Shown piece after piece: positions 1 to 64,000 of a DNA stretch of 64,000 bases. The position numbers and the translations under genes were made by a program. Numbering within the stretch: position 1 is the stretch's first letter; every line of letters starts with the position of its first letter. Source of the stretch: Gracilibacillus lacisalsi DSM 19029 (GTDB lineage: Bacteria; Bacillota; Bacilli; Bacillales; Amphibacillaceae); assembly GCF_000377765.1 (NCBI RefSeq), contig NZ_KB898665.1, forward strand, positions 186,001-250,000. Direction: 5' to 3'. The notes under the pieces were generated by a model. It did no database searches. It was not told the origin of the DNA and saw only the letters and a list, made by a program, of their open reading frames with translations.

Positions 1-1752
1 CCGGTAATCCGCTCCCTCTATGTCATTTGTACCAAACATATTCCATGCACTTGGTCTAAATAGCTTTTCTTCCGCAACATTATGCATATTGACTGGAATA
101 CGTAGCATCGAAGCAAGTGTTATTAAATCCGCTCCAATATGGCCGTAACTCATCGAACAATGGTTAGCACCCCAGTTATTCATCACCGTGTACACATCGC
201 GAAATGCACCTTCTCCTGTCAGATTCGGAACAAACCAGGTAGTTGGCCATGTTGGGTCTGTACGATTGTTTAATATTTCATGAACGTTATCCGGTAAATC
301 CACGGTATAACCCTCAGCAATTTGTAGTACAGGTCCTAATCCCTTCACAAGGTTTACACGTGCAATGGTGACTGGCATAGCTCCTTTTGATTTAAAATTA
401 CTCGAGAATCCTCCACCTCTGAAATACTCTGTATTAGCCGGTCGCCATTGTGTTGCTTGCAAGCATTTGTTTACTTCTTCGTCTGTAATCTCCCAGAACC
501 GTTTCATGGCAGGTTTACCGTCGATTTCCTGCTCCCCAGTACCATCTAAGGCAGCAGACCCTGAGTTTAACAAGTGAATTATTCCTTTGCTTGCCCTTCC
601 TTCCAGTTGATGATTCGCCACTCTTTGCACTGCATCAGGACTCCAATACGTTCTTACATCGGCAAAAACTTGAGCCGTATTAGTTAATAAGTGTCCAAAT
701 AGCATGGTAACTGCATTTAAGGTGTCGTTTTCTGTCGCTACTATATACGGAGCGCGAATACCATTCCAGTCAAACGAGGAATTAAGAATCGCTTCCATAA
801 AATCACCATTTGGAAAGTGGTCTGTCCATTGACGTTGACCTTGAAAACCAGATGCAATCGCATTTCTTCCCATTGCTTCTTCTTCATATCCTAATTCTGC
901 CAATTTCGGATTACCTTCCATCAAGTCTCTTGTGATGATAGTCATTTTAATATTCTTCTTTAAATCTTCTTCTTTTTGTTCTGCTGTCCGCTGATTTTCT
1001 TCCGCATTTGTATCAGAACCGATTTTACAATTTTGCTTCACCCAGTTATATGCTTTCTCAAATTCTTCATTATCATAAATTTCTTCATTGATACGGCGGG
1101 TAAGCTCGCTCATATCGACATATTCATTACGCATACCTAAGTAATCCTGGAAAAAGTTCTCATCTACCATACTGCCTGCAATACCCATAGAAACAGATCC
1201 AATAGATAAATAGGATTTATCTTTGAGCATAGCTACCGCAATACCTGCCTTAGCAAAGCGAAGAATCTTTTCCTGAACATCCTCTGGAATGGTATTGTCA
1301 TCAATATCTTGAACGTCTCTTCCATAAATACCGAAGGCAGGAATCCCTTTCTGATTATGTGCCGCCAACACAGCTGCTAAATAAACTGCGCCCGGACGCT
1401 CTGTGCCATTAAATCCCCATATCGCATTTGGCCGTCTCGGATCCATATCCATTGTTTCAGATCCATAGCACCAACAAGGTGTAACGGTAATCGTCACGCC
1501 AACATTTTCTTTATCAAATTTTGCTTTTGCTTGGGCTGCTTCTGCCACACCACCAATGCAAGTATCTGCAATAACCGTCTCAATCGGCGCACCATTATTA
1601 TAGTTCATGTTTTCAGATAACAACTGTGCCACAGCCTTTGCCATGTTCATTGTTTTTTCTTCTAATGACTCGCGCACACCTTTTCTTCGGCCATCAATTG
1701 TCGGGCGAATTCCTATCTTTGGCATATCTCCGAATAATCTTTGTCTTGTCAT
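1..1752 (-). CDS. fucI: L-fucose isomerase, C-terminus cut by window edge
   Basis: Cytoplasmic Mn-dependent aldose-ketose isomerase converting L-fucose to L-fuculose. The frame is open from the ATG at 1752 to the left edge, giving 584 codons; family members are about 590 residues, so only a few C-terminal residues are missing. The protein closely follows E. coli FucI throughout: PKIGIRP near the start, [13 protein letters not shown], and the metal ligands Glu341 (in VATENDT) and Asp365 (in FADVRTYW), plus a GHIGAD segment near the end. An AAGGAGGA ribosome site precedes the ATG. It is the last gene of the leftward operon, 15 bp after the kinase. Identification is firm; D-arabinose can also be a substrate of this family. 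Confidence 0.95.
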
Positions 1753-1767
1753 GTATATTCCTCCTTG

Positions 1768-3249
1768 TTAAGATGATGTCTCGTCAACCAACTGCACAAA
1801 GCGTTCATAAGCTGATTGCCAGCTTGATGACTTAATCGGTTGATAATGTTGGACAGAAAATGAATGTTGGACAATTTCTCTTGCTTGCTTCATGTTTTCT
1901 ATCTCTCCTAAAGCAATCCATTGGCCAATCGCATTGCCAATGGAACTAGCCTCAACAGGCCCTGCAACAACTTCTCGATTTGTCGCATTTGCCGTTAACT
2001 GACATAATTTTTTGTTGCGAATGGCACCGCCTCCCATATGAATGCGCTTTAATTTTTTTGAAGTTAATTTTTCTAATCTATTAATCACCCAATTGTATTT
2101 CATTGCTAAACTCTCTAAAATGCATCTAATCATTTCACCTTGCGTTGTCGGGATTGGTTGGGATGTCTCTTGGCAATAGAGTTGAATTTCCATAATCATA
2201 TTTTCTGGATTAAAGAACCTTGGATCATCTGGGTTAATAACGGAACGAAAGGGTTCTGCTTCTTCAAACAGATAGTTTTCTTTTTCAAAATCTGTATCGA
2301 TCCCTTCTCGTTCCCATATGGCACGACACTGTTGCAATAACCACATGCCCATATTATTTTTTTGCAATCGATACTTCCCTTCTATCGTCCCTTCATTGGT
2401 AAAACCCCATTGCATTGCCTTATCTTCTGTCACTGGCTGATTAACTGGAACACCGATTAACACCCATGTACCACAGCTCATAAACACGGACTGATCGTCT
2501 TCTAACGGAAGTGCTGCTAATGCACTTGCAGTATCATGACCTGCTACATTGATTACTTTTACAGGTTCGATTTGTAATTCTTTATGAATGGATGGCAATG
2601 TATCACCAGCAATCGTTAGCGGCTGTTTAACAGGTGCCAATAAATTACTGGATATGCCTAATCTCTTTAAAATATCCGTTTCCCACTCTGTTGTTCCTGT
2701 TCTCAGCATTTGGGTGGTAGAACTAATGGTAAATTCATTATTTTTTTCCCCACAAAATAAATAGGCTAATAGATTCGGTGTTAATAGTAACGTGTCTGCA
2801 GTTTCTAATAACGCCGGATTCTGCTGTTTTATCGTATATAATTGGAAGACGGTATTAATTGGCGCTGTCTCCACACCAGTCTGTCTAAATAACTCTTCTG
2901 ATGTAATAAGTTGTAAGGCATCCTCCATCCCTTTTGCATTCTGAGGATTCCGATAACTATAGGGATTTGCTAGTAGTTCTCCTGTTTTTGATAGTAAGCC
3001 GAAATCAACTCCCCAAGTGTCAATTCCCAGACTTTCGACTTTGTCATGACCTTGTTGAACACTTACTTGTATGCCCTTCTTCATTTCAGAAAAAATACTT
3101 AAAATATTCCAGTAATAATGATTAATTACGTGGATAGGATGGTTTGGAAATCGATATATTTCTTCTAAATACATCTTCTCTCCATCAAAGCTATTTAACA
3201 TTAACCTTCCATTAGAGGCACCTATATCAAATGCCCAGACTTTCTTCAT
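1768..3249 (-). CDS. fucK: L-fuculokinase (FGGY family, rhamnulokinase-like)
   Basis: Sugar kinase of 493 residues, expected to phosphorylate L-fuculose to L-fuculose 1-phosphate. The FGGY fold shows in AFDIGASNGRL at residues 6-16 (phosphate loop), the catalytic-Asp segment AGHDTASA at about 235-242, and GGGAIRNK near 400 (adenine side). Sequence style is closer to RhaB rhamnulokinases than to enteric FucK. The role as fuculokinase rests on its place between fucA and fucI, 12 and 15 bp away. Rhamnulokinase is the alternative, but no rhamnose isomerase is present here. Class is certain; the exact sugar is inferred. Confidence 0.88.
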   Translation of the reverse strand: MKKVWAFDIGASNGRLMLNSFDGEKMYLEEIYRFPNHPIHVINHYYWNILSIFSEMKKGIQVSVQQGHDKVESLGIDTWGVDFGLLSKTGELLANPYSYRNPQNAKGMEDALQLITSEELFRQTGVETAPINTVFQLYTIKQQNPALLETADTLLLTPNLLAYLFCGEKNNEFTISSTTQMLRTGTTEWETDILKRLGISSNLLAPVKQPLTIAGDTLPSIHKELQIEPVKVINVAGHDTASALAALPLEDDQSVFMSCGTWVLIGVPVNQPVTEDKAMQWGFTNEGTIEGKYRLQKNNMGMWLLQQCRAIWEREGIDTDFEKENYLFEEAEPFRSVINPDDPRFFNPENMIMEIQLYCQETSQPIPTTQGEMIRCILESLAMKYNWVINRLEKLTSKKLKRIHMGGGAIRNKKLCQLTANATNREVVAGPVEASSIGNAIGQWIALGEIENMKQAREIVQHSFSVQHYQPIKSSSWQSAYERFVQLVDETSS

Positions 3250-3261
3250 CCAACTCCTCCC

Positions 3262-3909
3262 TTACGAATCTTCTAATAATTTTGCGCGATATTTTTCACT
3301 GGATAAATTGCGCAAATCTTGGCATTCTTTTTCTGTTAACAATTTTGGACTACCGACCATACTTGAAAGCGTATAAACTTTTGCTGCTTCCTCTATTAGC
3401 TGCATAAAAAAGTAGGCTTCTTTCATGGATTTCCCCACGGTTAACACCCCATGGTTTCGCATAACCACCACATCTGTTTCTTCAATTACCTCACCTACAG
3501 CATCTGCTAATACATGTGTTGTTGGAATCATGTAATCTAAATACTTCACATTTCTAATCATTGCTGGAAAATCAGGGAACATGCTCGGTATATCTTTATC
3601 AGCAGACGAAACAGCGACAGAATAACTTGGATGAGCATGTAATACTGAATCAATATCGGATCTTTTCCTAAAACACTCGAGGTGCATCAATAATTCTGAA
3701 GATGGTTTCAAATTGGTTAGTACCTCACCTGTTTCAATATGCACTTTCACCCATTGCTCTTCTTCAATTTCCTGCAAATCAAAACCACTTGGCGAAATAT
3801 ACATGTATTCTCCGTCTCGCATACTTAAATTACCACCAGCACCTACTACTAACCCTGAGTGAACTAATTTCTTCGCATACTCTCCCAATTGTTGTTTAAC
3901 CTTTAGCAT
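3262..3909 (-). CDS. fucA: L-fuculose-phosphate aldolase (class II, zinc)
   Basis: Cleaves L-fuculose 1-phosphate to dihydroxyacetone phosphate and L-lactaldehyde. The 215-residue protein has the class II aldolase/adducin fold: GNLSMRDG near 26-33 for phosphate, Glu72 as catalytic acid, and zinc ligands His91 and His93 (HAHPSYS) and His153 (RNHGVLTVG). Length matches the family (about 215). It sits third in the operon between the mutarotase and kinase genes. The related RhaD aldolase is the only serious alternative and is usually longer. Confidence 0.92.
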   Translation of the reverse strand: MLKVKQQLGEYAKKLVHSGLVVGAGGNLSMRDGEYMYISPSGFDLQEIEEEQWVKVHIETGEVLTNLKPSSELLMHLECFRKRSDIDSVLHAHPSYSVAVSSADKDIPSMFPDFPAMIRNVKYLDYMIPTTHVLADAVGEVIEETDVVVMRNHGVLTVGKSMKEAYFFMQLIEEAAKVYTLSSMVGSPKLLTEKECQDLRNLSSEKYRAKLLEDS

Positions 3910-3932
3910 GGAACAACCCTCCTATACGGAAA

Positions 3933-4364
3933 TTAAGAAATAACACCTTTTTTTAAAATAATGTTGGCATACAAAGCTTGCTCAGTTGTTGCTATAATGG
4001 TATATGCTCGCTTTGATCTTTCATAAAAAGCAAACCGTTCTTCATGACCAATTTGCCTTTTTCCCACTTGATGTTTGCTTAAAATAGCTTTGTATGTTTG
4101 CCAAATCTCTGGTGTTGGCTCCTTTTGTTTATCGACTACTTGCATCAACGTAACCGGCTTATCCACGAAAGTATCAAGTGGGAATAATTCCAAAATAGCC
4201 TCTAATAAGTCTGGAACCTGATGTCCATCACAACGGATTAGCCGATTAGCATAATTTGCAGCTGGAAAGTTGCCATCACCTATCACGATCTCATCACCAT
4301 GCCCCATCTCGTGAAGCGTTTTCAATAAGTCAGGTGACAAGATATTGGGTATTCCTTTTAACAT
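3933..4364 (-). CDS. fucU: L-fucose mutarotase (RbsD/FucU family)
   Basis: Interconverts alpha and beta anomers of L-fucose, supplying the form used by the isomerase. The 143-residue protein begins with the family pattern MLKGIPNILSPDLLKTLHEMGHGD, shown here only to note His22, Asp24 and Asp30 (IGDGNFP), the usual active-site positions. Length equals that of FucU proteins (about 140). It lies 24 bp after the regulator gene and 23 bp before the aldolase gene, so it is the first enzyme gene of the operon. RbsD (ribose) is the paralogous alternative; the fucA/fucI neighbours favour fucose. Confidence 0.9.
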   Translation of the reverse strand: MLKGIPNILSPDLLKTLHEMGHGDEIVIGDGNFPAANYANRLIRCDGHQVPDLLEAILELFPLDTFVDKPVTLMQVVDKQKEPTPEIWQTYKAILSKHQVGKRQIGHEERFAFYERSKRAYTIIATTEQALYANIILKKGVIS

Positions 4365-4388
4365 GCATACCCCTCCTGTCTATTATTT

Positions 4389-5411
4389 TTATTTCATCCT
4401 CCTTGTTGACTTCCTGATATGAATATCGGGAGGCAATATTATCTTCCTTTCTTGATCTACATTCTTCTGTTCGACCCTTTCAATTAGAAATTGAATTCCA
4501 ATTCGGCCAAGTTCAGACGCTGGTTGAGCAGCAACAGTGAAAAATGGATCAAAATACACAACTGGCTCTACCTCATCAAAACACACCACCGAAATATCTT
4601 CCGGCACATGTAACCCTAATTCTTTCAATGCTTTCATCACACTGATTGCAATAAAGTTGTTCGCAGCGAAGATCGCGGTTGGTCGCTTCTTTTCATTTAA
4701 TTGCATAAGCTGTTCTACAATACTTTGTGTATTTCCAGCTTGAACACTTTTAAAATCAATTTCAGAAATATAGTTTTCGTGTACAGGTAAATCATTAAGC
4801 TTCAGTGTCTCCAAATAACCTCTCTGTCGTTCTCTTGCTGTTGAAACATTGGATGGACCATTGATAAGTGCAATGTTTCGGTGACCATAATCAATTAAAT
4901 GTTCTACAAGCTTACGACTACCTTCATAACTATCACCTAAGACATAGTCTCCCATAAACCCTTCAATCGTTCTGTCAATTAAAACAGCCGGAATATTATG
5001 GTCTCTTAGCCGTTTAATTTGATCTAATGATTTATCACTTGTCGGAGCAATTAAGACACCATCAACTCTTGCCGAGAGCATCATATCAATGTAATTGATC
5101 TCCTTTTCACTATCTTCATCCGTATTACTCATTAATACCCGGTAACCCACTTCTACAGCAGCATCTTCTGCACCTCTTGCAATTTTAGAGAAAAAAGGGT
5201 TAGATATATCTGTTAAGATCAAACCCAATGTTTTCGTTTGATTGGATGTTAGACTTCTAGCTGCAGAGTTAGGTACATATCCTAATTCTTTTATTGCTTT
5301 TTCCACTTTTTCCCTTGTTGTCAATCGAATATTGCCAGAATTATTAATGACTCTGGAAACTGTCATCGGAGAAACATTTGCTTTTTTTGCGATATCATAG
5401 ATTGTTACCAT
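4389..5411 (-). CDS. LacI-family regulator of the fucose locus
   Basis: A 340-residue LacI/GalR repressor. Residues 1-50 hold the helix-turn-helix and hinge (TIYDIAKKANVSPMTVSRV, then YVPNSAARSL); residues 60-330 form a periplasmic-binding-like sensor domain (TLGLILTDISNPFF, VVCFDEVEPV). It is the first gene of the fuc operon and its own promoter overlaps a perfect 18-bp palindrome, so autorepression relieved by a fucose-derived sugar is likely. The divergent ABC importer carries two similar sites. The effector is inferred, not seen. Confidence 0.93.
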   Translation of the reverse strand: MVTIYDIAKKANVSPMTVSRVINNSGNIRLTTREKVEKAIKELGYVPNSAARSLTSNQTKTLGLILTDISNPFFSKIARGAEDAAVEVGYRVLMSNTDEDSEKEINYIDMMLSARVDGVLIAPTSDKSLDQIKRLRDHNIPAVLIDRTIEGFMGDYVLGDSYEGSRKLVEHLIDYGHRNIALINGPSNVSTARERQRGYLETLKLNDLPVHENYISEIDFKSVQAGNTQSIVEQLMQLNEKKRPTAIFAANNFIAISVMKALKELGLHVPEDISVVCFDEVEPVVYFDPFFTVAAQPASELGRIGIQFLIERVEQKNVDQERKIILPPDIHIRKSTRRMK

Positions 5412-5446
5412 AATTGCATACCTCTTTTTATAGCTTTGTTTTTTAT

Positions 5447-5476
5447 AATGATACCGGTATCATTTATTTAATGCAA
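5447..5476 (-). promoter_or_regulatory. Promoter and LacI-type operator of the fuc operon
   Basis: The perfect palindrome AATGATACCGGTATCATT lies at 5447-5464. Read leftward, a -35 box TTGCAT (5476-5471) and a -10 box TATCAT (5453-5448) are separated by 17 bp, so the operator covers the spacer and -10. This is the geometry of direct repression by the adjacent LacI-type regulator. Confidence 0.75.
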
Positions 5477-5593
5477 GAGTTTTTTATTGTATGATTAAAC
5501 ATTTATTATTCACAAGTTGCCAAACCCTTTGAATCTATTGTATTATTCTACAATTACAAGATAACAGCAAATAAAACATGTCAAAAATAATTA

Positions 5594-5651
5594 TTGACAT
5601 GTTTTAACCCTTGTGATAATTTTATGTTACCGGTAACCGAAAGCGCTACCA
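5594..5651 (+). promoter_or_regulatory. Importer promoter, LacI-type operator and cre-like site
   Basis: TTGACA at 5594-5599 and an extended -10 (TGT then GATAAT at 5615-5620, spacer a short 15 bp) precede the palindrome GTTACCGGTAAC at 5626-5637. Directly after it, 5638-5651 reads CGAAAGCGCTACCA, which fits the CcpA cre pattern TGNAARCGNWWNCA at all but the first base. The layout suggests repression by the fucose regulator and carbon catabolite repression at the start of transcription. Confidence 0.65.
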
Positions 5652-5834
5652 TTTATAATATCTCAAAAATAGAAGTCGTGATTGCTCAAGTTACCTCTTC
5701 TTATAGCTTTGATACTTGGTTTTTATTGTACTCTTTCCTCAAGACTCTGCATAAACAAATCTTATATATCCATCGTAAGCAACCGGAACATTTTCTTTTT
5801 ATGTAATTTATAAAATATCTCTAACTTTATTCTA

Positions 5835-5848
5835 TGTTATCGGTATCA
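5835..5848 (+). promoter_or_regulatory. Third TACCGGTA-type operator-like site
   Basis: TGTTATCGGTATCA is an imperfect version of the two palindromes upstream (shared GTTAYCGGTAWC). It lies just before the ribosome site of the ABC ATPase gene, so a repressor bound here could block elongation or loop to the other sites. Confidence 0.5.
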
Positions 5849-5867
5849 AAAGGGAAGGAGCAAGCAG

Positions 5868-7358
5868 ATGTCCAATAAAATACTTGAGATGCAAAACATT
5901 AACAAGTCATTTCCCGGTGTCAAGGCATTATCTGATGTGCAATTGGACTTACACCGTGGTGAAGTTTTAGCATTGATCGGTGAAAACGGTGCTGGCAAAT
6001 CAACATTGATGAAGATACTCACCGGTATCTATCAGAAGGATGAAGGCAGTATTATTTATGATGGAAAAGAAATAGCACCTTCTAATACAAAAGAAGCCCA
6101 GGAACTCGGGATCAACATTATTCATCAGGAACTAAACCTGATGCCAGATTTAACTGTTGCCGAAAATATATTCATTGGTCGTGAGCCTAGAGATAAGCTG
6201 AAATTCTTTCTAAAAAATAAAGAATTAAATCAACAAGCAGACGAATTGTTTCAAAAGTTAAATATTACATTAAATCCGCGCACCAAAATTTCCAAACTAA
6301 CTGTTGCCAAACAACAGATGGTGGAAATCGCCAAGGCACTATCATTTAACGCAAAAATACTTATTATGGACGAACCCACTGCAGCTTTAACAGATAAAGA
6401 AATCAATACATTATTTGATATTATTACTTGGCTAAAAAATGAAGGTGTTGCTATTATCTATATCTCACACCGAATGGAAGAATTAAAACGCATCTCTGAT
6501 CGCATCACTGTTATGAGAGACGGCGAATACGTTGCTACACTGCCCACCGAAACAACGGAAATACGCCAAGTTGTTTCATTAATGGTAGGCAGAGAAGTAA
6601 CAATCGAACAGAAAGTATCTGACCCAAACAAATTTACTGATACGGTCCTTGAAGTAAACCATTTAACTAATCACTATATAAAAGATGTTTCATTTCACCT
6701 CAAAAAGGGTGAAATATTGGGATTTGCCGGGTTAGTTGGTGCTGGAAGAACAGAAGTAGCAAGGGCAATCTTCGGAGCAGATCCCTTTTCAGGTGAAATT
6801 AAAGTAAACGGAAAAACCGTCACAATTAAACAGCCAGTTGATGCCGTTAAGCATGGGATAGGTTATTTATCTGAAGATCGTAAACGCTTTGGTCTTATGC
6901 TCGAAATGACAGTAAAGGAAAACATTATCATTTCCTCTTTAGCTAATTATTCAACAGCTGCTTTTGTTAAACCTACAAACATTAAAACAGATGCTGAGGA
7001 ATATGCTCGCAGATTAAAAGTAAAGACACCTAGTGTTAATCAACGAGTAAAACTATTATCTGGTGGTAATCAACAAAAGATCGTCATTGCTAAATGGTTA
7101 CTCAAGGATTGCGATATTTTAATCTTCGACGAACCTACCAGAGGTATTGATGTGGGGGCAAAACAAGAAATTTACGATTTATTAGAAATGTTAGCTAATC
7201 AAGGCAAATCAATTATCATGATTTCTTCAGAATTAACCGAGATATTAAGGCTTAGTGACCGTATTATGGTAATGAACGAGGGACGAGTCACTGGAGAGTT
7301 ATTAAATCAGGATGCTAATCAAGAGAACATAATGGAGCTTGCTACACAGCATAACTAA
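5868..7358 (+). CDS. Ribose-type sugar ABC importer, double ATPase
   Basis: Cytoplasmic ATPase of 496 residues with two ABC domains in tandem, as in RbsA, XylG and MglA. The first has Walker A GENGAGKST at 38-46 and Walker B LIMDEPTAAL; the second has the usual degenerate Walker A (GLVGAGRTE, about 285-295), signature LSGGNQQK and Walker B LIFDEPTRGID. GGGAAGGAG lies before the ATG. The permease gene follows after 24 bp and the binding protein further down. Because it is divergent from fuc genes and shares their operators, L-fucose (or a close sugar) is the inferred cargo; fucose more often enters by FucP or PTS-like systems. Confidence 0.9.
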   Translation: MSNKILEMQNINKSFPGVKALSDVQLDLHRGEVLALIGENGAGKSTLMKILTGIYQKDEGSIIYDGKEIAPSNTKEAQELGINIIHQELNLMPDLTVAENIFIGREPRDKLKFFLKNKELNQQADELFQKLNITLNPRTKISKLTVAKQQMVEIAKALSFNAKILIMDEPTAALTDKEINTLFDIITWLKNEGVAIIYISHRMEELKRISDRITVMRDGEYVATLPTETTEIRQVVSLMVGREVTIEQKVSDPNKFTDTVLEVNHLTNHYIKDVSFHLKKGEILGFAGLVGAGRTEVARAIFGADPFSGEIKVNGKTVTIKQPVDAVKHGIGYLSEDRKRFGLMLEMTVKENIIISSLANYSTAAFVKPTNIKTDAEEYARRLKVKTPSVNQRVKLLSGGNQQKIVIAKWLLKDCDILIFDEPTRGIDVGAKQEIYDLLEMLANQGKSIIMISSELTEILRLSDRIMVMNEGRVTGELLNQDANQENIMELATQHN

Positions 7359-7382
7359 AGTGTTTAAAGGAGTGAGAAAAAG

Positions 7383-8375
7383 ATGTCGACATTAACAAGC
7401 AATCCATCAGCAAGCGATCAAAAGAAAAGACTTGTAAGTTCTGGGGCGCTGCAACAAATATTAGCATTTGCCAGCCTTATTATTTTAGTTATTTTTTTCT
7501 CGATTGCTTCAGAGAACTTTTTACAATGGTCTAATATTGAAGGTATATTATTATCCACTACCGTTATTGGTATTCTTGCCTTAGGGACTACATTTGTGAT
7601 CATTACAGGCGGAATCGACTTATCTATTGGTACAGGGATGACACTTACTTCAGTTATGACAGGGGTATTTATCGTATTTCTTGGTTTACCAGTCCTTGTA
7701 GGTATTATCGGTGGAATTGTTACAGGTGCATTAATTGGTTTTATCTCTGGATTTTCGGTATCCATCTTAAGAATCCCACCATTCATTGCAACTCTAGCAA
7801 TGATGATGATCGCCGAAGGTTTATCCCTGGTCATATCAGGTGCATCACCTATTTATTTTAGTGATGTAGAAGGGTTTAATAACATTGCCCTAGGTTCGAT
7901 ATTTCCTGGAGCAATCCCCAATGCAGTGGTTATTTTCTTTATCATGGTTTTAATTGGATGGATCTTGTTATCTAAAACGATTGTTGGCCGCTACACTTTT
8001 TCAATCGGGAGTAATGAAGAAGCAACCAGGCTATCAGGGATCAACGTAAAAAAATGGAAGATGATCATCTACACCATCGCTGGATGTTTTACCGGTGTAG
8101 CAGGAGTCATTATGGCATCACGATTAAATTCTGCTCAGCCTGCCTTAGGTATGGGATATGAATTGGAAGCGATTGCAGCAGTTGTAATCGGTGGTACTTC
8201 TTTAAGTGGCGGTAAAGGATCGCTTATCGGGACGATGATTGGTGCATTAATTATGAGTGTCCTTACGAATGGGCTGCGGATTATGTCCATCCCCCAAGAG
8301 TGGCAAACAGTTGTTATAGGTTTTGTTATATTACTAGCAGTTTATTTTGATATGTTACGCAAAAAAGATAGTTAA
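7383..8375 (+). CDS. Ribose-type sugar ABC importer, permease
   Basis: Integral membrane protein of 330 residues of the BPD_transp_2 (RbsC) family, with about eight to ten hydrophobic segments. Family signatures include GTTFVIITGGIDLSIG at about 62-77 and ATRLSGINVKKWK near 217, the cytoplasmic loop that contacts the ATPase, then AVVIGGTSLSGGKGS near 265. It forms the channel as a homodimer with the ATPase encoded just upstream. AAAGGAGTG precedes the ATG. Confidence 0.92.
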   Translation: MSTLTSNPSASDQKKRLVSSGALQQILAFASLIILVIFFSIASENFLQWSNIEGILLSTTVIGILALGTTFVIITGGIDLSIGTGMTLTSVMTGVFIVFLGLPVLVGIIGGIVTGALIGFISGFSVSILRIPPFIATLAMMMIAEGLSLVISGASPIYFSDVEGFNNIALGSIFPGAIPNAVVIFFIMVLIGWILLSKTIVGRYTFSIGSNEEATRLSGINVKKWKMIIYTIAGCFTGVAGVIMASRLNSAQPALGMGYELEAIAAVVIGGTSLSGGKGSLIGTMIGALIMSVLTNGLRIMSIPQEWQTVVIGFVILLAVYFDMLRKKDS

Positions 8376-8399
8376 TTTCTTTTTCTCTTGGATGTAACT

Positions 8400-8535
8400 C
8401 ATGTAAGTTATTTCATAAAGTGAAATTTCCATCAGTGGGGTAACCCCTACTAATGGTTAGCAAAACTTATCAGGGTGTTAACGTCCATGCTCTCACACCT
8501 TGAAGTGGGGATTTGCCGACGATTAGCACTGTGAA
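8400..8535 (+). other. Structured element between permease and binding-protein genes
   Basis: This 189-bp gap holds two clear hairpins: 8429-8456 (stems CCAT/ATGG, AGT/ACT and GGGG/CCCC around TAA) and 8472-8501 (AGGGTGT pairing ACACCTT). It is more GC-rich than its surroundings. It may stabilise or attenuate the mRNA so that the binding protein is made in excess, or be the remnant of a transposon-associated RNA. I cannot name the family from memory with certainty. Confidence 0.5.
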
Positions 8536-8564
8536 AAATTAAATTTTTTAAAGGGGAGTTATCA

Positions 8565-9590
8565 ATGAAGAAAAAATGGTTAGCATTTTTAGTTGTCTTT
8601 GTCTCCGTTTTATTTGTCTTGTCGGCCTGTGGTAGCGAATCTGAAGAAGCATCTGACAGTGGTGATGCAGAAGTATCTGGTACAGAAGAGACACCTGCAA
8701 ATGACGAAGTATCTGGCGATAAACCTTATGTAGCGATTGTTTCTAAAGGTTTTCAGCATCAGTTCTGGCAAGCTGTCCAAAGAGGGGCTGAACAAGCAGC
8801 AGAAGAATTTGATGTAGAAATAACGTTTGAAGGCCCGGAAAACGAATCACAAGTAGATAAGCAAATAGAAATGTTACAAGCAGCTCTTGATAAAAATCCT
8901 GACGCGATTGGTTTTGCAGCATTAGATTCGCAAGCAGCATCACCACTTCTCGAAAACGCTGAAGAATCAGATATTCCTGTTATCGCATTTGACTCTGGGG
9001 TTGATAGTGATATTCCACTTACAACTGCATCAACGAACAACTATGAAGCAGCTGCTTTAGCTGCAGATAAAATGGCTGAATTAATTGGGGAAGAAGGGAA
9101 AGTGGCATTAGTTATACATGATCAAGTATCAGTTACTGGTGTACAACGCCGTGATGGCTTTGTGGAAACAATAGAAGAAAAATATCCTGATATTGAAATT
9201 GTAGATACACAGTACGGCGGTGGGGACCATTTAGAATCTACTAACCTCGCAAAAACAATGATGCAAGCACATCCTGATATCGCCGGAATTTATGGATCCA
9301 ATGAAGGATCAGCGATCGGTGTCGTCAATGCTGTCAGAGAGTTAGGTAAAGAAGGAGAAGTTACTGTAGTTGGTTTTGACTCTGGTAAACAACAAATCGA
9401 TGCAATAAATGAAGGTATAATGGCTGGTGCGATCACGCAAAATCCAGAGGGCATCGGATGTGAAACTGTCAAAGCTGCTGTAGATGCATTAAACGGTGAA
9501 GAAGTACCCGAAAACATTGACACCGGGTTCTTCTGGTATGATGCGGATAATATCGATGATGATGAGATTCAAGCTGCGATTTATGAATAA
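8565..9590 (+). CDS. Sugar-binding lipoprotein of the ribose-type ABC importer
   Basis: Extracellular lipid-anchored binding protein of 341 residues. A signal peptide ends in lipobox LSAC with Cys22, followed by an acidic linker to about residue 50. The Peripla_BP_4 sugar-binding fold follows: SKGFQHQFWQAVQRGAEQAA near 60, GFAALDS, AFDSGVDSDIP, and VVGFDSGKQQIDAI in the C-terminal lobe. AAAGGGGAG is the ribosome site. It belongs with the ATPase and permease genes upstream. The acidic linker is typical of salt- or alkali-tolerant Bacillaceae. Confidence 0.92.
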   Translation: MKKKWLAFLVVFVSVLFVLSACGSESEEASDSGDAEVSGTEETPANDEVSGDKPYVAIVSKGFQHQFWQAVQRGAEQAAEEFDVEITFEGPENESQVDKQIEMLQAALDKNPDAIGFAALDSQAASPLLENAEESDIPVIAFDSGVDSDIPLTTASTNNYEAAALAADKMAELIGEEGKVALVIHDQVSVTGVQRRDGFVETIEEKYPDIEIVDTQYGGGDHLESTNLAKTMMQAHPDIAGIYGSNEGSAIGVVNAVRELGKEGEVTVVGFDSGKQQIDAINEGIMAGAITQNPEGIGCETVKAAVDALNGEEVPENIDTGFFWYDADNIDDDEIQAAIYE

Positions 9591-9621
9591 CTAATTTGAC
9601 AACAAAAAGTGAGGGCAAAAA

Positions 9622-9958
9622 TAACATCGGTTATCCTCGGATGAGAATGACCTTTCCCCGGAAGTAGGTTGGCTCTTTCGGGGATATTTGCCTCTCTTCC
9701 ATGGATATCATCGGTTATCCTTGAAAGAGAGTGACTTTCCCCGGAAGGAGATGGGCTCTTCCGGGGATATTTGCCTCTCTTCCATGGATATCATCAGTTA
9801 TCCTCGGAAGGGAATGACTTTTCCCCGAAAGAAGATGGGCTCTTCCGGGGATATTTGCCTCTCTTCCATGGATATCATCGATTATCCTCGGTAGAGAATG
9901 CCTTTTCCCCGGAAGAAAGCGGGCTCTTCCGGAGATAATTGCCTCCCTTCCACGGAAG
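9622..9958 (+). repeat. Four degenerate 83-85 bp tandem repeats with internal hairpins
   Basis: Units begin at about 9622, 9707, 9790 and 9874. Each carries an ATCATCGGTTATCC-like start and the shared block GGATATTTGCCTCTCTTCC. Each also holds an inverted repeat, best in unit 2 where CCCCGGAAG (9739-9747) pairs with CTTCCGGGG (9758-9766). The array lies between the converging importer and fru operons and may act as a terminator or mRNA end-stabiliser. An open frame across it is just the repeat translated. Confidence 0.85.
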
Positions 9959-10002
9959 AGTCACCCCCGCTTTTTTCCAAGAACTCATCATCCATACACA
10001 TA

Positions 10003-10042
10003 CTAAAAACAGCTATTCCACTCATTAGCGAAATAGCTGTTT
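10003..10042 (-). terminator. Terminator of the fru operon
   Basis: AAACAGCTATT (10007-10017) pairs with AATAGCTGTTT (10032-10042). Read leftward, the stem is followed by a T-run just past the fruA stop. Confidence 0.8.
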
Positions 10043-10051
10043 AGCTTCTAG

Positions 10052-11929
10052 TTATTTTTTATCCAACGGTTTCTTCCAAAAACCAATCATTAATGCCGAA
10101 ATAATGGCACCAATAAAAATGGAGACGAGATACATCAACCAGCTTCCTTCAACCGTTGGAATAACAAATACCCCACCATGTGGTGCTGGTAAACCAACAC
10201 CGAATAAGAATGAGAGTCCTCCTGCTACCGCAGAACCGACAACAATCGAAGGAATAACACGACCAGGGTCAGCTGCTGCAAATGGAATCGCACCTTCTGT
10301 AATAAAGAATGCCCCCAAAGCATAGTTTGTCTTACCTGCATCACGCTCTTCTCTCGTAAACTTATTACGGAAGAATGTAGTAGCAAGTGCCAACGCTAAT
10401 GGTGGCACCATACCTCCTGCCATTACTGCTGCATGTGGTCCTAAATTTCCAGCCTCGATCATCGCAATACCAAATGTGAAGGCTGTTTTATTAATAGGAC
10501 CTCCCATATCAACTGCCATCATACCGCCTAAAATAAGTCCTAATAATAATGCGTTAGTTCCAGTCAAACCACCGAGCCATGATTCCAGACCTGACATAAT
10601 CGTAGAGATCGGTTCGATGATTACATACATGACAAGACCAGTAACAAATATGTTAATAACCGGATAAAATAAGATTGTCTTAATACCATCAAACGCTTTC
10701 GGTAAACCTGCTAAGAGTTTCTTTACACCAACTGCAACATAACCACCTAAGAAACCTGCTATTAAACCACCAAGAAAACCTGCTCCACCAGTAGAAGCCA
10801 TAAAGCCACCAATCATCGCAGGTGCAAAACCTGGTCGATCAGCGATACTCATTCCAATGAAACCTGCTAATACCGCAACCATTAGACCAAAGGCATGATC
10901 CCCACCAATATTCATTAATGCTGCAGCAAATTCATTATAATCTGCACTTTCAGGATCTGCAGAGTTAATCCCAAAAAAGAATGAAATAGCGATTAAAACT
11001 CCGCCACCTACAACAAATGGCAACATATTGGATACACCATTCATTAAGTGTTTATAGAATCCTGTACGTCCCCCACTTGAACTAGACCCTTCACCACTAC
11101 CATCACTTTCATAAAGTGGTGCGTTACCACTTAATGCTGTATTGATTAACTCTTCAGGCTTACGAATACCATCTGTTACCCCGCGGCGCAACACTTGCTT
11201 ACCTGCAAATCGGTCTAACTCTACCTTTGTGTCTGCCGCAACAATAATTGCTTTAGCATTTTTAATTTCTTCATCAGTTAAACGGTTTTTCACGCCATCT
11301 GAACCGTTTGTTTCCACTTTAATGGATACACCTAATTCTTTAGCCTTATCCTTTAAAGCATCTGCTGCCATATAAGTATGGGCGATACCTGTTGGACAAC
11401 CTGTTACAGCTAAAATTTCCGGTCCTGAAGCTTGGTTGTTTCCTTTTTCTTCTTCCTCTGCTTGTCCCAGTTTATCCTGCTCTTTTGCATCAATAATATT
11501 TAAAATTTCTGTATCGGAATTCGCCTTCATTAATTGGTTGCGAAAGTCTTCATCCATCAACAATGTCGATAATCTTGACAGTGTTTGTAAATGATCATTG
11601 TTCGCACCTTCACTGGCAGCAATCATGAAAAATAAATGTGCCAGCTGACCATCTAACGAATCATAGTCTACACCTTCTTTTGATCTTGCGAAACAAATAG
11701 CCGGAGTGGAGACAGCACTTGTTTTCGCATGTGGAATCGCTACGTTCTCTCCTACTCCTGTACTGCTTTGATTCTCGCGGTCCCAAATCGCTTTGGTAAA
11801 TTGTTTTTTATCATGAACATAATTGCCTTCTGCTAATTTATTTGTCATTTCATCTATGATTTCTTCTTTTGACTGAGCGTTTGCTTCTAAAATAATAATG
11901 TCACGCTTCAAAAGTTCCGTTATTTTCAT
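10052..11929 (-). CDS. fruA: Fructose-specific PTS enzyme IIABC
   Basis: Membrane transporter of 625 residues that imports fructose and phosphorylates it to fructose 1-phosphate using phospho-HPr. Domain order is IIA (1-150, phosphohistidine His67 in AIPHAKT), IIB (170-270, phosphocysteine Cys178 in TGCPTGIAHTY), then the membrane IIC domain (about 290-620, with GGMVPPLA). Length and order match B. subtilis FruA. It is the last gene of the fruRKA operon, 26 bp after fruK, and is followed by a terminator. Confidence 0.96.
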   Translation of the reverse strand: MKITELLKRDIIILEANAQSKEEIIDEMTNKLAEGNYVHDKKQFTKAIWDRENQSSTGVGENVAIPHAKTSAVSTPAICFARSKEGVDYDSLDGQLAHLFFMIAASEGANNDHLQTLSRLSTLLMDEDFRNQLMKANSDTEILNIIDAKEQDKLGQAEEEEKGNNQASGPEILAVTGCPTGIAHTYMAADALKDKAKELGVSIKVETNGSDGVKNRLTDEEIKNAKAIIVAADTKVELDRFAGKQVLRRGVTDGIRKPEELINTALSGNAPLYESDGSGEGSSSSGGRTGFYKHLMNGVSNMLPFVVGGGVLIAISFFFGINSADPESADYNEFAAALMNIGGDHAFGLMVAVLAGFIGMSIADRPGFAPAMIGGFMASTGGAGFLGGLIAGFLGGYVAVGVKKLLAGLPKAFDGIKTILFYPVINIFVTGLVMYVIIEPISTIMSGLESWLGGLTGTNALLLGLILGGMMAVDMGGPINKTAFTFGIAMIEAGNLGPHAAVMAGGMVPPLALALATTFFRNKFTREERDAGKTNYALGAFFITEGAIPFAAADPGRVIPSIVVGSAVAGGLSFLFGVGLPAPHGGVFVIPTVEGSWLMYLVSIFIGAIISALMIGFWKKPLDKK

Positions 11930-11954
11930 AGCCCCTCTTCCCTTCTTTTTATAT

Positions 11955-12872
11955 TTATAGATGTGTTACCTGAACCTGTGAGAGCAATAATTCTACTTCT
12001 TCTTTCGTACACAATGTTTTAGAAAATGCGGTAGCACTCCCTGCCGCAACTGCATATTTAGCGGCTTCTTCAGCATTATCTGATTTTTGCCAACTGTAAA
12101 TAAATCCAGCAACTGCAGAGTCACCAGCACCAACTGAGTGTATGGCTGTTCCTTTTGGTGCACTTAATTTCATTACACCTTCTTTACCAACATAAATAGC
12201 TCCTTCTTTCGCCATCGATACTAACACATGATCAATCTGCTGCTCTTGATGAAGCCTGCTAGCTAATTGAACTACATCTTGATCATCCTTTACCTCTGTA
12301 TCAAATAGTTCCGCTAATTCATGATGGTTCGGCTTAATAAATGCAGGACTTGCATGAATTGCTTCTTCTAAAGGTGCTCCACTCGTATCTAAGATTGTCA
12401 TAACTCCTTTTTGTTTCAGCATCGCGACAATTTCTTTGTATACGCTTGTTGATAACGAACTTGGTAAACTTCCTGCCAATACCACGATGTCCCCACTTCG
12501 TAATAGGTCAAACTTAGTGAGAAATTGCTTGTATGCTTCCTCATCTATCGTTGGAGAGACACCATTTACTTCCGATTCTTCCCCATCAGCTTTAAGTTTT
12601 ACATTTATTCTTGTATCTTGTTTTAGGGAAACAAAATCATGTTTAATCTTCATCTCTGTTAAATAATCCGTAATAAATTTCCCAGTAAAACCACCAACAA
12701 AACCTAATGCTGTCGATTGAACACCAAAGCGATCCAAGACACGAGAAACGTTGATCCCTTTACCACCAGCTTCCTTATAGTCTGACTGACTTCGATTCAC
12801 TTCTCCCGGATGGAAGGCATCAAGACTAACTACATAATCAATGGCTGGATTGAATGTCACGGTATAAATCAT
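11955..12872 (-). CDS. fruK: 1-phosphofructokinase
   Basis: Phosphorylates fructose 1-phosphate to fructose 1,6-bisphosphate, passing imported fructose to glycolysis. The 305-residue PfkB/ribokinase-type protein has TFNPAIDYVV at its start, KEAGGKGINVSRVL near 35-48 for substrate, and the catalytic GAGDSAVAGF near 248-257 with its Asp base. The ATG overlaps the end of fruR by 4 bp, so the two are translationally coupled. Confidence 0.95.
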   Translation of the reverse strand: MIYTVTFNPAIDYVVSLDAFHPGEVNRSQSDYKEAGGKGINVSRVLDRFGVQSTALGFVGGFTGKFITDYLTEMKIKHDFVSLKQDTRINVKLKADGEESEVNGVSPTIDEEAYKQFLTKFDLLRSGDIVVLAGSLPSSLSTSVYKEIVAMLKQKGVMTILDTSGAPLEEAIHASPAFIKPNHHELAELFDTEVKDDQDVVQLASRLHQEQQIDHVLVSMAKEGAIYVGKEGVMKLSAPKGTAIHSVGAGDSAVAGFIYSWQKSDNAEEAAKYAVAAGSATAFSKTLCTKEEVELLLSQVQVTHL

Positions 12873-13624
12873 AACGGCACCACCTCCAAAGTTGTTTGCT
12901 TACTAATCATTTCTTGTTGTTCGTCTGATAAACCGTTTGTCGTAATGATATGAACACTTGCTAAATCGGCTACATTAGTGAAAGATACTTCTCCAAACTT
13001 AGATGGATCTGCTAATACATATTTTGATTGGGATTGTGACAATGCTGCTTGTTTGACACTTGCCTCTTCCGGATCCGGTGTTGTTAAGCCTTGTTCAGGA
13101 TGGATACCGTTAATACCTAGAAAGCATTTATCAAGTCGATATTCTTTGATGGCTTCGACAGCTTTCGTTCCTACAAGCGCAGCAGTCCCCTTTTTAGCCT
13201 TCCCGGAAATACAATACGTTTCAACCCCATATTCAATAAGGAATTGCACATGAGGGATTCCATTGGTAACAACCATGACCGATTTATCCTTTAAAAAAGG
13301 AATTAATTCTATAGTGGATGAACCAGCATCCAAATAAATGGAGTCACCTTCTTCTATAAAAGAGGCAGCTTTTTGCGCAATCACGCTTTTTTCTTGTTGA
13401 TTGATCGTCGACTTTTCGAGTAGTGTTGGTTCTTCTCGTTTTTTCTTTAATAATGATGCGCCGCCATGAACGCGTTTAATATATTGAAGCTTTTCTAGCT
13501 CTGTTAAATCTCTACGAATAGTTGATTCCGAAGCATTGGTAACTTCACACATTTCTTTCACTGTTACGACATCTTTTTCTCTTAATAAAGATAATATGAT
13601 TTCTTGCCGTTCAATCGTCAACAT
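12869..13624 (-). CDS. fruR: DeoR-family fructose operon repressor
   Basis: A 251-residue DeoR-type regulator with an N-terminal winged helix (RQEIILSLLREKDVVTVKEM, recognition helix ASESTIRRDLTEL) and a C-terminal sugar-phosphate sensor domain (YLDAGSSTIELIPFL, VTNG, FLGINGI). As first gene of the fru operon it should repress its own promoter until fructose 1-phosphate accumulates. Four phased direct repeats upstream of its start are the likely binding sites. Confidence 0.93.
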   Translation of the reverse strand: MLTIERQEIILSLLREKDVVTVKEMCEVTNASESTIRRDLTELEKLQYIKRVHGGASLLKKKREEPTLLEKSTINQQEKSVIAQKAASFIEEGDSIYLDAGSSTIELIPFLKDKSVMVVTNGIPHVQFLIEYGVETYCISGKAKKGTAALVGTKAVEAIKEYRLDKCFLGINGIHPEQGLTTPDPEEASVKQAALSQSQSKYVLADPSKFGEVSFTNVADLASVHIITTNGLSDEQQEMISKQTTLEVVPL

Positions 13625-13657
13625 AAGTCACTTCTCCTATTAATAGGTTAATCGCTT

Positions 13658-13715
13658 ACAATCATTTTACAACCATAAACAATCATTGTCAATCACTTTT
13701 GATCATAAACAATCA
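13658..13715 (-). promoter_or_regulatory. Phased direct repeats, likely FruR operator
   Basis: ACAATCA occurs at 13658-13664, 13679-13685 and 13709-13715, with TCAATCA at 13689-13695. Spacings of 21, 10 and 20 bp put the copies on one face of the helix, as expected for a DeoR-family repressor that binds direct repeats. The array lies just upstream of fruR. Confidence 0.6.
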
Positions 13716-13785
13716 ATAACAGTCACTACCTCTATTGCACCATATGTTATGATGAGTACAGTACATAAGAAAGAAGGTTCATCTC

Positions 13786-15138
13786 ATGAAGAATCTTTAC
13801 ATCTTTTTTGCTTTTATTTTTCTCTTACACATCTTTTCGGTATTTTATCCAAACCCTTATCTATCATACGTATTAGGAACTCTGTCCATCGCCATGCTTG
13901 CTATCAGTTATGGAAGAGCCTCTCGCTTGTTTCAAATTTTAGGTTTAGGCTTTTCTATTGTGGGGATAATGTTATTTTTCTCTACTAATTTAACAGTTTG
14001 GGAAGTTGTTCCTATGCTTGCGGGGAACTTATCTTTATTAACATTGCTAGCCGTATTACCTTGGATGAATAGTGCCGTTGCAGCGGGACGTTTTGATAAA
14101 CTAATGCAGCATTTGTTAAAAGGAAATGTGCGTAATTTGGGCCAATTGTATCAACGAAGCACTACAGCGATGATGTCATTAACAGCTTTTTTAAATGTAT
14201 CTTCTGCAACGATTGCCCAGGATGTTTTAGTCGATAATTTAAAGCCGATTCAAAAGAAAATTGCTAATAAAATTATTATGATGGCAACGTTGAGAGGGTA
14301 TTCGCTGGCATTACCTTGGAGTCCTTTAGAAGTGTTACTGGCTATGGGGATTTTTATTACCGGAGTCAATTACGCGACATTATTACCGTGGATGATTCTT
14401 ATCACCGTTCTCATGTATGGTCTCGATAGCTTGTGGGGGCGATTATATTTTAAGCAATATCCTTATCCCGAAGACAATCATACTGCCCTTCACCAACAAA
14501 ACAATCAAAATCGGTCAAAAATCATTCAATTGGTGATTGCACTATGTTCTTTTCTCCTATTAGTAATCATGATTGGTAATGTATTTAACTTAGAATTTAT
14601 CTTGACTGTAACGTTATTAGTATTTCCTTTCGCCTGTTTATGGGCACTTGCGATCGGCAGGTGGAAAAGCTTTTGGACAATCGGCTGGAATCGCTGGAAG
14701 AACAGTATGAATAATATGGATAATTTTATTGTGTTATTTGTCACTTTAGCACTATTTACTAATACATTAAATGAATCACCTGCCCTATTGATGTTACAGG
14801 ATCCGATGTTATTAGTTGCTGATTATCCAATTTTAATTTTAATCATGATTCAATTGCTTTTCGTCGTATTGAGTATGTTTGGTGTTCACCCTGTTGCAAC
14901 AATGGGAATTTTAAGCGGGATCAGCCCGATGTTAATGGAAATTTTAAGCCCGTTAAGTCTTGCTGTGAGTTTAATTATTGGTGGGGTCTCCACTGTACCA
15001 ATTGGGACATATGGACTTGTCGTCACGATCACATCAATGAGTTTGAAGCAAAGCCCTTATTATATTACCTATTATAATTTGAGCTATTCTTTTGTGTTTG
15101 GTGTGATTGGGATTATTCTTTCCTATTTGTTGATTTAA
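13786..15138 (+). CDS. Predicted polytopic membrane protein, function unknown
   Basis: A 450-residue hydrophobic protein with roughly eleven to twelve membrane segments and a charged central loop near residues 225-245 (PYPEDNHTALHQQNN). The overall look, two hydrophobic halves with a helix-breaking GVHPVATMGILSG stretch near 366-378, recalls transporters of the ion transporter superfamily, but I do not recognise the family with certainty. The ribosome site AAGAAGG precedes the ATG. It is divergent from fruR and probably has its own transcription unit. No link to fructose is shown. Confidence 0.7.
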   Translation: MKNLYIFFAFIFLLHIFSVFYPNPYLSYVLGTLSIAMLAISYGRASRLFQILGLGFSIVGIMLFFSTNLTVWEVVPMLAGNLSLLTLLAVLPWMNSAVAAGRFDKLMQHLLKGNVRNLGQLYQRSTTAMMSLTAFLNVSSATIAQDVLVDNLKPIQKKIANKIIMMATLRGYSLALPWSPLEVLLAMGIFITGVNYATLLPWMILITVLMYGLDSLWGRLYFKQYPYPEDNHTALHQQNNQNRSKIIQLVIALCSFLLLVIMIGNVFNLEFILTVTLLVFPFACLWALAIGRWKSFWTIGWNRWKNSMNNMDNFIVLFVTLALFTNTLNESPALLMLQDPMLLVADYPILILIMIQLLFVVLSMFGVHPVATMGILSGISPMLMEILSPLSLAVSLIIGGVSTVPIGTYGLVVTITSMSLKQSPYYITYYNLSYSFVFGVIGIILSYLLI

Positions 15139-15198
15139 ATAAAGACTATATAATGCAAGATGAAAGGTGTTATGATAATTTCAGGAGGGTTTTACCAC

Positions 15199-15726
15199 AT
15201 GATGGATATCGAACCAAATGATGTATATATAAAGGGAACTATAACTTATCAAGATTTCAAGAAATATAACCTCTATCATACAAAAAAGGGAAGAAGCGGA
15301 TTCTTTATTTTCGGCGTTCTCTTTAGTTTATTTTTGGTGCTGTATAATATCGATGAACTTTTATTTCTTATACTTCCTCTTTTTATGATTTTTTCTATCA
15401 TAGTAACAGGGCTTGCTACTTTAATTATAACTACTGCTGTTCGCATTCGAGCTCGTAGAGAATTTAATAGTGATCCCTTTATCAAAAGTGAAATCAGATA
15501 CATAATAAACGAAAATGGAATTACTCAACAAATATCAAAGAGGGTTAATAATTATCTGGAATGGGACTATATTTTAAAGGGGTATGAACTTGACGATATG
15601 TTCCTTATCTACGTTTCTAAAAATAAGGCTATCATTATACCTAAAAGGTTTTTCAATTCGAATGATGACTTGCATGCATTTAAAAAAATCATTTCTCGAA
15701 ATACTAACGGAATAAAGTTAAAGTAA
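15199..15726 (+). CDS. YcxB-like membrane protein
   Basis: A protein of 175 residues with two adjacent membrane segments (about residues 30-50 and 55-80) and a soluble C-terminal half that looks like the YcxB-like domain: YIINENGITQQISK, WDYILKGYE and IIPKRFF. I chose the ATG at 15199 because AGGAGGG lies ten bases before it; an upstream in-frame ATG at 15160 has no ribosome site. Function of the family is unknown. It follows the permease gene after 60 bp. Confidence 0.7.
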   Translation: MMDIEPNDVYIKGTITYQDFKKYNLYHTKKGRSGFFIFGVLFSLFLVLYNIDELLFLILPLFMIFSIIVTGLATLIITTAVRIRARREFNSDPFIKSEIRYIINENGITQQISKRVNNYLEWDYILKGYELDDMFLIYVSKNKAIIIPKRFFNSNDDLHAFKKIISRNTNGIKLK

Positions 15727-16248
15727 AGAAGAATTCGAGAGAGCACAGCAGATAATTTGTCTTATAATCACTACATGAATCTTCTTACATATCACCAATT
15801 AAAAAGTAGCCTTAACATGCTTTTATCCTCAGCATGTTTTATTTTGGTCACATTTTATAATATTTTTTTAATTCATTTTACAACTTCAGCTCTATTAAAC
15901 ATTAATTTTTACTTTTTTATTTCTTGTACATAAAAATACTATGACAATTAAGAAGCTTTTTAATATATATCTATCTTAATCAAAAATTACGACTCATAGA
16001 ATAAACTCAAAAAGTACAGGATAACGGTAATAGGGGGAGTTCCTATATTAATAGAACATCGGGTATCACATGGTCAGAAGGGGAGTAATTAGAAGAAGAA
16101 TTCATGAAAATGAAAAAAACAAAAGAGACTCTCAAAAATAGATAATAGACTGATACTAATCCGAAGAGGTGTCTCTCTTATTAAACAAATCATATCAAAA
16201 ACCTGGAAAATATTATTAACTCATTAACAAAAGTTAAATGTTTTAGGA
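15727..16248 (+). other. Gene-free stretch of about 520 bp
   Basis: AT-rich, without a supported gene. Short open pieces occur but none has a ribosome site or family signature. An imperfect inverted repeat (AGAGAC near 16123, GTCTCT near 16170) could be a weak terminator or remnant end of a mobile element; not enough remains to say. Confidence 0.4.
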
Positions 16249-16257
16249 GTGCTTATT

Positions 16258-16902
16258 ATCTACAAACTAATGATAAAAAATCAATTAAAAACAGAATTTA
16301 AATTGTATGGGAGTGGTTTTGCTGGTGCAATAATTGCTTCTTCTTTTTTTCTGATTCGACCGTCTGAACCGGAATTATATTTGTTATATTATTTTTTATG
16401 GATGATACCATTGTGTGATACATTCATACATTTTGCTGCTTCAGAGGATGCAGCAAAAGTTTATTGGTCAAAATATGCTAATCATACACTAATATACTTT
16501 AGAATCCTATTTCTCTTTCGAATGGTACACGCTTTAGTACATATGTTATTTCTAAATATACTGAATCAAGCACATATTTTTGTTTTTGAATCTGATTTTA
16601 CGAGCAATTTTTGGGGACTTCAAATTTATCTTGCTACCTTTCTTTTATACGGCTTTACTGTTGGTGCAAGTACATCCATTCGGCAAGCTAAACTTTCGCT
16701 AAAGAGAATCCAAAAACTCTCGCTAGGGTTGCTCCGTTTAATAGCCCCAATTATTCTGACAATGATAGTATCAAAGATAACTGATATCATATTTGATACA
16801 ACTGCTTCCTTTACCTTATTGGGGACTTTTTTGAATATTATATTGGTTATTTTAAACTATTACTTTGTCAAAACATTCATCGACCAATCAGAAAACATGT
16901 AA
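16258..16902 (+). CDS. Predicted membrane protein, paralogue of next gene; start codon unclear
   Basis: About 214 residues with five to six hydrophobic segments, similar along its length to the next gene: GFAGAI then FFLIRP here against GFVGAI then FFILR, VYWSKYAN against VFWSKYAD, and NFWGLQ against HFWNHQ. No ATG fits: the ribosome site AGGAG (16245-16249) is followed, at the place where the paralogue has ATG, by ATT-ATC (16255-16260). A GTG at 16249 overlaps the ribosome site, and the first ATG is at 16270. Either a rare start or a damaged start. No ATPase or enzyme partner is adjacent. Function is unknown. Confidence 0.55.
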   Translation: MYKLMIKNQLKTEFKLYGSGFAGAIIASSFFLIRPSEPELYLLYYFLWMIPLCDTFIHFAASEDAAKVYWSKYANHTLIYFRILFLFRMVHALVHMLFLNILNQAHIFVFESDFTSNFWGLQIYLATFLLYGFTVGASTSIRQAKLSLKRIQKLSLGLLRLIAPIILTMIVSKITDIIFDTTASFTLLGTFLNIILVILNYYFVKTFIDQSENM

Positions 16903-16936
16903 GCAATTAGATTATACGTTAAAAAGGAGTTTTTTT

Positions 16937-17596
16937 ATGTCTTATGCTGATATATTAAAGAAGGAATGGAAAAATGAAAAAAGGTCATACATCATAGGTT
17001 TTGTGGGGGCAATTGTACTCTCGCTGTATTTCTTTATCTTAAGAACGGATTCGCTAATGATATATTTCCTTTTATATGTTTATCCTGCGTTATTATGTAT
17101 ACATCCCGTACGCTTACCAAAACCTTACGCACAAGTTTTTTGGTCAAAGTATGCAGACGCTTTTAATTTTTATAAAGCCAAAATTACGCTACGATTTATT
17201 CAATTAATATTGCACATGCTTTTAGTGACCTTATTAAATCAAATTTACTTTCAATTCACCCATTCAAACTTCACATTTCATTTTTGGAATCATCAACCCT
17301 TTATGATTTCCGTGATGCTTTATTTATATTTGATAAACCTCGGTTTATCGTTAAAAGAAACGATTGTCTTGCAATCTAAAATTAAAAAAGTCTTTATTAT
17401 CATGTTCCAATTATTCGGTGTTATCTTTTTGGGAATGTTTGCATCTTGGGTATTCGATTTTATATACTACCTTATAAATTCTACTTATATTGAGATAAAA
17501 TTTATGAGGCCACTTATGTTCATTTTATTTTCAATCATGCAGCATCATTCAAATAAAATGTGGATCCGTAACTTACCGAAGTCTTTCGATGATTGA
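16937..17596 (+). CDS. Predicted membrane protein, paralogue of previous gene
   Basis: A 219-residue protein with about six hydrophobic segments. The start at 16937 follows AAAGGAG at ideal distance; an upstream in-frame ATG (16865) lies inside the previous gene. It shares with its neighbour an N-terminal amphipathic stretch (ADILKKEWKNEKRSY), GFVGAI, VFWSKYAD and a late FDFIYYL segment. The shape, a short cytosolic N-terminus then paired helices, resembles stand-alone ABC-2-type permease halves, but no ATPase is present. Function is unknown. Confidence 0.65.
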   Translation: MSYADILKKEWKNEKRSYIIGFVGAIVLSLYFFILRTDSLMIYFLLYVYPALLCIHPVRLPKPYAQVFWSKYADAFNFYKAKITLRFIQLILHMLLVTLLNQIYFQFTHSNFTFHFWNHQPFMISVMLYLYLINLGLSLKETIVLQSKIKKVFIIMFQLFGVIFLGMFASWVFDFIYYLINSTYIEIKFMRPLMFILFSIMQHHSNKMWIRNLPKSFDD

Positions 17597-17617
17597 TCCT
17601 CAAATGGAATAAGAAAA

Positions 17618-17642
17618 GACGCTGAGTAATTACCCAGCGCCT
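17618..17642 (-). terminator. Bidirectional terminator hairpin
   Basis: GACGCTGAGTAA pairs with TTACCCAGCGCC (two mismatched positions), between two converging genes. It can end both the membrane-protein unit and the siderophore-binding gene. Confidence 0.65.
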
Positions 17643-17652
17643 CTTCGCATTC

Positions 17653-18645
17653 TTATTCAACAAAACTCTCCAACGCATCATCAATCATTTGACTGTTCGC
17701 AATCGGACCTGTGTACAACCAGCTGGAATCCTGACCAAATTCATAAATATTATCATTTTGGACAGCCGGAATGTTTTGCCAGATCGAATCTTCTAATGCA
17801 CTTGATTCACCATCACTATTGACTAAGATGATATGATCCGCTTCTAACTCTGCTAGTTTCTCCATGGAGATTTCTGTCCAGTTTTGTGCTGATGTTTCTG
17901 AAATTTCCGATACAACACTTGGTGCTGTTAATCCTAACTCATTATATAATAAATCGCCACTCGACAAATTCTCACTTACAATATAAAAAGTATCGGCAAA
18001 TAGCCATAAAGCAGCAACCGATTCATCACCAATAGCTTCTTGAATTTGCTCTTTGGCATCCTCTGCTTTTGCATCATATTCCGCTAATACTTCATCTGCT
18101 TTCTCTTCCATGCCAAAGACTTCAGCTATAATTTGAAATTTTTCTCGCCAGTCGTTGATTTCTTCTGTTCCAACAACAAAAGTTGGCGCTATTTTATTAT
18201 ATTGATCATATTTATTATCTTCCACCATTCCGGCAGAATCCATTAATAACAAGTCTGGTTCAAATGAAGTAACTGCTTCATATGGTAACTCACTGGGAAT
18301 GGTAGGGATGCCGTCTAAATCATCCTGCAAATACTCTTGAATATCCTCACCATCGCGAACAGACCATTGTGCAACTGGCTCTATACCTAAAGCGACTAAA
18401 TAATCTTCTAGATAAGATCCGATCACTCGTTCCGGATTTGCTGGAACCTCTACTTCATGCCCCATTGCATCTGTTACAGTTCTTGTATCTTCCTCAGCTG
18501 ATTGCGTATCATCAGTATTTTGATTATCTGCTGCTTCCCCTTCTTGTTCAGAAGATTCTGTATCTTCACTATTACCACAAGCCGCTAACAGAAACAAAAA
18601 TGCAGCAGCTAAACATATTAACCAACTTTTTCTATATGCTTTCAC
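17653..18645 (-). CDS. Iron-siderophore binding lipoprotein
   Basis: Extracellular lipid-anchored receptor of 330 residues for a ferric siderophore. A signal peptide ends in lipobox LAAC, then an acidic linker of about 40 residues, then the Peripla_BP_2 (FeuA/FhuD/FecB) fold: TVTDAMGHEVEVPANPERVIG, EALLLMDSAG-like FEPDLLLMDS, and WTEISMEKLAELEADHIILV. The GTG at 18645 is chosen because AGGAGGA lies eight bases upstream; a longer frame from 18675 lacks one. It is divergent from two permease genes with Fur boxes between. The siderophore is not readable from sequence. Confidence 0.92.
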   Translation of the reverse strand: MKAYRKSWLICLAAAFLFLLAACGNSEDTESSEQEGEAADNQNTDDTQSAEEDTRTVTDAMGHEVEVPANPERVIGSYLEDYLVALGIEPVAQWSVRDGEDIQEYLQDDLDGIPTIPSELPYEAVTSFEPDLLLMDSAGMVEDNKYDQYNKIAPTFVVGTEEINDWREKFQIIAEVFGMEEKADEVLAEYDAKAEDAKEQIQEAIGDESVAALWLFADTFYIVSENLSSGDLLYNELGLTAPSVVSEISETSAQNWTEISMEKLAELEADHIILVNSDGESSALEDSIWQNIPAVQNDNIYEFGQDSSWLYTGPIANSQMIDDALESFVE

Positions 18646-18691
18646 TGACCATTTCCTCCTTATGCTATGTAACACGATTTATTCTTTTAAA

Positions 18692-18706
18692 TGATAACAA
18701 TTTTCA
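18692..18706 (-). promoter_or_regulatory. Fur box of the binding-protein gene
   Basis: TGATAACAATTTTCA matches the 7-1-7 Fur pattern TGATAATNATTATCA at all but two defined positions. It lies about 50 bp upstream of the binding-protein start, so iron repression is expected. Confidence 0.75.
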
Positions 18707-18785
18707 TTTTCACTTACAAGTATTATTTTTTGGCAAATAAAAATAACGATACTACCAATCTCTTGTTTTTTCCCTTATACTAGAA

Positions 18786-18800
18786 TGATAATAGTTCTCA
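18786..18800 (+). promoter_or_regulatory. Fur box of the permease operon
   Basis: TGATAATAGTTCTCA matches TGATAATNATTATCA except at two positions, 25 bp before the permease start. Together with the box at 18692 it puts both arms of the divergent locus under iron control. Confidence 0.75.
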
Positions 18801-18824
18801 AGTTTATTAAGGAGCATCTTACGC

Positions 18825-19850
18825 ATGTCTTTTTCAGGAAACAACACACGAACGTCCCGACCACTAATGGCATCTTCCGTCATAATCGGTGGTTTCATTA
18901 TACTACTACTCTCATTAGTGCTTTCCATTATATATGGTGCGGCAGAAGTCGATCTACCAACAACTTGGGAAGCATTAACGCAATTTGATCCAAATGAAAC
19001 GGCACATCAAATTATCCGTAATTTACGTATCCCACGTGGATTAGCTGCTGCCCTAATTGGTGCAGCACTTGCAGTCTCAGGTGCGATTATGCAAGGAATG
19101 ACTAGGAATGCCTTAGCATCCCCATCTATTATGGGAGTTACCGCTGGAGCTAGTTTTATGATCGCTGTCGCCATGGCGATCACGCCACAAGTTACCTCCT
19201 TAGCCATGATGATTTGGGCATTTGCCGGTGCTGGATTAGGTGCTGGTATTGTCTTTGGTGTAGGTTCTATTTCAAAAAGCGGGCTTACCCCTGTAAAACT
19301 AGCATTGGCTGGGACTGCTGTGACATCGATGTTAAGTGCACTTTCTTCAGGAATTGCAATTCATTTTAATATTGCGAAGGATATGAGCTTCTGGTATGCA
19401 GGTGGTGTGGCTAGTGTTCAATGGATTCATGTTAAATTACTGGCACCAATTGTTATGATCGGACTGATTATCGCTCTTCTACTAGCCAAATCGATTACTG
19501 TATTAAATTTAGGGGAAGATGTTGCGAAAGGGCTTGGACAACGAACGGCTATTCTAAAGATTACGGCAATGATGGTTGTGCTGTTATTAACAGGAGCCGC
19601 TGTTGCTGTCGCAGGAACGATTGGATTTATCGGGCTTGTCATTCCACACATTACCCGTTTTCTTGTCGGAGTCAATTATCGCTGGATTATTCCGGCAGCA
19701 GCTGTCTTAGGAGCTCTATTACTTGTCCTTGCTGACACTGCTTCACGCATGGTCAATCCTCCATTCGAAACACCAGTAGGAACAATGACGGCATTAGTAG
19801 GGGTTCCCTTCTTCCTCTATCTTGCTAGACGTGAAGGGAGAGGATTGTAA
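18825..19850 (+). CDS. FecCD-family siderophore ABC permease 1
   Basis: Integral membrane protein of 341 residues, nine to ten helices, of the BtuC/FecCD family. Signatures: RIPRGLAAALIGAALAVSGA near 66-85, QGMTRNALASPSIMGVTAGA, the ATPase-contact region GLGQRT near 235, and GFIGLVIPHITR near 268. AAGGAGC lies before the ATG. Its stop overlaps the start of the second permease gene by one base, so the pair is coupled and likely forms a heterodimer. Confidence 0.94.
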   Translation: MSFSGNNTRTSRPLMASSVIIGGFIILLLSLVLSIIYGAAEVDLPTTWEALTQFDPNETAHQIIRNLRIPRGLAAALIGAALAVSGAIMQGMTRNALASPSIMGVTAGASFMIAVAMAITPQVTSLAMMIWAFAGAGLGAGIVFGVGSISKSGLTPVKLALAGTAVTSMLSALSSGIAIHFNIAKDMSFWYAGGVASVQWIHVKLLAPIVMIGLIIALLLAKSITVLNLGEDVAKGLGQRTAILKITAMMVVLLLTGAAVAVAGTIGFIGLVIPHITRFLVGVNYRWIIPAAAVLGALLLVLADTASRMVNPPFETPVGTMTALVGVPFFLYLARREGRGL

Positions 19851-20845
19851 TGGTATCACCAAAAAGAAAAACAGTATTATTAGTGAGCGGGCTTCTCCTT
19901 GCGATTATGGTAACCCTATTAATTTCACTTAACACCGGAACAATGACAATCGGCCCTTTAGATGTATGGAAAACATTAATAGGGCAAGGCAGTGACCAGA
20001 ATGAACTTGTCTTATTTGATTTTCGTTTGCCACGAATGGTGATTGCACTTCTAATTGGGGCTGGCATGGCAATATCCGGAGCGATTCTACAAGGAGTAAC
20101 CCATAATGAATTAGCCGATCCGGGTATTTTAGGCATTAATAGTGGGGCAGGGTTTGCTGTTGTATTATTTATCTATTTATCACAAGGAAGTACAACCTCC
20201 CAAGTATTTATACTTCCATTAGCTGCACTTGCAGGAGCGGTGCTGGCTGCGATATTAATTTATTTGATATCCTGGAAAAATGGCGTCTCTCCAATTCGAT
20301 TAATATTAGTTGGTATTGGTATTAATGCTGCTTTTTCGGCTTTAATTATTGTCTTTCAATTGAAAATGGACCCGAATAATTTTACGCAGGCACAGATTTG
20401 GCTATCGGGTAATATCGCAGGAACGGATTGGACATATACTCTGGCTTTATTACCATGGATTTTAATTCTTCTGCCGGTTACCTTTTATAAATCAGGAACA
20501 TTAGATACGTTACACCTTGGTGATGAAACCGCACAAGGTCTTGGAACACATGTGGAGAGAGAAAGGTTACTGCTACTTTTTATTGCTGTAGCGCTTGCCG
20601 GTGCAAGTGTTGCTGTAGGAGGAGCAATCGCATTTCTCGGTTTAGTCATTCCACATCTGGCACGAAAATTAGTCGGAGCTCAACATAAATATATGCTTAT
20701 TACTTCTGCATTATTAGGGGCACTGGTATTACTCGTAGCGGATACATTAGGTCGAAATATCCTTGCACCTTCTGAAATACCTGTTGGGTTAATCGTTTCT
20801 CTAATAGGTGGCAGTTATTTCGTCTATCTTTTAATGAAATCTTAA
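19850..20845 (+). CDS. FecCD-family siderophore ABC permease 2
   Basis: A 331-residue partner permease with the same family marks: FRLPRMVIALLIGAGMAISGA, QGVTHNELADPGILGINSGAGF, GLGTHVERE near 235 and FLGLVIPHLAR. It starts inside the stop of the first permease gene (TAATG). No ATP-binding subunit follows; a shared ATPase such as YusV or FhuC encoded elsewhere is needed, as in the B. subtilis feu system. Confidence 0.94.
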   Translation: MVSPKRKTVLLVSGLLLAIMVTLLISLNTGTMTIGPLDVWKTLIGQGSDQNELVLFDFRLPRMVIALLIGAGMAISGAILQGVTHNELADPGILGINSGAGFAVVLFIYLSQGSTTSQVFILPLAALAGAVLAAILIYLISWKNGVSPIRLILVGIGINAAFSALIIVFQLKMDPNNFTQAQIWLSGNIAGTDWTYTLALLPWILILLPVTFYKSGTLDTLHLGDETAQGLGTHVERERLLLLFIAVALAGASVAVGGAIAFLGLVIPHLARKLVGAQHKYMLITSALLGALVLLVADTLGRNILAPSEIPVGLIVSLIGGSYFVYLLMKS

Positions 20846-20888
20846 TCGTCATTTAATGAAAAATGGGAGATAATTTGTTATTTTTAAT

Positions 20889-20902
20889 ATAGTACGTACT
20901 AT
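20889..20902 (+). promoter_or_regulatory. Palindrome before the DinB-like gene
   Basis: ATAGTACGTACTAT is a perfect 14-bp palindrome 20 bp upstream of the start codon, near where a promoter would lie. It has the form of a dimeric repressor site, but no regulator is adjacent. Confidence 0.4.
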
Positions 20903-20922
20903 TAAATAGGAGTTGATGAACG

Positions 20923-21396
20923 GTGTATCGTAAAGTAGATGATTTTATTACTGATTGGAACAATGGGGCACAAGGTACTATCCAAGTACTCGAATCATTA
21001 ACAGATGAGAAACTGGACCAAGCCATTGTAGAGGGACACAGTACACTTGGCTGGATAGGCTGGCATTTAGCAACCGCACCTGCCTTTTTCGCGGGAATTG
21101 TCGGTTTAAACGTGAAAACTTCCGGTAACCCAAGTGAAGTTCCAACAAAAGCTGAAACGATTGTCCAAGCGTATAAAACAATTGTAGATGATGTACAAAA
21201 AGAAGCTGAACTTTTAACAGATGAGCAATTAGCCGAAGAAATCGAAAGCTTCGGCAATAAAACGACTCGTGGCGCTATGCTGCGTACGTTAATTGATCAT
21301 CAAACACACCATCGCGGGCAAATGACGGTACTGCTTCGTCAAGCAGGATTAAAGGTGCCAGGTGTAATGGGGCCTACCAAAGAAGAAAGTAACTAA
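20923..21396 (+). CDS. DinB-family protein
   Basis: A 157-residue four-helix protein of the DinB/YfiT superfamily of metal-dependent enzymes. The usual three metal histidines are visible: GWHLA near residue 47 and DHQTHHRGQM near 126-135. Family members include thiol-dependent S-transferases; the substrate here is unknown. The start is GTG with AGGAG ten bases upstream. It is a single-gene unit with its own terminator. Confidence 0.88.
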   Translation: MYRKVDDFITDWNNGAQGTIQVLESLTDEKLDQAIVEGHSTLGWIGWHLATAPAFFAGIVGLNVKTSGNPSEVPTKAETIVQAYKTIVDDVQKEAELLTDEQLAEEIESFGNKTTRGAMLRTLIDHQTHHRGQMTVLLRQAGLKVPGVMGPTKEESN

Positions 21397-21397
21397 T

Positions 21398-21435
21398 AAA
21401 ACAAGCACTTAAGACCTATCTTAAGTGCTTGTTTT
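21398..21435. terminator. Bidirectional terminator between dinB-like gene and queF
   Basis: A long near-perfect stem, ACAAGCACTTAAGA pairing with TCTTAAGTGCTTGT, flanked by A and T runs on either side, so it can work in both directions for the converging genes. Confidence 0.88.
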
Positions 21436-21439
21436 ATAT

Positions 21440-21847
21440 TTATTCTGTATATTCTCTATGTGCTTCTGTTGTTAACTCAATTCCACCGCGCGCTGTCTGA
21501 TAAACGGTAACTTTTAGGGAGGCAGGTTCGATTGCCCACACTATATCATCCGCTATTTGAGCTGCTAATGATTCACAAAAAGCACCGTGATCACGGAAAG
21601 ACCACAAATAAAATTTCATCGATTTTGACTCTATACACTTGTGACGTGGTGTATAGGAAATTTCTACTTTTCCGAAATCTGGCTGACCTGTCTTCGGACA
21701 AACGGCAGTAAATTCTAAGGCGCGAAACGTTATATTTTGTACATTTGGTGCATCAAATGCTTCTTGTTTTAAAACTTCTTTTCCTTCTTCGACGCTACTT
21801 GGTCTAGGCATTGGACCTGACCTTGGTAAGTAATAATTCTCTGACAT
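21440..21847 (-). CDS. queF: NADPH-dependent 7-cyano-7-deazaguanine (preQ0) reductase
   Basis: Reduces preQ0 to preQ1 in queuosine biosynthesis, a tRNA wobble-base modification. The 135-residue T-fold protein has the nucleophilic Cys in FTAVCPKTGQPDFG and the QueF NADPH motif ESKSMKFYLWSFR, then RGGIE. It is shorter than the 165-residue B. subtilis enzyme, lacking its C-terminal extension, which is normal for one unimodular subgroup. A preQ1-I riboswitch covers its ribosome site. The other que genes are not in this window. Confidence 0.95.
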   Translation of the reverse strand: MSENYYLPRSGPMPRPSSVEEGKEVLKQEAFDAPNVQNITFRALEFTAVCPKTGQPDFGKVEISYTPRHKCIESKSMKFYLWSFRDHGAFCESLAAQIADDIVWAIEPASLKVTVYQTARGGIELTTEAHREYTE

Positions 21848-21853
21848 TTAGAT

Positions 21854-21894
21854 TCCTCCTAGTTTTGTTAAAGCAGGATGGTTGCGAACTGCTT
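21854..21894 (-). ncRNA. preQ1-I riboswitch of queF
   Basis: Read leftward from 21894: stem AGCAG, loop TTCGCAACCATC, stem CTGCT, then TTAACAAAACTAGGAGG. This matches the preQ1-I aptamer, especially the translational form whose A-rich tail TTAACAAAAC folds back and buries the AGGAGG. Binding of preQ1 would shut off queF translation. Confidence 0.88.
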
Positions 21895-21999
21895 AAATTA
21901 GTCTAAAGAAGCATTATAGCAGAACTTATGGGAATTGCCAATCTGACCATTACCATCTAATTCTTGGAGGAATCTCTACTACGCTATAGCAATTTACTT

Positions 22000-23079
22000 T
22001 TACTGATGTTCTTTTTCAAATTTTTGCATAAAAGTAATCAAATCTTCTACCCCTTGTACAGGCATCGCATTGTAAATACTAGCACGCATACCACCTACAG
22101 AACGGTGGCCTTTCAACGTTTCTAGCCCCTCAGCTTGTGCTGCTTTAATAAATGCAGCATCTAGGTCATGATCTGGAATGACAAAAGGAATGTTCATAAG
22201 TGAACGACTATCTTCTTTTACTGGTGAACGGTAAAAATCAGATTGGGCAAGATAATCATAAAGTAATCCCGCTTTCTTTTCGTTACGAGCTTGCATTTCT
22301 TTTAACCCACCTAGTTCTTTCAACCATTCGAAAACAAGCTTTGCTATATAAACGCCAAATGTAGGTGGTGTATTATAAAGTGAGCCACTCTCACTATGTG
22401 TCTGATAATCCAGCATAGTTGGACACTGTTCAGAAGCGTTGCCGATTAAATCATCACGAATGATCACGACAGTCAAACCAGCAGGACCGATATTTTTTTG
22501 TGCACCAGCATAGATTACACTAAATTTAGAAACATCGATCTCTTCAGATAAAATATTAGAAGACATATCCGCAACTAATGGCACATTACCAGTATTAGGA
22601 ATCTCGCAGAATGCTGTACCTTCAATCGTGTTATTGGTTGTAATATGCACATAATCCGCTTCTGGATCAATGGTGCTTGTACTAACTTCAGGAATATAAG
22701 TGAAGTTCTCGTCCTCAGAAGAGGCAATCTCATTTACTTCAATAAATTTCTTCGCTTCTTTCATTGCTTTTTTAGACCAAGAACCAGTATTCACATAATC
22801 TGCCTTACCATTTTTCTTTAAATTCAATGGAACTGCAGCAAATTGCTGAGAAGCACCACCTTGGACAAACAGTACTTTGTAATTGTCAGGGATATTCATT
22901 AATTCACGCAAAAGCTTCTCTGCTTCGGTAATAATATCGGTAAAAAGACCTGACCGGTGACTTAATTCCATCACAGACATGCCAGAGTCTTTGTAATTTG
23001 GCAATTCTGCTTGAGCTTTTTCTAAAACTTCTAATGGTAACATGGAAGGCCCTGCTGAGAAATTGTGTACTCGTTTCAT
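22000..23079 (-). CDS. serC: Phosphoserine aminotransferase
   Basis: PLP enzyme of 359 residues that transaminates 3-phosphohydroxypyruvate with glutamate in serine synthesis. Visible marks: [10 protein letters not shown] at the start, [13 protein letters not shown] near 75, DMSSN for the PLP-contact Asp and the lysine segment [12 protein letters not shown] near 193-204, and RSVGGMRAS near the end. The ATG at 23079 has AGGAG eleven bases upstream; an in-frame GTG four codons earlier abuts the ribosome site and is unlikely. Its leader carries a ZTP riboswitch and terminator. serA and serB are not adjacent. Confidence 0.95.
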
Positions 23080-23116
23080 CTTTAACCACACTCCTAATTA
23101 AAATTAAATAGAAAGA

Positions 23117-23138
23117 GGTAAGGAATAATTCCTTACCT
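23117..23138 (-). terminator. Terminator of the serC riboswitch leader
   Basis: GGTAAGGAA and TTCCTTACC form a nine-pair stem with a three-base loop, followed leftward by TCTTTCTATTT. It directly follows the ZTP aptamer and so is the probable expression platform. Confidence 0.75.
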
Positions 23139-23139
23139 T

Positions 23140-23217
23140 TGCCCAGGCGAGCGGCTATCGATACTACGTGCTCCCTTGCGGTTGATCCGCACCCTCGCCA
23201 GTTACACGCAGCCTTTA
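23140..23217 (-). ncRNA. ZTP (pfl) riboswitch upstream of serC
   Basis: Read leftward: GCGTGTAACTGGCGA, hairpin GCGG-ATCAA-CCGC, AAGGGAGCACG (closing CGTG/CACG), then GCCGCTCGCCTGGGCA. The TGGCG segment can pair with CGCC in the loop of the final GCC/GGGC hairpin, the hallmark pseudoknot of the ZTP aptamer, and GGGAGC and CGCCTGGGCA are its conserved blocks. ZTP signals 10-formyl-THF shortage; turning on serC would supply serine as one-carbon donor. Confidence 0.85.
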
Positions 23218-23392
23218 ACTTTGTGAAAATTATAACAATATTCACACAATTTTTCAATTAAATTTTTCGTAAATTTTCAAAATAATACTTCGCTAATGCT
23301 CTTATCAAAAAATAAGTAAGAAAATCGTAACAGTTTCCGTTTGAAAAGTGTGATAAAATGGCTAAAGGAGAAAAAACGCTAGGAATGATAAC

Positions 23393-24100
23393 ATGCAGAC
23401 AATTATCTTTGATGTCGATGACACATTATACGACCAGTTACAGTCTTTTCGTAATGCTGTTTATCAACAATTAAGCACATCTTTCACAGAGTCCGAAATC
23501 GGACCTTTATATAAAGCTAGTAGAATGTATAGTGATGAGGTCTTTGAACCATATATGAACGGTGAAATCACTGTACTTGAATTACAAACCTATCGCATTA
23601 CGAAAGCATGTGAAGATTTTGGAATAAACCTTAGTTATGAGCAAGCGGTTCGGTTTCAAGAGGTTTATTTGGCGGAACAGAGAAACATACAATTATTGGA
23701 GCCCATGAGACAACTGTTAGAACAATTGTGCGAGCAAGATAAACAGTTAGCAGTTTTAACCAATGGTGAGCTTAATCACCAGATGATGAAAGTCAAGCAA
23801 CTGCAACTCACCAACTGGATTCCTGCTGAACATATTTTTGTCTCAGGAGATATCGGGCACTCGAAACCGAGTATTGAAGTTTTTGAACATATTGAAAGAA
23901 AACTACATTTAAATAAACAAAAAACACTGTATATTGGCGATTCATTTGAAAATGACATCTATGGCGCAAAACGAGCAGGGTGGAAAACCGTTTGGATGAA
24001 CCATCGAAAACGAAATGTACCACAACAGGATATAAAGCCTGATTATATCGTGGAAAGGCCAGATGACATTTTAACAATTGCCAGTGAGTGGCAAAATTAA
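23393..24100 (+). CDS. HAD-superfamily hydrolase, nucleotidase/phosphatase type
   Basis: A 235-residue HAD-IA phosphohydrolase. Motif I IIFDVDDTLY (nucleophile Asp7 and Asp9), motif II VLTNG, motif III lysine in HSKPSIEVF, motif IV IGDSFENDI are all present. An alpha-helical cap lies between residues 15 and 90. The closest described types are YjjG-like pyrimidine 5'-nucleotidases and other small phosphatases; the substrate is not predictable. A separate MFS gene follows 60 bp later. Confidence 0.88.
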   Translation: MQTIIFDVDDTLYDQLQSFRNAVYQQLSTSFTESEIGPLYKASRMYSDEVFEPYMNGEITVLELQTYRITKACEDFGINLSYEQAVRFQEVYLAEQRNIQLLEPMRQLLEQLCEQDKQLAVLTNGELNHQMMKVKQLQLTNWIPAEHIFVSGDIGHSKPSIEVFEHIERKLHLNKQKTLYIGDSFENDIYGAKRAGWKTVWMNHRKRNVPQQDIKPDYIVERPDDILTIASEWQN

Positions 24101-24160
24101 AAGCGTGTAAAATATCGTGAAACATCATGATTGGTGGCTTTCATTTTTGGAGTGAGATTG

Positions 24161-25327
24161 TTGAATTCAAAAAAAGTATTAGGTATATTGTTTGCCGTCA
24201 TGTTCTTTGTGATGGTTGGATTTGGGATTATTATTCCTGTCTTGCCTTTCTATGCAGAGGAACTTGGCGCATCACCATTTGAGTTAGGTTTATTAATGGC
24301 AACTTATTCTGTCATGCAATTTTTGTTTGCCCCGATGTGGGGGAGAATTTCTGATAAAATTGGGCGCAAGCCGGTATTAATGATTGGAATCGCCGGTTTA
24401 GGCTTGTCCTTTTTCTTACTTGCTTTAGCAACTCAATTATGGATGTTATTTGCTGCTCGTATTATTGGTGGCTTATTATCCGCTGCCAACATGCCGACAG
24501 TAACAGCATATGTGGCAGATATAACTAGTGAAGAAGATCGTGGAAAAGGAATGGGAATTATCGGTGCAGCTGTAGGGCTTGGTTTCATCTTCGGACCTGC
24601 AATCGGAGGAGTCTTTTCTTCTGGCAATTTAGCTATTCCGTTTTATTTATCCGGGATATCTTCCTTAATCACCTTTTTACTAGTTGCAGTTGTGTTAAAA
24701 GAATCCTTAACGGAAAAAGGCGCTTCTCAGGAGAAAAAGCGTCCATCCTTACTGGAAGCATTCAAATCACCAAATGCGAATCTTTTTATTTTGCAGTGGT
24801 TTGTATCCGTATCGCTAGCAGGGCTTGAAGCGACATTTGCCTACTTCGCATATGACCGCGCCGGTCTTGGCACTGTGGAACTTGGCTATATCTTTATGAT
24901 TATGGGTTTGGCAGGCGCAATTGTTCAAGGCGGTTTAGTTGGTCAAATGACGAAAAGATTAGGCGAAGGAAAGGTTATTCAAATCGGTATTATAGGCTCT
25001 GCTGTCGGTTTCACCCTTATTTTATTTGTACAGGATTTCCTTACCGCAGCAATATTCCTAACAGTTTTCGGTTTAGGAAATGGATTGATTCGCCCAAGTG
25101 TATCTTCCTTATTAACAAAAAAAGCAACATCTGGCTATGGGCAAGTTACTGGTCTATTATCGTCCTTCGATTCTTTAGGTCGAATTATTGGACCACCACT
25201 TGGCGGAATGTTGTACGGCATTGCGATTTTTATGCCATACGTATCTGGAATCATTTTATCCGTCCTTGCTCTAGGTATTTATTATCTTTATATGAATCGT
25301 ACAAATGCTCTAGAAGGACACGCATAA
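24161..25327 (+). CDS. MFS multidrug efflux transporter
   Basis: A 388-residue major facilitator with 12 predicted helices. The motif A loop DKIGRKP is near residue 65, and GAAVGLGFIFGPAIGG near helix 5 is motif C of drug:H+ antiporters. Start is TTG at 24161, with GGAG eight bases upstream; a longer reading from 24131 has no ribosome site. The family includes NorA/Bmr/YttB-like exporters; the drug range is not predictable. Confidence 0.9.
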   Translation: MNSKKVLGILFAVMFFVMVGFGIIIPVLPFYAEELGASPFELGLLMATYSVMQFLFAPMWGRISDKIGRKPVLMIGIAGLGLSFFLLALATQLWMLFAARIIGGLLSAANMPTVTAYVADITSEEDRGKGMGIIGAAVGLGFIFGPAIGGVFSSGNLAIPFYLSGISSLITFLLVAVVLKESLTEKGASQEKKRPSLLEAFKSPNANLFILQWFVSVSLAGLEATFAYFAYDRAGLGTVELGYIFMIMGLAGAIVQGGLVGQMTKRLGEGKVIQIGIIGSAVGFTLILFVQDFLTAAIFLTVFGLGNGLIRPSVSSLLTKKATSGYGQVTGLLSSFDSLGRIIGPPLGGMLYGIAIFMPYVSGIILSVLALGIYYLYMNRTNALEGHA

Positions 25328-25332
25328 TACGG

Positions 25333-25369
25333 AAAGCATGTTATCTGAAAGGATTACATGCTTTTTTTG
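25333..25369 (+). terminator. Terminator of the MFS gene
   Basis: AAAGCATGT pairs with ACATGCTTT and is followed by a T-run, six bases after the stop codon. Confidence 0.88.
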
Positions 25370-25427
25370 TGTATTCAACTTAAGTCCAATTAATGTATAA
25401 TAAGAGTTATCGTAAGGAGGGATTCAA

Positions 25428-25844
25428 ATGTCTATCCCAAAACCACTCGTCCAAATGAATCAAGTATTTATACTGACCACTGTTTTGTTAGGGTTGTTCG
25501 TTCACCCAGTCATTCTCATACTGCCCTTTATCACCGGTGTCCTTACATTAATAACGAAAAACAATCCAATAATACGAATAGGAAAAAACTTTTTAAAGAA
25601 GCCAGCCAGTTCTTATCCACCTGAAGATAAAGCACAACAACTTTTCAATCAGTGGATTGCTACAGTTTGTATCGGCTTGTCGCTAGTATTCTTCATCTTG
25701 CAGATCAACTGGCTAGCTTACACCTCCAGCATAATGGTTGCTATAGCATCTGGGCTCGCCCTTGCTGGATACTGTATTGGGTGTACGATCCGTTACCGGT
25801 ACATGATGTGGAAATATAGAAGAAGGTCAGAGAGACAAGGTTAG
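25428..25844 (+). CDS. DUF4395 membrane protein
   Basis: A 138-residue protein with four hydrophobic segments of the DUF4395 family. It shows VQMNQVFILTTV at the start, a charged middle loop (KKPASSYPPEDKAQQLFNQW) and a final AGYCIGCTIRYR motif with two cysteines three apart. Relatives often sit beside or are fused to thioredoxin-like proteins, suggesting a thiol-redox role, but no thioredoxin gene is adjacent here. Ribosome site AAGGAGGG precedes the ATG. Confidence 0.85.
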   Translation: MSIPKPLVQMNQVFILTTVLLGLFVHPVILILPFITGVLTLITKNNPIIRIGKNFLKKPASSYPPEDKAQQLFNQWIATVCIGLSLVFFILQINWLAYTSSIMVAIASGLALAGYCIGCTIRYRYMMWKYRRRSERQG

Positions 25845-25861
25845 CTATCTGTTTTTCATCC

Positions 25862-25896
25862 AAGCATGCTCGCAATATAAGATGGCATGCTTTTTT
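25862..25896 (+). terminator. Terminator after the DUF4395 gene
   Basis: AAGCATGC (25862-25869) pairs with GCATGCTT (25885-25892), followed by a T-run. Confidence 0.85.
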
Positions 25897-25897
25897 C

Positions 25898-26620
25898 TCA
25901 TTGCCTGTTGTACAAAGATATTTCTTCTACCTGAAGCAACGAAGAGAATATCCGCATAAAGACCTCATAACGATCTTCTTCATCATGGAGTTGTTCCTGG
26001 TAATGTCTTAAATGTTGGGCAACATCTTCTCTAGCACTCATATCAAATTGATAAAACAATCCAATCGGGAAATATAAAGAATCACAAAAGGGTAGTAACG
26101 TACTAACTGCGATGGAACCTGGCTTTGGAGCAGGAAATGTGGGTAGTGGAAGGAAAATTTCTAATGTTTTCTCTGTCTCAATATCGACTGCAACAAAGGC
26201 ATTTGCACCAAATTGATTACCGATAAAGTAATATTTTGGCATTACCGTTCGCCACTCCTGAAACCAAGATCTTAAAATGGGCCATTTTTGAAAGTATCGC
26301 TTATTTTCATTGACAAAGTCTTGGATACAATTAAAGGAAGGATTTAACTTTACTTCATAGGCGAGGCGCCACCAAAATAAATTTTCTATAATAGGATCTT
26401 GCTTATGGAAGGGGACATGATAATCATTAGCAAATTCTTCGAAAGCTGGGATAAGGTCTGGCAAATATTTTTCATACGCGTATTTCACAAACTTCAGATA
26501 AACATTCGTTAGTAATTCTCCCCGAAGTTCTTCTGACATTCCTTTGTTATGCCGGAACTTAACAGTCCTTGCTCGCGATTGTGAAAACTGGATGCCATCT
26601 TTTTCATTTTTATCAGGCAT
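25898..26620 (-). CDS. Hypothetical protein, function unknown
   Basis: A soluble 240-residue protein I do not recognise. It has an N-terminal charged segment, several aromatic-rich helical stretches (ENLFWWRLAYE, LRSWFQEWR) and a mixed C-terminal half (FGANAFVAVDIETEKTLEIFLP). The start at 26620 is preceded by AGAGAGGA; a longer frame from 26692 lacks a ribosome site. It lies about 100 bp downstream of the EcsC-like gene on the same strand and may share its mRNA. Confidence 0.65.
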   Translation of the reverse strand: MPDKNEKDGIQFSQSRARTVKFRHNKGMSEELRGELLTNVYLKFVKYAYEKYLPDLIPAFEEFANDYHVPFHKQDPIIENLFWWRLAYEVKLNPSFNCIQDFVNENKRYFQKWPILRSWFQEWRTVMPKYYFIGNQFGANAFVAVDIETEKTLEIFLPLPTFPAPKPGSIAVSTLLPFCDSLYFPIGLFYQFDMSAREDVAQHLRHYQEQLHDEEDRYEVFMRIFSSLLQVEEISLYNRQ

Positions 26621-26715
26621 TTCATCAATCCTCTCTTTTGATATTTTTATGCACACATATATTATTCGAGGTAATCTTGCAAATTCCTGCAAAAAATATA
26701 AAAAGGTAGAGTTGA

Positions 26716-27444
26716 TTATATCTCCTCTACCCCAGTTCCATCCAACACTCTCAGCCGATAACTATTTTTAGCGGTTTGCCCGAGTTGATCGAGAAGATTA
26801 TAATTGGCGTAAGCCCCAACGATGGCTCCTAAACCTGGTACCATTTGCAGCAATTTAACGAGGTCGATGTAGTCTCGGTATTCCTGCTGAAAGACACGCC
26901 AATCCATATCTGCCAAACGGTCTTTCTCTTCCTCCCAATGCTTAATCAAATGATATACCTCTCTCCTTTTATCATCATTGGAAAAAGCTAGTTGAAATAC
27001 ATGTAAGATAAACAGCCTTTCCTCATAATTCGATGTATCAAAGCCATAAATTGTCGCTACTTCAAATAAAAATTTCATCTTAATGGATAGTAATAGTGGA
27101 AAATCTGCCAAACCTAAAAAGATACCACCTGCTCCAGTTCCAGCACCTTCAATCATAGCGGTCTTACGGTAGTTCTCTAGTTTCTGTTGCATTAATTTTT
27201 CCTTATCCTCTAACAAAATCCCAGAATCCTGGCTCTTTCTTGTGGTAAAATCAGAACCAACCAATGTTGTTTGAACCATATGCTTAATCGCTTCTGTCAT
27301 GATTTGATGTGCTTTCTCCGGTATATAACTGTTGATTTTATTTTGGGCTTTTTTCGATAATTGTTGAAAGGTACTTTTTTTCTTTAAAATTTTTAATTCC
27401 CAATCAAGCATTTCTTGGTATGCTTGTTGTTCATATTGATTCAT
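26716..27444 (-). CDS. EcsC-family protein
   Basis: A 242-residue protein of the EcsC family. A charged N-terminal helix region is followed by the glycine-rich GAGTGAGGIFLGLADFPLLL (about 100-119), the family hallmark, and a second hydrophobic motif MVPGLGAIVGAYANYNLLDQLG near the end. In B. subtilis ecsC lies next to the ecsAB transporter; here none is near. Start at 27444 has GGAGAG seven bases upstream. Biochemical function is unknown. Confidence 0.87.
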   Translation of the reverse strand: MNQYEQQAYQEMLDWELKILKKKSTFQQLSKKAQNKINSYIPEKAHQIMTEAIKHMVQTTLVGSDFTTRKSQDSGILLEDKEKLMQQKLENYRKTAMIEGAGTGAGGIFLGLADFPLLLSIKMKFLFEVATIYGFDTSNYEERLFILHVFQLAFSNDDKRREVYHLIKHWEEEKDRLADMDWRVFQQEYRDYIDLVKLLQMVPGLGAIVGAYANYNLLDQLGQTAKNSYRLRVLDGTGVEEI

Positions 27445-27512
27445 GTCGCATCTCTCCATTTTTATTCTTAGTCATTCATACGCACAGATGCTCAAAAAGT
27501 TTCAAAAACCTC

Positions 27513-27543
27513 TTGACCCTCACGTTACGTTATAGCTTAAGCT
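27513..27543 (+). promoter_or_regulatory. MerR-type promoter
   Basis: A -35 box TTGACC (27513-27518) and -10-like TAAGCT (27538-27543) are 19 bp apart, with the partial dyad ACGTTACGT in the spacer. Overlong 19-bp spacers with an internal dyad are typical of promoters activated by MerR-family proteins, such as the gene that follows. Confidence 0.55.
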
Positions 27544-27564
27544 TTATTTGAAAGGGTGATCAGT

Positions 27565-28293
27565 ATGCAAGTGAAAGAAGTCGCTGCATTAACTGGTGTA
27601 AGTGTGCGCACCTTACATCATTATGATGAAATCGGACTATTATCGCCAACTAAATCCGCGGAAAATGGCTATCGGATCTATTCCGATGAAGATCTGGCAA
27701 CCCTTCAACAAATTTTATTTTTTCGAGCATTAGATTTTCCATTAAAGAAAATCAAAGAAATCATGTCTAGTTCTCATTATAACCGATTAGAAGCACTAGA
27801 AATGCAACGAAATATGTTATTGGATAAACAAAAAAATATTACGACTATGCTCGAAACCATTGAAAAAACGATTGAAAATGAGAAAGGAGTTTACCACATG
27901 AGTCAAGAGGAAAAATTTCAAGGCTTTGATTTCAGCTACAATCCCTATAAAGAAGAGGCAAGAAAACGCTGGGGAGATAAAAAGGTAGATGAAGCAAATC
28001 AACAAGTAAAAACTATGACGAAGGAACTGCAAGATGAAATGAATCAGATCTACAAAGACTTAGCGGACATCCGCCATTTAGATCCCACTTCAAAAGAAGC
28101 ACAGCAAACTATTAAGAAGTGGTATGATTTCTTAAATGACCATTTCACTACCTATACACCTGAAGCTTTTGAAGTTTTGGGCCAGATGTATGTTCAAGAT
28201 GAACGTTTCACCAAAAATATCGATCAATTTGGTGAAGGTCTAGCTCAATTTATGAGCGAAGCTATGACCGAATTCGCAGACAAACAAAAATAA
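27565..28293 (+). CDS. MerR-family regulator with TipAS ligand domain
   Basis: A 242-residue transcription activator. Residues 1-75 form the MerR winged helix ([28 protein letters not shown]), 75-110 the dimer helix, and 125-240 a TipAS-like antibiotic-recognition domain ([25 protein letters not shown]). Relatives such as Mta and TipA activate their own and efflux genes upon binding drugs. No efflux gene is directly downstream; the gene ends at a terminator. Start at 27565 chosen over a GTG three codons earlier because GGG spacing fits better. Confidence 0.9.
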
Positions 28294-28319
28294 GCTAAAC
28301 ATCCAATCAATTCTGATCT

Positions 28320-28359
28320 AACAGAGTAAGCACTTATTTGGTGTTTACTCTGTTTTTGC
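28320..28359 (+). terminator. Terminator of the MerR-family gene
   Basis: AACAGAGTAAGCAC pairs with GTGTTTACTCTGTT (one bulge), then a T-run. Confidence 0.85.
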
Positions 28360-28433
28360 ATCCCACAACATGTATTTATTGATAAAGCATGGAAAAGATA
28401 ACCTTAAATCTTACTTATTTGAGGTGTTTGTAT

Positions 28434-29147
28434 ATGTCTGATCTTCTGATTATCGTTGGCAGAGTGCTTACCATTCTCCCTTTACTACTCATCGTCACTC
28501 TCTTCATGGGAAAAAGGGCAATTGGAGAGCTTCCCGTATTCGATTTCCTTGTAATCATTACATTAGCCTCTGTTGTCGGAGCAGACATTGCCGATCCAAA
28601 CATTGATCATTTCCCAACTATCATCGCTGTGATTTTGATTGGCCTTTTACAAAAAATCGTATCCTATGTCAAACTTGCGAACAGACAGGTTGGCAGATTA
28701 ATAACATTTGAACCAACCATCGTGGTATATGATGGTACATTTCTTCAACGAAATCTAAAGGATACCGGCTTTTCCATCGATAACATATTACAAATGCTAA
28801 GAGATAAAGGTGTTTTTGATGTCAATGAGGTTGAAATTGCGATTATCGAGGCAAATGGTTCATTAAGTGTGTTAAAAAAACCTGAGAAAAATCCTGTAAC
28901 TGCTGAAGATTTACAAATTAACCAACCAACTTCTAAAATTTCCTATCCAGTGATAGTGGAGGGAGTCGTTCATAGTAAAGTGTTAGAAGCAAGAAACCTT
29001 AATGAAGAGTGGCTGCAGGCAGAACTCCGAAACAAAGGTATAACAAACCCAAAAGATGTGTTTTTTGCTTCCATAAACCTCTTAAATGAGATTGAAATTT
29101 CGACTTATGAAGATCAGTTTAACGAGATACCTCCCATTCAACATTAA
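28434..29147 (+). CDS. DUF421 (YetF-like) membrane protein
   Basis: A 237-residue protein with three N-terminal helices followed by the DUF421/YetF soluble domain. Marks: FMGKRAIGELPVFDFLVIIT near 24-43, GADIADP, and in the soluble part IVVYDGTFLQRNLKDTG and VEIAIIEANGSLSVLKKP. B. subtilis paralogues include YetF, YkjA and YrbG, some linked to spore membrane traits; function unknown. Start at 28434 has GAGGTG upstream; an earlier ATG at 28389 does not. Confidence 0.9.
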   Translation: MSDLLIIVGRVLTILPLLLIVTLFMGKRAIGELPVFDFLVIITLASVVGADIADPNIDHFPTIIAVILIGLLQKIVSYVKLANRQVGRLITFEPTIVVYDGTFLQRNLKDTGFSIDNILQMLRDKGVFDVNEVEIAIIEANGSLSVLKKPEKNPVTAEDLQINQPTSKISYPVIVEGVVHSKVLEARNLNEEWLQAELRNKGITNPKDVFFASINLLNEIEISTYEDQFNEIPPIQH

Positions 29148-29176
29148 AAGCCCACATGACATAGTGGGCTTTTGTT
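29146..29176. terminator. Terminator between DUF421 gene and diguanylate cyclase gene
   Basis: AAAAGCCCAC pairs with GTGGGCTTTT, placed between converging genes and A/T-flanked on both sides. Confidence 0.85.
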
Positions 29177-29211
29177 GATGGTTCCGGCCTAAAAGCCGAC
29201 ATAGACATCTT

Positions 29212-30333
29212 TTAATTCTTTTGTACAACTAACTGCTGTTCCTCTTGTTCATACATGACTTGATTTTTGCCATTTCGTTTTGCCTTGTACAGTAATTCAT
29301 CTGCTTGTTGAAAGAAGAGCTCTTTTGAAATATCCGCTGTTAAATTTTTCAACCCGATACTTACAGTAATATTTTCATCTAATTCTTCATGGTATTGATT
29401 AGCTATGTACAAGCGAAGACTTTCAACCATTTCATATGCTTGTTCTAAGCCTTTATTTGTAAGAAGAATGGCAAACTCCTCCCCACCATAACGTGCCACA
29501 ATATCATCTTCCGTCACCTGTTCTGATATTGCATCTGCCACTCGTTTCAACACTAAATCGCCATTACTATGACCATAAAAATCATTTATCATTTTGAAAT
29601 TATCAATATCAAGTAAAGCTAGTTGTAGTGGCATTCCTTGGGAAACACTCTGTTCATACAAAAAATCTAAATATTCATGGAATGTCTTATGATTATAAAG
29701 ACCTGTTAACGCATCAACCTTTGATAATCTCTCCATCATAGCACTTTTTACAATTAATTCTTTTTCTTTTTCTGCTGCCCGCTGTAGGAATTGGAACACT
29801 TCATTTCCTCTTTCAATAATGATGAGATAGGTCATGTAGCCAGCCAATAATACGAAATGATAGGAGAAATACTCATAGAAAGTAATTGATTCTCTTATGG
29901 ATGGTATTGCAATTAGAGAGGTTAAAGCGACTAAATTAATCATTAAACTAAAGCGAAGTTTGTTTTTGTCAAAGTAAATTAAAACAACTGCCATCGATAA
30001 TAAAAAAAGAATTTGTAATCCATTCACTTCAGGATGGCTAACAATGGTTACGAGTGCTACAACTGTTCCGGAAATCGTTAATAGTTTTGAACTGTATATT
30101 TGTTTATGATTCATTAAATAATGCATAGTCCATAAAATCCCAACTTGAATAGAGGAAGGGATGATCATTCTATGTATAATAAAATAACTGATATAATCAG
30201 GGTGATAATAAATGGTTACACATAAGCCCATTATTTGTCCTAAAAATGCCATTATCACCATTAACCAATAGATATAAAGGATTTTCTTTGTCCACAGCTT
30301 ATTATTTAAGCGTGTCGGTCTAGTGCCCACCAT
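29212..30333 (-). CDS. Membrane diguanylate cyclase (GGDEF)
   Basis: A 373-residue protein making cyclic di-GMP from GTP. Residues 15-180 hold about six membrane segments as a likely sensor; the C-terminal GGDEF domain (about 200-360) includes DALTGLYNHKTFHEYL, ALLDIDNFKMINDFYGH and the active loop RYGGEEF. The usual RxxD feedback site five residues before the loop reads TEDD, so product inhibition there is probably absent. It is a single-gene unit. Confidence 0.93.
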   Translation of the reverse strand: MVGTRPTRLNNKLWTKKILYIYWLMVIMAFLGQIMGLCVTIYYHPDYISYFIIHRMIIPSSIQVGILWTMHYLMNHKQIYSSKLLTISGTVVALVTIVSHPEVNGLQILFLLSMAVVLIYFDKNKLRFSLMINLVALTSLIAIPSIRESITFYEYFSYHFVLLAGYMTYLIIIERGNEVFQFLQRAAEKEKELIVKSAMMERLSKVDALTGLYNHKTFHEYLDFLYEQSVSQGMPLQLALLDIDNFKMINDFYGHSNGDLVLKRVADAISEQVTEDDIVARYGGEEFAILLTNKGLEQAYEMVESLRLYIANQYHEELDENITVSIGLKNLTADISKELFFQQADELLYKAKRNGKNQVMYEQEEQQLVVQKN

Positions 30334-30623
30334 TCTTTACCCACCTTTGTCATACCCCAGTTAATTCTATTATACACAGATTATTAGGACTATTCACCCA
30401 TTATTTTCAAATAGTTAAGATTTTTTGGAAGACTGCCTAACAATACCTACAAACTTTCCAGCAAAACACCCCTCTGACTCAAGACCTAATTAAAACACAT
30501 CTTTTTCCATTGATCAATATAGACATTACAATCAGTTTTCAAATTCACCATTTATGTTTAGTTAAGGTTTCTAAAGGTTATCGCCAAATAGAGGCAACTA
30601 AACTTTAAAGGAGGTTATATTCC

Positions 30624-30803
30624 ATGAATGTAATGAGAGCAAAAGAAATTAAAGATGATCCGGTTATGAAAGATGTCGTCCATAATGGTAAATATGTTTA
30701 TATTGAGGATGTCAATGATGAAACGCAAAAGGCTCTAGTGAGATATACCAAAAGTTCAGAAGGACTCTTTGAAGTGGATGTTACTAACTTAGTTGAAGAA
30801 TGA
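30624..30803 (+). CDS. sspH: Small acid-soluble spore protein, H type
   Basis: A 59-residue protein starting MNVMRAKEIKDDPVMKDV, with VHNGKYVYIEDVND next and DVTNLVEE at the end. This follows the SspH pattern (MNxxRAKEI...NVxYNGxPVYIQxVDE) of minor spore-core proteins made in the forespore under sigma-G. AAAGGAGG is the ribosome site. It shows that the organism forms spores or recently did. A terminator follows. Confidence 0.88.
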   Translation: MNVMRAKEIKDDPVMKDVVHNGKYVYIEDVNDETQKALVRYTKSSEGLFEVDVTNLVEE

Positions 30804-30813
30804 TTTATTTGTG

Positions 30814-30854
30814 AGCTGAAACACAAAAGATAGTGTTTCAGCTTTCTTTTTTCA
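30814..30854 (+). terminator. Terminator of sspH
   Basis: AGCTGAAACAC pairs perfectly with GTGTTTCAGCT, followed by a T-rich run. Confidence 0.9.
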
Positions 30855-31133
30855 TCATATTACAGTTTCATTACAAAAGGTTAAAAATTCCTTTATCATG
30901 ATTAAAACCAAGATTCAGTGGTATTTAATAATTAAGATATTCATAAGATGAATTTGTAAGATGATCTAATGAGGATTTGATCTGATTCGAGCAAATAATC
31001 CTCACATCTTACACACAGTCATTATGGAATATGTTATTATTTATGCGAGTGGAGCTTAATAAGAAGCATCTCACAACCAGTATCAACTACCCTAAATAGT
31101 TATTGCTCCAAAAAAATTAAGGAGGAATTCTGT

Positions 31134-31313
31134 ATGAGGTGTAAAAGTTGTAATGGTGAAGGGCTAATTCGTTGTCCGGAATGTTCAGGTGAAGGAATTG
31201 ATTATGGTATTCACAAATGCGAAACTTGTGCTGGTGAAGGAGAAATGGCTTGCTCAACATGTCAAGGAAGTGGAAAAATAGGCTTATTTGAAAGATTAAA
31301 ATCAAAAGTATAG
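31134..31313 (+). CDS. DnaJ-type zinc-finger miniprotein
   Basis: A 59-residue protein made almost wholly of four CxxCxGxG repeats (CKSCNGEG, CPECSGEG, CETCAGEG, CSTCQGSG), the cysteine-rich zinc domain of DnaJ without J-domain or substrate domains. It should bind two zinc ions and be cytosolic, with a basic tail (FERLKSK). AAGGAGG precedes the ATG at normal distance and a terminator follows, so it looks like a real gene. A role in thiol redox or protein folding is inferred from DnaJ only. About 280 bp upstream holds no other gene. Confidence 0.8.
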   Translation: MRCKSCNGEGLIRCPECSGEGIDYGIHKCETCAGEGEMACSTCQGSGKIGLFERLKSKV

Positions 31314-31336
31314 ACATAAAAAAGTACCATCACACA

Positions 31337-31374
31337 AAGCCCAAGGTAAATTGAATGCTACCTTGGGCTTTCAC
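31337..31374. terminator. Bidirectional terminator before the catalase gene end
   Basis: AAAGCCCAAGGTA pairs with TACCTTGGGCTTT between the zinc-finger gene and the converging catalase gene. Confidence 0.85.
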
Positions 31375-31383
31375 TTTATAATT

Positions 31384-33417
31384 TCAAACCACGTCTCTGT
31401 TCCAATGTCTGTGTGCTGCTATAGCATTGATCAAATCCTTGGAAAAGTCAGATGAATGCTTACTTAGAACAACTCCTGGACTATCTTTCATATCATCGAC
31501 ACCTAAAAGATTCTCTCCGATTTTGATAGCACCAATCGGTTTGAAATGAGAGTAAGCTTCATGTACAAATAAAGTTGCTTTCTTATAAAAATCTTTCTTT
31601 TCTTTGGTACCTCCAGCGATTAAAACAGCATCAAATAATACTGAATCTGCTGTTAAAAAAGTATGATGAACTTCAATTGTTTCACCATTTTTACCTTTTA
31701 TGGATCCTAACTGATTACTAATAAATTCTATTTTAATCTTCTGTTTTTTTAGTTTACCAAGTATTTCCTTTAATTCTGTTTCATCAAATCCTTCACCAAT
31801 AATCACAGCTACTTTTCTTGTTGCCACTGATTTTACAGTACTTTCTTGGCTAAGAGCTGGTGAAGATTTCTTTAGATTAGTCTCTTTCAGCTCAGGAAGT
31901 TTAACACCTATTGCTTTTGCAACATTCTGTGATAGTTCTGTACTTACATTGGAAAACATCTCGACAACCTGCTTCTGAACAGATTTACTTTCTACTTTCC
32001 CTAATTCAAAACTAAACGCATCAATCATATGTTGTTTTTCAGCGTCACTCATACTATTCCAAAATAAAGTTGCTTGTGAAAAATGATCCTTAAAGCTCTT
32101 GCTTCGGGCGCGTATTTTATATCCATCTACTTTTTCTTCGTAATGCTTATAGCCACCTTCTAGCTCTGTTGATGTTTCTGGTGTATTCCGAGCCAATGAG
32201 TTGTTGTGGTAGCTGACTGATCCCTGATTAATTGTTTGTCTACCATATCCATCGCGTTGGTTATTATGAAACGGACATACCGGGCGGTTAATTGGGATTT
32301 CGTGGAAATTTGGGCCACCTAAACGAATCAATTGTGTATCTGTATAAGAAAACAAACGCCCTTGTAACAATGGATCATTGGTAAAATCAATTCCCGGAAC
32401 AACATGACCAGGATGAAATGCGACTTGTTCCGTTTCAGCAAATACATTATCAACATTTCGATTCAATGTCATTTTCCCGATAATCTTTACGGGCACGTCT
32501 TCTTCCGGCCACAACTTGGTTGGATCTAATATATCATAGTCAAAATTAAACTCATCTTCTTCCGGTATCATTTGAACCCCTAACTCATATTCAGGGTAGT
32601 CTCCATTTTCAATGGATTCCCATAGATCACGTCGATGAAAGTCTGGATCTTTACCGTTTATTTTTTGCGCTTCATCCCAGACTACAGAATGCGTACCTAA
32701 TACTGGTTTCCAGTGAAATTTAACAAAATGGGATCTTCCCTCTTTATTGACAAAGCGGAATGTATGCACACCAAAACCCTCCATCATTCGGAAGCTTCTT
32801 GGAATCGCCCGATCTGACATTGTCCACATTACCATATGAGCTGATTCTTGGTTATTAGCCACAAAATCCCAGAATGTATCGTGAGCAGAAGCTGCTTGTG
32901 GCATTTCATTATGTGGTTCAGGCTTTACGGCATGTATTAAATCTGGAAACTTCATCGCATCTTGAATGAAAAAAACAGGTATGTTGTTTCCGACCAAATC
33001 ATAGTTTCCCTCTTCTGTATAAAATTTAGTCGCAAATCCTCGTGCATCACGCGCTAATTCTCCCGATCCTTTACTACCTGCTACAGTTGAAAACCTTACA
33101 AATACAGGAGTTTTTTTGGAAGGATCCTGTAAAAAATCAGCTTTTGTAAATTCTTTCATAGAGTCATACACCTGGAATTCCCCATGAGCAGCAAACCCTC
33201 TTGCATGTACGATTCTTTCGGGAATTCGTTCATGGTCAAAGTGTGTCATTTTCTCCCTGAAATGAAAATCCTCCATTAAGGTTGGACCACGTTCACCAGC
33301 CTTAATGGAGAATTCATCGTCATGAACTTTTACACCTTGATTTGTTGTCATCTTTTTGCCACGGTCATCTCTTGTGAATTGTTCTAACTGTTCCTGCTTA
33401 TTGTTATCACTCTTCAC
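31384..33417 (-). CDS. katE: Large-subunit catalase with DJ-1-like C-terminal domain
   Basis: Clade 2 monofunctional heme catalase of 677 residues (HPII/KatE type) that breaks down hydrogen peroxide. The core has the distal heme His in [14 protein letters not shown], the Asn in [12 protein letters not shown], and the proximal heme-ligand Tyr in [14 protein letters not shown]. Residues about 530-677 form the flavodoxin/DJ-1-like domain of large catalases ([14 protein letters not shown]). The GTG at 33417 follows AAGGAGG; a longer frame from 33492 lacks a ribosome site. In spore formers similar genes are stress- or sporulation-controlled. Confidence 0.94.
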
Positions 33418-33656
33418 TTTAAATCCTCCTTGTGGAATTGATGAGAACCCTTTACAGAAAACCTCTTCCCCTGATAATAAAAGATAAAACATTCAAGATA
33501 CATAAGGTCTTTGTCTTATATGGCATCTCCAGCCACACCCCTCCAAAATTTATTGATTAGTTAATAATTCACCCGATTATTTTAGATATTTAGCTCATCA
33601 AGTTGTTCGAGAAATCCTCAAAAAAATGGACTAAAGCACTTTTGCTCTAGTCTTCT

Positions 33657-34007
33657 CTAACTTCCTCTATATACTTGATAACCCCATGGGGAAATAAGTA
33701 ATGGTATATGATAGTGGGATTCTAGATTTTGTACTCCGAATCGTACAGGGACAAATTCGAGAAAATAGGGCTCTTGTTGTTCTATGCCTTGAACACGAAA
33801 ATACTCTCCAATATGAAACAGGAATTCGTATTCTCCTGTTGTTACTTCTTCTCTCGTAAGCATTGCCTCATCAATTCTGCCATCCTGGTTGGTCACCACT
33901 GTTTTCAAGTACTCCTTTCCATTTTTAGTTATCTGATACAGATCAATTTTTATATGACTTCCCGGTTTTCCATAGGTTAAATCTAAAACATGAGTAGTTA
34001 TCGCCAT
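33657..34007 (-). CDS. pucM: 5-hydroxyisourate hydrolase (transthyretin-like)
   Basis: Hydrolyses 5-hydroxyisourate, the product of urate oxidation, to OHCU. The 116-residue protein has the family ends: THVLDLTYGKPG at residues 4-15 (catalytic His) and the C-terminal YRGS tetrapeptide, with HYHIPLLISPWGYQVYRGS holding a further active-site His. It lies 16 bp after the OHCU decarboxylase gene, the next step of the same pathway. Confidence 0.94.
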   Translation of the reverse strand: MAITTHVLDLTYGKPGSHIKIDLYQITKNGKEYLKTVVTNQDGRIDEAMLTREEVTTGEYEFLFHIGEYFRVQGIEQQEPYFLEFVPVRFGVQNLESHYHIPLLISPWGYQVYRGS

Positions 34008-34023
34008 CTTTTTTATAACTCCT

Positions 34024-34518
34024 TTACATTATAATTTGTTCCTCTAAGCGGAACCGGGCAATTTGATATATCTCTTTTAACGCCTGCTCAAATTCAATGG
34101 CTGGATCTTTTAAGATTCGCTCACACATATAATTAAAAATTTCTTCCTTTGTCCTCCCTTTTACAGCTATGATAAAGGGAAACTCAAACTTCGTACTATA
34201 TTGGTAATTAAGCGTTTGGAATTTTTTGTATTCTAGTTCATCTAAATTTTGCAGACCTGCTCCTTGCTGCTCTTTTACAGAATCATCACTCATTTTTAAA
34301 CGTTCTCCTAAATTAGGGTGTGATCGAATCAACTCCAGCTTTTCTTCTCTCGTCGAGTCACGTACGATTTCGACCATTCGTTGATGTAAATCCTCTACCG
34401 AATCATATGGTCTGTCTTCTACTGCTTTGATAGCTATCCAAGGGGATTGTTCAAAAACTGAACCTAAGGTTTCTACAAACTCTTCCTTACTCATGGCATT
34501 CAAATCTTCTATTCTCAT
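34024..34518 (-). CDS. uraD: OHCU decarboxylase, stand-alone
   Basis: Converts OHCU to S-allantoin. The 164-residue helical protein has the active-site motif SHPNLGERLKM (His and Glu) near 83-93 and FPFIIAVKGRTKEEI near 128. In B. subtilis this domain is the N-terminal half of PucL, fused to uricase; here the frame stops with no uricase part, and pucM follows. Start ATG at 34518 has GAGGGGG upstream. Confidence 0.93.
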   Translation of the reverse strand: MRIEDLNAMSKEEFVETLGSVFEQSPWIAIKAVEDRPYDSVEDLHQRMVEIVRDSTREEKLELIRSHPNLGERLKMSDDSVKEQQGAGLQNLDELEYKKFQTLNYQYSTKFEFPFIIAVKGRTKEEIFNYMCERILKDPAIEFEQALKEIYQIARFRLEEQIIM

Positions 34519-34658
34519 CACGACGCCCCCTCATTACAGTAATTACTTTTATTGTAAAGTGAAAGACTGAACATGTCATGATGCAAGATATACAAAAAGT
34601 TCCTATATAATTAGCATTTTCGATAATTCTGAGCAAGATTATTAATCACGGTATACGG

Positions 34659-36275
34659 TTAAAGATCTAACACCTTCTTAATTCTGAGTGCAAGTCTAAT
34701 TTGAATCGTTACGTCTGGATCACTCAGGCTTCGACCAAGAATCTCCTCACATTTTTCTAATCGATAAACTACTGTATTTCTGTGTACGAATAGACGTTTA
34801 GCTGTTTCTGAGATCTGGCTATGTGTTTCTAGATACACAAATACTGTTTGAAGCAATGTATCATCATCTTCTTCCATTCGGACTAATGGATGTAATATAT
34901 TTTGATAGAACTCCAGTAAATCCTCCTCCGGAATAATTCGAAGCAACTCTATAACATCTTTTGTCTTATAACTCTGAATAAATCCAACTTTCCCTGCCAT
35001 ACGTCCAGTCTCTAAGGCATCCATTGCTTCTTTAAAACTATTTTTTACGTTCAGAAAATTTCTAGCAAGATTTCCTACACCAAATGAAATAGTACAAGCA
35101 AATTTAGATTGCACCTTTTCTTGAATCAGTTCTAAAGATGAAATAATATAGTTATGGACTTCCTCATCATAATGAGCCTTCTCAAATAAAAAAATACATT
35201 TATCACCTCTCGTAAATAAATGAGTAGATAACGAAAAACTGATCAGTTCATCCTCAATATATTCATACATTTCATCAATTTCTCGTTGACTTTGTGTATA
35301 ACTGCCAATCATTCTGTTCCTTTGTTCCAATTTACCTGTGGCACAGATATAATTATTATTATTTTCGATCGAAAACTCTTTTGCTCGGTTGATGACTTCT
35401 TCATCTGAAGTAAACATTCCTTCCGTAAAATTATAAAAGAACTCATTCTTTACCCGTCTAGAATACTGTGTTAACGCATTCTCTTTAACCAATTCGAAGG
35501 AAATAACATTAGTTGCCTGTTCTATTGTTAATGTTGTCGCATGATCACTTGGTATTATTTCTCCCAGTATTACAAGATAACCAGCCTTCCGATTATGAGT
35601 ATATACTGCAAAGACAGAATACGATTGTTGATCGTGAATAGTCGAGAAACTAAAAAATTTGATATCTGGAAAATATGACACAATATCTTTAACATAGAGT
35701 TTTTCTACAATATTGGCTGCTTGCCTGTTATAAATGGAAGAAGCAATCGGCTTTAAGTATGGATCTAATAGAATAACAGGATATTGAACCATTTTCGATA
35801 AATTTTTCAATAGACTTTCAATTCCTTTCCCACTCATCATGTGGTTGGAAAATTGTCGGTGAATATCAATAGCGGATATCAATTCGTTAGTTCGTTTATC
35901 CAATATTTTGCTTAATGTTTGGTTGACAATATCACCAAGAGAACTTTGAACGGGAATTTCGATAATCGGAAATGAAAAAGCTTTTGCTAATTGAAGTACT
36001 TGTTGAGGAATTTCTGATAAGAATCTCTTTGTTTTGATGCCTAATGCTGCACATCCCTGTTCGTGCATTTGCTTCACTAATTTTCCTAATAATTCTGGAT
36101 GATCTTTCATGTGATACGCCGTAGTTACTAGCAATTCGTTCGGTTTCAAGAATTTTGCAATATCCGGTGCATCCATCATGTTGACATATTGCACTTCGCG
36201 ATCCAATCCTTCATCTCCAGCAATTATTTTACATCCTTCTAAGGACGGTACATTAATTAACTCAGACACTCTCAT
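34659..36275 (-). CDS. pucR: PucR-family transcription regulator
   Basis: A 538-residue regulator with an N-terminal purine-catabolism (PucR) domain (about 1-125: MRVSELINVPSLEGCKIIAGDEGL, LKPNELLVTTAY), a GGDEF-like middle region, and a C-terminal helix-turn-helix of the HTH_30 type (ETHSQISETAKRLFVHRNTVVYRLEKCEEILG). In B. subtilis PucR induces the puc genes in response to allantoin-type ureides. It lies between the urate/OHCU genes and the allantoin genes; it is divergent to the latter. It probably also controls pucABCDE at 46-51 kb. Confidence 0.92.
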   Translation of the reverse strand: MRVSELINVPSLEGCKIIAGDEGLDREVQYVNMMDAPDIAKFLKPNELLVTTAYHMKDHPELLGKLVKQMHEQGCAALGIKTKRFLSEIPQQVLQLAKAFSFPIIEIPVQSSLGDIVNQTLSKILDKRTNELISAIDIHRQFSNHMMSGKGIESLLKNLSKMVQYPVILLDPYLKPIASSIYNRQAANIVEKLYVKDIVSYFPDIKFFSFSTIHDQQSYSVFAVYTHNRKAGYLVILGEIIPSDHATTLTIEQATNVISFELVKENALTQYSRRVKNEFFYNFTEGMFTSDEEVINRAKEFSIENNNNYICATGKLEQRNRMIGSYTQSQREIDEMYEYIEDELISFSLSTHLFTRGDKCIFLFEKAHYDEEVHNYIISSLELIQEKVQSKFACTISFGVGNLARNFLNVKNSFKEAMDALETGRMAGKVGFIQSYKTKDVIELLRIIPEEDLLEFYQNILHPLVRMEEDDDTLLQTVFVYLETHSQISETAKRLFVHRNTVVYRLEKCEEILGRSLSDPDVTIQIRLALRIKKVLDL

Positions 36276-36457
36276 GTAAAACTCTTCCCTTCTTTTTTAT
36301 TTTAGATGTTTGGAATAATTATGACACGACCTTTAGTGGATTTGCACAACAACTGTTAATAAATATGACAATATTGCTAATGAACACTTGGAATGCAATT
36401 GGTAAACTTAGGTATAACTTAAACGGATAACGCAAAGTAGGATTGAGGTGCATGGAT

Positions 36458-37708
36458 TTGATAACAGAAACAAAAACTGATCCATTTCAAATACGAGATG
36501 TGGAAACATTAGTAAACTGGTTAGCTTCATTCGGTCAATCCGATATTGGTGGTGCCAATCGTTTACTTTACTCAGAAGCCTGGCTTGAAGCTCAACTGGC
36601 ATTAAAGAATATGATGAAGGCTAATGGCTTTACTGCATACTTTGACAGTGTCGGTAATCTATTTGGAAGATTAGAAGGAACAAAGCAAAAAGATAAGACG
36701 ATATTAACTGGTTCTCATATTGATACAGTAATAGACGGTGGAAAATATGACGGTGTTTTTGGAATTATCGCTAGTTTTTTAGCTACCAAAATATTGTATC
36801 AAAAATATGGTCGCCCACATAAAACTATTGAAATTGTTTCCTTATGCGAAGAAGAAGGCAGCCGATTTCCACTTACATTTTGGGGGTCAGGAAATATAAC
36901 AGGAAAGTATACCTTGAAGGATGCATTAAGTATAAAAGATACGGAGGGGATTTCCTTAGCGACAGCCATGAAAAAAGCAGGTTTTGACCCCGCTACATAC
37001 CGCTCACCTCAAAGAAAGGATATTGATGCATTTATTGAAATGCATATAGAACAAGGGTTGGTATTAGATTACAGTAACACATCGATAGGGGCTGTCGACT
37101 ACATTGTTGGTCAAAGAAGGTTTTCCATTTGTATCAAAGGTGAAAGCAATCATGCAGGAACAACCCCTATGCCATACCGGAAAGATGCTATAAGTCTAGC
37201 ATCTCAATATATTTATTATCTGACAGAGAAAGCGAAACGTCTAGATAAAGACCTTGTTGTTACAGTTGGAAAAATAAATGCGAAACCAAATGTACCAAAT
37301 GTCATTGCTGGTGAAGTTGAATTTTCACTCGATGTTCGCCATTATAACGATCCGTTGTTAGATCAATATTGTGACGATCTAATCCAATACTTTACGTCCA
37401 TTTCCGAAGAACTTGATATGCCCATTGACATCCATCCTTGGATGAATGTCAAACCAGTAGCGATGGATCCAAAGCTGACCCTATTATCCAAGAAAGTTGC
37501 AATCCAACATAATATTTCTGTTCGTTCTCTTGTGAGTGGTGCAGGACATGATGCGCAAGTGTTTGGAGAATTTTGCCCAACTGCTTTACTTTTTGTACCA
37601 AGTCAAAAAGGAATCAGCCATTCACCTATGGAATTTACCAAAAAAGAGGACTTAGAGAATGGTGTCCATGTATTAATCAATTACTTATATGAATTAGCCT
37701 ACACCTAA
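36458..37708 (+). CDS. pucF: Allantoate amidohydrolase
   Basis: Hydrolyses allantoate to ureidoglycine, CO2 and ammonia. M20-type dimetal amidohydrolase of about 416 residues: GSHIDTVIDGGKYDGVFG near 90-107 (metal His and Asp), EEEGSRFPLTFWGSG, HIEQG and GAGHDAQ near 355 are all seen. Start is uncertain: GAGGTG at 36445-36450 best fits TTG at 36458, but ATG at 36452 or TTG at 36443 are possible. It opens a three-gene operon (15 and 25 bp gaps). Confidence 0.93.
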   Translation: MITETKTDPFQIRDVETLVNWLASFGQSDIGGANRLLYSEAWLEAQLALKNMMKANGFTAYFDSVGNLFGRLEGTKQKDKTILTGSHIDTVIDGGKYDGVFGIIASFLATKILYQKYGRPHKTIEIVSLCEEEGSRFPLTFWGSGNITGKYTLKDALSIKDTEGISLATAMKKAGFDPATYRSPQRKDIDAFIEMHIEQGLVLDYSNTSIGAVDYIVGQRRFSICIKGESNHAGTTPMPYRKDAISLASQYIYYLTEKAKRLDKDLVVTVGKINAKPNVPNVIAGEVEFSLDVRHYNDPLLDQYCDDLIQYFTSISEELDMPIDIHPWMNVKPVAMDPKLTLLSKKVAIQHNISVRSLVSGAGHDAQVFGEFCPTALLFVPSQKGISHSPMEFTKKEDLENGVHVLINYLYELAYT

Positions 37709-37722
37709 GGGAGGGTTGCAAT

Positions 37723-38982
37723 ATGAAGTATACGGACTTAAACACACCAATGCGAACGATTATGACTCCAGGACCTGTCGAAGTTGATCCTAGAGTATTA
37801 CGTGCCATGAGTACTCCTATTGTCGGTCAATTTGACCCAGCCTTTACGAATATCATGAATGAAGTAATGGAAATGCTGCGCGAAGTTTTCCAAACGAACA
37901 ACAAATGGGCCTTTCCAGTTGATGGAACCTCAAGATCAGGGATTGAAGCATTATTATGCAGTATCATTGAGAAAGGTGATAAGGTTTTGATCCCAATTTT
38001 CGGCAGGTTCGGATACTTGCTGACAGAAATCTGCGAACGATATGGTGCTGATGTTCACACAATTGAATGTGCATGGGGAGAAGTATTTGATCAACAGGAC
38101 ATTATTGATGAGATAAATAAAGTGGAACCGAAAATTCTAGCACTTGTACATGGCGAGACCTCGACAGGTTGTATGCAACCTCTTGATAAAATTGGTCCAG
38201 CTTGCCGAGAAGCGGGTACGCTTATGATTGTAGACGCGGTCGCATCAATTGGCGGGGTCAACATTAAAGTAGATGAATGGATGATCGATGCAGTCATTGG
38301 TGGTACTCAGAAATGTTTATCAGTACCTGCTGGAATGGCTCCAATTACGTATAATGATCGAGTGGAAGACATTGTTCAGCAACGAAAAAAAGTAGAGTTA
38401 GGGATTTCAACCAATGAAGATAAACAACGAGAACTTAATAGAAGTCTGTCTTTTATACAAAGTAATTATCTAGATATTAGTATGTTACAGGATTACTGGA
38501 GCCCACGCAGGTTAAATCATCATACCGAAGCAACCTCGATGTTATATGCCCTCCGTGAAGGTTTGCGTATTATCCTTGAAGAAGGATTGGAACAACGATT
38601 TAATAGACATCTATTTCATGAGCAAGCATTAATTACTGGCATTGAAGCTATGGGATTGGAATTATTCGGAGATCGATCAGCGAAACTGCCTACTGTTACA
38701 TGTATTAAGGTTCCAACTGGGATAGATTCTGAATTGGTTCGCTCCATGCTTTTGCAGCAGTTCGGTATCGAAATCGCCAAATCTTTTGGACCGTTAGAAG
38801 GTAAAATATGGCGGATTGGTACGATGGGCTATAGTTGTCGTAAAGAAAATGTTTTATTTGTTCTCGGTGCATTGGAAGCTACTCTATTATATCATCATGC
38901 AGATATCAAGCCTGGCAAAGCAACAACAGCTGCATTAGATTTTTACACACAAAATATCCAACCGTCTGTATCAGTTGTCTAA
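37723..38982 (+). CDS. pucG: (S)-ureidoglycine-glyoxylate aminotransferase
   Basis: Class V PLP aminotransferase of 419 residues that moves the ureidoglycine amino group to glyoxylate, giving glycine and oxalurate. MTPGPVEVDPRVLRAMS near the start, DGTSRSGIEALL near 65-76, DAVASIGG with the PLP Asp, and the Schiff-base Lys in GGTQKCLSVPAG near 200 fit PucG. It sits between allantoate amidohydrolase and allantoinase genes, which supports this role over serine-glyoxylate transaminase. Confidence 0.93.
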   Translation: MKYTDLNTPMRTIMTPGPVEVDPRVLRAMSTPIVGQFDPAFTNIMNEVMEMLREVFQTNNKWAFPVDGTSRSGIEALLCSIIEKGDKVLIPIFGRFGYLLTEICERYGADVHTIECAWGEVFDQQDIIDEINKVEPKILALVHGETSTGCMQPLDKIGPACREAGTLMIVDAVASIGGVNIKVDEWMIDAVIGGTQKCLSVPAGMAPITYNDRVEDIVQQRKKVELGISTNEDKQRELNRSLSFIQSNYLDISMLQDYWSPRRLNHHTEATSMLYALREGLRIILEEGLEQRFNRHLFHEQALITGIEAMGLELFGDRSAKLPTVTCIKVPTGIDSELVRSMLLQQFGIEIAKSFGPLEGKIWRIGTMGYSCRKENVLFVLGALEATLLYHHADIKPGKATTAALDFYTQNIQPSVSVV

Positions 38983-39007
38983 TTTTTTCGAAAAGTGAGG
39001 AGTTTCT

Positions 39008-40342
39008 ATGAGCAATCATTTAGATTTAGTGATCAAAAATGGAAAAGTTGTCTTCCCTGATGGTGTAAAAACGAAAGATATAGGAGTAAAAGCTGGAAAA
39101 ATTACCGCGATTGATGATCAAATCAATCTACCTGCTACGCAAGTGGATAATGCCCAAGGTCTGTATATATTTCCCGGAGCAATCGATGTTCATGTACATT
39201 TCAATGAGCCCGGACGTGAGGATTGGGAAGGATTCACAACTGGTTCTTATATGTTAGCCGCTGGTGGCTATACTTCCTATTTCGATATGCCATTAAACGG
39301 AATACCATCAACGACTAACCTTCGTGCCTTTCAAGAAAAAAATGAGCTAGCCAAAAAGAAATCAGTTATAGATCACTACCTATGGGGAGGTCTTGTTCCC
39401 GGTAACATAGAAGATTTATCCAACCTTGCCTCAGCAGGGGTAGTAGGGTTTAAAGCTTTTATTTCTGATTCTGGAAACGAAGAATTTTCAGCTGTAGATG
39501 ATGATACGCTTATTCAAGGCATGAAAGAAATAGCTCGCTTAGATAAAATACTGGCACTTCACGCCGAAAGTAGAACGATCACAAATTTCCTGACTGCTGA
39601 AAAGATCGCTCAACAAAAGTTATCCGCAGATGACTATTTAACATCAAGACCAATAGTTGCAGAAGTAGAAGCTGTACATAAAGCACTTACTTATGCAGAA
39701 GTAACAGGCTGTCCTTTACATTTTGTTCATATCAGTAGTCCACAGGCTGTCGAAAAAATTCGTGAAGCAAAACGAAAAGGGATCGATGTAACCGTTGAGA
39801 CCTGTCCTCATTATTTATTATATTCCCATTCGGCCTTACAAACAAAAGGTGCTGTTGCTAAATGTTCACCACCGTTACGCTTGGAAAAAGAACGAAAACA
39901 GCTAATCCAACTGTTATGTGACAACGAATTTGACATCATTGCATCTGATCATTCCCCAGCCCCTTTTGCGCTGAAGGATCCTGTCACTCACGATATTTTT
40001 AGTGCTTGGGGAGGAATTAGTGGTGGCCAATTCACGTTACTTTCCATGTTGGAGCTTGTCAAAAAACACAATATTTCCTTGGAAATAATCGCGGATTGGA
40101 CCGCTTTAAATCCAGCAAAAAGATTCTCATTAGATGGAAAAGGGAAAATTGACATTGGTTATGACGCTGATTTTGCGATTATTTCTTTAGATAAAGAGAC
40201 CGTCGTCTCACCATATAATTATTATGCGAAACATAAACACAGCTTATATGAGGATCATTGTTTTCCTTGTAGTGTGTTGAGGACATACAATCGGGGTAAT
40301 GTTGTTTTTGATGAGTCGAAAGTAAGAACAACTTCTTGCTAA
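39008..40342 (+). CDS. pucH: Allantoinase
   Basis: Cyclic amidohydrolase of 444 residues that opens allantoin to allantoate. Metal-site motifs: DVHVHFNEPGREDWEGF near 60-76, carbamylated Lys in GFKAFISDSG near 147-156, HAES, HFVHISSP and DHSPAP near 315. They match AllB/PucH rather than hydantoinase or dihydroorotase. Last of the pucFGH unit, followed about 75 bp on by a terminator. Confidence 0.94.
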   Translation: MSNHLDLVIKNGKVVFPDGVKTKDIGVKAGKITAIDDQINLPATQVDNAQGLYIFPGAIDVHVHFNEPGREDWEGFTTGSYMLAAGGYTSYFDMPLNGIPSTTNLRAFQEKNELAKKKSVIDHYLWGGLVPGNIEDLSNLASAGVVGFKAFISDSGNEEFSAVDDDTLIQGMKEIARLDKILALHAESRTITNFLTAEKIAQQKLSADDYLTSRPIVAEVEAVHKALTYAEVTGCPLHFVHISSPQAVEKIREAKRKGIDVTVETCPHYLLYSHSALQTKGAVAKCSPPLRLEKERKQLIQLLCDNEFDIIASDHSPAPFALKDPVTHDIFSAWGGISGGQFTLLSMLELVKKHNISLEIIADWTALNPAKRFSLDGKGKIDIGYDADFAIISLDKETVVSPYNYYAKHKHSLYEDHCFPCSVLRTYNRGNVVFDESKVRTTSC

Positions 40343-40415
40343 ATAGCTCCCCACCTACTTGGTAACGGGTTCGGTTTTGGATTACAAAATTACAAAAAAC
40401 AGTCTATTTAGCAGC

Positions 40416-40444
40416 CCAAATCACATATGATTTGGTCTTTTATT
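40416..40444 (+). terminator. Terminator of the pucFGH unit
   Basis: CCAAATCA pairs with TGATTTGG around CATA, followed by TCTTTTATT. Confidence 0.75.
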
Positions 40445-40713
40445 ATTTACTGCTATGACATATGTGCTGCGCTAATGGTGAATGTGAATGATAATGCAAC
40501 GAATTCATTCATACAGAATATACGAAGAATATTTGGAAATTTTATGTTAAAACGTTAAATATAGTTCAGAAAGTTAAGTTCTTCATCTAACGGGGCAGGT
40601 TAGTTGAAGAAACAATATTAATCTTGAAGTTAAAAGAATATCGCTAAGAATGTATCTATAAGTAACTTATGGTATAATGTGTCATTATGCATTACGAAAG
40701 AAGGTAAGTACCA
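40445..40713 (+). other. Gene-free stretch before the TetR gene
   Basis: AT-rich intergenic DNA. A plausible TetR-gene -10 (TATAAT at about 40673-40678) is the only element I can point to; no gene or repeat is seen. Confidence 0.4.
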
Positions 40714-41322
40714 TTGAATTCTAATAGTGGTAATTCTGAAAACACATTCCAACGGGGAAGACCAAGAAGTAGTGATGTTGATAAACGTATTCTTGATGCA
40801 ACACTAACTCTTCTTGCAGAAGTTGGTGTTGAAAAAATTAGTATGGAAACTATTGCTACGAAAGCTGGAGTAGGTAAGAGTTCTATTTATCGGAGATGGA
40901 AAAATAAAGATGAGTTAATTCTTGCTGCACTGGAACAGTTGAAACCAGAATTTAATATCTCTATAAAAGGGAAGTTAGAGGATGTCTTATTTGAACTCTC
41001 ACGAAACTTCACAGAGCAAATGAATAACCCTCTTGGTAAACAAATGCTCTCCCTACTAATGTCAACATTATCAAGTAATTCACAGATTTCCGAATCTTAT
41101 TGGGAAAACCATTCACTGCCTAAAACAAAGGAAATTTCAAATTTGCTTCAAAAATATCTTGAGGAAGAGAATATTCGTAAAGAAGTAAATTTAGATCTAG
41201 TTTCCGAATTTTTAATTGGTTTTATTATTTATCAACTTTTACTCAAGCCATCTACAACAGATTTACAACCTCATTTAAGGGCTGGAATTGATATGATTTT
41301 GAACGGGATAAAAGAAAAATAA
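40714..41322 (+). CDS. TetR-family repressor
   Basis: A 202-residue regulator starting at TTG with GAAGGT upstream. The N-terminal helix-turn-helix is typical (ILDATLTLLAEVGVEKISMETIATKAGVGKSSIYRRWKNKDEL, motif seen at about residues 22-64, quoted in pieces: GVEKISMETIA, GVGKSSIYRRW). The C-terminal ligand domain is unassigned. It stands just upstream of a short-chain dehydrogenase gene whose promoter has a perfect inverted repeat; that is its probable target. Confidence 0.9.
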   Translation: MNSNSGNSENTFQRGRPRSSDVDKRILDATLTLLAEVGVEKISMETIATKAGVGKSSIYRRWKNKDELILAALEQLKPEFNISIKGKLEDVLFELSRNFTEQMNNPLGKQMLSLLMSTLSSNSQISESYWENHSLPKTKEISNLLQKYLEEENIRKEVNLDLVSEFLIGFIIYQLLLKPSTTDLQPHLRAGIDMILNGIKEK

Positions 41323-41326
41323 TTTT

Positions 41327-41355
41327 AACCTTGCATTTAAAGCGAGGTTATTTTA
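41327..41355 (+). terminator. Terminator after the TetR gene
   Basis: AACCTTGC pairs with GCGAGGTT around ATTTAAA, then ATTTTATT. It separates the regulator from the SDR gene, which therefore needs its own promoter. Confidence 0.7.
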
Positions 41356-41388
41356 TTGACATAATACGATACGATACTGTATCGTATT
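41356..41388 (+). promoter_or_regulatory. SDR promoter with TetR-type operator
   Basis: TTGACA at 41356-41361 is followed by the inverted repeat AATACGATAC (41363-41372) and GTATCGTATT (41379-41388), perfect over ten bases per arm with six between. The repeat fills the spacer and the -10 (TATCGT, 41380-41385), so a bound repressor would block polymerase. Confidence 0.75.
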
Positions 41389-41419
41389 ATATATAAGTAT
41401 TAATAAGGAGGAAAATTTT

Positions 41420-42373
41420 ATGAGTAAAGAAAAAAAGACTGTGATTATAACTGGAGGGAATACTGGATTAGGGTATGAATGTGCTAAAGTGATTGCAAAA
41501 GCTAATAATGATTGGCACATAATTTTGGCTTCGCGTAATAAAGAAAGGGTAAATACTGCTGCCCAAGAATTGATTCAAACAACAGGGAATCAACATATCT
41601 CAGGAATGGTAGTGGATTTAGCCTCGTTCTCATCCATACATCATTTTGTTCATCAATTCAATGAAGCTGATCTTCCACCTTTGCATTCCATTATTTGTAA
41701 TGCAGGTGTTCAATTTGTACAAGGAACTCAAGCTACTGTTGATGGAATAGAAGGGACATTTGGAGTTAATCATCTTGGTCATTTTTTACTTGTAAGATTA
41801 TTACTTAACCAGATTCAAGATCGTGGCTCTATAGTTGTTGTAAGCAGTGATACCCATGATCCACTTATGAAAACAGGTATGCCTGCACCAATTTATCTCC
41901 ACCCTAGTATTATGGCTAATCCACAAAAATCGGATGAATCATTAGCAAATCTTTCATCTCTTAGTAGGGGGCAAACGCGTTATACAACCTCGAAGTTATG
42001 TAATCTCTATTTTAGCTACGAACTAGCTCGACGTATTGAGAAAGCCAATCGATTAATTACTGTAAAAGCATTTAATCCAGGAATGATGCCTGGAAGGGGA
42101 TCTAGTTTATCTAGAGATTACAATCCTATACTTAAATTCATGTGGAATAATGTACTACCCCTAATGCGTTTCTTTCGTTCCAGTATACGGACCACGCAAC
42201 AATCTGGAACTGATCTTGCAAATTTAATATTGAATCAGCGTTTTTCAAGTAGTGGACAATACTTTGATGGACCAAAAGAAATGCCTTCTTCAAAGGAATC
42301 TTATGACATTGGCCGTGCTAAAGAGCTATGGAGCTGGAGTTCCAATATTCTTGGTTTAAATGAGAATATTTAG
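41420..42373 (+). CDS. Short-chain dehydrogenase/reductase
   Basis: NAD(P)-dependent oxidoreductase of 317 residues, close in style to protochlorophyllide-reductase/retinol-dehydrogenase-like SDRs. Cofactor motif TGGNTGLGYECAK at 11-23, NAG in ICNAGVQF near 92, catalytic Ser in VVVSSDTHD and YTTSKLCN (Tyr and Lys) near 191-198. AAGGAGGA precedes the ATG. It is the likely target of the TetR-type regulator upstream; the substrate is unknown, perhaps a reactive carbonyl or xenobiotic. Confidence 0.88.
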   Translation: MSKEKKTVIITGGNTGLGYECAKVIAKANNDWHIILASRNKERVNTAAQELIQTTGNQHISGMVVDLASFSSIHHFVHQFNEADLPPLHSIICNAGVQFVQGTQATVDGIEGTFGVNHLGHFLLVRLLLNQIQDRGSIVVVSSDTHDPLMKTGMPAPIYLHPSIMANPQKSDESLANLSSLSRGQTRYTTSKLCNLYFSYELARRIEKANRLITVKAFNPGMMPGRGSSLSRDYNPILKFMWNNVLPLMRFFRSSIRTTQQSGTDLANLILNQRFSSSGQYFDGPKEMPSSKESYDIGRAKELWSWSSNILGLNENI

Positions 42374-42385
42374 ATATAATATAAA

Positions 42386-42424
42386 AGAAGAGGGCGTTTG
42401 TGATGAACGACCTCTTCTATTAAT
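42386..42424 (+). terminator. Terminator of the SDR gene
   Basis: AGAAGAGG (42386-42393) pairs with CCTCTTCT (42411-42418), followed by ATTAATAATT. Confidence 0.7.
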
Positions 42425-42462
42425 AATTCTACTTTCAGGTAACATAGAAAGAAGATTCTTAA

Positions 42463-42696
42463 TCTTACGTTGAGGATATGAGGGCGAAACAGGAGAGGCG
42501 GTTAGTGCCAAAAGAACTGGATCCATCCTTAATTACTGTAATGATTTCTAGTCTGACTATTTATCCACTCCTGTATAGTAAAGTAACTAGTATGATCACT
42601 GGATTTGAACCTGATGATCCTGAGTTTCAACATAAATGGTCACAATTTCTTCTTCGTTGTCCTTTTTCAACCTATACTAAACAAATGGTACGGTGA
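42463..42696 (+). pseudogene. C-terminal remnant of a TetR-family regulator
   Basis: An open frame of about 77 codons whose protein (LVPKELDPSLITVMISSL, then FEPDDPEFQHKW) reads like the end of a TetR ligand domain, where a KDLDPELA helix and a DPDDPEF motif are common. No DNA-binding half exists upstream: a stop lies at 42460-42462 and the preceding SDR gene and terminator intervene. I see a decayed gene; a small unrelated protein starting at ATG 42478 is possible, but no ribosome site fits. Confidence 0.5.
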
Positions 42697-42762
42697 TAAT
42701 GCCAATCTCTTGTTTAATCCATTGTAAGTTTGTGAAGGATTGTACTTAAATTAACGGGTGCG

Positions 42763-42852
42763 TTAGTTGAATAAGAGGTCATTAAATTCATAACAAAAGT
42801 GAAGTGCTTTCTCAAAAAGATTATTCCTTTCTTGCAACTCGATAATTTTCAT
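42763..42852 (-). pseudogene. Short N-terminal remnant, possibly of a GNAT acetyltransferase
   Basis: GGGGGTAAT precedes an ATG at 42852, giving 29 codons that begin MKIIELQERNNLFEKALHF, similar to the start of some small GNAT acetyltransferases, then stop. It lies just downstream of an intact GNAT gene on the same strand. It is either a broken gene or a leader-size peptide; evidence is thin. Confidence 0.3.
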
Positions 42853-42888
42853 ATTACCCCCAATAAATTCCACCTTGAAATCTGATTT

Positions 42889-43386
42889 TTACTTCACTAT
42901 TCTTGAATACCTAATTGATACTTGGTTTTCCCCGGTTTCAGTAGTTGTAGTCCTTTTCTCCCTGTAGACAAATCCTGTCGCTTCATAAAACGGAATAGCT
43001 CTATAATTATCTTCTTGCACTGATACCCATTGTTCCGATACACCTTTTTCTATTTGCTGCTTGGTGAGCGCCGTAAGTAGTTGTTTTCCGATGCCTTTAT
43101 ACCGATAGCTTTCATCTACATAAAGCACAAATACTTCTCCTGTGTCTGGTTTTGTCTTAGCGCCGCCGATAACGCCAACAACTTTTGAATTATCTAATGC
43201 AACATGAGTATAAGTTCCTTGTGTAATATCCTTTTTAACACGCTCATGATTATACCAAAATGCGATATTTTTCTTTTGATATTCCTCGCTTAGCTTTCCC
43301 GCTACCGTTTGTTTCCAACCTGTGGAACAGATATTAGCAATTGCTTCTGCATGTTCTTCTCTAGCTTTTTCAATGATGATATTCAA
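42889..43386 (-). CDS. GNAT-family N-acetyltransferase
   Basis: A 165-residue acetyl-CoA-dependent transferase. The beta4-alpha3 motif A is clear: VFVLYVDESYRYKGIGKQLL near 85-104 (pyrophosphate loop RYKGIG), followed by EQWVSVQEDNYRAIPFYEATGFVYREK, the usual motif B. Start is TTG at 43386 with GGGGGAT upstream. The substrate is not predictable; a small amine or a protein N-terminus are options. Confidence 0.88.
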   Translation of the reverse strand: MNIIIEKAREEHAEAIANICSTGWKQTVAGKLSEEYQKKNIAFWYNHERVKKDITQGTYTHVALDNSKVVGVIGGAKTKPDTGEVFVLYVDESYRYKGIGKQLLTALTKQQIEKGVSEQWVSVQEDNYRAIPFYEATGFVYREKRTTTTETGENQVSIRYSRIVK

Positions 43387-43526
43387 GAGTTTATCCCCCT
43401 TTTTTCAATGAACTGTCGCGATGCTAATATATAGTTGCATCCAATCAATCTAGCATGCAACATTGTTTAGAAAATATGAAAACTTATTTCTATGAAAATT
43501 ACTAATCTTATCTATTCTTTAAAATA

Positions 43527-44030
43527 TCATCTACAAATCTCTTCTTTTCCTTTGTATAATTTTTCATCTTTTGGGTATCTCATTGCTAAGTTCTGTTTTA
43601 ATACATCGAATTCGTTCGCCTTTTTCAGATTGCCATTCAGATAATCTCTAAAATAAATATGTTCTTTCCACCAACCGCCATTGTATTCAACTATATGCAT
43701 ATTATGAGTTTTGGTTAGGTTTTCTAGATCAGAAAATCTGGCAAAAACTACTTTTCCATCAAGTTGCACTTTCGATAAATGATAATAGCCTATTTCTTTT
43801 AATCTTTTTCTATCAAATTTTCTAACATCTTCTAAAGTTTTCACACCAACCAGTATATCAACAACAGGTTTGGCTTTAATACCTTCAATTGCTGTACTTC
43901 CGAAATGTTGAATATCTATTATGTTTTCCCCAATAATAGATTGCAATAATTTCTTCTCTTCAAGAAATAAGTTTTTCCAATCAGTCGAGTGATTCACTAG
44001 CTTTACTTCTCCTTTATTAACACCTAACAT
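43527..44030 (-). CDS. GrpB family (UPF0157) nucleotidyltransferase-fold protein
   Basis: A 167-residue protein of the GrpB/UPF0157 family: KLVNHSTDWKNLFLEEKKLL at 10-29, HFGSTAIEGIKAKPVVDILV near 42-61 (the nucleotidyltransferase GS...D pattern), and RFSDLENLTKTHNMHIVE later. No confirmed reaction is known for the family. It is one of several small accessory genes on this strand, probably separately transcribed. Confidence 0.87.
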   Translation of the reverse strand: MLGVNKGEVKLVNHSTDWKNLFLEEKKLLQSIIGENIIDIQHFGSTAIEGIKAKPVVDILVGVKTLEDVRKFDRKRLKEIGYYHLSKVQLDGKVVFARFSDLENLTKTHNMHIVEYNGGWWKEHIYFRDYLNGNLKKANEFDVLKQNLAMRYPKDEKLYKGKEEICR

Positions 44031-44102
44031 TTAAATCACTCACTTTCACGAAAGTGCTATTTCATACTTTAATTAAAAATATCATATTCAAAAGCCGTTC
44101 TA

Positions 44103-45026
44103 TTAAAATTTAATTATCTCAAATTTCTTCAATATTTTGTACCTATTAACTAGCAAAACCCCAGTCCAATACCTTCTAGCAACAACAAATTCTTCTGGAT
44201 AACTCCCCCATTCCCAGGAAATATCCCAAGTACCTTCCTCAGATAATTGGTCTACATAAAAACTTAAGTTTTGCTCTACTAAATCGCTCATATTTTCATA
44301 AAGTGGATGATCAGGGCTATCAATAAAATCAAGTGGTAGAGGTTTGTATCCCGTTGCCCAGTCTGGCACATTTTTATCGACAGTCTGTTCAATTAGTGTA
44401 TTTATTTTATTCGAGATATCGTTTAATAACGGCTCATCAGCATGCATCTTGAGAACTTGGAATAATCGCTGGTAATTATTGATCTCATGGCTATCCATTT
44501 TATTGCTATTCATCAAATGGTCTATTGCCTTTTTCATCACCGTCCACCCTAACTGTGATGCTTCACTATTGTCTGGTGACCAATGAATGAGGAAGCCTGC
44601 TAATTCAGCACTAGGGTTAAACATCCAGTTATCCTGAACTCCCTCTTTCCAATGCCACCATGGTGCGTGTGGATATTGATTATTTTCAGGCAGCACGGAC
44701 GCCCACATTCCTATATTTTCATTATAGGTGTCTACTAAATACGTAAGCATAGATTGTACAATTTTTTCATTTGCGCTTGCTTCTATTTCCATTAATATTT
44801 GACCTGCTGTCCATGTAGCCATTGGAGATGAATCCGGTGTCCAAAAATCAGGTTCAATGCCATGACCAAATCCTCCGTCTTTATTTTGAAAAGCAGATAA
44901 ATAATGAATAACCTTATCTCTGGTTACTCCTTCAAAAAGATAGCTCCATCTGGCAGCTTCTAACGGTCTGGCATTTCGTTTGATCCAGGCACTCGACTTG
45001 TCGAATGATTCTTTTGATATTTTCAT
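44103..45026 (-). CDS. Alpha/alpha-toroid (prenyltransferase/squalene-cyclase-like) protein
   Basis: A soluble 307-residue protein with repeated helix pairs of the terpenoid cyclase/protein prenyltransferase toroid. The repeat hallmark QNKDGGFGHGIEPDF is at about 47-61, a GMWAS and a GTWDISWEWG repeat follow, and WARRYWTG-like RRYWTGVLLVNRYKIL closes it. It lacks a DxDD cyclase motif and signal peptide, so it is not a standard terpene cyclase. AGGAGG precedes the ATG. Function is unknown. Confidence 0.75.
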   Translation of the reverse strand: MKISKESFDKSSAWIKRNARPLEAARWSYLFEGVTRDKVIHYLSAFQNKDGGFGHGIEPDFWTPDSSPMATWTAGQILMEIEASANEKIVQSMLTYLVDTYNENIGMWASVLPENNQYPHAPWWHWKEGVQDNWMFNPSAELAGFLIHWSPDNSEASQLGWTVMKKAIDHLMNSNKMDSHEINNYQRLFQVLKMHADEPLLNDISNKINTLIEQTVDKNVPDWATGYKPLPLDFIDSPDHPLYENMSDLVEQNLSFYVDQLSEEGTWDISWEWGSYPEEFVVARRYWTGVLLVNRYKILKKFEIIKF

Positions 45027-45073
45027 CTATAAAACCTCCTATTTTTACAGATTAGGTAACATTAAGACTTTAA

Positions 45074-45586
45074 CTAGATAAAAGATATTAAATCTTTTAT
45101 ATTATTCAATTGATATATATTTCCTTTGTTATCATTAGAACCAATACCTATTCCAAAGCCTTTTATTCCGATATTAATAGCTAAATTTACATCATCAGCT
45201 GAATCCCCGATCATAAAAGAATCCTCTAAATTAATTTTCGGGTATTTTTGAATTGCCTGCTCAATCATTCCAGTATTTGGTTTAATACAATGGCACCCCT
45301 CTCTTTTACTATGTGGGCAATAGAAAATATCAAGTATTTCTATATTTTGATATTTTAATCCATTTATCATTTGATTGGTTATATCGTGATACTGGTCGAT
45401 CGTAATATGCCCTTCATGAATAATGTATTGATTGGTAATAATTATTATTTGGTAACCCTTCTTTAAAACTTCTTTTAGAGTATTTATTGCTCCCACTTTA
45501 AAAACTGGATTCTTAATTCTAGTCCATTCATGGTCCGGATAATCCTCAATGATGGTGCCATCTCTGTCAAAAAATGCAACTTTCAC
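45074..45586 (-). CDS. HAD-IIIA phosphatase (GmhB/HisB-N-like)
   Basis: A 170-residue HAD phosphatase: motif I FFDRDGTIIED (nucleophile Asp9, Asp11), motif II IITNQ, and a zinc-binding CPHSKREGCHC loop near 100, then KPNTGMIEQA and MIGDSADDVN. The zinc loop and size match D-glycero-D-manno-heptose bisphosphate phosphatase and histidinol phosphatase. The GTG at 45586 follows GGAGGAG; a longer frame from 45607 is unsupported. No heptose or histidine genes adjoin it. Confidence 0.85.
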   Translation of the reverse strand: MKVAFFDRDGTIIEDYPDHEWTRIKNPVFKVGAINTLKEVLKKGYQIIIITNQYIIHEGHITIDQYHDITNQMINGLKYQNIEILDIFYCPHSKREGCHCIKPNTGMIEQAIQKYPKINLEDSFMIGDSADDVNLAINIGIKGFGIGIGSNDNKGNIYQLNNIKDLISFI

Positions 45587-45674
45587 CTCCGTCTCCTCCC
45601 TGATCAAATAAAATTTTTATCGATGAACAAAAAACTCTCGTAGCTGTTTATAGAATAATAGGATTCATTTTTAT

Positions 45675-46022
45675 TTATGATAATCTCCAGGCTGGAATTA
45701 AAGAATGAAATTGAAAAAAGTAACTCATGATGAGGTGAATAACGGTATAGAGAGCTAATATCGTTACATATGTAAGAAGCCAAGTAAGAAATGGTTGGTT
45801 TAAGAATAGATAGAGTAACAGCATACCTACTGGAAATGGTATTAGCACAATTAACCATATAGGTGCGCCTAAAGCTTCGGTAAGTGCACCTAAAGAAACT
45901 ACTGAAAATCCGATGATAAGGGCTTGCCAGATAGCTAGATCATTCTTGAGTAACTGAGAGCCAAAAAAATAGGATAAAGCTGTGAGTACAACTGATAATA
46001 CAAAACTTATTAAATAATTCAT
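45675..46022 (-). CDS. Small four-helix membrane protein, function unknown
   Basis: A 115-residue protein with four hydrophobic segments filling nearly the whole chain and a short polar C-terminus (FQFHSLIPAWRLS). GGAAGAGG precedes the ATG. No recognised family; it could be a small transporter or an immunity-type protein. It stands alone between the HAD gene and the xanthine dehydrogenase operon. Confidence 0.65.
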   Translation of the reverse strand: MNYLISFVLSVVLTALSYFFGSQLLKNDLAIWQALIIGFSVVSLGALTEALGAPIWLIVLIPFPVGMLLLYLFLNQPFLTWLLTYVTILALYTVIHLIMSYFFQFHSLIPAWRLS

Positions 46023-46227
46023 TTTTCCTCTTCCTTTTCAGTTTATGATTAATTTATTTGTATTTTACCATTAAAAACCTAAAAAGTGGCGATAAACTAT
46101 TACACATAAATTGAAAGGCAGAGGATGAGCGACAAATTTTTATGCTAGTTTTGGCTACATAAAGGGCGAAAGTGAAATGTTGTTTATTTATTATCAACTT
46201 TTTGAGTTTACTGGCAACTCGCCAAAC

Positions 46228-46259
46228 AAAAAAGGACGCAATGAATTGCATCCTTTTTA
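46228..46259 (-). terminator. Terminator of the pucABCDE operon
   Basis: AAAAAGGACGCAAT pairs with ATTGCATCCTTTTT (one mismatch). The stem reaches into the pucE stop codon, a compact arrangement; the T-run follows on the leftward strand. Confidence 0.75.
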
Positions 46260-46754
46260 TTGATAATCAATTGCTGCTTTTTTTACTGCTCTAATAATCC
46301 CTCCATATCCTGTACAGCGGCAGAGGTTACCGGATAATGCTGTTTTAATTTGGGCATCTGATGGATCGGATTCTTTATCTAGCAATGCTTTTGTTGCCAT
46401 TATCATTCCTGGCGTACAATAACCGCATTGAAAGCCACCTTCTTCGAGAAAAGCTTGTTGGATAGGGTGAAGTGTTTCTTCATCAAATATTCCTTCAATT
46501 GTCGTTATACTGGATCCATTTACTTGATAAGCCATTACTAAGCAGGAGTTTGCTAAGGTTCCATTTATCAAAATCGAGCAAGCTCCACACCTACCGATAC
46601 CACAGGATATTTTCGTTCCTGTATAATCCAGTTCATTCCGAATAATATCAACGAGTCTTGCTGTTGGATTTACTTGAATCGTTACAGGGGTATTATTAAT
46701 CGTGAAGCTGATTGTTGTCTTCTTGGTTACTGTGGTTGCTTTGCTCTCTGCCAT
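46257..46754 (-). CDS. pucE: Xanthine dehydrogenase, iron-sulfur subunit
   Basis: Carries two [2Fe-2S] clusters that pass electrons from the molybdenum site to FAD. The 165-residue protein has Cys51, 56, 59 and 71 for the plant-ferredoxin-type cluster and Cys110, 113, 145 and 147 for the second (CGYC and CRC). The start overlaps the pucD end by 28 bp, with GAGGGGGAA upstream inside pucD. Last gene of the five-gene operon. Confidence 0.95.
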   Translation of the reverse strand: MAESKATTVTKKTTISFTINNTPVTIQVNPTARLVDIIRNELDYTGTKISCGIGRCGACSILINGTLANSCLVMAYQVNGSSITTIEGIFDEETLHPIQQAFLEEGGFQCGYCTPGMIMATKALLDKESDPSDAQIKTALSGNLCRCTGYGGIIRAVKKAAIDYQ

Positions 46755-48997
46755 GTATGCTTCCCCCTCTCGGTTAATGCTGTTAATATTTCTTCTGAAG
46801 AAATTGGCAGTTTGGCAGGCATATATCCGATCGCATTATGAATTGCCTTCGCAATAGCTGGGGCAACAGCTACCGTCCCAATTTCACCAACACCACGTGG
46901 ACCATATACATCACCCTCGTCTAGATCTTCAATTGGCGTAACATGCATAGTTGTAGGTACATCCTTGATACTTGGAATTAAATAGCCGTCCAGATTCTCT
47001 GTTACGTACCTACTCTCTTTCATCATAGCTTCCTCCATTAATGTATAGCCTAATGACATGACGCCACCACCTTCTATTTGTCCAACATACCCTTTCAAGC
47101 TGACAACAGGGCCAGCTGCAATGGTTTGATCTAAGTCAATGACGGTGACCTTTCCTGTTAAAAGATCAATCTCCACTTGGGCAAATACTGCAGAAAATGT
47201 ATATAAAAAGTGGCCACCATCTACTTCGTCGGGAGTGGTAGGAAAATCAAATTGAGTAGAAGTAATAATCGGTTTCTGTGATGATTTCCTAGCAATTTCT
47301 CGATACGTTATCACCAGTTTACTAGCTTGGCTCAACTGATACACGCCACCTGGTCCCAAACGTAATACATCAACAGATAGTCCGGTAATTGTCGACGCAA
47401 TCTGTAATATTTTCTTCTGAAAATCGTTCTTCATTCGATTGACAGCATGCCATACCATGCTTGTTCCTCGCGATGCTGTTGTCGAGCCGGAAGAAGGTAC
47501 TTTTTTGGTATCACCGATTACTACTTGCAAATCATTAGAGCAAATATTCAATTCTTCCGTTACAATGGTCTCGATCACATTCAAGATCCCTTGTCCGGCT
47601 TCTTCAAAACCAAAGGCAATTTCGATCTTACCATCCTTCGTTATAGACAATTGGCCTCCGGCAGGATCTAATCTACCATATCCTAAGCCACCTCCATGCA
47701 TCGATATGGCAACACCCATTCCTCTCACCTTATTGTCTTCTGCACCTTCTTGTTTTACTAAATTCTTTTGATGCTGGTAAATGTGTTCTAGTACTTGTGA
47801 TGCACCATTAGTAGCCGCAATTCTATGTTTCATTGGACCAGTATCATTCGTTTTTCGGATATTCCTTCTTCTTAGTTCAATTGGATCGATGTTCATTTTT
47901 TCGGCTATTCGATCTAACTGCCCTTCTAAAGCAAAAGTAACTTGATTACCTCCAAACCCTCTAAATTCTCCCGCTACTCCGTTATTAGTAAAAACGGAAA
48001 TACCCTCAACTGCGACATGCTCTATCATGTATGGTCCAACCGAATGCTCAACAGCAAATTCAAGAATGGCAGGTCCTAACGTGGCATAAGCACCTGTATC
48101 AGCGACTATATCCACCTTGTGTGCCACTATTTTTCCTTGTTGATTTGCCCCTGTTTTCATTGTAATTTTCATAGGATGACGTTTTAATCCGGAAATGACC
48201 GATTCTTTTCTTGTTTGGTGAATTTTCACTGGCAAACCTGACTTCAATGCTAATAGAACACCATATGGCTGAATATTTAATTCATCTTTCCCTCCGAATG
48301 ATCCCCCCATCGGACTTGATATGATCCGAATTTTCTCTTCTGGAATATCGAGAATCCTTGACAATTGGAAACGATCCTTATAACCATGTTGTGTTCCTAC
48401 ACAGACTGTTACACCACCATGTTCATCAGGTTCCATCACACCACCTTCTGTTTCCATATAAGTATGCATTTGCCTTGGTAATTGATAGGTTTCTTCTACA
48501 ATAGTATTAGATTTAGCAAAACCTTCATCGATATCGCCCGAATGAAAGCTTGCTCGATGCAAAATATTGCCATCCGCGTGAAGTTGAGGTGCATCTGGCA
48601 TGAGGGATTTTTCTGGTGTATCCAAAATTGGTAAAGGCTCATAGTTTACCTCGATCAAATCAAGTGCCCGATTAGCTATTTCAATCGATTCTGCAGCAAC
48701 CGCTGCGACCGCATCACCAACATAACGGACAACACCTTCACATAAGACAGGTTGATCTGGTGTCACAATACCGAAGCGGTTTAAACCGGGAACATCTTGA
48801 TGCGTGATAACTGCTTTTACACCAGGTAATTGTTCTGCCTGTTTAGTTGATATCGATACAATTCTAGCATGTGGATGCTCACTCCTTAACACTTTCCCAT
48901 ACAGCATGTTTGGAAGTGATATATCCGTCAAATATTTTAAGGAACCAGTTACTTTTTCTTTTCCATCTGGTCTGACTCTATCACGATTTTGATACAC
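46727..48997 (-). CDS. pucD: Xanthine dehydrogenase, molybdenum-binding subunit
   Basis: Catalytic subunit of 756 residues that oxidises hypoxanthine and xanthine to urate. Mo-pterin motifs include GGSFGGKDE near 243, the GEFRGFGGNQ loop near 340-350 (Arg and substrate side), a QG/ASR pocket near 505 (ASRGTS) and GPRGVGEIG near 708-716 with the catalytic Glu. Start is GTG with AGGAGG upstream, 5 bp from pucC. Related aldehyde oxidases are possible, but pucABCDE order matches B. subtilis. Confidence 0.94.
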   Translation of the reverse strand: MYQNRDRVRPDGKEKVTGSLKYLTDISLPNMLYGKVLRSEHPHARIVSISTKQAEQLPGVKAVITHQDVPGLNRFGIVTPDQPVLCEGVVRYVGDAVAAVAAESIEIANRALDLIEVNYEPLPILDTPEKSLMPDAPQLHADGNILHRASFHSGDIDEGFAKSNTIVEETYQLPRQMHTYMETEGGVMEPDEHGGVTVCVGTQHGYKDRFQLSRILDIPEEKIRIISSPMGGSFGGKDELNIQPYGVLLALKSGLPVKIHQTRKESVISGLKRHPMKITMKTGANQQGKIVAHKVDIVADTGAYATLGPAILEFAVEHSVGPYMIEHVAVEGISVFTNNGVAGEFRGFGGNQVTFALEGQLDRIAEKMNIDPIELRRRNIRKTNDTGPMKHRIAATNGASQVLEHIYQHQKNLVKQEGAEDNKVRGMGVAISMHGGGLGYGRLDPAGGQLSITKDGKIEIAFGFEEAGQGILNVIETIVTEELNICSNDLQVVIGDTKKVPSSGSTTASRGTSMVWHAVNRMKNDFQKKILQIASTITGLSVDVLRLGPGGVYQLSQASKLVITYREIARKSSQKPIITSTQFDFPTTPDEVDGGHFLYTFSAVFAQVEIDLLTGKVTVIDLDQTIAAGPVVSLKGYVGQIEGGGVMSLGYTLMEEAMMKESRYVTENLDGYLIPSIKDVPTTMHVTPIEDLDEGDVYGPRGVGEIGTVAVAPAIAKAIHNAIGYMPAKLPISSEEILTALTERGKHTWQRAKQPQ

Positions 48998-49001
48998 GAT
49001 C

Positions 49002-49844
49002 TCAGCCTCCTAGATATTTCATAAACTTGGAAGCAATTAAATTAGTAGCAACTTGTTGTTTGTAGTGTTTTGTTACGAACGGTTCAGACGTCGGATGAAA
49101 TTCTGCCAAGACTAATTCAACAAGCTCCCGGATGTGTACTTCTGTTAATTGCTTACCACTCAAATATGCTTCACATTCTTTTAACCTTACTGGTGTAGTA
49201 GTTCCTCCAGCTACAGCCAACCGAACATCTCCCACTTCATCCCATTCATTCCAATTACAGAAGATAGCTACGGTAACAAGTGAAGGGATGAAAGATTCCC
49301 TCCGGCCAACTTTTTGATAATACTGCATTTGTTTCTTGCTGCTTTGTTTTTTAATATGAATGGTTGTAAGTACCGCATTAGGATCTGCTTCTTGCTGTAA
49401 ATATTCCCATAGCTTTGCCGTACGCAATTGATCTTCTATTACCCAGGAAATATCAGCATCTAATACTAATAATGCAGGTATCGTATCCCCAATCCGATAA
49501 GCTATATTTCCGCCAATACTTCCCCTGTTTCTTACCGCAGGAGAAGCAACATCTTTCACTGCTTCTGAAAGTAATGGAGCAAATTTACGTATTATTAGAT
49601 TTACTTCGCATTCTGCTAATGAAACATACGCGCCTATGTGTATCATGCCATCATCTTGTGTAACTTCATTCAATTTCGGTATCTGATCTAAACGAATTAA
49701 GTTTGATGGAAGGGAAGTCCCTTGTTCTCTTTTTAATTGCAACAGTGTCCCGCCCGCAATATAGGTCGAGTCTTCTTGGAACTGCTTCTTCCATTTCATT
49801 GCTTCTTGAATACTTGCTGCCTCCCATACTTTCTCGACGTCCAT
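49002..49844 (-). CDS. pucC: Xanthine dehydrogenase, FAD subunit
   Basis: FAD-binding subunit of about 280 residues that hands electrons to NAD. YIAGGTLLQL near 28-38 and RNRGSIGGNIAYRIGDTIPALL near 105-126 are the FAD motifs of the family (PCMH type); a CO-dehydrogenase flavoprotein C-terminal domain follows. Start is uncertain: ATG 49844 follows GGAG at a long spacing and leaves a 5-bp gap; ATG 49880 or 49868 would overlap pucB. Confidence 0.92.
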   Translation of the reverse strand: MDVEKVWEAASIQEAMKWKKQFQEDSTYIAGGTLLQLKREQGTSLPSNLIRLDQIPKLNEVTQDDGMIHIGAYVSLAECEVNLIIRKFAPLLSEAVKDVASPAVRNRGSIGGNIAYRIGDTIPALLVLDADISWVIEDQLRTAKLWEYLQQEADPNAVLTTIHIKKQSSKKQMQYYQKVGRRESFIPSLVTVAIFCNWNEWDEVGDVRLAVAGGTTTPVRLKECEAYLSGKQLTEVHIRELVELVLAEFHPTSEPFVTKHYKQQVATNLIASKFMKYLGG

Positions 49845-49849
49845 TTTCT

Positions 49850-50467
49850 TTACAGTTGCTCCTGCCATTTCTTTGCCCATCGATAATCATCCTTCGTATC
49901 AATATCATAAAAACTTTTCCTATCATCACACTTCATGATATAACCATTATTCTTCATACTTTTTACTATTGCTTTAGCTCCTTGATCTCCCTGAAGAGTC
50001 AAGAGACGTTCAAACAAGAACGAGTTAAATAAAATAGGTGGCTGAGTAACACCTGCATACTGAGCAGCTATAAACGGGATTTCTTCATTATAGATATGGA
50101 TTAATTCATTAATAATAGATACTTGAAGAAATGGTTGATCAGCTAACATTATCAAAGCTCCATCAAATGAGGATTTTTGCACTTGCTCAACCCCCGCTCT
50201 GATTGAGTAGGATTGTCCTTGATAAGCTTGTGCATTTCGAACAACCTGATATTTAGCTTTTTGCCACTTCACCTCTTCCGTCATCCAATGTAGTGGATCA
50301 TTCTCCTGCACGACGATAAACACTTGATCTAACTGAGAGGCTAGTGCATTCCGCAAAGAAGCACTCCCAATAGTAGTATCACCAATAGCTAAAGATAATT
50401 TGTCTTCTCCCATCCTCTGGCTGTTTCCGGCAGCAAGCATGATGCCAGCTACCTTAGCATATTTCAT
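49850..50467 (-). CDS. pucB: Molybdenum cofactor cytidylyltransferase-like protein
   Basis: A MobA/MocA-type nucleotidyltransferase of about 205 residues, needed to mature the cofactor for xanthine dehydrogenase. AGIMLAAGNSQRMGEDKLSL at residues 7-26 is the nucleotide-binding signature, with ALIMLADQPFL near 105-115 (metal Asp) and DIDTKDDYRWA at the end. The ATG at 50467 lies inside the end of pucA, so translation is coupled; a GTG five codons earlier is possible. Confidence 0.92.
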   Translation of the reverse strand: MKYAKVAGIMLAAGNSQRMGEDKLSLAIGDTTIGSASLRNALASQLDQVFIVVQENDPLHWMTEEVKWQKAKYQVVRNAQAYQGQSYSIRAGVEQVQKSSFDGALIMLADQPFLQVSIINELIHIYNEEIPFIAAQYAGVTQPPILFNSFLFERLLTLQGDQGAKAIVKSMKNNGYIMKCDDRKSFYDIDTKDDYRWAKKWQEQL

Positions 50468-51494
50468 CGACGACTTCTTCACTTTTTAACATCTTTTTCT
50501 TTTCCTGAATTAATTCCGCCATCACACTTACTGCTATTTCGTTCGCGCTCTCTGCATTAATATTTATCCCGATTGGAGAAAACAAATTTTTTGGAGGTCG
50601 TTGTCCTGCTAATAATCTTTTAGTTCTTCTAGCAGAACCTAACACTCCCAAATACCTTAATGGTTCTTCTATTAAAAAGGATAATAATTCTTTATCGCGT
50701 TGAAAGTTGTGGGTTAGTAAAATTACATAATCCGTTGTGTGGAAGGATATCTGTTGTTGTAGTTCTTTTGGAAAACCAAGGTAATGTTTATTAGCTTCTG
50801 GAAAATTGATCGTATTACACAACTCTTCCCGCCAATCAGCAATTTCCACTCGAAATCCCGTTTCTGAAGCTAAACGAACGATAGGTTTCGCATCATCACC
50901 CGCTCCAATTACTATTAGTCGAGGTTTAGGTTGATAACAATCAAAGTAAATCGCCTGTTGTGAATGAGTCATTTTTTGCGTACCTCTTGTAAAGGAATTG
51001 CTGCTTTGCATCAGTTGATTCAAAGTAGAATTTTCATTTACTTTCCCAAACTGAGCACCGTTCGTCTGAAACCAATAGTTCATAGCTTTATTTTCTGTTG
51101 GAAGCTCCTTATAGATTAGTACTTTTTGACCGTTATCCAATGCTTTTTTGATCCGATATAAATGTTGTAGCAATACATGATCGACAGGTTCCACCAATAC
51201 TTGAATCACCCCGTTACAACCTGAACCCTGTCCCCACAACAAGTCATTATCAGCTCGCATATCATAAGTTATCAATTCTGGCTCTTTTCCGATCCCTAGA
51301 CGAGTAATCCGTTCAACCAAATCCACCTCAAGACATCCGGCACTCAACATACCTATTTGTGAACCATCTGGTTTAAATAACATCATGGCGCCTTCTTTTT
51401 TATACGCTGATCCTTTCACATCTACAATCGTCGCGAGTATAGATCCTACTTGTTGATTCGTAAGTGAGGTTAATACCTCATGAATATCATCCAT
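50454..51494 (-). CDS. pucA: XdhC-family maturation protein for xanthine dehydrogenase
   Basis: A 346-residue XdhC/CoxI protein that inserts or sulfurates the molybdenum cofactor. N-terminal GSILATIVDVKGSAYKKEGAMMLF and SAGCLEVDLVERI (Cys near 55) are followed by a Rossmann domain (LIVIGAGDDAKPIVRLASETGF near 195-216) and GVLGSARRTKRL. First gene of pucABCDE. A PucR-box-like site lies about 95 bp upstream. Confidence 0.93.
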   Translation of the reverse strand: MDDIHEVLTSLTNQQVGSILATIVDVKGSAYKKEGAMMLFKPDGSQIGMLSAGCLEVDLVERITRLGIGKEPELITYDMRADNDLLWGQGSGCNGVIQVLVEPVDHVLLQHLYRIKKALDNGQKVLIYKELPTENKAMNYWFQTNGAQFGKVNENSTLNQLMQSSNSFTRGTQKMTHSQQAIYFDCYQPKPRLIVIGAGDDAKPIVRLASETGFRVEIADWREELCNTINFPEANKHYLGFPKELQQQISFHTTDYVILLTHNFQRDKELLSFLIEEPLRYLGVLGSARRTKRLLAGQRPPKNLFSPIGININAESANEIAVSVMAELIQEKKKMLKSEEVVDEIC

Positions 51495-51589
51495 GTTTCC
51501 CCCTCCTCCTTTGACGATCCAACTTTCATGTTAATTTATATAACAATTCACGTAACGTATATAGGTATTCTATAAAATGAAAGAATAGA

Positions 51590-51602
51590 TGTCATTGGTT
51601 AT
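51590..51602 (-). promoter_or_regulatory. PucR-box-like site upstream of pucA
   Basis: TGTCATTGGTTAT on the plus strand fits the B. subtilis PucR box WWWCNTTGGTTAA at all but two positions. It lies between pucA and the divergent flavoprotein gene, and a 12-of-13 match occurs at 61067 before the heterocycle operon. Confidence 0.55.
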
Positions 51603-51836
51603 AATCCATCAAAAAAGGCTGACTTCTTATCTGTTTTCACCAAATCCAAGGGGTTTTTAGTAAGAAAATCTTTCAAGTTTGATGAACAACCTCCATTTTA
51701 ATAGCTAATTCCACCAATAATGTGGGATCTTTTTAGTCAATTCATACATACCTTAACTTAATCATACATGATAACATGTAATAAATTACATTATATGTTA
51801 AATAAACTTACAGATATTTTGAGAGGAGGAAGAAGA
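51603..51836 (+). other. Rest of the pucA-flavoprotein intergenic region
   Basis: AT-rich DNA with no gene. It must hold the promoter of the flavoprotein gene; I cannot fix its boxes. GAGAGGAGGA at 51822-51831 is the ribosome site. Confidence 0.4.
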
Positions 51837-53285
51837 ATGACAATCGAAACACTTAATAAACAGGTCAAAAAAGATCTCGCATATCTTAATATACCCGAAA
51901 AAACCTGGGTACCCTCTCGCGAACTGGACGGCAAGCATATATACGATGCTATTATTATCGGAGGTGGACAGAGTGGCTTAGGCGCAGCATTAGGATTAAT
52001 CCGAGAAAAAGTCACTAATATACTTATTATTGATGAGAACTCTGAAGGTCTGGAGGGCCCTTGGGATACGTATGCACGTATGACAACATTGCGCACACCT
52101 AAGCATCTAACGGCCATCGACACCGGCATACCATCTTTAACCTTTCGAGCCTGGTGGGAGGCTCAATTCGGAGAAAAAGGATGGGAAGAATTAGACAAAA
52201 TTCCGAAAGAAGAATGGATGAATTACCTTCGATGGTTCCGTGAAGTTCTGTCACTCCCGATGCAGAACAATACAAAATTGACATTAATCGAACCTGTCGA
52301 AAACGGAATGGTTTATCGTTTACATTTAGAGTCTGCTACCAGCAAGTCGCTACTGTCGCGAAAGGTAATACTAGCTACCGGAATTCAAGGAGGCGGAGAA
52401 TGGCATGTACCCCCTTTCATCAAAGACAAACTACCTAAAAACCTATATGCGCACACCTCTGAAAATATAGATTTCACGAATCTTAAAAATAAGCATATCG
52501 CCATCCTAGGAGGTGGCGCATCAGCATTTGATAATGCAAATTACTCACTATCACAAGGCATATCAGAAGCACATGTATTTATACGTCGCAAGAATATACC
52601 GAAGATTAATCCTATCCGCCACATGGAACAATCTGGGATGATTGATCGCTTTCATTCTTTCGCCGATGCAACAAAGTATAAAATTATGAGTCATTTCTTT
52701 TATCATAATCAACCTCCAACAAATGACACCTTCCGTAAAGCAAGCGCTTGGCCAGGGTTTTGTTTACACACTGGCGAACCTTGGTTAGACGTTCAACAGG
52801 TGGATGATAAAGTAAAGATCATCACAGAACGAGAGGAATACATTTTTGACTTTATTATTGTGAGCACAGGGCTTAAAACTGACCCAGCACTACGACCAGA
52901 ACTACGAATGGTGGAACCATATATTTTTAGATGGCGTGATTATTACCAAGCACCTAATAATATTGCTAACCCATTATTAGATGCACACCCCTATTTAAGT
53001 CCTGGTTTTGCATTTCAAAGTAAAGCACAAAAAGGAAAAAGGTTGTTACACGGATTATATTCATTTAATTATTCTGCTTTGATTAGCTGTGGTCTTTCTG
53101 CATCCGCTATTTCCGGATTGCGTTTTGCTATACCTAAACTCGCCTCAGCAGTAGCTGATCAGCTGTTTCTAGATAATCAAAAAGAGTTATTGGAAGCATT
53201 TTTTCAATATGATGAAGTGGAATTTATTGGAGAAACACCTCAACACTCAAAATCAACTAATCAAAACCAACTATTAAACGCCTGA
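51837..53285 (+). CDS. FAD/NAD(P)-dependent monooxygenase-like flavoprotein
   Basis: A 482-residue flavoprotein with two dinucleotide-binding folds: FAD site DAIIIGGGQSGLGAALG near 38-54 and NAD(P) site IAILGGGASAFDNA near 222-235, with ATGIQGGGEWHVP and VSTGLKTDPALRPEL between and after. This is the arrangement of flavin-containing and Baeyer-Villiger-type monooxygenases and CzcO-like proteins. Start at 51837 follows GAGGAGGA; the earlier ATG at 51768 has none. It is divergent from the xanthine dehydrogenase operon and convergent with the heterocycle operon, so it may oxidise a purine (even urate) or another heterocycle. The substrate is unproven. Confidence 0.85.
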   Translation: MTIETLNKQVKKDLAYLNIPEKTWVPSRELDGKHIYDAIIIGGGQSGLGAALGLIREKVTNILIIDENSEGLEGPWDTYARMTTLRTPKHLTAIDTGIPSLTFRAWWEAQFGEKGWEELDKIPKEEWMNYLRWFREVLSLPMQNNTKLTLIEPVENGMVYRLHLESATSKSLLSRKVILATGIQGGGEWHVPPFIKDKLPKNLYAHTSENIDFTNLKNKHIAILGGGASAFDNANYSLSQGISEAHVFIRRKNIPKINPIRHMEQSGMIDRFHSFADATKYKIMSHFFYHNQPPTNDTFRKASAWPGFCLHTGEPWLDVQQVDDKVKIITEREEYIFDFIIVSTGLKTDPALRPELRMVEPYIFRWRDYYQAPNNIANPLLDAHPYLSPGFAFQSKAQKGKRLLHGLYSFNYSALISCGLSASAISGLRFAIPKLASAVADQLFLDNQKELLEAFFQYDEVEFIGETPQHSKSTNQNQLLNA

Positions 53286-53308
53286 AAGTAAATTTTTCAG
53301 GCGTTTTG
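53278..53308. terminator. Bidirectional terminator between flavoprotein and amidohydrolase genes
   Basis: CGCCTGAAA (53279-53287) pairs with TTTCAGGCG (53295-53303), followed by TTTTG rightward and preceded by A-rich bases leftward. It serves both converging units and overlaps the flavoprotein stop codon. Confidence 0.82.
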
Positions 53309-54559
53309 TTATGTTTTGATCTTTTCAAAATAACGTGTTTGAGAAGGCTCTGTTGCAGCGATCATCTCTCCATCTCGCACCACATAGATTGGTTTTGGCT
53401 GCACACTAAGCATGTCTTCCAGATTATCTACCGGTAGAATGATGAAATTTGCCGGTTTGCCAACTTCAATTCCATATTGGTGACTAGCCCGAAAGCAGGT
53501 CGCACCATTTTTGGTGATCATATCGATAACTGAATAAAAGTCAGCCCTTCCTGTCATATGCGCAAGATGCAGTCCAAGATGAGCTGCCTGCAGCATGTTG
53601 CCGACCCCTAGAGGGTAAAAAGGAGTTCTTATATCATCGTGAGCGATGCAAACATTCACTCCTGCTTCTTCCAATTGCTTTACCCTCGTAATCCCCCTCC
53701 CCTTTGGATGTGGGTCATACCTGCCCTGCATGGCACTGTTAACTAAAGGACAAGCCACAACTGTAATTCCTGCTTGTTTCACCAGTTGAATTACCTTGTT
53801 CGCATATACATCAGAATAATAGGCTAATGCATTCACATGACTCACTGTTACTTTTCCATGATAATCATAATCGATTACCAGGTTTGCTACTACTTCAAGA
53901 TACCTAGAATGTTCATCATCTACTTCATCACAAAAAACATGAATGAACGTATCATACTCTTTCGCCATCTGAAAGCAAAAAACTAAAGATTCTATCCCTT
54001 TCTCTCTCGTGTGCTCCAGATGCGGAACTGCGCTAACCGCATCCGCTCCCAATTCTATTGCTTTGCGCATCCTGACTATATTCTCTACACAAGACACTAA
54101 GCCACTTTGAGGAAAAGCAATAATTTGTAGTTCTACTTTCCCTTTAAATTGTTTTCTTACCTCGAGCAACGCTTTCAAAGCGGTTAAATTTGGATCCGAA
54201 ATATCAACTGCCGCCCTAATAAAAAGAACCCCATATGAGATTAATAGTTTTATTGCCTTTGAGGCACGTTTAACAACATCATCTACTGTTAAATCATCTT
54301 TTCTTGATTGCCAAATATCAATCGCTTCAAATAGTGTTCCAGACTGGTTGTAACGCGGAAAACCAGCTGTTAACACCGTGTCCATGTGCGTATGTGTTTC
54401 AACAAATGGCGGTAATAAATAATTACCTTTCCCATCCCATTCTGTATGACCAGCAATTTCCTGATCCGTAATGGAAACAAACTTACCATTGTTAATTCCG
54501 ATATGGACTCGCATTTCACCCTCCAACAATTTCACATTTTTCACTGTAATATCATACAT
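53309..54559 (-). CDS. Cytosine-deaminase-like amidohydrolase A
   Basis: A 416-residue metal-dependent amidohydrolase of the CodA group. Marks closely follow CodA: THTHMDTVLTAGFP near 56-69 (metal His pair), HVFCDEVDDEHSRYLE near 205-220 (His, catalytic Glu), SHVNAL (His) and AHDDIRTPFYPLGVGNMLQ near 305-323 (metal Asp). It should deaminate or hydrolyse a pyrimidine-like or other N-heterocyclic ring in the cytosol. It is the last gene of a seven-gene operon and 15 bp after a paralogue; two such enzymes suggest two successive steps. Confidence 0.88.
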   Translation of the reverse strand: MYDITVKNVKLLEGEMRVHIGINNGKFVSITDQEIAGHTEWDGKGNYLLPPFVETHTHMDTVLTAGFPRYNQSGTLFEAIDIWQSRKDDLTVDDVVKRASKAIKLLISYGVLFIRAAVDISDPNLTALKALLEVRKQFKGKVELQIIAFPQSGLVSCVENIVRMRKAIELGADAVSAVPHLEHTREKGIESLVFCFQMAKEYDTFIHVFCDEVDDEHSRYLEVVANLVIDYDYHGKVTVSHVNALAYYSDVYANKVIQLVKQAGITVVACPLVNSAMQGRYDPHPKGRGITRVKQLEEAGVNVCIAHDDIRTPFYPLGVGNMLQAAHLGLHLAHMTGRADFYSVIDMITKNGATCFRASHQYGIEVGKPANFIILPVDNLEDMLSVQPKPIYVVRDGEMIAATEPSQTRYFEKIKT

Positions 54560-54574
54560 GCTAACACCCTCTTT

Positions 54575-55921
54575 TTATATAGGAAGTGAACTATCTTCAG
54601 TCGTCTTATTCCATAGTGCTTCTAGTTTTTTATCTGACATCATCATTTCCGTCTTTACACCATTTAACCAACGATTTTTGGTAAATACATATCGGGTTGG
54701 TGCAATGGTTCCAAATAGTTCATAGATATCCTTCGCATCCGTCATCACAAAATTTGCAGGGGCATTTTCTTTGGTATTGTGATGCTCCAATCCATAAATG
54801 CGCCCGGGGATTGTTGTCATCATTTTCAAGACATGTAACAGTTCTTCCTCACTTGCTAAATGTGCAGCATAAGCGGTTAAAAGACCGATTTGTACCATAT
54901 CTCCACATCCAAAAGGGTGAAAAGGGTCATTAACATTATCAGAAGCAGTAGCAATCGAGACACCATGGTCGATTAACTCTTTTATTCTTGTTACACCTCT
55001 ACGAATAATCCCCGAATCCTGTCTGCCTTGTAGATACATATTGGCACCAGGGAGTGTGACAGCATGAATCTGATGTCTCCTTATCCCTTCCATGATATGA
55101 TCAGCCTTCATTTGTTCCATAGCAGCTAACGAACATAAATGTCCAGCCGTAACATATCCTTCAAGTTGGTATTTAGCAGTTTTGCTTATCAGCTCTTCAA
55201 TCGTACAAACGGCTGGATCATCATTTTCATCAACATGTAAATCAACAAACTTTCCATGCTTTATCGCTAACTGCATAGCAATCTCAATATTTTCCGCTGG
55301 GAAGTCTATTAAATGGGGCGCTCCACCAATACCATCAACCCCCAATTGAATTGCTTCTTCGATTACCGCAAACTCTTGATCTGTTCGTTGAATAAGTTTA
55401 GAAAACATCGGCACAATTTGTATATCAATAAAATCTTTTAATTCTTCTTTCACCTCGATTACCGCTTGGAGATTGTCGATTGCCAATTGCACACTGGTAT
55501 CCATTTCAAAATTAACATGTGATCGGATATGTGTTGTTCCAAACGAAAGCGACTGAATCGCCTCTCGTCGCACTCGTTGCTTTATTTCTTCTTTTGTAAA
55601 TAAATGTGCGCGTTCACTATAATTGCGAATCGCTTCGAATAATGTCCCGGTTTTATTAGGCACTGCTTGTAAGGAAAAAGCTTTATCGAGATGGGTATGA
55701 ATATCAACAAAAGAGGGAAGAACAATTCTTCCCTCAAGGTCTATTTGCGAGCAATTAGGTAAGTCTTGCAACGCTTGTTTAAACGGAGTCAACGTTTGGT
55801 CAATATGTTCTGGCTGCATATCGATTGATCGATATTTACCCTCTTTTATCGTTATTTTGTACCGTTTACTTTTGTCTATCAGCGGCAGTTGTACATTATA
55901 TAAAGTTAGTGTTTGGGCCAT
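54575..55921 (-). CDS. Cytosine-deaminase-like amidohydrolase B
   Basis: A 448-residue relative of amidohydrolase A with the same fold but different pocket: DIHTHLDKAFSLQAVP near 73-88 (Lys replaces Thr next to the metal His-Leu-Asp), DLHVDENDDPAVCT near 235 and ATASDNVNDPFHPFGCGDM near 335. This HLDKA/DNVNDP version resembles amidohydrolases of N-isopropylammelide and related ring compounds. Its start abuts the binding-protein gene (2 bp). The substrate is unknown. Confidence 0.87.
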   Translation of the reverse strand: MAQTLTLYNVQLPLIDKSKRYKITIKEGKYRSIDMQPEHIDQTLTPFKQALQDLPNCSQIDLEGRIVLPSFVDIHTHLDKAFSLQAVPNKTGTLFEAIRNYSERAHLFTKEEIKQRVRREAIQSLSFGTTHIRSHVNFEMDTSVQLAIDNLQAVIEVKEELKDFIDIQIVPMFSKLIQRTDQEFAVIEEAIQLGVDGIGGAPHLIDFPAENIEIAMQLAIKHGKFVDLHVDENDDPAVCTIEELISKTAKYQLEGYVTAGHLCSLAAMEQMKADHIMEGIRRHQIHAVTLPGANMYLQGRQDSGIIRRGVTRIKELIDHGVSIATASDNVNDPFHPFGCGDMVQIGLLTAYAAHLASEEELLHVLKMMTTIPGRIYGLEHHNTKENAPANFVMTDAKDIYELFGTIAPTRYVFTKNRWLNGVKTEMMMSDKKLEALWNKTTEDSSLPI

Positions 55922-55923
55922 AT

Positions 55924-56997
55924 CTATTCCTCCGAAGGCAAGAATTCCGTCGTAAAGTAATTGTTGGGATCTTCATCATTGCTAATAATACCTAGATCTA
56001 GCATTTGATCTTGTAATGTCGACCAACGCTCCTCCGTCATATAACCAAAGCCATATTCTTCTGCATCTCCACCAAAGATTAATTCTTCTTGTTCTTCTGC
56101 GCCAAATTCCATTAATCCTTCCGTTAAATCAGGGTTGTACTCCAGTAAAATATCTTGATAATTCGCAGGATCTTCTCTGTATGCTTCCCAGCCTTTAACA
56201 GTCGCTTCCATGAATGCTGCAACTAATTCTGGTTTTTCCTCGATGATTTCCTCCGTAGTGAAAAGCACGTTAGAGTACGGTTGGAAACCCGAATCATGGA
56301 TACGCAAGTAACTATTCTCCACTCCCTGCTGGTCTAGCACATAAGGTTCTGAAGTAATGTAACCTTGGGTAACAGCATTTGGATCATCAATAAACGTACT
56401 TAATTGACCAGTATAAGAGAGCTCATTCATATCACCCAATTCATACGCTTCTTTTATATATTCCCAATAACCAACACCAGGGGCTGTAATACTGGTCATT
56501 CCATTTAAGTCCTCGAAATTTTCAACTCCTGCATCGGCATGGGAAATTAATACATATGGACTCACTTGGAAGATGGCCCCGATGGCTACTAATGGAATAC
56601 CTTTATCACGTGAATTAAGAATATCCTCACCGGACGTATAACCGAAATCCATCTTTCCGGATGCAACTAATTGGGTAGCAGATATTTGCGGTCCACCAGG
56701 CTCAATCGTCATATCGATTCCTACTTCCTCGTAATAGCCTTCATCTAAGGCAGCGTAATTCCCACCATGTTCAGGCTGGGCAAACCAGTTAGTAACCAAT
56801 GTAGCTTCACCTAAATCGGCCACTTCTTCTACATCAACATCTGTCGCCCCCTCACTTTCCGACGTCTCCACATCGGTTTCTTCGCCACTTTCCGCTTCTG
56901 CCCCCGAACTACTATCGCCTCCACACGCTGCAAGTAACAGTAAAAACATCATTGCAACTAGTGCCAACATTCTCTTATTCCAACTAGAACCCTTCAT
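55924..56997 (-). CDS. Substrate-binding lipoprotein of NMT1/ThiY type
   Basis: Lipid-anchored receptor of 357 residues. A signal peptide ends in lipobox LAAC (Cys25), then a long Glu/Ser/Asp linker to about 65. The NMT1/ThiY-like domain starts ATLVTNWFAQPEHGGNYAAL and includes GPQISATQLVASGKMDFGYT and GYITSEPYVLDQQGV. Such receptors bind flat ring compounds (thiamin pyrimidines, riboflavin), nitrate or sulfonates. With the two deaminase-like enzymes, a heterocycle is most likely. Confidence 0.88.
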   Translation of the reverse strand: MKGSSWNKRMLALVAMMFLLLLAACGGDSSSGAEAESGEETDVETSESEGATDVDVEEVADLGEATLVTNWFAQPEHGGNYAALDEGYYEEVGIDMTIEPGGPQISATQLVASGKMDFGYTSGEDILNSRDKGIPLVAIGAIFQVSPYVLISHADAGVENFEDLNGMTSITAPGVGYWEYIKEAYELGDMNELSYTGQLSTFIDDPNAVTQGYITSEPYVLDQQGVENSYLRIHDSGFQPYSNVLFTTEEIIEEKPELVAAFMEATVKGWEAYREDPANYQDILLEYNPDLTEGLMEFGAEEQEELIFGGDAEEYGFGYMTEERWSTLQDQMLDLGIISNDEDPNNYFTTEFLPSEE

Positions 56998-57019
56998 CCT
57001 TATTCCCCCCTCAAGACTG

Positions 57020-57865
57020 TTAATCTTTCTTCATTTCAGATTCATGCCAAGATCCTAATAAGACCTTAGACAATAAACTAACTAATAAGAAAAATACAAT
57101 TCCTAATATTGATGCAGCTATCCCACAGGCAAATAAATAAGGAATTTCCATAGTTGTGGATGCCACGGTGATCGCATAGCCTAAACCGCCATCACCTCCT
57201 CCAATACCAGCTATATATTCACCTACAATGGCACCAATGATCGCTAAAGTACAAGATATCTTTAAACCCGCAATAATATAAGGTAAAGCAGCCGGAATTC
57301 TAATTTTCCACATAATTTGCCATTTGGAAGCTTGATAAAGACTTAGCAAATCAAGCATTCCCCTGTCAGTTGCATTCAATCCTATCAACGTATTGGATAA
57401 CATCGGGAAAAAACCGATTGTAAAAGCAATAATGACAATCGCGTTCATCCCCGAACCGAACCAAATTACAATAATGGGAGCTATAGCTACGATCGGAATC
57501 GTTTGGAGCAATATCGCATATGGGTATAAACTTCTCTCTAATATTTTCGAGCTAGCCATAATAATTGCACCAGATACACCAATAACAACACTAAAGAAAA
57601 ATCCGATCACTGACTCTAGTATAGTAGTAGAAGCTGAATCCCATAGTCGACTCCAATTGTCAACCGTTGCCATAAAGACATCTGTTGGCTTAGGCAAAAT
57701 ATAAGGCGGAATCTGTAACATTGCCGTTCCAAATTGCCAAGCCAACATAACAATCAGAAACGCTATAAGCGGCGGAACCCAGCTATGAAGGAATTTCCAG
57801 TTTACTTTCTTCCGATTTGCCATTTCATTGTTTACTTCCAGTTTTTCCGTCTGTACATTTCCCAT
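57020..57865 (-). CDS. ABC permease, SsuC/TauC/ThiX type
   Basis: A 281-residue inner membrane permease with six to seven helices. The ATPase-contact EAA-like loop reads NATDRGMLDLLSLYQASKWQIMWKIRIPAALPYI near 155-188 (GLNAT, then IRIPAALPYI). The N-terminal tail is long and charged. ATG at 57865 is chosen for AGGAGG six bases upstream; longer GTG and ATG starts overlap the oxidase gene by 4 bp. It pairs with the ATPase two genes upstream. Confidence 0.9.
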   Translation of the reverse strand: MGNVQTEKLEVNNEMANRKKVNWKFLHSWVPPLIAFLIVMLAWQFGTAMLQIPPYILPKPTDVFMATVDNWSRLWDSASTTILESVIGFFFSVVIGVSGAIIMASSKILERSLYPYAILLQTIPIVAIAPIIVIWFGSGMNAIVIIAFTIGFFPMLSNTLIGLNATDRGMLDLLSLYQASKWQIMWKIRIPAALPYIIAGLKISCTLAIIGAIVGEYIAGIGGGDGGLGYAITVASTTMEIPYLFACGIAASILGIVFFLLVSLLSKVLLGSWHESEMKKD

Positions 57866-57876
57866 TTCCATCCTCC

Positions 57877-59217
57877 TCACTTTGCAAGTTTCACATTCTC
57901 TTCTTTAGGAATCTTTCCTCTATTCAAAAGATCATACGGGTCATTCTTTTCTTTTAAGGATGTGATCTTTTCCATCCGTAAGTTATAACCTCCAAAGCCA
58001 AGTAAATACGTATGAGGATTATTGACAGTTACACCAACCTCTTCAAAAAACTCGATAATTTCATAGAGTCTTTCTTTAGATTTATAGATCACAACCGGTA
58101 AGGAAGTCGGGGTGACATTTCCTTCAATTTTGATATATTCGAAGTGGAATTGAACTTCGTACCCGAACCCCTCTCTTATCCTTCGCATTTGTTCAAGTAC
58201 TTTTTCTGTATCAAATCTCGCTTGTAAATAAGTCATGTTCTCACCGTGTTTGTGAGCCCATAGTGTTGCATGGTTCCAAGCAAAATCAGAAACTTTTAGC
58301 CCTTTGTGATACTTTGATGCCGGAATATAAAAGGATTGCTCGCCTCCATATTTCTCGGACAATTCCTTCATCTTCCCTTCTGCATCCTCAGCTATTTCAA
58401 GCATCACAATCGATTTATCCTCTACCAAATATTTTTTTAACTGCTGAAAGTGGGAAGGAATCGGCCATTCACAAACAGAAACTAAACGTTTTGTAATAGC
58501 TTCATCACGCGAAAGTTCATCACTGAACATAACTGCTTCATGAAAAGTATCAAACGACATAATGTACTGAGACCATTCTGTTCTTGATTCTATTGGCAAT
58601 ACAGCTTCAACCAGAATTCCAGTCGTACCGTAATTATGAATATAATCCAATACTTCTTCATCCTTAATGGTTAACAGTTGGGGCTTTTCTTCAACCGTCA
58701 AAATCGTAACCTCAAGAACATTACCATCCCACAAATTCCCCCAACGAATTGACCCAATTCCACCAGATCCACCACATAGAAAGCCGCCGACGGTCGATTT
58801 CATAAAGGTACTTGGGTAAATACGAAGCTCCTTCCCCTCCTTTCGTAACGTTTTCTCTAATAATCCCAACTTAACACCAGCTTGTACGCGAACATCCTTT
58901 TCATTTATTTGCACAATTTGATTCAGTTTTGTTAAATCAAGAATAATCCCGCCGTTTAAAGGAATTCCTTGACCATAATTTCCTGTCCCCGCTCCTCGCG
59001 GTGTGAGGGGAACACGATTTTTTACTGCAAAGCGGATTATCTTTGTTAATTCATCGATAGTCTTGGGGACCACAGCACAGTCAGCAACCTTATCCTTCAA
59101 TTCCTCAAACAAAATGGGGGAGTACCAGTAAAAATCCTTCGATAGCCGATCAATTGCTGAATCTTTGACGATTACATTCTCTTCACCTATCAGTTCCATC
59201 ATTCGTTCTTTCCACAA
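57877..59217 (-). CDS. FAD-linked oxidase of the vanillyl-alcohol-oxidase/GlcD type
   Basis: A 446-residue flavin oxidase. PCMH-type FAD domain at about 45-215 (ADCAVVPKTIDELTKIIRFA, PRGAGTGNYGQGIPLNGG, and GGFLCGGSGGIGSIRWG), then a substrate domain, ending NDPYDLLNRGKIP, the usual GlcD/VAO ending. Start TTG at 59217 has GAGGTG six bases upstream; this leaves 13 bp from the ATPase gene, whereas the longer frame would overlap it. Placing an oxidase inside an importer operon suggests that it acts on the imported compound. The substrate is unknown. Confidence 0.87.
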   Translation of the reverse strand: MWKERMMELIGEENVIVKDSAIDRLSKDFYWYSPILFEELKDKVADCAVVPKTIDELTKIIRFAVKNRVPLTPRGAGTGNYGQGIPLNGGIILDLTKLNQIVQINEKDVRVQAGVKLGLLEKTLRKEGKELRIYPSTFMKSTVGGFLCGGSGGIGSIRWGNLWDGNVLEVTILTVEEKPQLLTIKDEEVLDYIHNYGTTGILVEAVLPIESRTEWSQYIMSFDTFHEAVMFSDELSRDEAITKRLVSVCEWPIPSHFQQLKKYLVEDKSIVMLEIAEDAEGKMKELSEKYGGEQSFYIPASKYHKGLKVSDFAWNHATLWAHKHGENMTYLQARFDTEKVLEQMRRIREGFGYEVQFHFEYIKIEGNVTPTSLPVVIYKSKERLYEIIEFFEEVGVTVNNPHTYLLGFGGYNLRMEKITSLKEKNDPYDLLNRGKIPKEENVKLAK

Positions 59218-59230
59218 TTTGATCACCTCA

Positions 59231-60031
59231 TTAAAATTTAAGATCGCGTGAAACTCTAGCAACAATATCACTAAACTGGTGTGTCGTTCTGATTTCATCA
59301 TCACGAGGAAATGGTAGCGAGACATTTACAGTAGAAGCAATCTTACCAGGACTAGGGGTCATCACTGCTACTTTGGTAGATAAGTACACTGCTTCAAATA
59401 CATTGTGTGTAATAAACAATACCGTCATCTTTTGTGATTCCCATATTCTTAATAACTCCGACTGCAGACTCTGTCTTGTTATTTCATCCAAAGCACCAAA
59501 AGGTTCGTCCATGAGCAACAGTTTTGGCTTTGCCACTAACGCTCTTGCAATGGACACACGCATTTTCATGCCCCCAGATAATTGACGTGGCAAAGATTTT
59601 GCATAATCCTTTAACCCTACTAACTTTAAAGCTCGTTCAGCTTCTTCTCGTTTTTCCACTTTTGACATTCGTTGAAATTCTAAAGGTAACATGACATTTT
59701 CCAACACAGACCTCCAAGGCAAGAGAGTGGCATCCTGAAAGACAAAGCCAACATCCGTACGTTTTTGTTGTGCTGTTTGCACCTGCGAACCTAAGATTTC
59801 AATCTCACCTGTTGTATTTTCTACTAACCCGGATATCATTTTGAATATGGTGGATTTACCACAGCCAGATGGTCCTACAAAAGATATAAATTCTCCGTCT
59901 GCAATATCAATGTCTACGTTGTCCACCGCCACATTCCCATTCGGGAAAATCTTACTTACACCTTTCATTTTTACAACATGTTGACCTGTTTTCCTTTCTA
60001 CCATTTCTTCCAATTCAGTAGTTGTCATCAT
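59231..60031 (-). CDS. ABC importer ATPase, SsuB/TauB/ThiZ type
   Basis: A 266-residue ATPase. Walker A GPSGCGKST near 53-61, Q-loop FVFQDATLLPW, signature RQLSGGMKMRVSIARAL and Walker B LLLMDEPFGALDE are all intact, followed by the switch His in FITHNVFEA. It energises the permease and binding protein in the same operon. Its start overlaps the creatininase-family gene by 17 bp. Confidence 0.93.
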   Translation of the reverse strand: MMTTTELEEMVERKTGQHVVKMKGVSKIFPNGNVAVDNVDIDIADGEFISFVGPSGCGKSTIFKMISGLVENTTGEIEILGSQVQTAQQKRTDVGFVFQDATLLPWRSVLENVMLPLEFQRMSKVEKREEAERALKLVGLKDYAKSLPRQLSGGMKMRVSIARALVAKPKLLLMDEPFGALDEITRQSLQSELLRIWESQKMTVLFITHNVFEAVYLSTKVAVMTPSPGKIASTVNVSLPFPRDDEIRTTHQFSDIVARVSRDLKF

Positions 60032-60854
60032 GATCCTCCCCTCCCTTTTGTAATTCGTCTATATTAAATCTACTCATTTCCTTTAATGCTTCCGCAATAT
60101 ATTTACCTGCTCTCTGATTAATTTCCTTTCCTTTTTCTACAGTAGCTCGGGTAGCATCTCCAGCCATCCCCGTGGCAGATATATCGTTAATCACCCACGC
60201 AAAATAACAACTCCCTTTTAAGTACAAATACTGGACATCCTCCGGTAAGGAAACAAAATCCACAGGACTTTGTTCCATGTTCACCCAATTACCTTTGATA
60301 TCTAATACCATCGAAGTTTCAACATCTCCTCCATGTATCCCAAAAACCCATTCTTTTTCCGGGATCAAATCCGTTAGCAAATTCCCATCAGAAGAGTTTA
60401 ATCTGAAGACCATCATCCCTGTTTCTATCCTGACCTCTCTAGAAATCATGTTTAATAAATCATGATTACCACCATGGGAATTGAATAGAACCAATCTTTT
60501 AAAACCACTATCACTGACACTTTTGGCAATATCCATCACTACGGATTGCAACGTTGCAGCAGAAAGTGTAATTGTTCCAGCCATCCCTAAGTGTTCAGTA
60601 CTTTTTCCATATGGGAGTGGTGGAAGCAGCCAGATATTATCTACCTCTGCAAAATGTTCAAATGCTTCCATTAATACCCCTTCAGCAATTAATGTATCTG
60701 TATAAATCGGCATATGCGGACCATGTTGTTCCACCGCTCCAATAGGTAATACTATTAATGCGTCATCTTTCGGTAGTTGTTTCACTTCCTCTGTTGAGAG
60801 CCTTGCCAAGAATCTTTTTTCAAAAGCTTCGCCATGATATCGATCAGTTTGCAT
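60015..60854 (-). CDS. Creatininase-family amidohydrolase
   Basis: A 279-residue metal-dependent hydrolase. IVLPIGAVEQHGPHMPIYTD at about 34-53 supplies Glu42, His44, Asp53; NSHGGNHDLL near 125-134 gives another metal His, and GIHGGDVETSMVLDI near 170 a Glu. True creatininase has His-Tyr-Glu at the second site; here the HGGN form is found, as in FAPy deformylase and MftE-type members, so ring-opening of some other amide is more likely than creatinine hydrolysis. First gene of the seven-gene operon. GGGG lies before the ATG. Confidence 0.88.
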   Translation of the reverse strand: MQTDRYHGEAFEKRFLARLSTEEVKQLPKDDALIVLPIGAVEQHGPHMPIYTDTLIAEGVLMEAFEHFAEVDNIWLLPPLPYGKSTEHLGMAGTITLSAATLQSVVMDIAKSVSDSGFKRLVLFNSHGGNHDLLNMISREVRIETGMMVFRLNSSDGNLLTDLIPEKEWVFGIHGGDVETSMVLDIKGNWVNMEQSPVDFVSLPEDVQYLYLKGSCYFAWVINDISATGMAGDATRATVEKGKEINQRAGKYIAEALKEMSRFNIDELQKGGEDHDDNY

Positions 60855-61252
60855 ACGAACAACCCCTGTTTTTTGAAATATAGAATAATAATCAATAGTG
60901 GTTCACTCATGTTCATTCGAAAACACATATTGTTATAAAATATTACATATTCCTATTCATTTATTTCTTTCGATTCATTATCCTAGGAATCATTAGATAA
61001 TTGTTACAAAAACTAACACTATGCGTTATTTATTATTACGGTTATCTTAAGGGAAATCATGATAGGTGTCATTGGTCATTGTAAATAAATTAGGCCTGTT
61101 ATTTAGACATTTATTACAAAGCGAATTTGTTCTTTTCTGATAAACCCTTTTCTAACAAGCACAGATACAATCTTTCATTTGTTATCATTTCTTACAAAAA
61201 GAGAAAAATCGCTTCTGATTGTATTTTGATTATTCTCATACCATGAGAAAAA
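60855..61252 (-). other. Long leader region of the heterocycle operon
   Basis: About 400 bp without a gene, AT-rich. The only marked site is the PucR-box-like sequence at 61067-61079, roughly 215 bp upstream of the first gene; a promoter lies somewhere between but I cannot fix its boxes. Confidence 0.45.
61067..61079 (-). promoter_or_regulatory. PucR-box-like site upstream of the heterocycle operon
   Basis: TGTCATTGGTCAT differs by one base from the site before pucA (TGTCATTGGTTAT) and fits WWWCNTTGGTTAA at ten of 13 positions. Confidence 0.45.
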
Positions 61253-61399
61253 CGCAGAGCGCCTGCTTAAAAACGTAGCGGTTGGAGCGCATCAACTGAG
61301 ATAAAGGAATCACGGTGAGTTTACGAACCGATGATGACTTATCGTAGGGCAATTCGTGAAGGAGCCTAGTTTTTGGGCGCTCGGAGCTAGACATCTGCG
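61253..61399. repeat. Structured 147-bp element with terminal inverted pairing
   Basis: Ends pair as CGCAGA (61253-61258) with TCTGCG (61394-61399), and GAGCGCC (61257-61263) with GGCGCTC (61376-61382). The interior (GGTTGGAGCGCATCAACTGA, ATCACGGTGAGTTTACGAAC) is far more GC-rich and unlike the flanks. I recall similar blocks repeated between genes in Oceanobacillus-type genomes, without being able to check. It is probably a dispersed non-coding repeat. Confidence 0.6.
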
Positions 61400-61426
61400 C
61401 AAATTTTATACTTTCCTTATAAATAA

Positions 61427-61462
61427 AAAATACCCTTCAGCCATTAGACTAAAGGGTATTTT
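61427..61462 (-). terminator. Terminator of the galactanase gene
   Basis: AAAATACCCTT pairs with AAGGGTATTTT; read leftward it is followed by TTTTATTTAT, just past the stop codon. Confidence 0.85.
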
Positions 61463-61466
61463 GGGA

Positions 61467-64000
<2,534 letters not shown>

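Follow-up and report, generated by a model that had tools for sequence, protein, structure and literature searches.

The minus-strand gene set found at 53309-60854 of the Gracilibacillus lacisalsi DSM 19029 window (the whole stretch of 64,000 nucleotides that was analysed) raises the question of which compound its products take up and break down, and whether the set can be related to any described pathway. The first-pass annotation had placed seven protein families on one strand with short gaps or overlaps, and both the coordinates and the Pfam matches agree with this, all seven ORFs and their families having been verified. The spacing between neighbours is operon-like, with overlaps of 17 and 4 bp and gaps of 2 to 28 bp. 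The operon and its surroundings comprise the following features.

60015..60854, minus strand: creatininase-family amidohydrolase of 279 aa, the first gene of the operon (PF02633, 222 bits)
59231..60031, minus strand: ABC transporter ATPase of the SsuB/TauB/NrtD type (PF00005, 128 bits)
57877..59202, minus strand: FAD_binding_4 flavin oxygenase-like enzyme of 441 aa, start corrected from 59325 (phmmer, AF2, Foldseek)
57020..57880, minus strand: ABC transporter permease (PF00528, 105 bits)
55924..56997, minus strand: NMT1/ThiY-type substrate-binding lipoprotein of 357 aa (PF09084, 138 bits)
54575..55921, minus strand: AH2, a CodA-like amidohydrolase of 448 aa and candidate C2 (pterin-type) deaminase
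53309..54559, minus strand: AH1, a CodA paralogue of 416 aa in which the metal ligand His214 is replaced by Phe
53276..53306, no strand assigned: terminator-like hairpin with a 13-pair stem between the operon and the FMO gene, whose ends converge (pattern scan, consensus match only)
51768..53285, plus strand: flavin monooxygenase (FMO)-like gene converging on the operon (PF13738; start probably at 51837)
46257..51494, minus strand: xanthine dehydrogenase (XDH)-type set, with small, large and FAD subunits, a MobA-like protein and XdhC, as read from the ORFs

The FAD enzyme most likely starts at 59202 rather than at 59325, since most of its relatives align only from about 59202; a start at 59325 would mean a 95-bp overlap with the ATPase gene, a start at 59202 a gap of 28 bp. 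When compared with solved chains by phmmer, this enzyme matched 6v42 with 305 bits (residues 14-431), the next chain reaching 51, and a Foldseek search with its AF2 model (pLDDT 91.6) also returned 6v42_A as the top match (TM 0.91, 36% identity, 2.5e-49 vs 3.1e-25 for the next), the subsequent matches being generic lactate-dehydrogenase types with a TM of 0.75. The PDB title of 6v42 describes a flavin oxygenase "involved in folate catabolism"; this folate link is that of the deposition title, no paper on the structure having been found among those listed by the literature searches. The near full-length homology and the shared fold set the 6v42/6v43 oxygenase well above other FAD_binding_4 proteins as a relative of the window enzyme. 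However, their identity is 38%, the deepest split of the midpoint-rooted FAD-enzyme tree separates the two, and the role of the window enzyme is putative.

The matching Rhizobium cluster, whose FAD enzymes are 65-67% identical to 6v42, has the same partners as the window (creatininase-family hydrolase, NMT1 importer and CodA-like amidohydrolase) and additionally encodes RidA, an NAD(P)H-dependent oxidoreductase and an XDH-like set. RidA and flavin-reductase genes are present in most proteobacterial versions, whereas the window operon has neither. This pairing of a flavin enzyme with RidA-type and flavin-reductase partners recalls the Rut pyrimidine pathway, as does the RutB-like hydrolase that one Paenibacillus relative has, but the oxygenase here is of the FAD_binding_4 family, and the Pfam scan of eight proteins (the seven operon genes and the FMO) revealed no RutA-type oxygenase.

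Conservation in different phyla is strong support for the earlier supposition that the importer and the ring-acting enzymes act as one unit, and the set is far from a chance assembly. The exact gene order, for which a search in relatives had been named as a check, is present in 5 of the 26 Bacillota loci studied as well as in two genomes of the same genus, where the purine genes are also syntenic, and the hydrolase, importer, a deaminase and the FAD enzyme recur together in Acidobacteriota, Verrucomicrobiota and Pseudomonadota. Genes were counted by tblastn, given that those of high-GC loci were miscalled, and one locus (L029) was left out of the tallies as a likely duplicate of another (L045). 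A creatininase-family gene lies near the FAD gene in all 26 Bacillota and all 17 Acidobacteriota loci, in 11 of 12 Verrucomicrobiota loci and in 15 of 17 Pseudomonadota loci. Most cyanobacterial relatives of the FAD enzyme are not accompanied by the other genes (2 of 23 loci have a creatininase-family gene), so the FAD family is not restricted to a single pathway. In 27 of the 29 Acidobacteriota and Verrucomicrobiota loci, the FAD gene is immediately preceded by a gene for a cytidine-deaminase-fold protein. Guanine and guanosine deaminases are among the nearest solved relatives of this protein, which suggests that a guanine-like ring is deaminated. The exchange of one deaminase for the other is not clean: six of the ten Verrucomicrobiota loci with this gene also have an amidohydrolase match. 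Amidohydrolases near the module were counted with CodA-type queries at E 1e-8, which may also pick up ordinary TRZ-type amidohydrolases such as one in L021.

In AH2, the mononuclear metal site and the catalytic residues expected of a pterin deaminase (EC 3.5.4.11) are complete, CodA H61, H63, H214, E217, H246 and D313 being jointly conserved in 39 of 40 rows, window included. Unlike E. coli CodA (1k6w), it has lost Gln156 and has Asn in place of Asp314, again in 39 of 40 rows, with Ser at the Gln156 position in the window. Both this loss and the PRK09230 score (222 bits, below the cut-off of 483) speak against a cytosine deaminase. The tree places AH2 in a 27-row clade separate from E. coli CodA (96/100), which also takes in the Rhizobium and Comamonadaceae-like amidohydrolases; in identity the window AH2 is no closer to these (28.6-29.0%) than to E. 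coli CodA (28.1%).

The Comamonadaceae-like version of the cluster has a 400-aa amidohydrolase, 36.2% identical to that of Rhizobium and followed by RidA (Pfam Endoribonuclease L-PSP, as checked on the Rhizobium protein); at locus L169 the amidohydrolase-RidA pair is convergent with the importer genes. The published Variovorax pterin deaminase is a 399-aa protein, in V. paradoxus an endoribonuclease gene lies downstream of it, and the Variovorax sp. F1 enzyme is 37.0% identical to Arad3529 of Agrobacterium radiobacter (PMC9513972). By length, neighbouring gene and identity figures, the Comamonadaceae-like amidohydrolase probably corresponds to this published deaminase. Arad3529 and the Variovorax sp. 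F1 enzyme (PMC9513972) are, like AH2, CodA-branch amidohydrolases, but identity between AH2 of the window and the candidate counterparts is 28-29%, the characterised enzymes being compared by their published description. In the genomes of the family of the Rhizobium terricola locus (L107), 240 of 297 match the Rhizobium amidohydrolase at E <= 1e-20, with widely varying identity. The earlier statement that the seven genes match no known pathway thus stands only in part, given that the FAD enzyme groups with 6v42 and that one member of the amidohydrolase group is probably a pterin deaminase. We also asked whether TRZ/ATZ-type amidohydrolases encoded close to the module could be isoxanthopterin deaminases. 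This is not supported: 2paj, an enzyme with that activity, came low in the ranking for each of the two proteins examined; among the 25 models listed, the TRZ-type protein of L021 is above the cut-off for the 5'-deoxyadenosine deaminase model alone.

AH1 aligns with E. coli CodA over residues 16-411 (370 bits) and keeps most of its active-site residues, but has Phe for His214 and His for Asp212. The Phe at position 214 is found in all 18 cluster-linked Bacillota rows examined, and D212 and H214 are kept in all 26 homologues examined from genomes without the FAD gene. The loss of the metal-ligand His214 in a CodA-like enzyme is new and has so far been found only inside this cluster, and it makes AH1 a natural example of how the metal site of a well-studied deaminase can change. 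The two ring-acting CodA-like hydrolases of the first-pass annotation are therefore both CodA-like by family, but one of them is without a cytosine deaminase metal ligand in every cluster-linked Bacillota row examined.

The gene set, its conservation, the family membership of its products and their active-site states are directly established for this operon; as to its substrate we infer, with a confidence barely beyond even chances, that the operon imports a pteridine (pterin- or folate-derived) ring and oxidatively dismantles it as a nitrogen or carbon source. Judging by their families, the NMT1-type lipoprotein, permease and ATPase would import the ring, and AH2 would remove its 2-amino group (pterin to lumazine type). 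XDH acts on pterins, and the enzyme encoded next to the operon may hydroxylate C7. The FAD enzyme, by its homology to 6v42, would oxygenate the ring, and amide hydrolysis by the creatininase-family hydrolase and AH1 could open or trim the oxidised product. Little is known about how bacteria degrade folate pterin rings; according to the paper on the Variovorax deaminase (PMC9513972), the degradation of folic acid in the environment has yet to be fully worked out, and the products identified there go no further than deaminopteroic acid. An operon with an importer, a deaminase candidate, an oxygenase and hydrolases would make the remaining pathway testable gene by gene, and its FAD enzyme is a marker for tracing the module across phyla.

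Adjacency to purine catabolism had been reported for the window, and XDH and purine genes do adjoin the operon there and in the two same-genus genomes. The substrate could accordingly be an unusual purine (oxidised, methylated or 2-amino) that is fed into the adjoining xanthine dehydrogenase-urate-allantoin route, the more so as the Salipaludibacillus operon sits inside a urate cluster, with XDH, UraD and PucM on one side and PucF and PucG on the other, and as guanine-deaminase-like proteins directly precede the FAD gene in other phyla. Among the Bacillota loci, 6 of 26 have an XDH-type set near the module; so do 3 of 17 Acidobacteriota loci, Rhizobium pRL12 and both other same-genus genomes. 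However, four of the five exact-order Bacillota loci (L031, L034, L035 and L069) are without XDH within their 10-kb flanks, and the nearest solved relative of the FAD enzyme is labelled folate, not purine, and we regard a purine substrate as unlikely.

A PucR box common to the operon and the purine genes, as proposed in the first-pass annotation, is not supported. With at most one mismatch, the consensus in the form used here has 4 matches in the 64-kb window vs 6.1 expected, none of them in the intergenic regions that precede the operon and xdh; its sole exact match, at 54664, is inside AH2. The best 13-mer shared by these two intergenic regions (12/13) was equalled in 91 of 200 shuffles; they resemble each other no better than shuffles do, and the box was rejected as evidence. 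A 13-mer picked post hoc, TGTCATTGGTYAT, has exact copies at 51590 and 61067, and with up to two mismatches gives 10 matches vs 5.2 expected, a number reached in 3 of 100 shuffles.

The genes could also form an N-heterocycle module whose substrate varies by lineage, the ring of the Bacillota version being neither a pterin nor a purine. The deep split of the FAD tree would fit, as would AH1, seen in Bacillota versions only, and accessory genes that differ between lineages, namely WrbA and Rieske in Bacillota, RidA and FMN reductase in Pseudomonadota, and a CocE hydrolase in Acidobacteriota and Verrucomicrobiota (searches with four proteobacterial queries at E 1e-8 found RidA absent outside Pseudomonadota). 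The core set is nevertheless largely constant throughout, which favours one core chemistry and makes a substrate that changes with lineage more doubtful still. Returning to the pteridine ring, a broader reading can be offered tentatively: its uptake and mineralisation may be a conserved route, shared by four or more bacterial phyla and in some Bacillota connected to purine breakdown. In the Bacillota version, a duplicated cytosine deaminase would have been rebuilt for a new ring-hydrolysis step by a two-residue shift of its third metal-ligand histidine (Asp-x-His to His-x-Phe).

The binding lipoprotein is of the NMT1/THI5 family, and its best solved relatives are 4nmy and 3ix1. The name of 3ix1, N-formyl-4-amino-5-aminomethyl-2-methylpyrimidine binding protein, makes it a pyrimidine binder; this counts in favour of the pteridine reading but would also suit thiamine-derived pyrimidines salvaged or degraded via a ThiY-like importer. 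Yet a reading of the neighbouring frames revealed no recognisable thiamine gene and the FAD enzyme points elsewhere, so that we give this vitamin route a slim chance. An aliphatic sulfonate or nitrate importer was also considered and rejected, all scores being below cut-off (SsuA_fam 46.4 vs 163.5, ntrB 59.7 vs 209, ntrCD 213.4 vs 291.8); for the ATPase, no NCBIfam cut-off is reached among the matches listed (25 of 187 models).

By Pfam the window hydrolase belongs to the family of creatininase, MftE and ArfB, but it is under the cut-off of all four matching NCBIfam models, including those for true creatininase (EC 3.5.2.10; TIGR04448, 101.3 bits vs 235) and MftE (124.8 vs 172). Utilisation of creatinine, hydantoin or cytosine by a creatininase and CodA-like creatinine/cytosine deaminases, which the family names would suggest (Creatininase Pfam 222 bits, PRK09230 451.7 bits for AH1), is hardly credible, given that the curated cut-offs are missed, for AH1 by 451.7 against 483, and that AH1 is without His214 and AH2 without Gln156; true creatinine or cytosine use was rejected on these grounds.

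The FMO-like gene adjoins the operon in both other same-genus carriers, has no match in 96 other loci and tracks UraD within the genus; it more likely belongs to the purine set than to the operon. A uricase was not found in the genome, and this neighbouring flavoprotein may replace it.

The seven-gene set was recovered as the first-pass annotation had claimed it, on the minus strand and with matching families, its genes overlapping by 17 and 4 bp or otherwise separated by gaps of 2 to 28 bp. The operon, its two amidohydrolases (AH1 and AH2) and the neighbouring genes are the following:

60854-53309, minus strand, seven-gene operon: creatininase-family hydrolase, ABC ATPase, FAD_binding_4 enzyme, ABC permease, NMT1-type lipoprotein, AH2, AH1
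54575-55921, minus strand, AH2, CodA-like amidohydrolase
53309-54559, minus strand, AH1, CodA-like amidohydrolase
51768-53285, flavin monooxygenase-like (FMO) gene, converging on the operon
46257-51494, xanthine-dehydrogenase-type (XDH) set
33657-40342, PucM, UraD, PucR, PucF, PucG and PucH, named by reading of the frames alone

The predicted start of the FAD gene is most likely 59202, giving 441 aa, since the alignment of most relatives begins only about there. The PucR box that the same annotation had proposed as common to the operon and the purine genes did not hold up. The operon's upstream neighbour on the same strand (61467-63887, its start near the window end) resembles, by reading alone, a cell-wall-anchored galactan-degrading glycosidase.

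By phmmer, the top PDB match of the FAD enzyme is 6v42, a flavin oxygenase whose deposition title says "involved in folate catabolism", with 305 bits over nearly the full length, the next chain reaching 51 bits. Foldseek with an AlphaFold2 model of the FAD enzyme (built from 26 sequences, mean pLDDT 91.6) also gave 6v42_A as best match (E 2.5e-49, TM 0.91, 36% identity). No publication on 6v42 was found among the matches listed in the literature searched, and none is known to us. Identity to 6v42 is 38% for the window enzyme and 65-67% for Rhizobiaceae enzymes. The FAD-gene cluster on pRL12, a plasmid of R. johnstonii 3841, includes genes for a creatininase-family protein, a binding protein, an ATPase, a permease and a "cytosine deaminase", together with RidA, an NAD(P)H-dependent oxidoreductase and an XDH-like set that contains XdhC. 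In a 38-row tree the window enzyme groups with Bacillota, Acidobacteriota, Verrucomicrobiota and Chloroflexota rows, and 6v42 with the Pseudomonadota and Cyanobacteriota rows falls on the other side of the midpoint root. The homology supports the view that the FAD enzyme would share its kind of chemistry with 6v42, and is no proof that the two would share a substrate.

Among 398 sampled genomes of the class Bacilli, 11 have the FAD enzyme (E <= 1e-40), as do 3/17 genomes of Gracilibacillus (E <= 1e-60), the window's genome being included in both counts; with a Comamonadaceae homologue as query, it was found in 32 of 398 sampled from the phylum of a Rhizobium relative (E <= 1e-60). Gene neighbourhoods were tallied at 96 loci, some ending early at contig ends: 8 plasmid loci, 9 of 10 from sampled genomes (one duplicate removed) and 79 from a contig scan, the best of 561 confirmed relatives and therefore biased towards best matches. 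Among these matches listed, the creatininase-family gene is present in 26/26 Bacillota, 17/17 Acidobacteriota, 11/12 Verrucomicrobiota, 15/17 Pseudomonadota, 1/1 Chloroflexota and 2/23 Cyanobacteriota loci, and the permease in 24/26, 15/17, 11/12, 17/17, 0/1 and 4/23, respectively. Of 16 extra proteobacterial loci from 15 genomes, 14 carried the creatininase-family gene, 15 a CodA-like gene and 13 RidA. The exact seven-gene order, when checked in relatives, was found in 5/26 Bacillota loci among the matches listed: L021, L031 (Niallia circulans), L034 and L035 (Paenibacillus) and L069 (Metabacillus halosaccharovorans). The arrangement of operon, FMO, xdh set and purine genes is kept in both other Gracilibacillus carriers of the FAD gene. 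At locus L210 of another same-genus genome, G710, in which the FAD gene was not found (E <= 1e-60), FMO and the xdh set adjoin a different importer, 41-58% identical to that of the window. The cyanobacterial relatives of the FAD enzyme (among L062-L105) are mostly solitary, with a CodA-like gene in 1/23 of the matches listed.

A 39-row tree places AH2 in a 27-row clade (96/100) together with the amidohydrolases of Rhizobium, Klebsiella and a Comamonadaceae-like genome; the AH1 rows fall outside this clade with E. coli CodA, as does a second, very long-branched Klebsiella row. AH2 of the window is 28.6-29.0% identical to its Rhizobium and Comamonadaceae-like counterparts and 28.1% to CodA, i.e. 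no closer to them. All six metal and catalytic positions are jointly kept in 39/40 AH2 rows, and in 39/40 Gln156 is lost and Asp314 replaced by Asn (E. coli CodA numbering here and for AH1; the residue roles are those we take to hold in CodA). The Comamonadaceae-like genome, termed so because another of its FAD genes shares 78% identity with the one on a Comamonadaceae plasmid, is G1114; its locus L169 encodes a 400-aa amidohydrolase from an ATG at 4151, 36.2% identical to the Rhizobium one, with RidA (Pfam Endoribonuclease L-PSP, by scan of the Rhizobium protein) directly after it, and this pair converges on a unit of FAD, importer, creatininase-family and reductase genes. According to PMC9513972, the Variovorax pterin deaminase has 399 aa, is 37.0% identical to the Agrobacterium radiobacter pterin deaminase Arad3529, and was cloned with one primer placed in the endoribonuclease genes that follow the V. 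paradoxus genes downstream. The L169 pair fits that description, a circumstantial match by description rather than by sequence.

Immediately before the FAD gene, 17/17 Acidobacteriota and 10/12 Verrucomicrobiota loci among the matches listed have a cytidine-deaminase-fold gene, the top solved relatives of its product being deoxycytidine deaminase and guanine/guanosine deaminases. An amidohydrolase match accompanies it in 6/10 Verrucomicrobiota and 1/17 Acidobacteriota loci among the matches listed; L057 has an amidohydrolase alone and L055 neither. Since another deaminase fold takes the same place, this suggests that the pathway includes deamination of a guanine-like ring. A CocE/NonD-type hydrolase gene lies near the FAD gene in 28/29 Acidobacteriota and Verrucomicrobiota loci (among L044-L108, matches listed), several of which encode an amidase and a DUF3891 protein as well.

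In AH1, a paralogue of CodA (370 bits against 1k6w), Phe replaces the metal ligand His214 in 18/18 Bacillota rows, the window included, and His replaces Asp212 in 17/18; a distant Chloroflexota row (L048), with Val at 214, was excluded from this count. AH1 homologues occur in 64 of the 398 class genomes (E <= 1e-70), and residues were read in the 30 genomes that gave loci: Phe was found in 4/4 homologues inside FAD clusters, the window included, and the normal Asp-x-His in 26/26 from genomes without an FAD match (E <= 1e-40). The residue change thus goes with the FAD cluster.

A WrbA-type reductase lies near the module in 11/26 Bacillota loci, and an FMN or VanB-type reductase in 13/17 Pseudomonadota loci, among the matches listed, which fits an oxygenase requiring reduced flavin. 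RidA is found in 14/17 Pseudomonadota loci and in 0 of the other tallied loci (E 1e-8; among the matches listed). The window operon has neither a reductase gene nor RidA, and other parts of the genome would have to supply both functions. Four Paenibacillus loci (L036, L039, L040, L041) have an extra Rieske-type oxygenase adjoining an amidohydrolase, of TRZ/ATZ type in L041, and the Klebsiella and Rahnella plasmids (L014, L015) have a divergent second unit of binding protein, amidohydrolase and 2OG-Fe(II) oxygenase.

Gene content, conservation and active-site states are what the analysis demonstrates. The most likely scheme, in which we infer the step order and the substrates, is that a pterin-type ring would be imported, AH2 would deaminate it at C2, the adjacent XDH-type enzyme would hydroxylate C7, the FAD enzyme would oxygenate the ring, and the creatininase-family enzyme and AH1 would hydrolyse amide bonds. 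On balance the substrate is probably a pteridine. An unusual purine seems unlikely, some other ring is less likely still, and little is left for thiamine-type pyrimidines or creatinine/cytosine.

The purine region includes PucM and UraD homologues (33657-34521), which act downstream of uricase. A uricase-family gene was found in 0/17 Gracilibacillus genomes, the B. subtilis positive control being matched, and the other urate-oxidase family (PF06181) was not found in the window's genome. UraD (E <= 1e-15) and FMO (E <= 1e-60) occur in the same 4/17 genomes (G000, G707, G710, G711), and FMO adjoins XdhC in all four. FMO (51837-53285) is therefore a candidate uricase stand-in more than a part of the seven-gene operon, and may be an unrelated urate hydroxylase, although its co-occurrence with UraD could reflect the relatedness of these four genomes. 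Class A flavoproteins (PF01494), the family of the known HpxO-type urate hydroxylase, have six short matches elsewhere in the window's genome.
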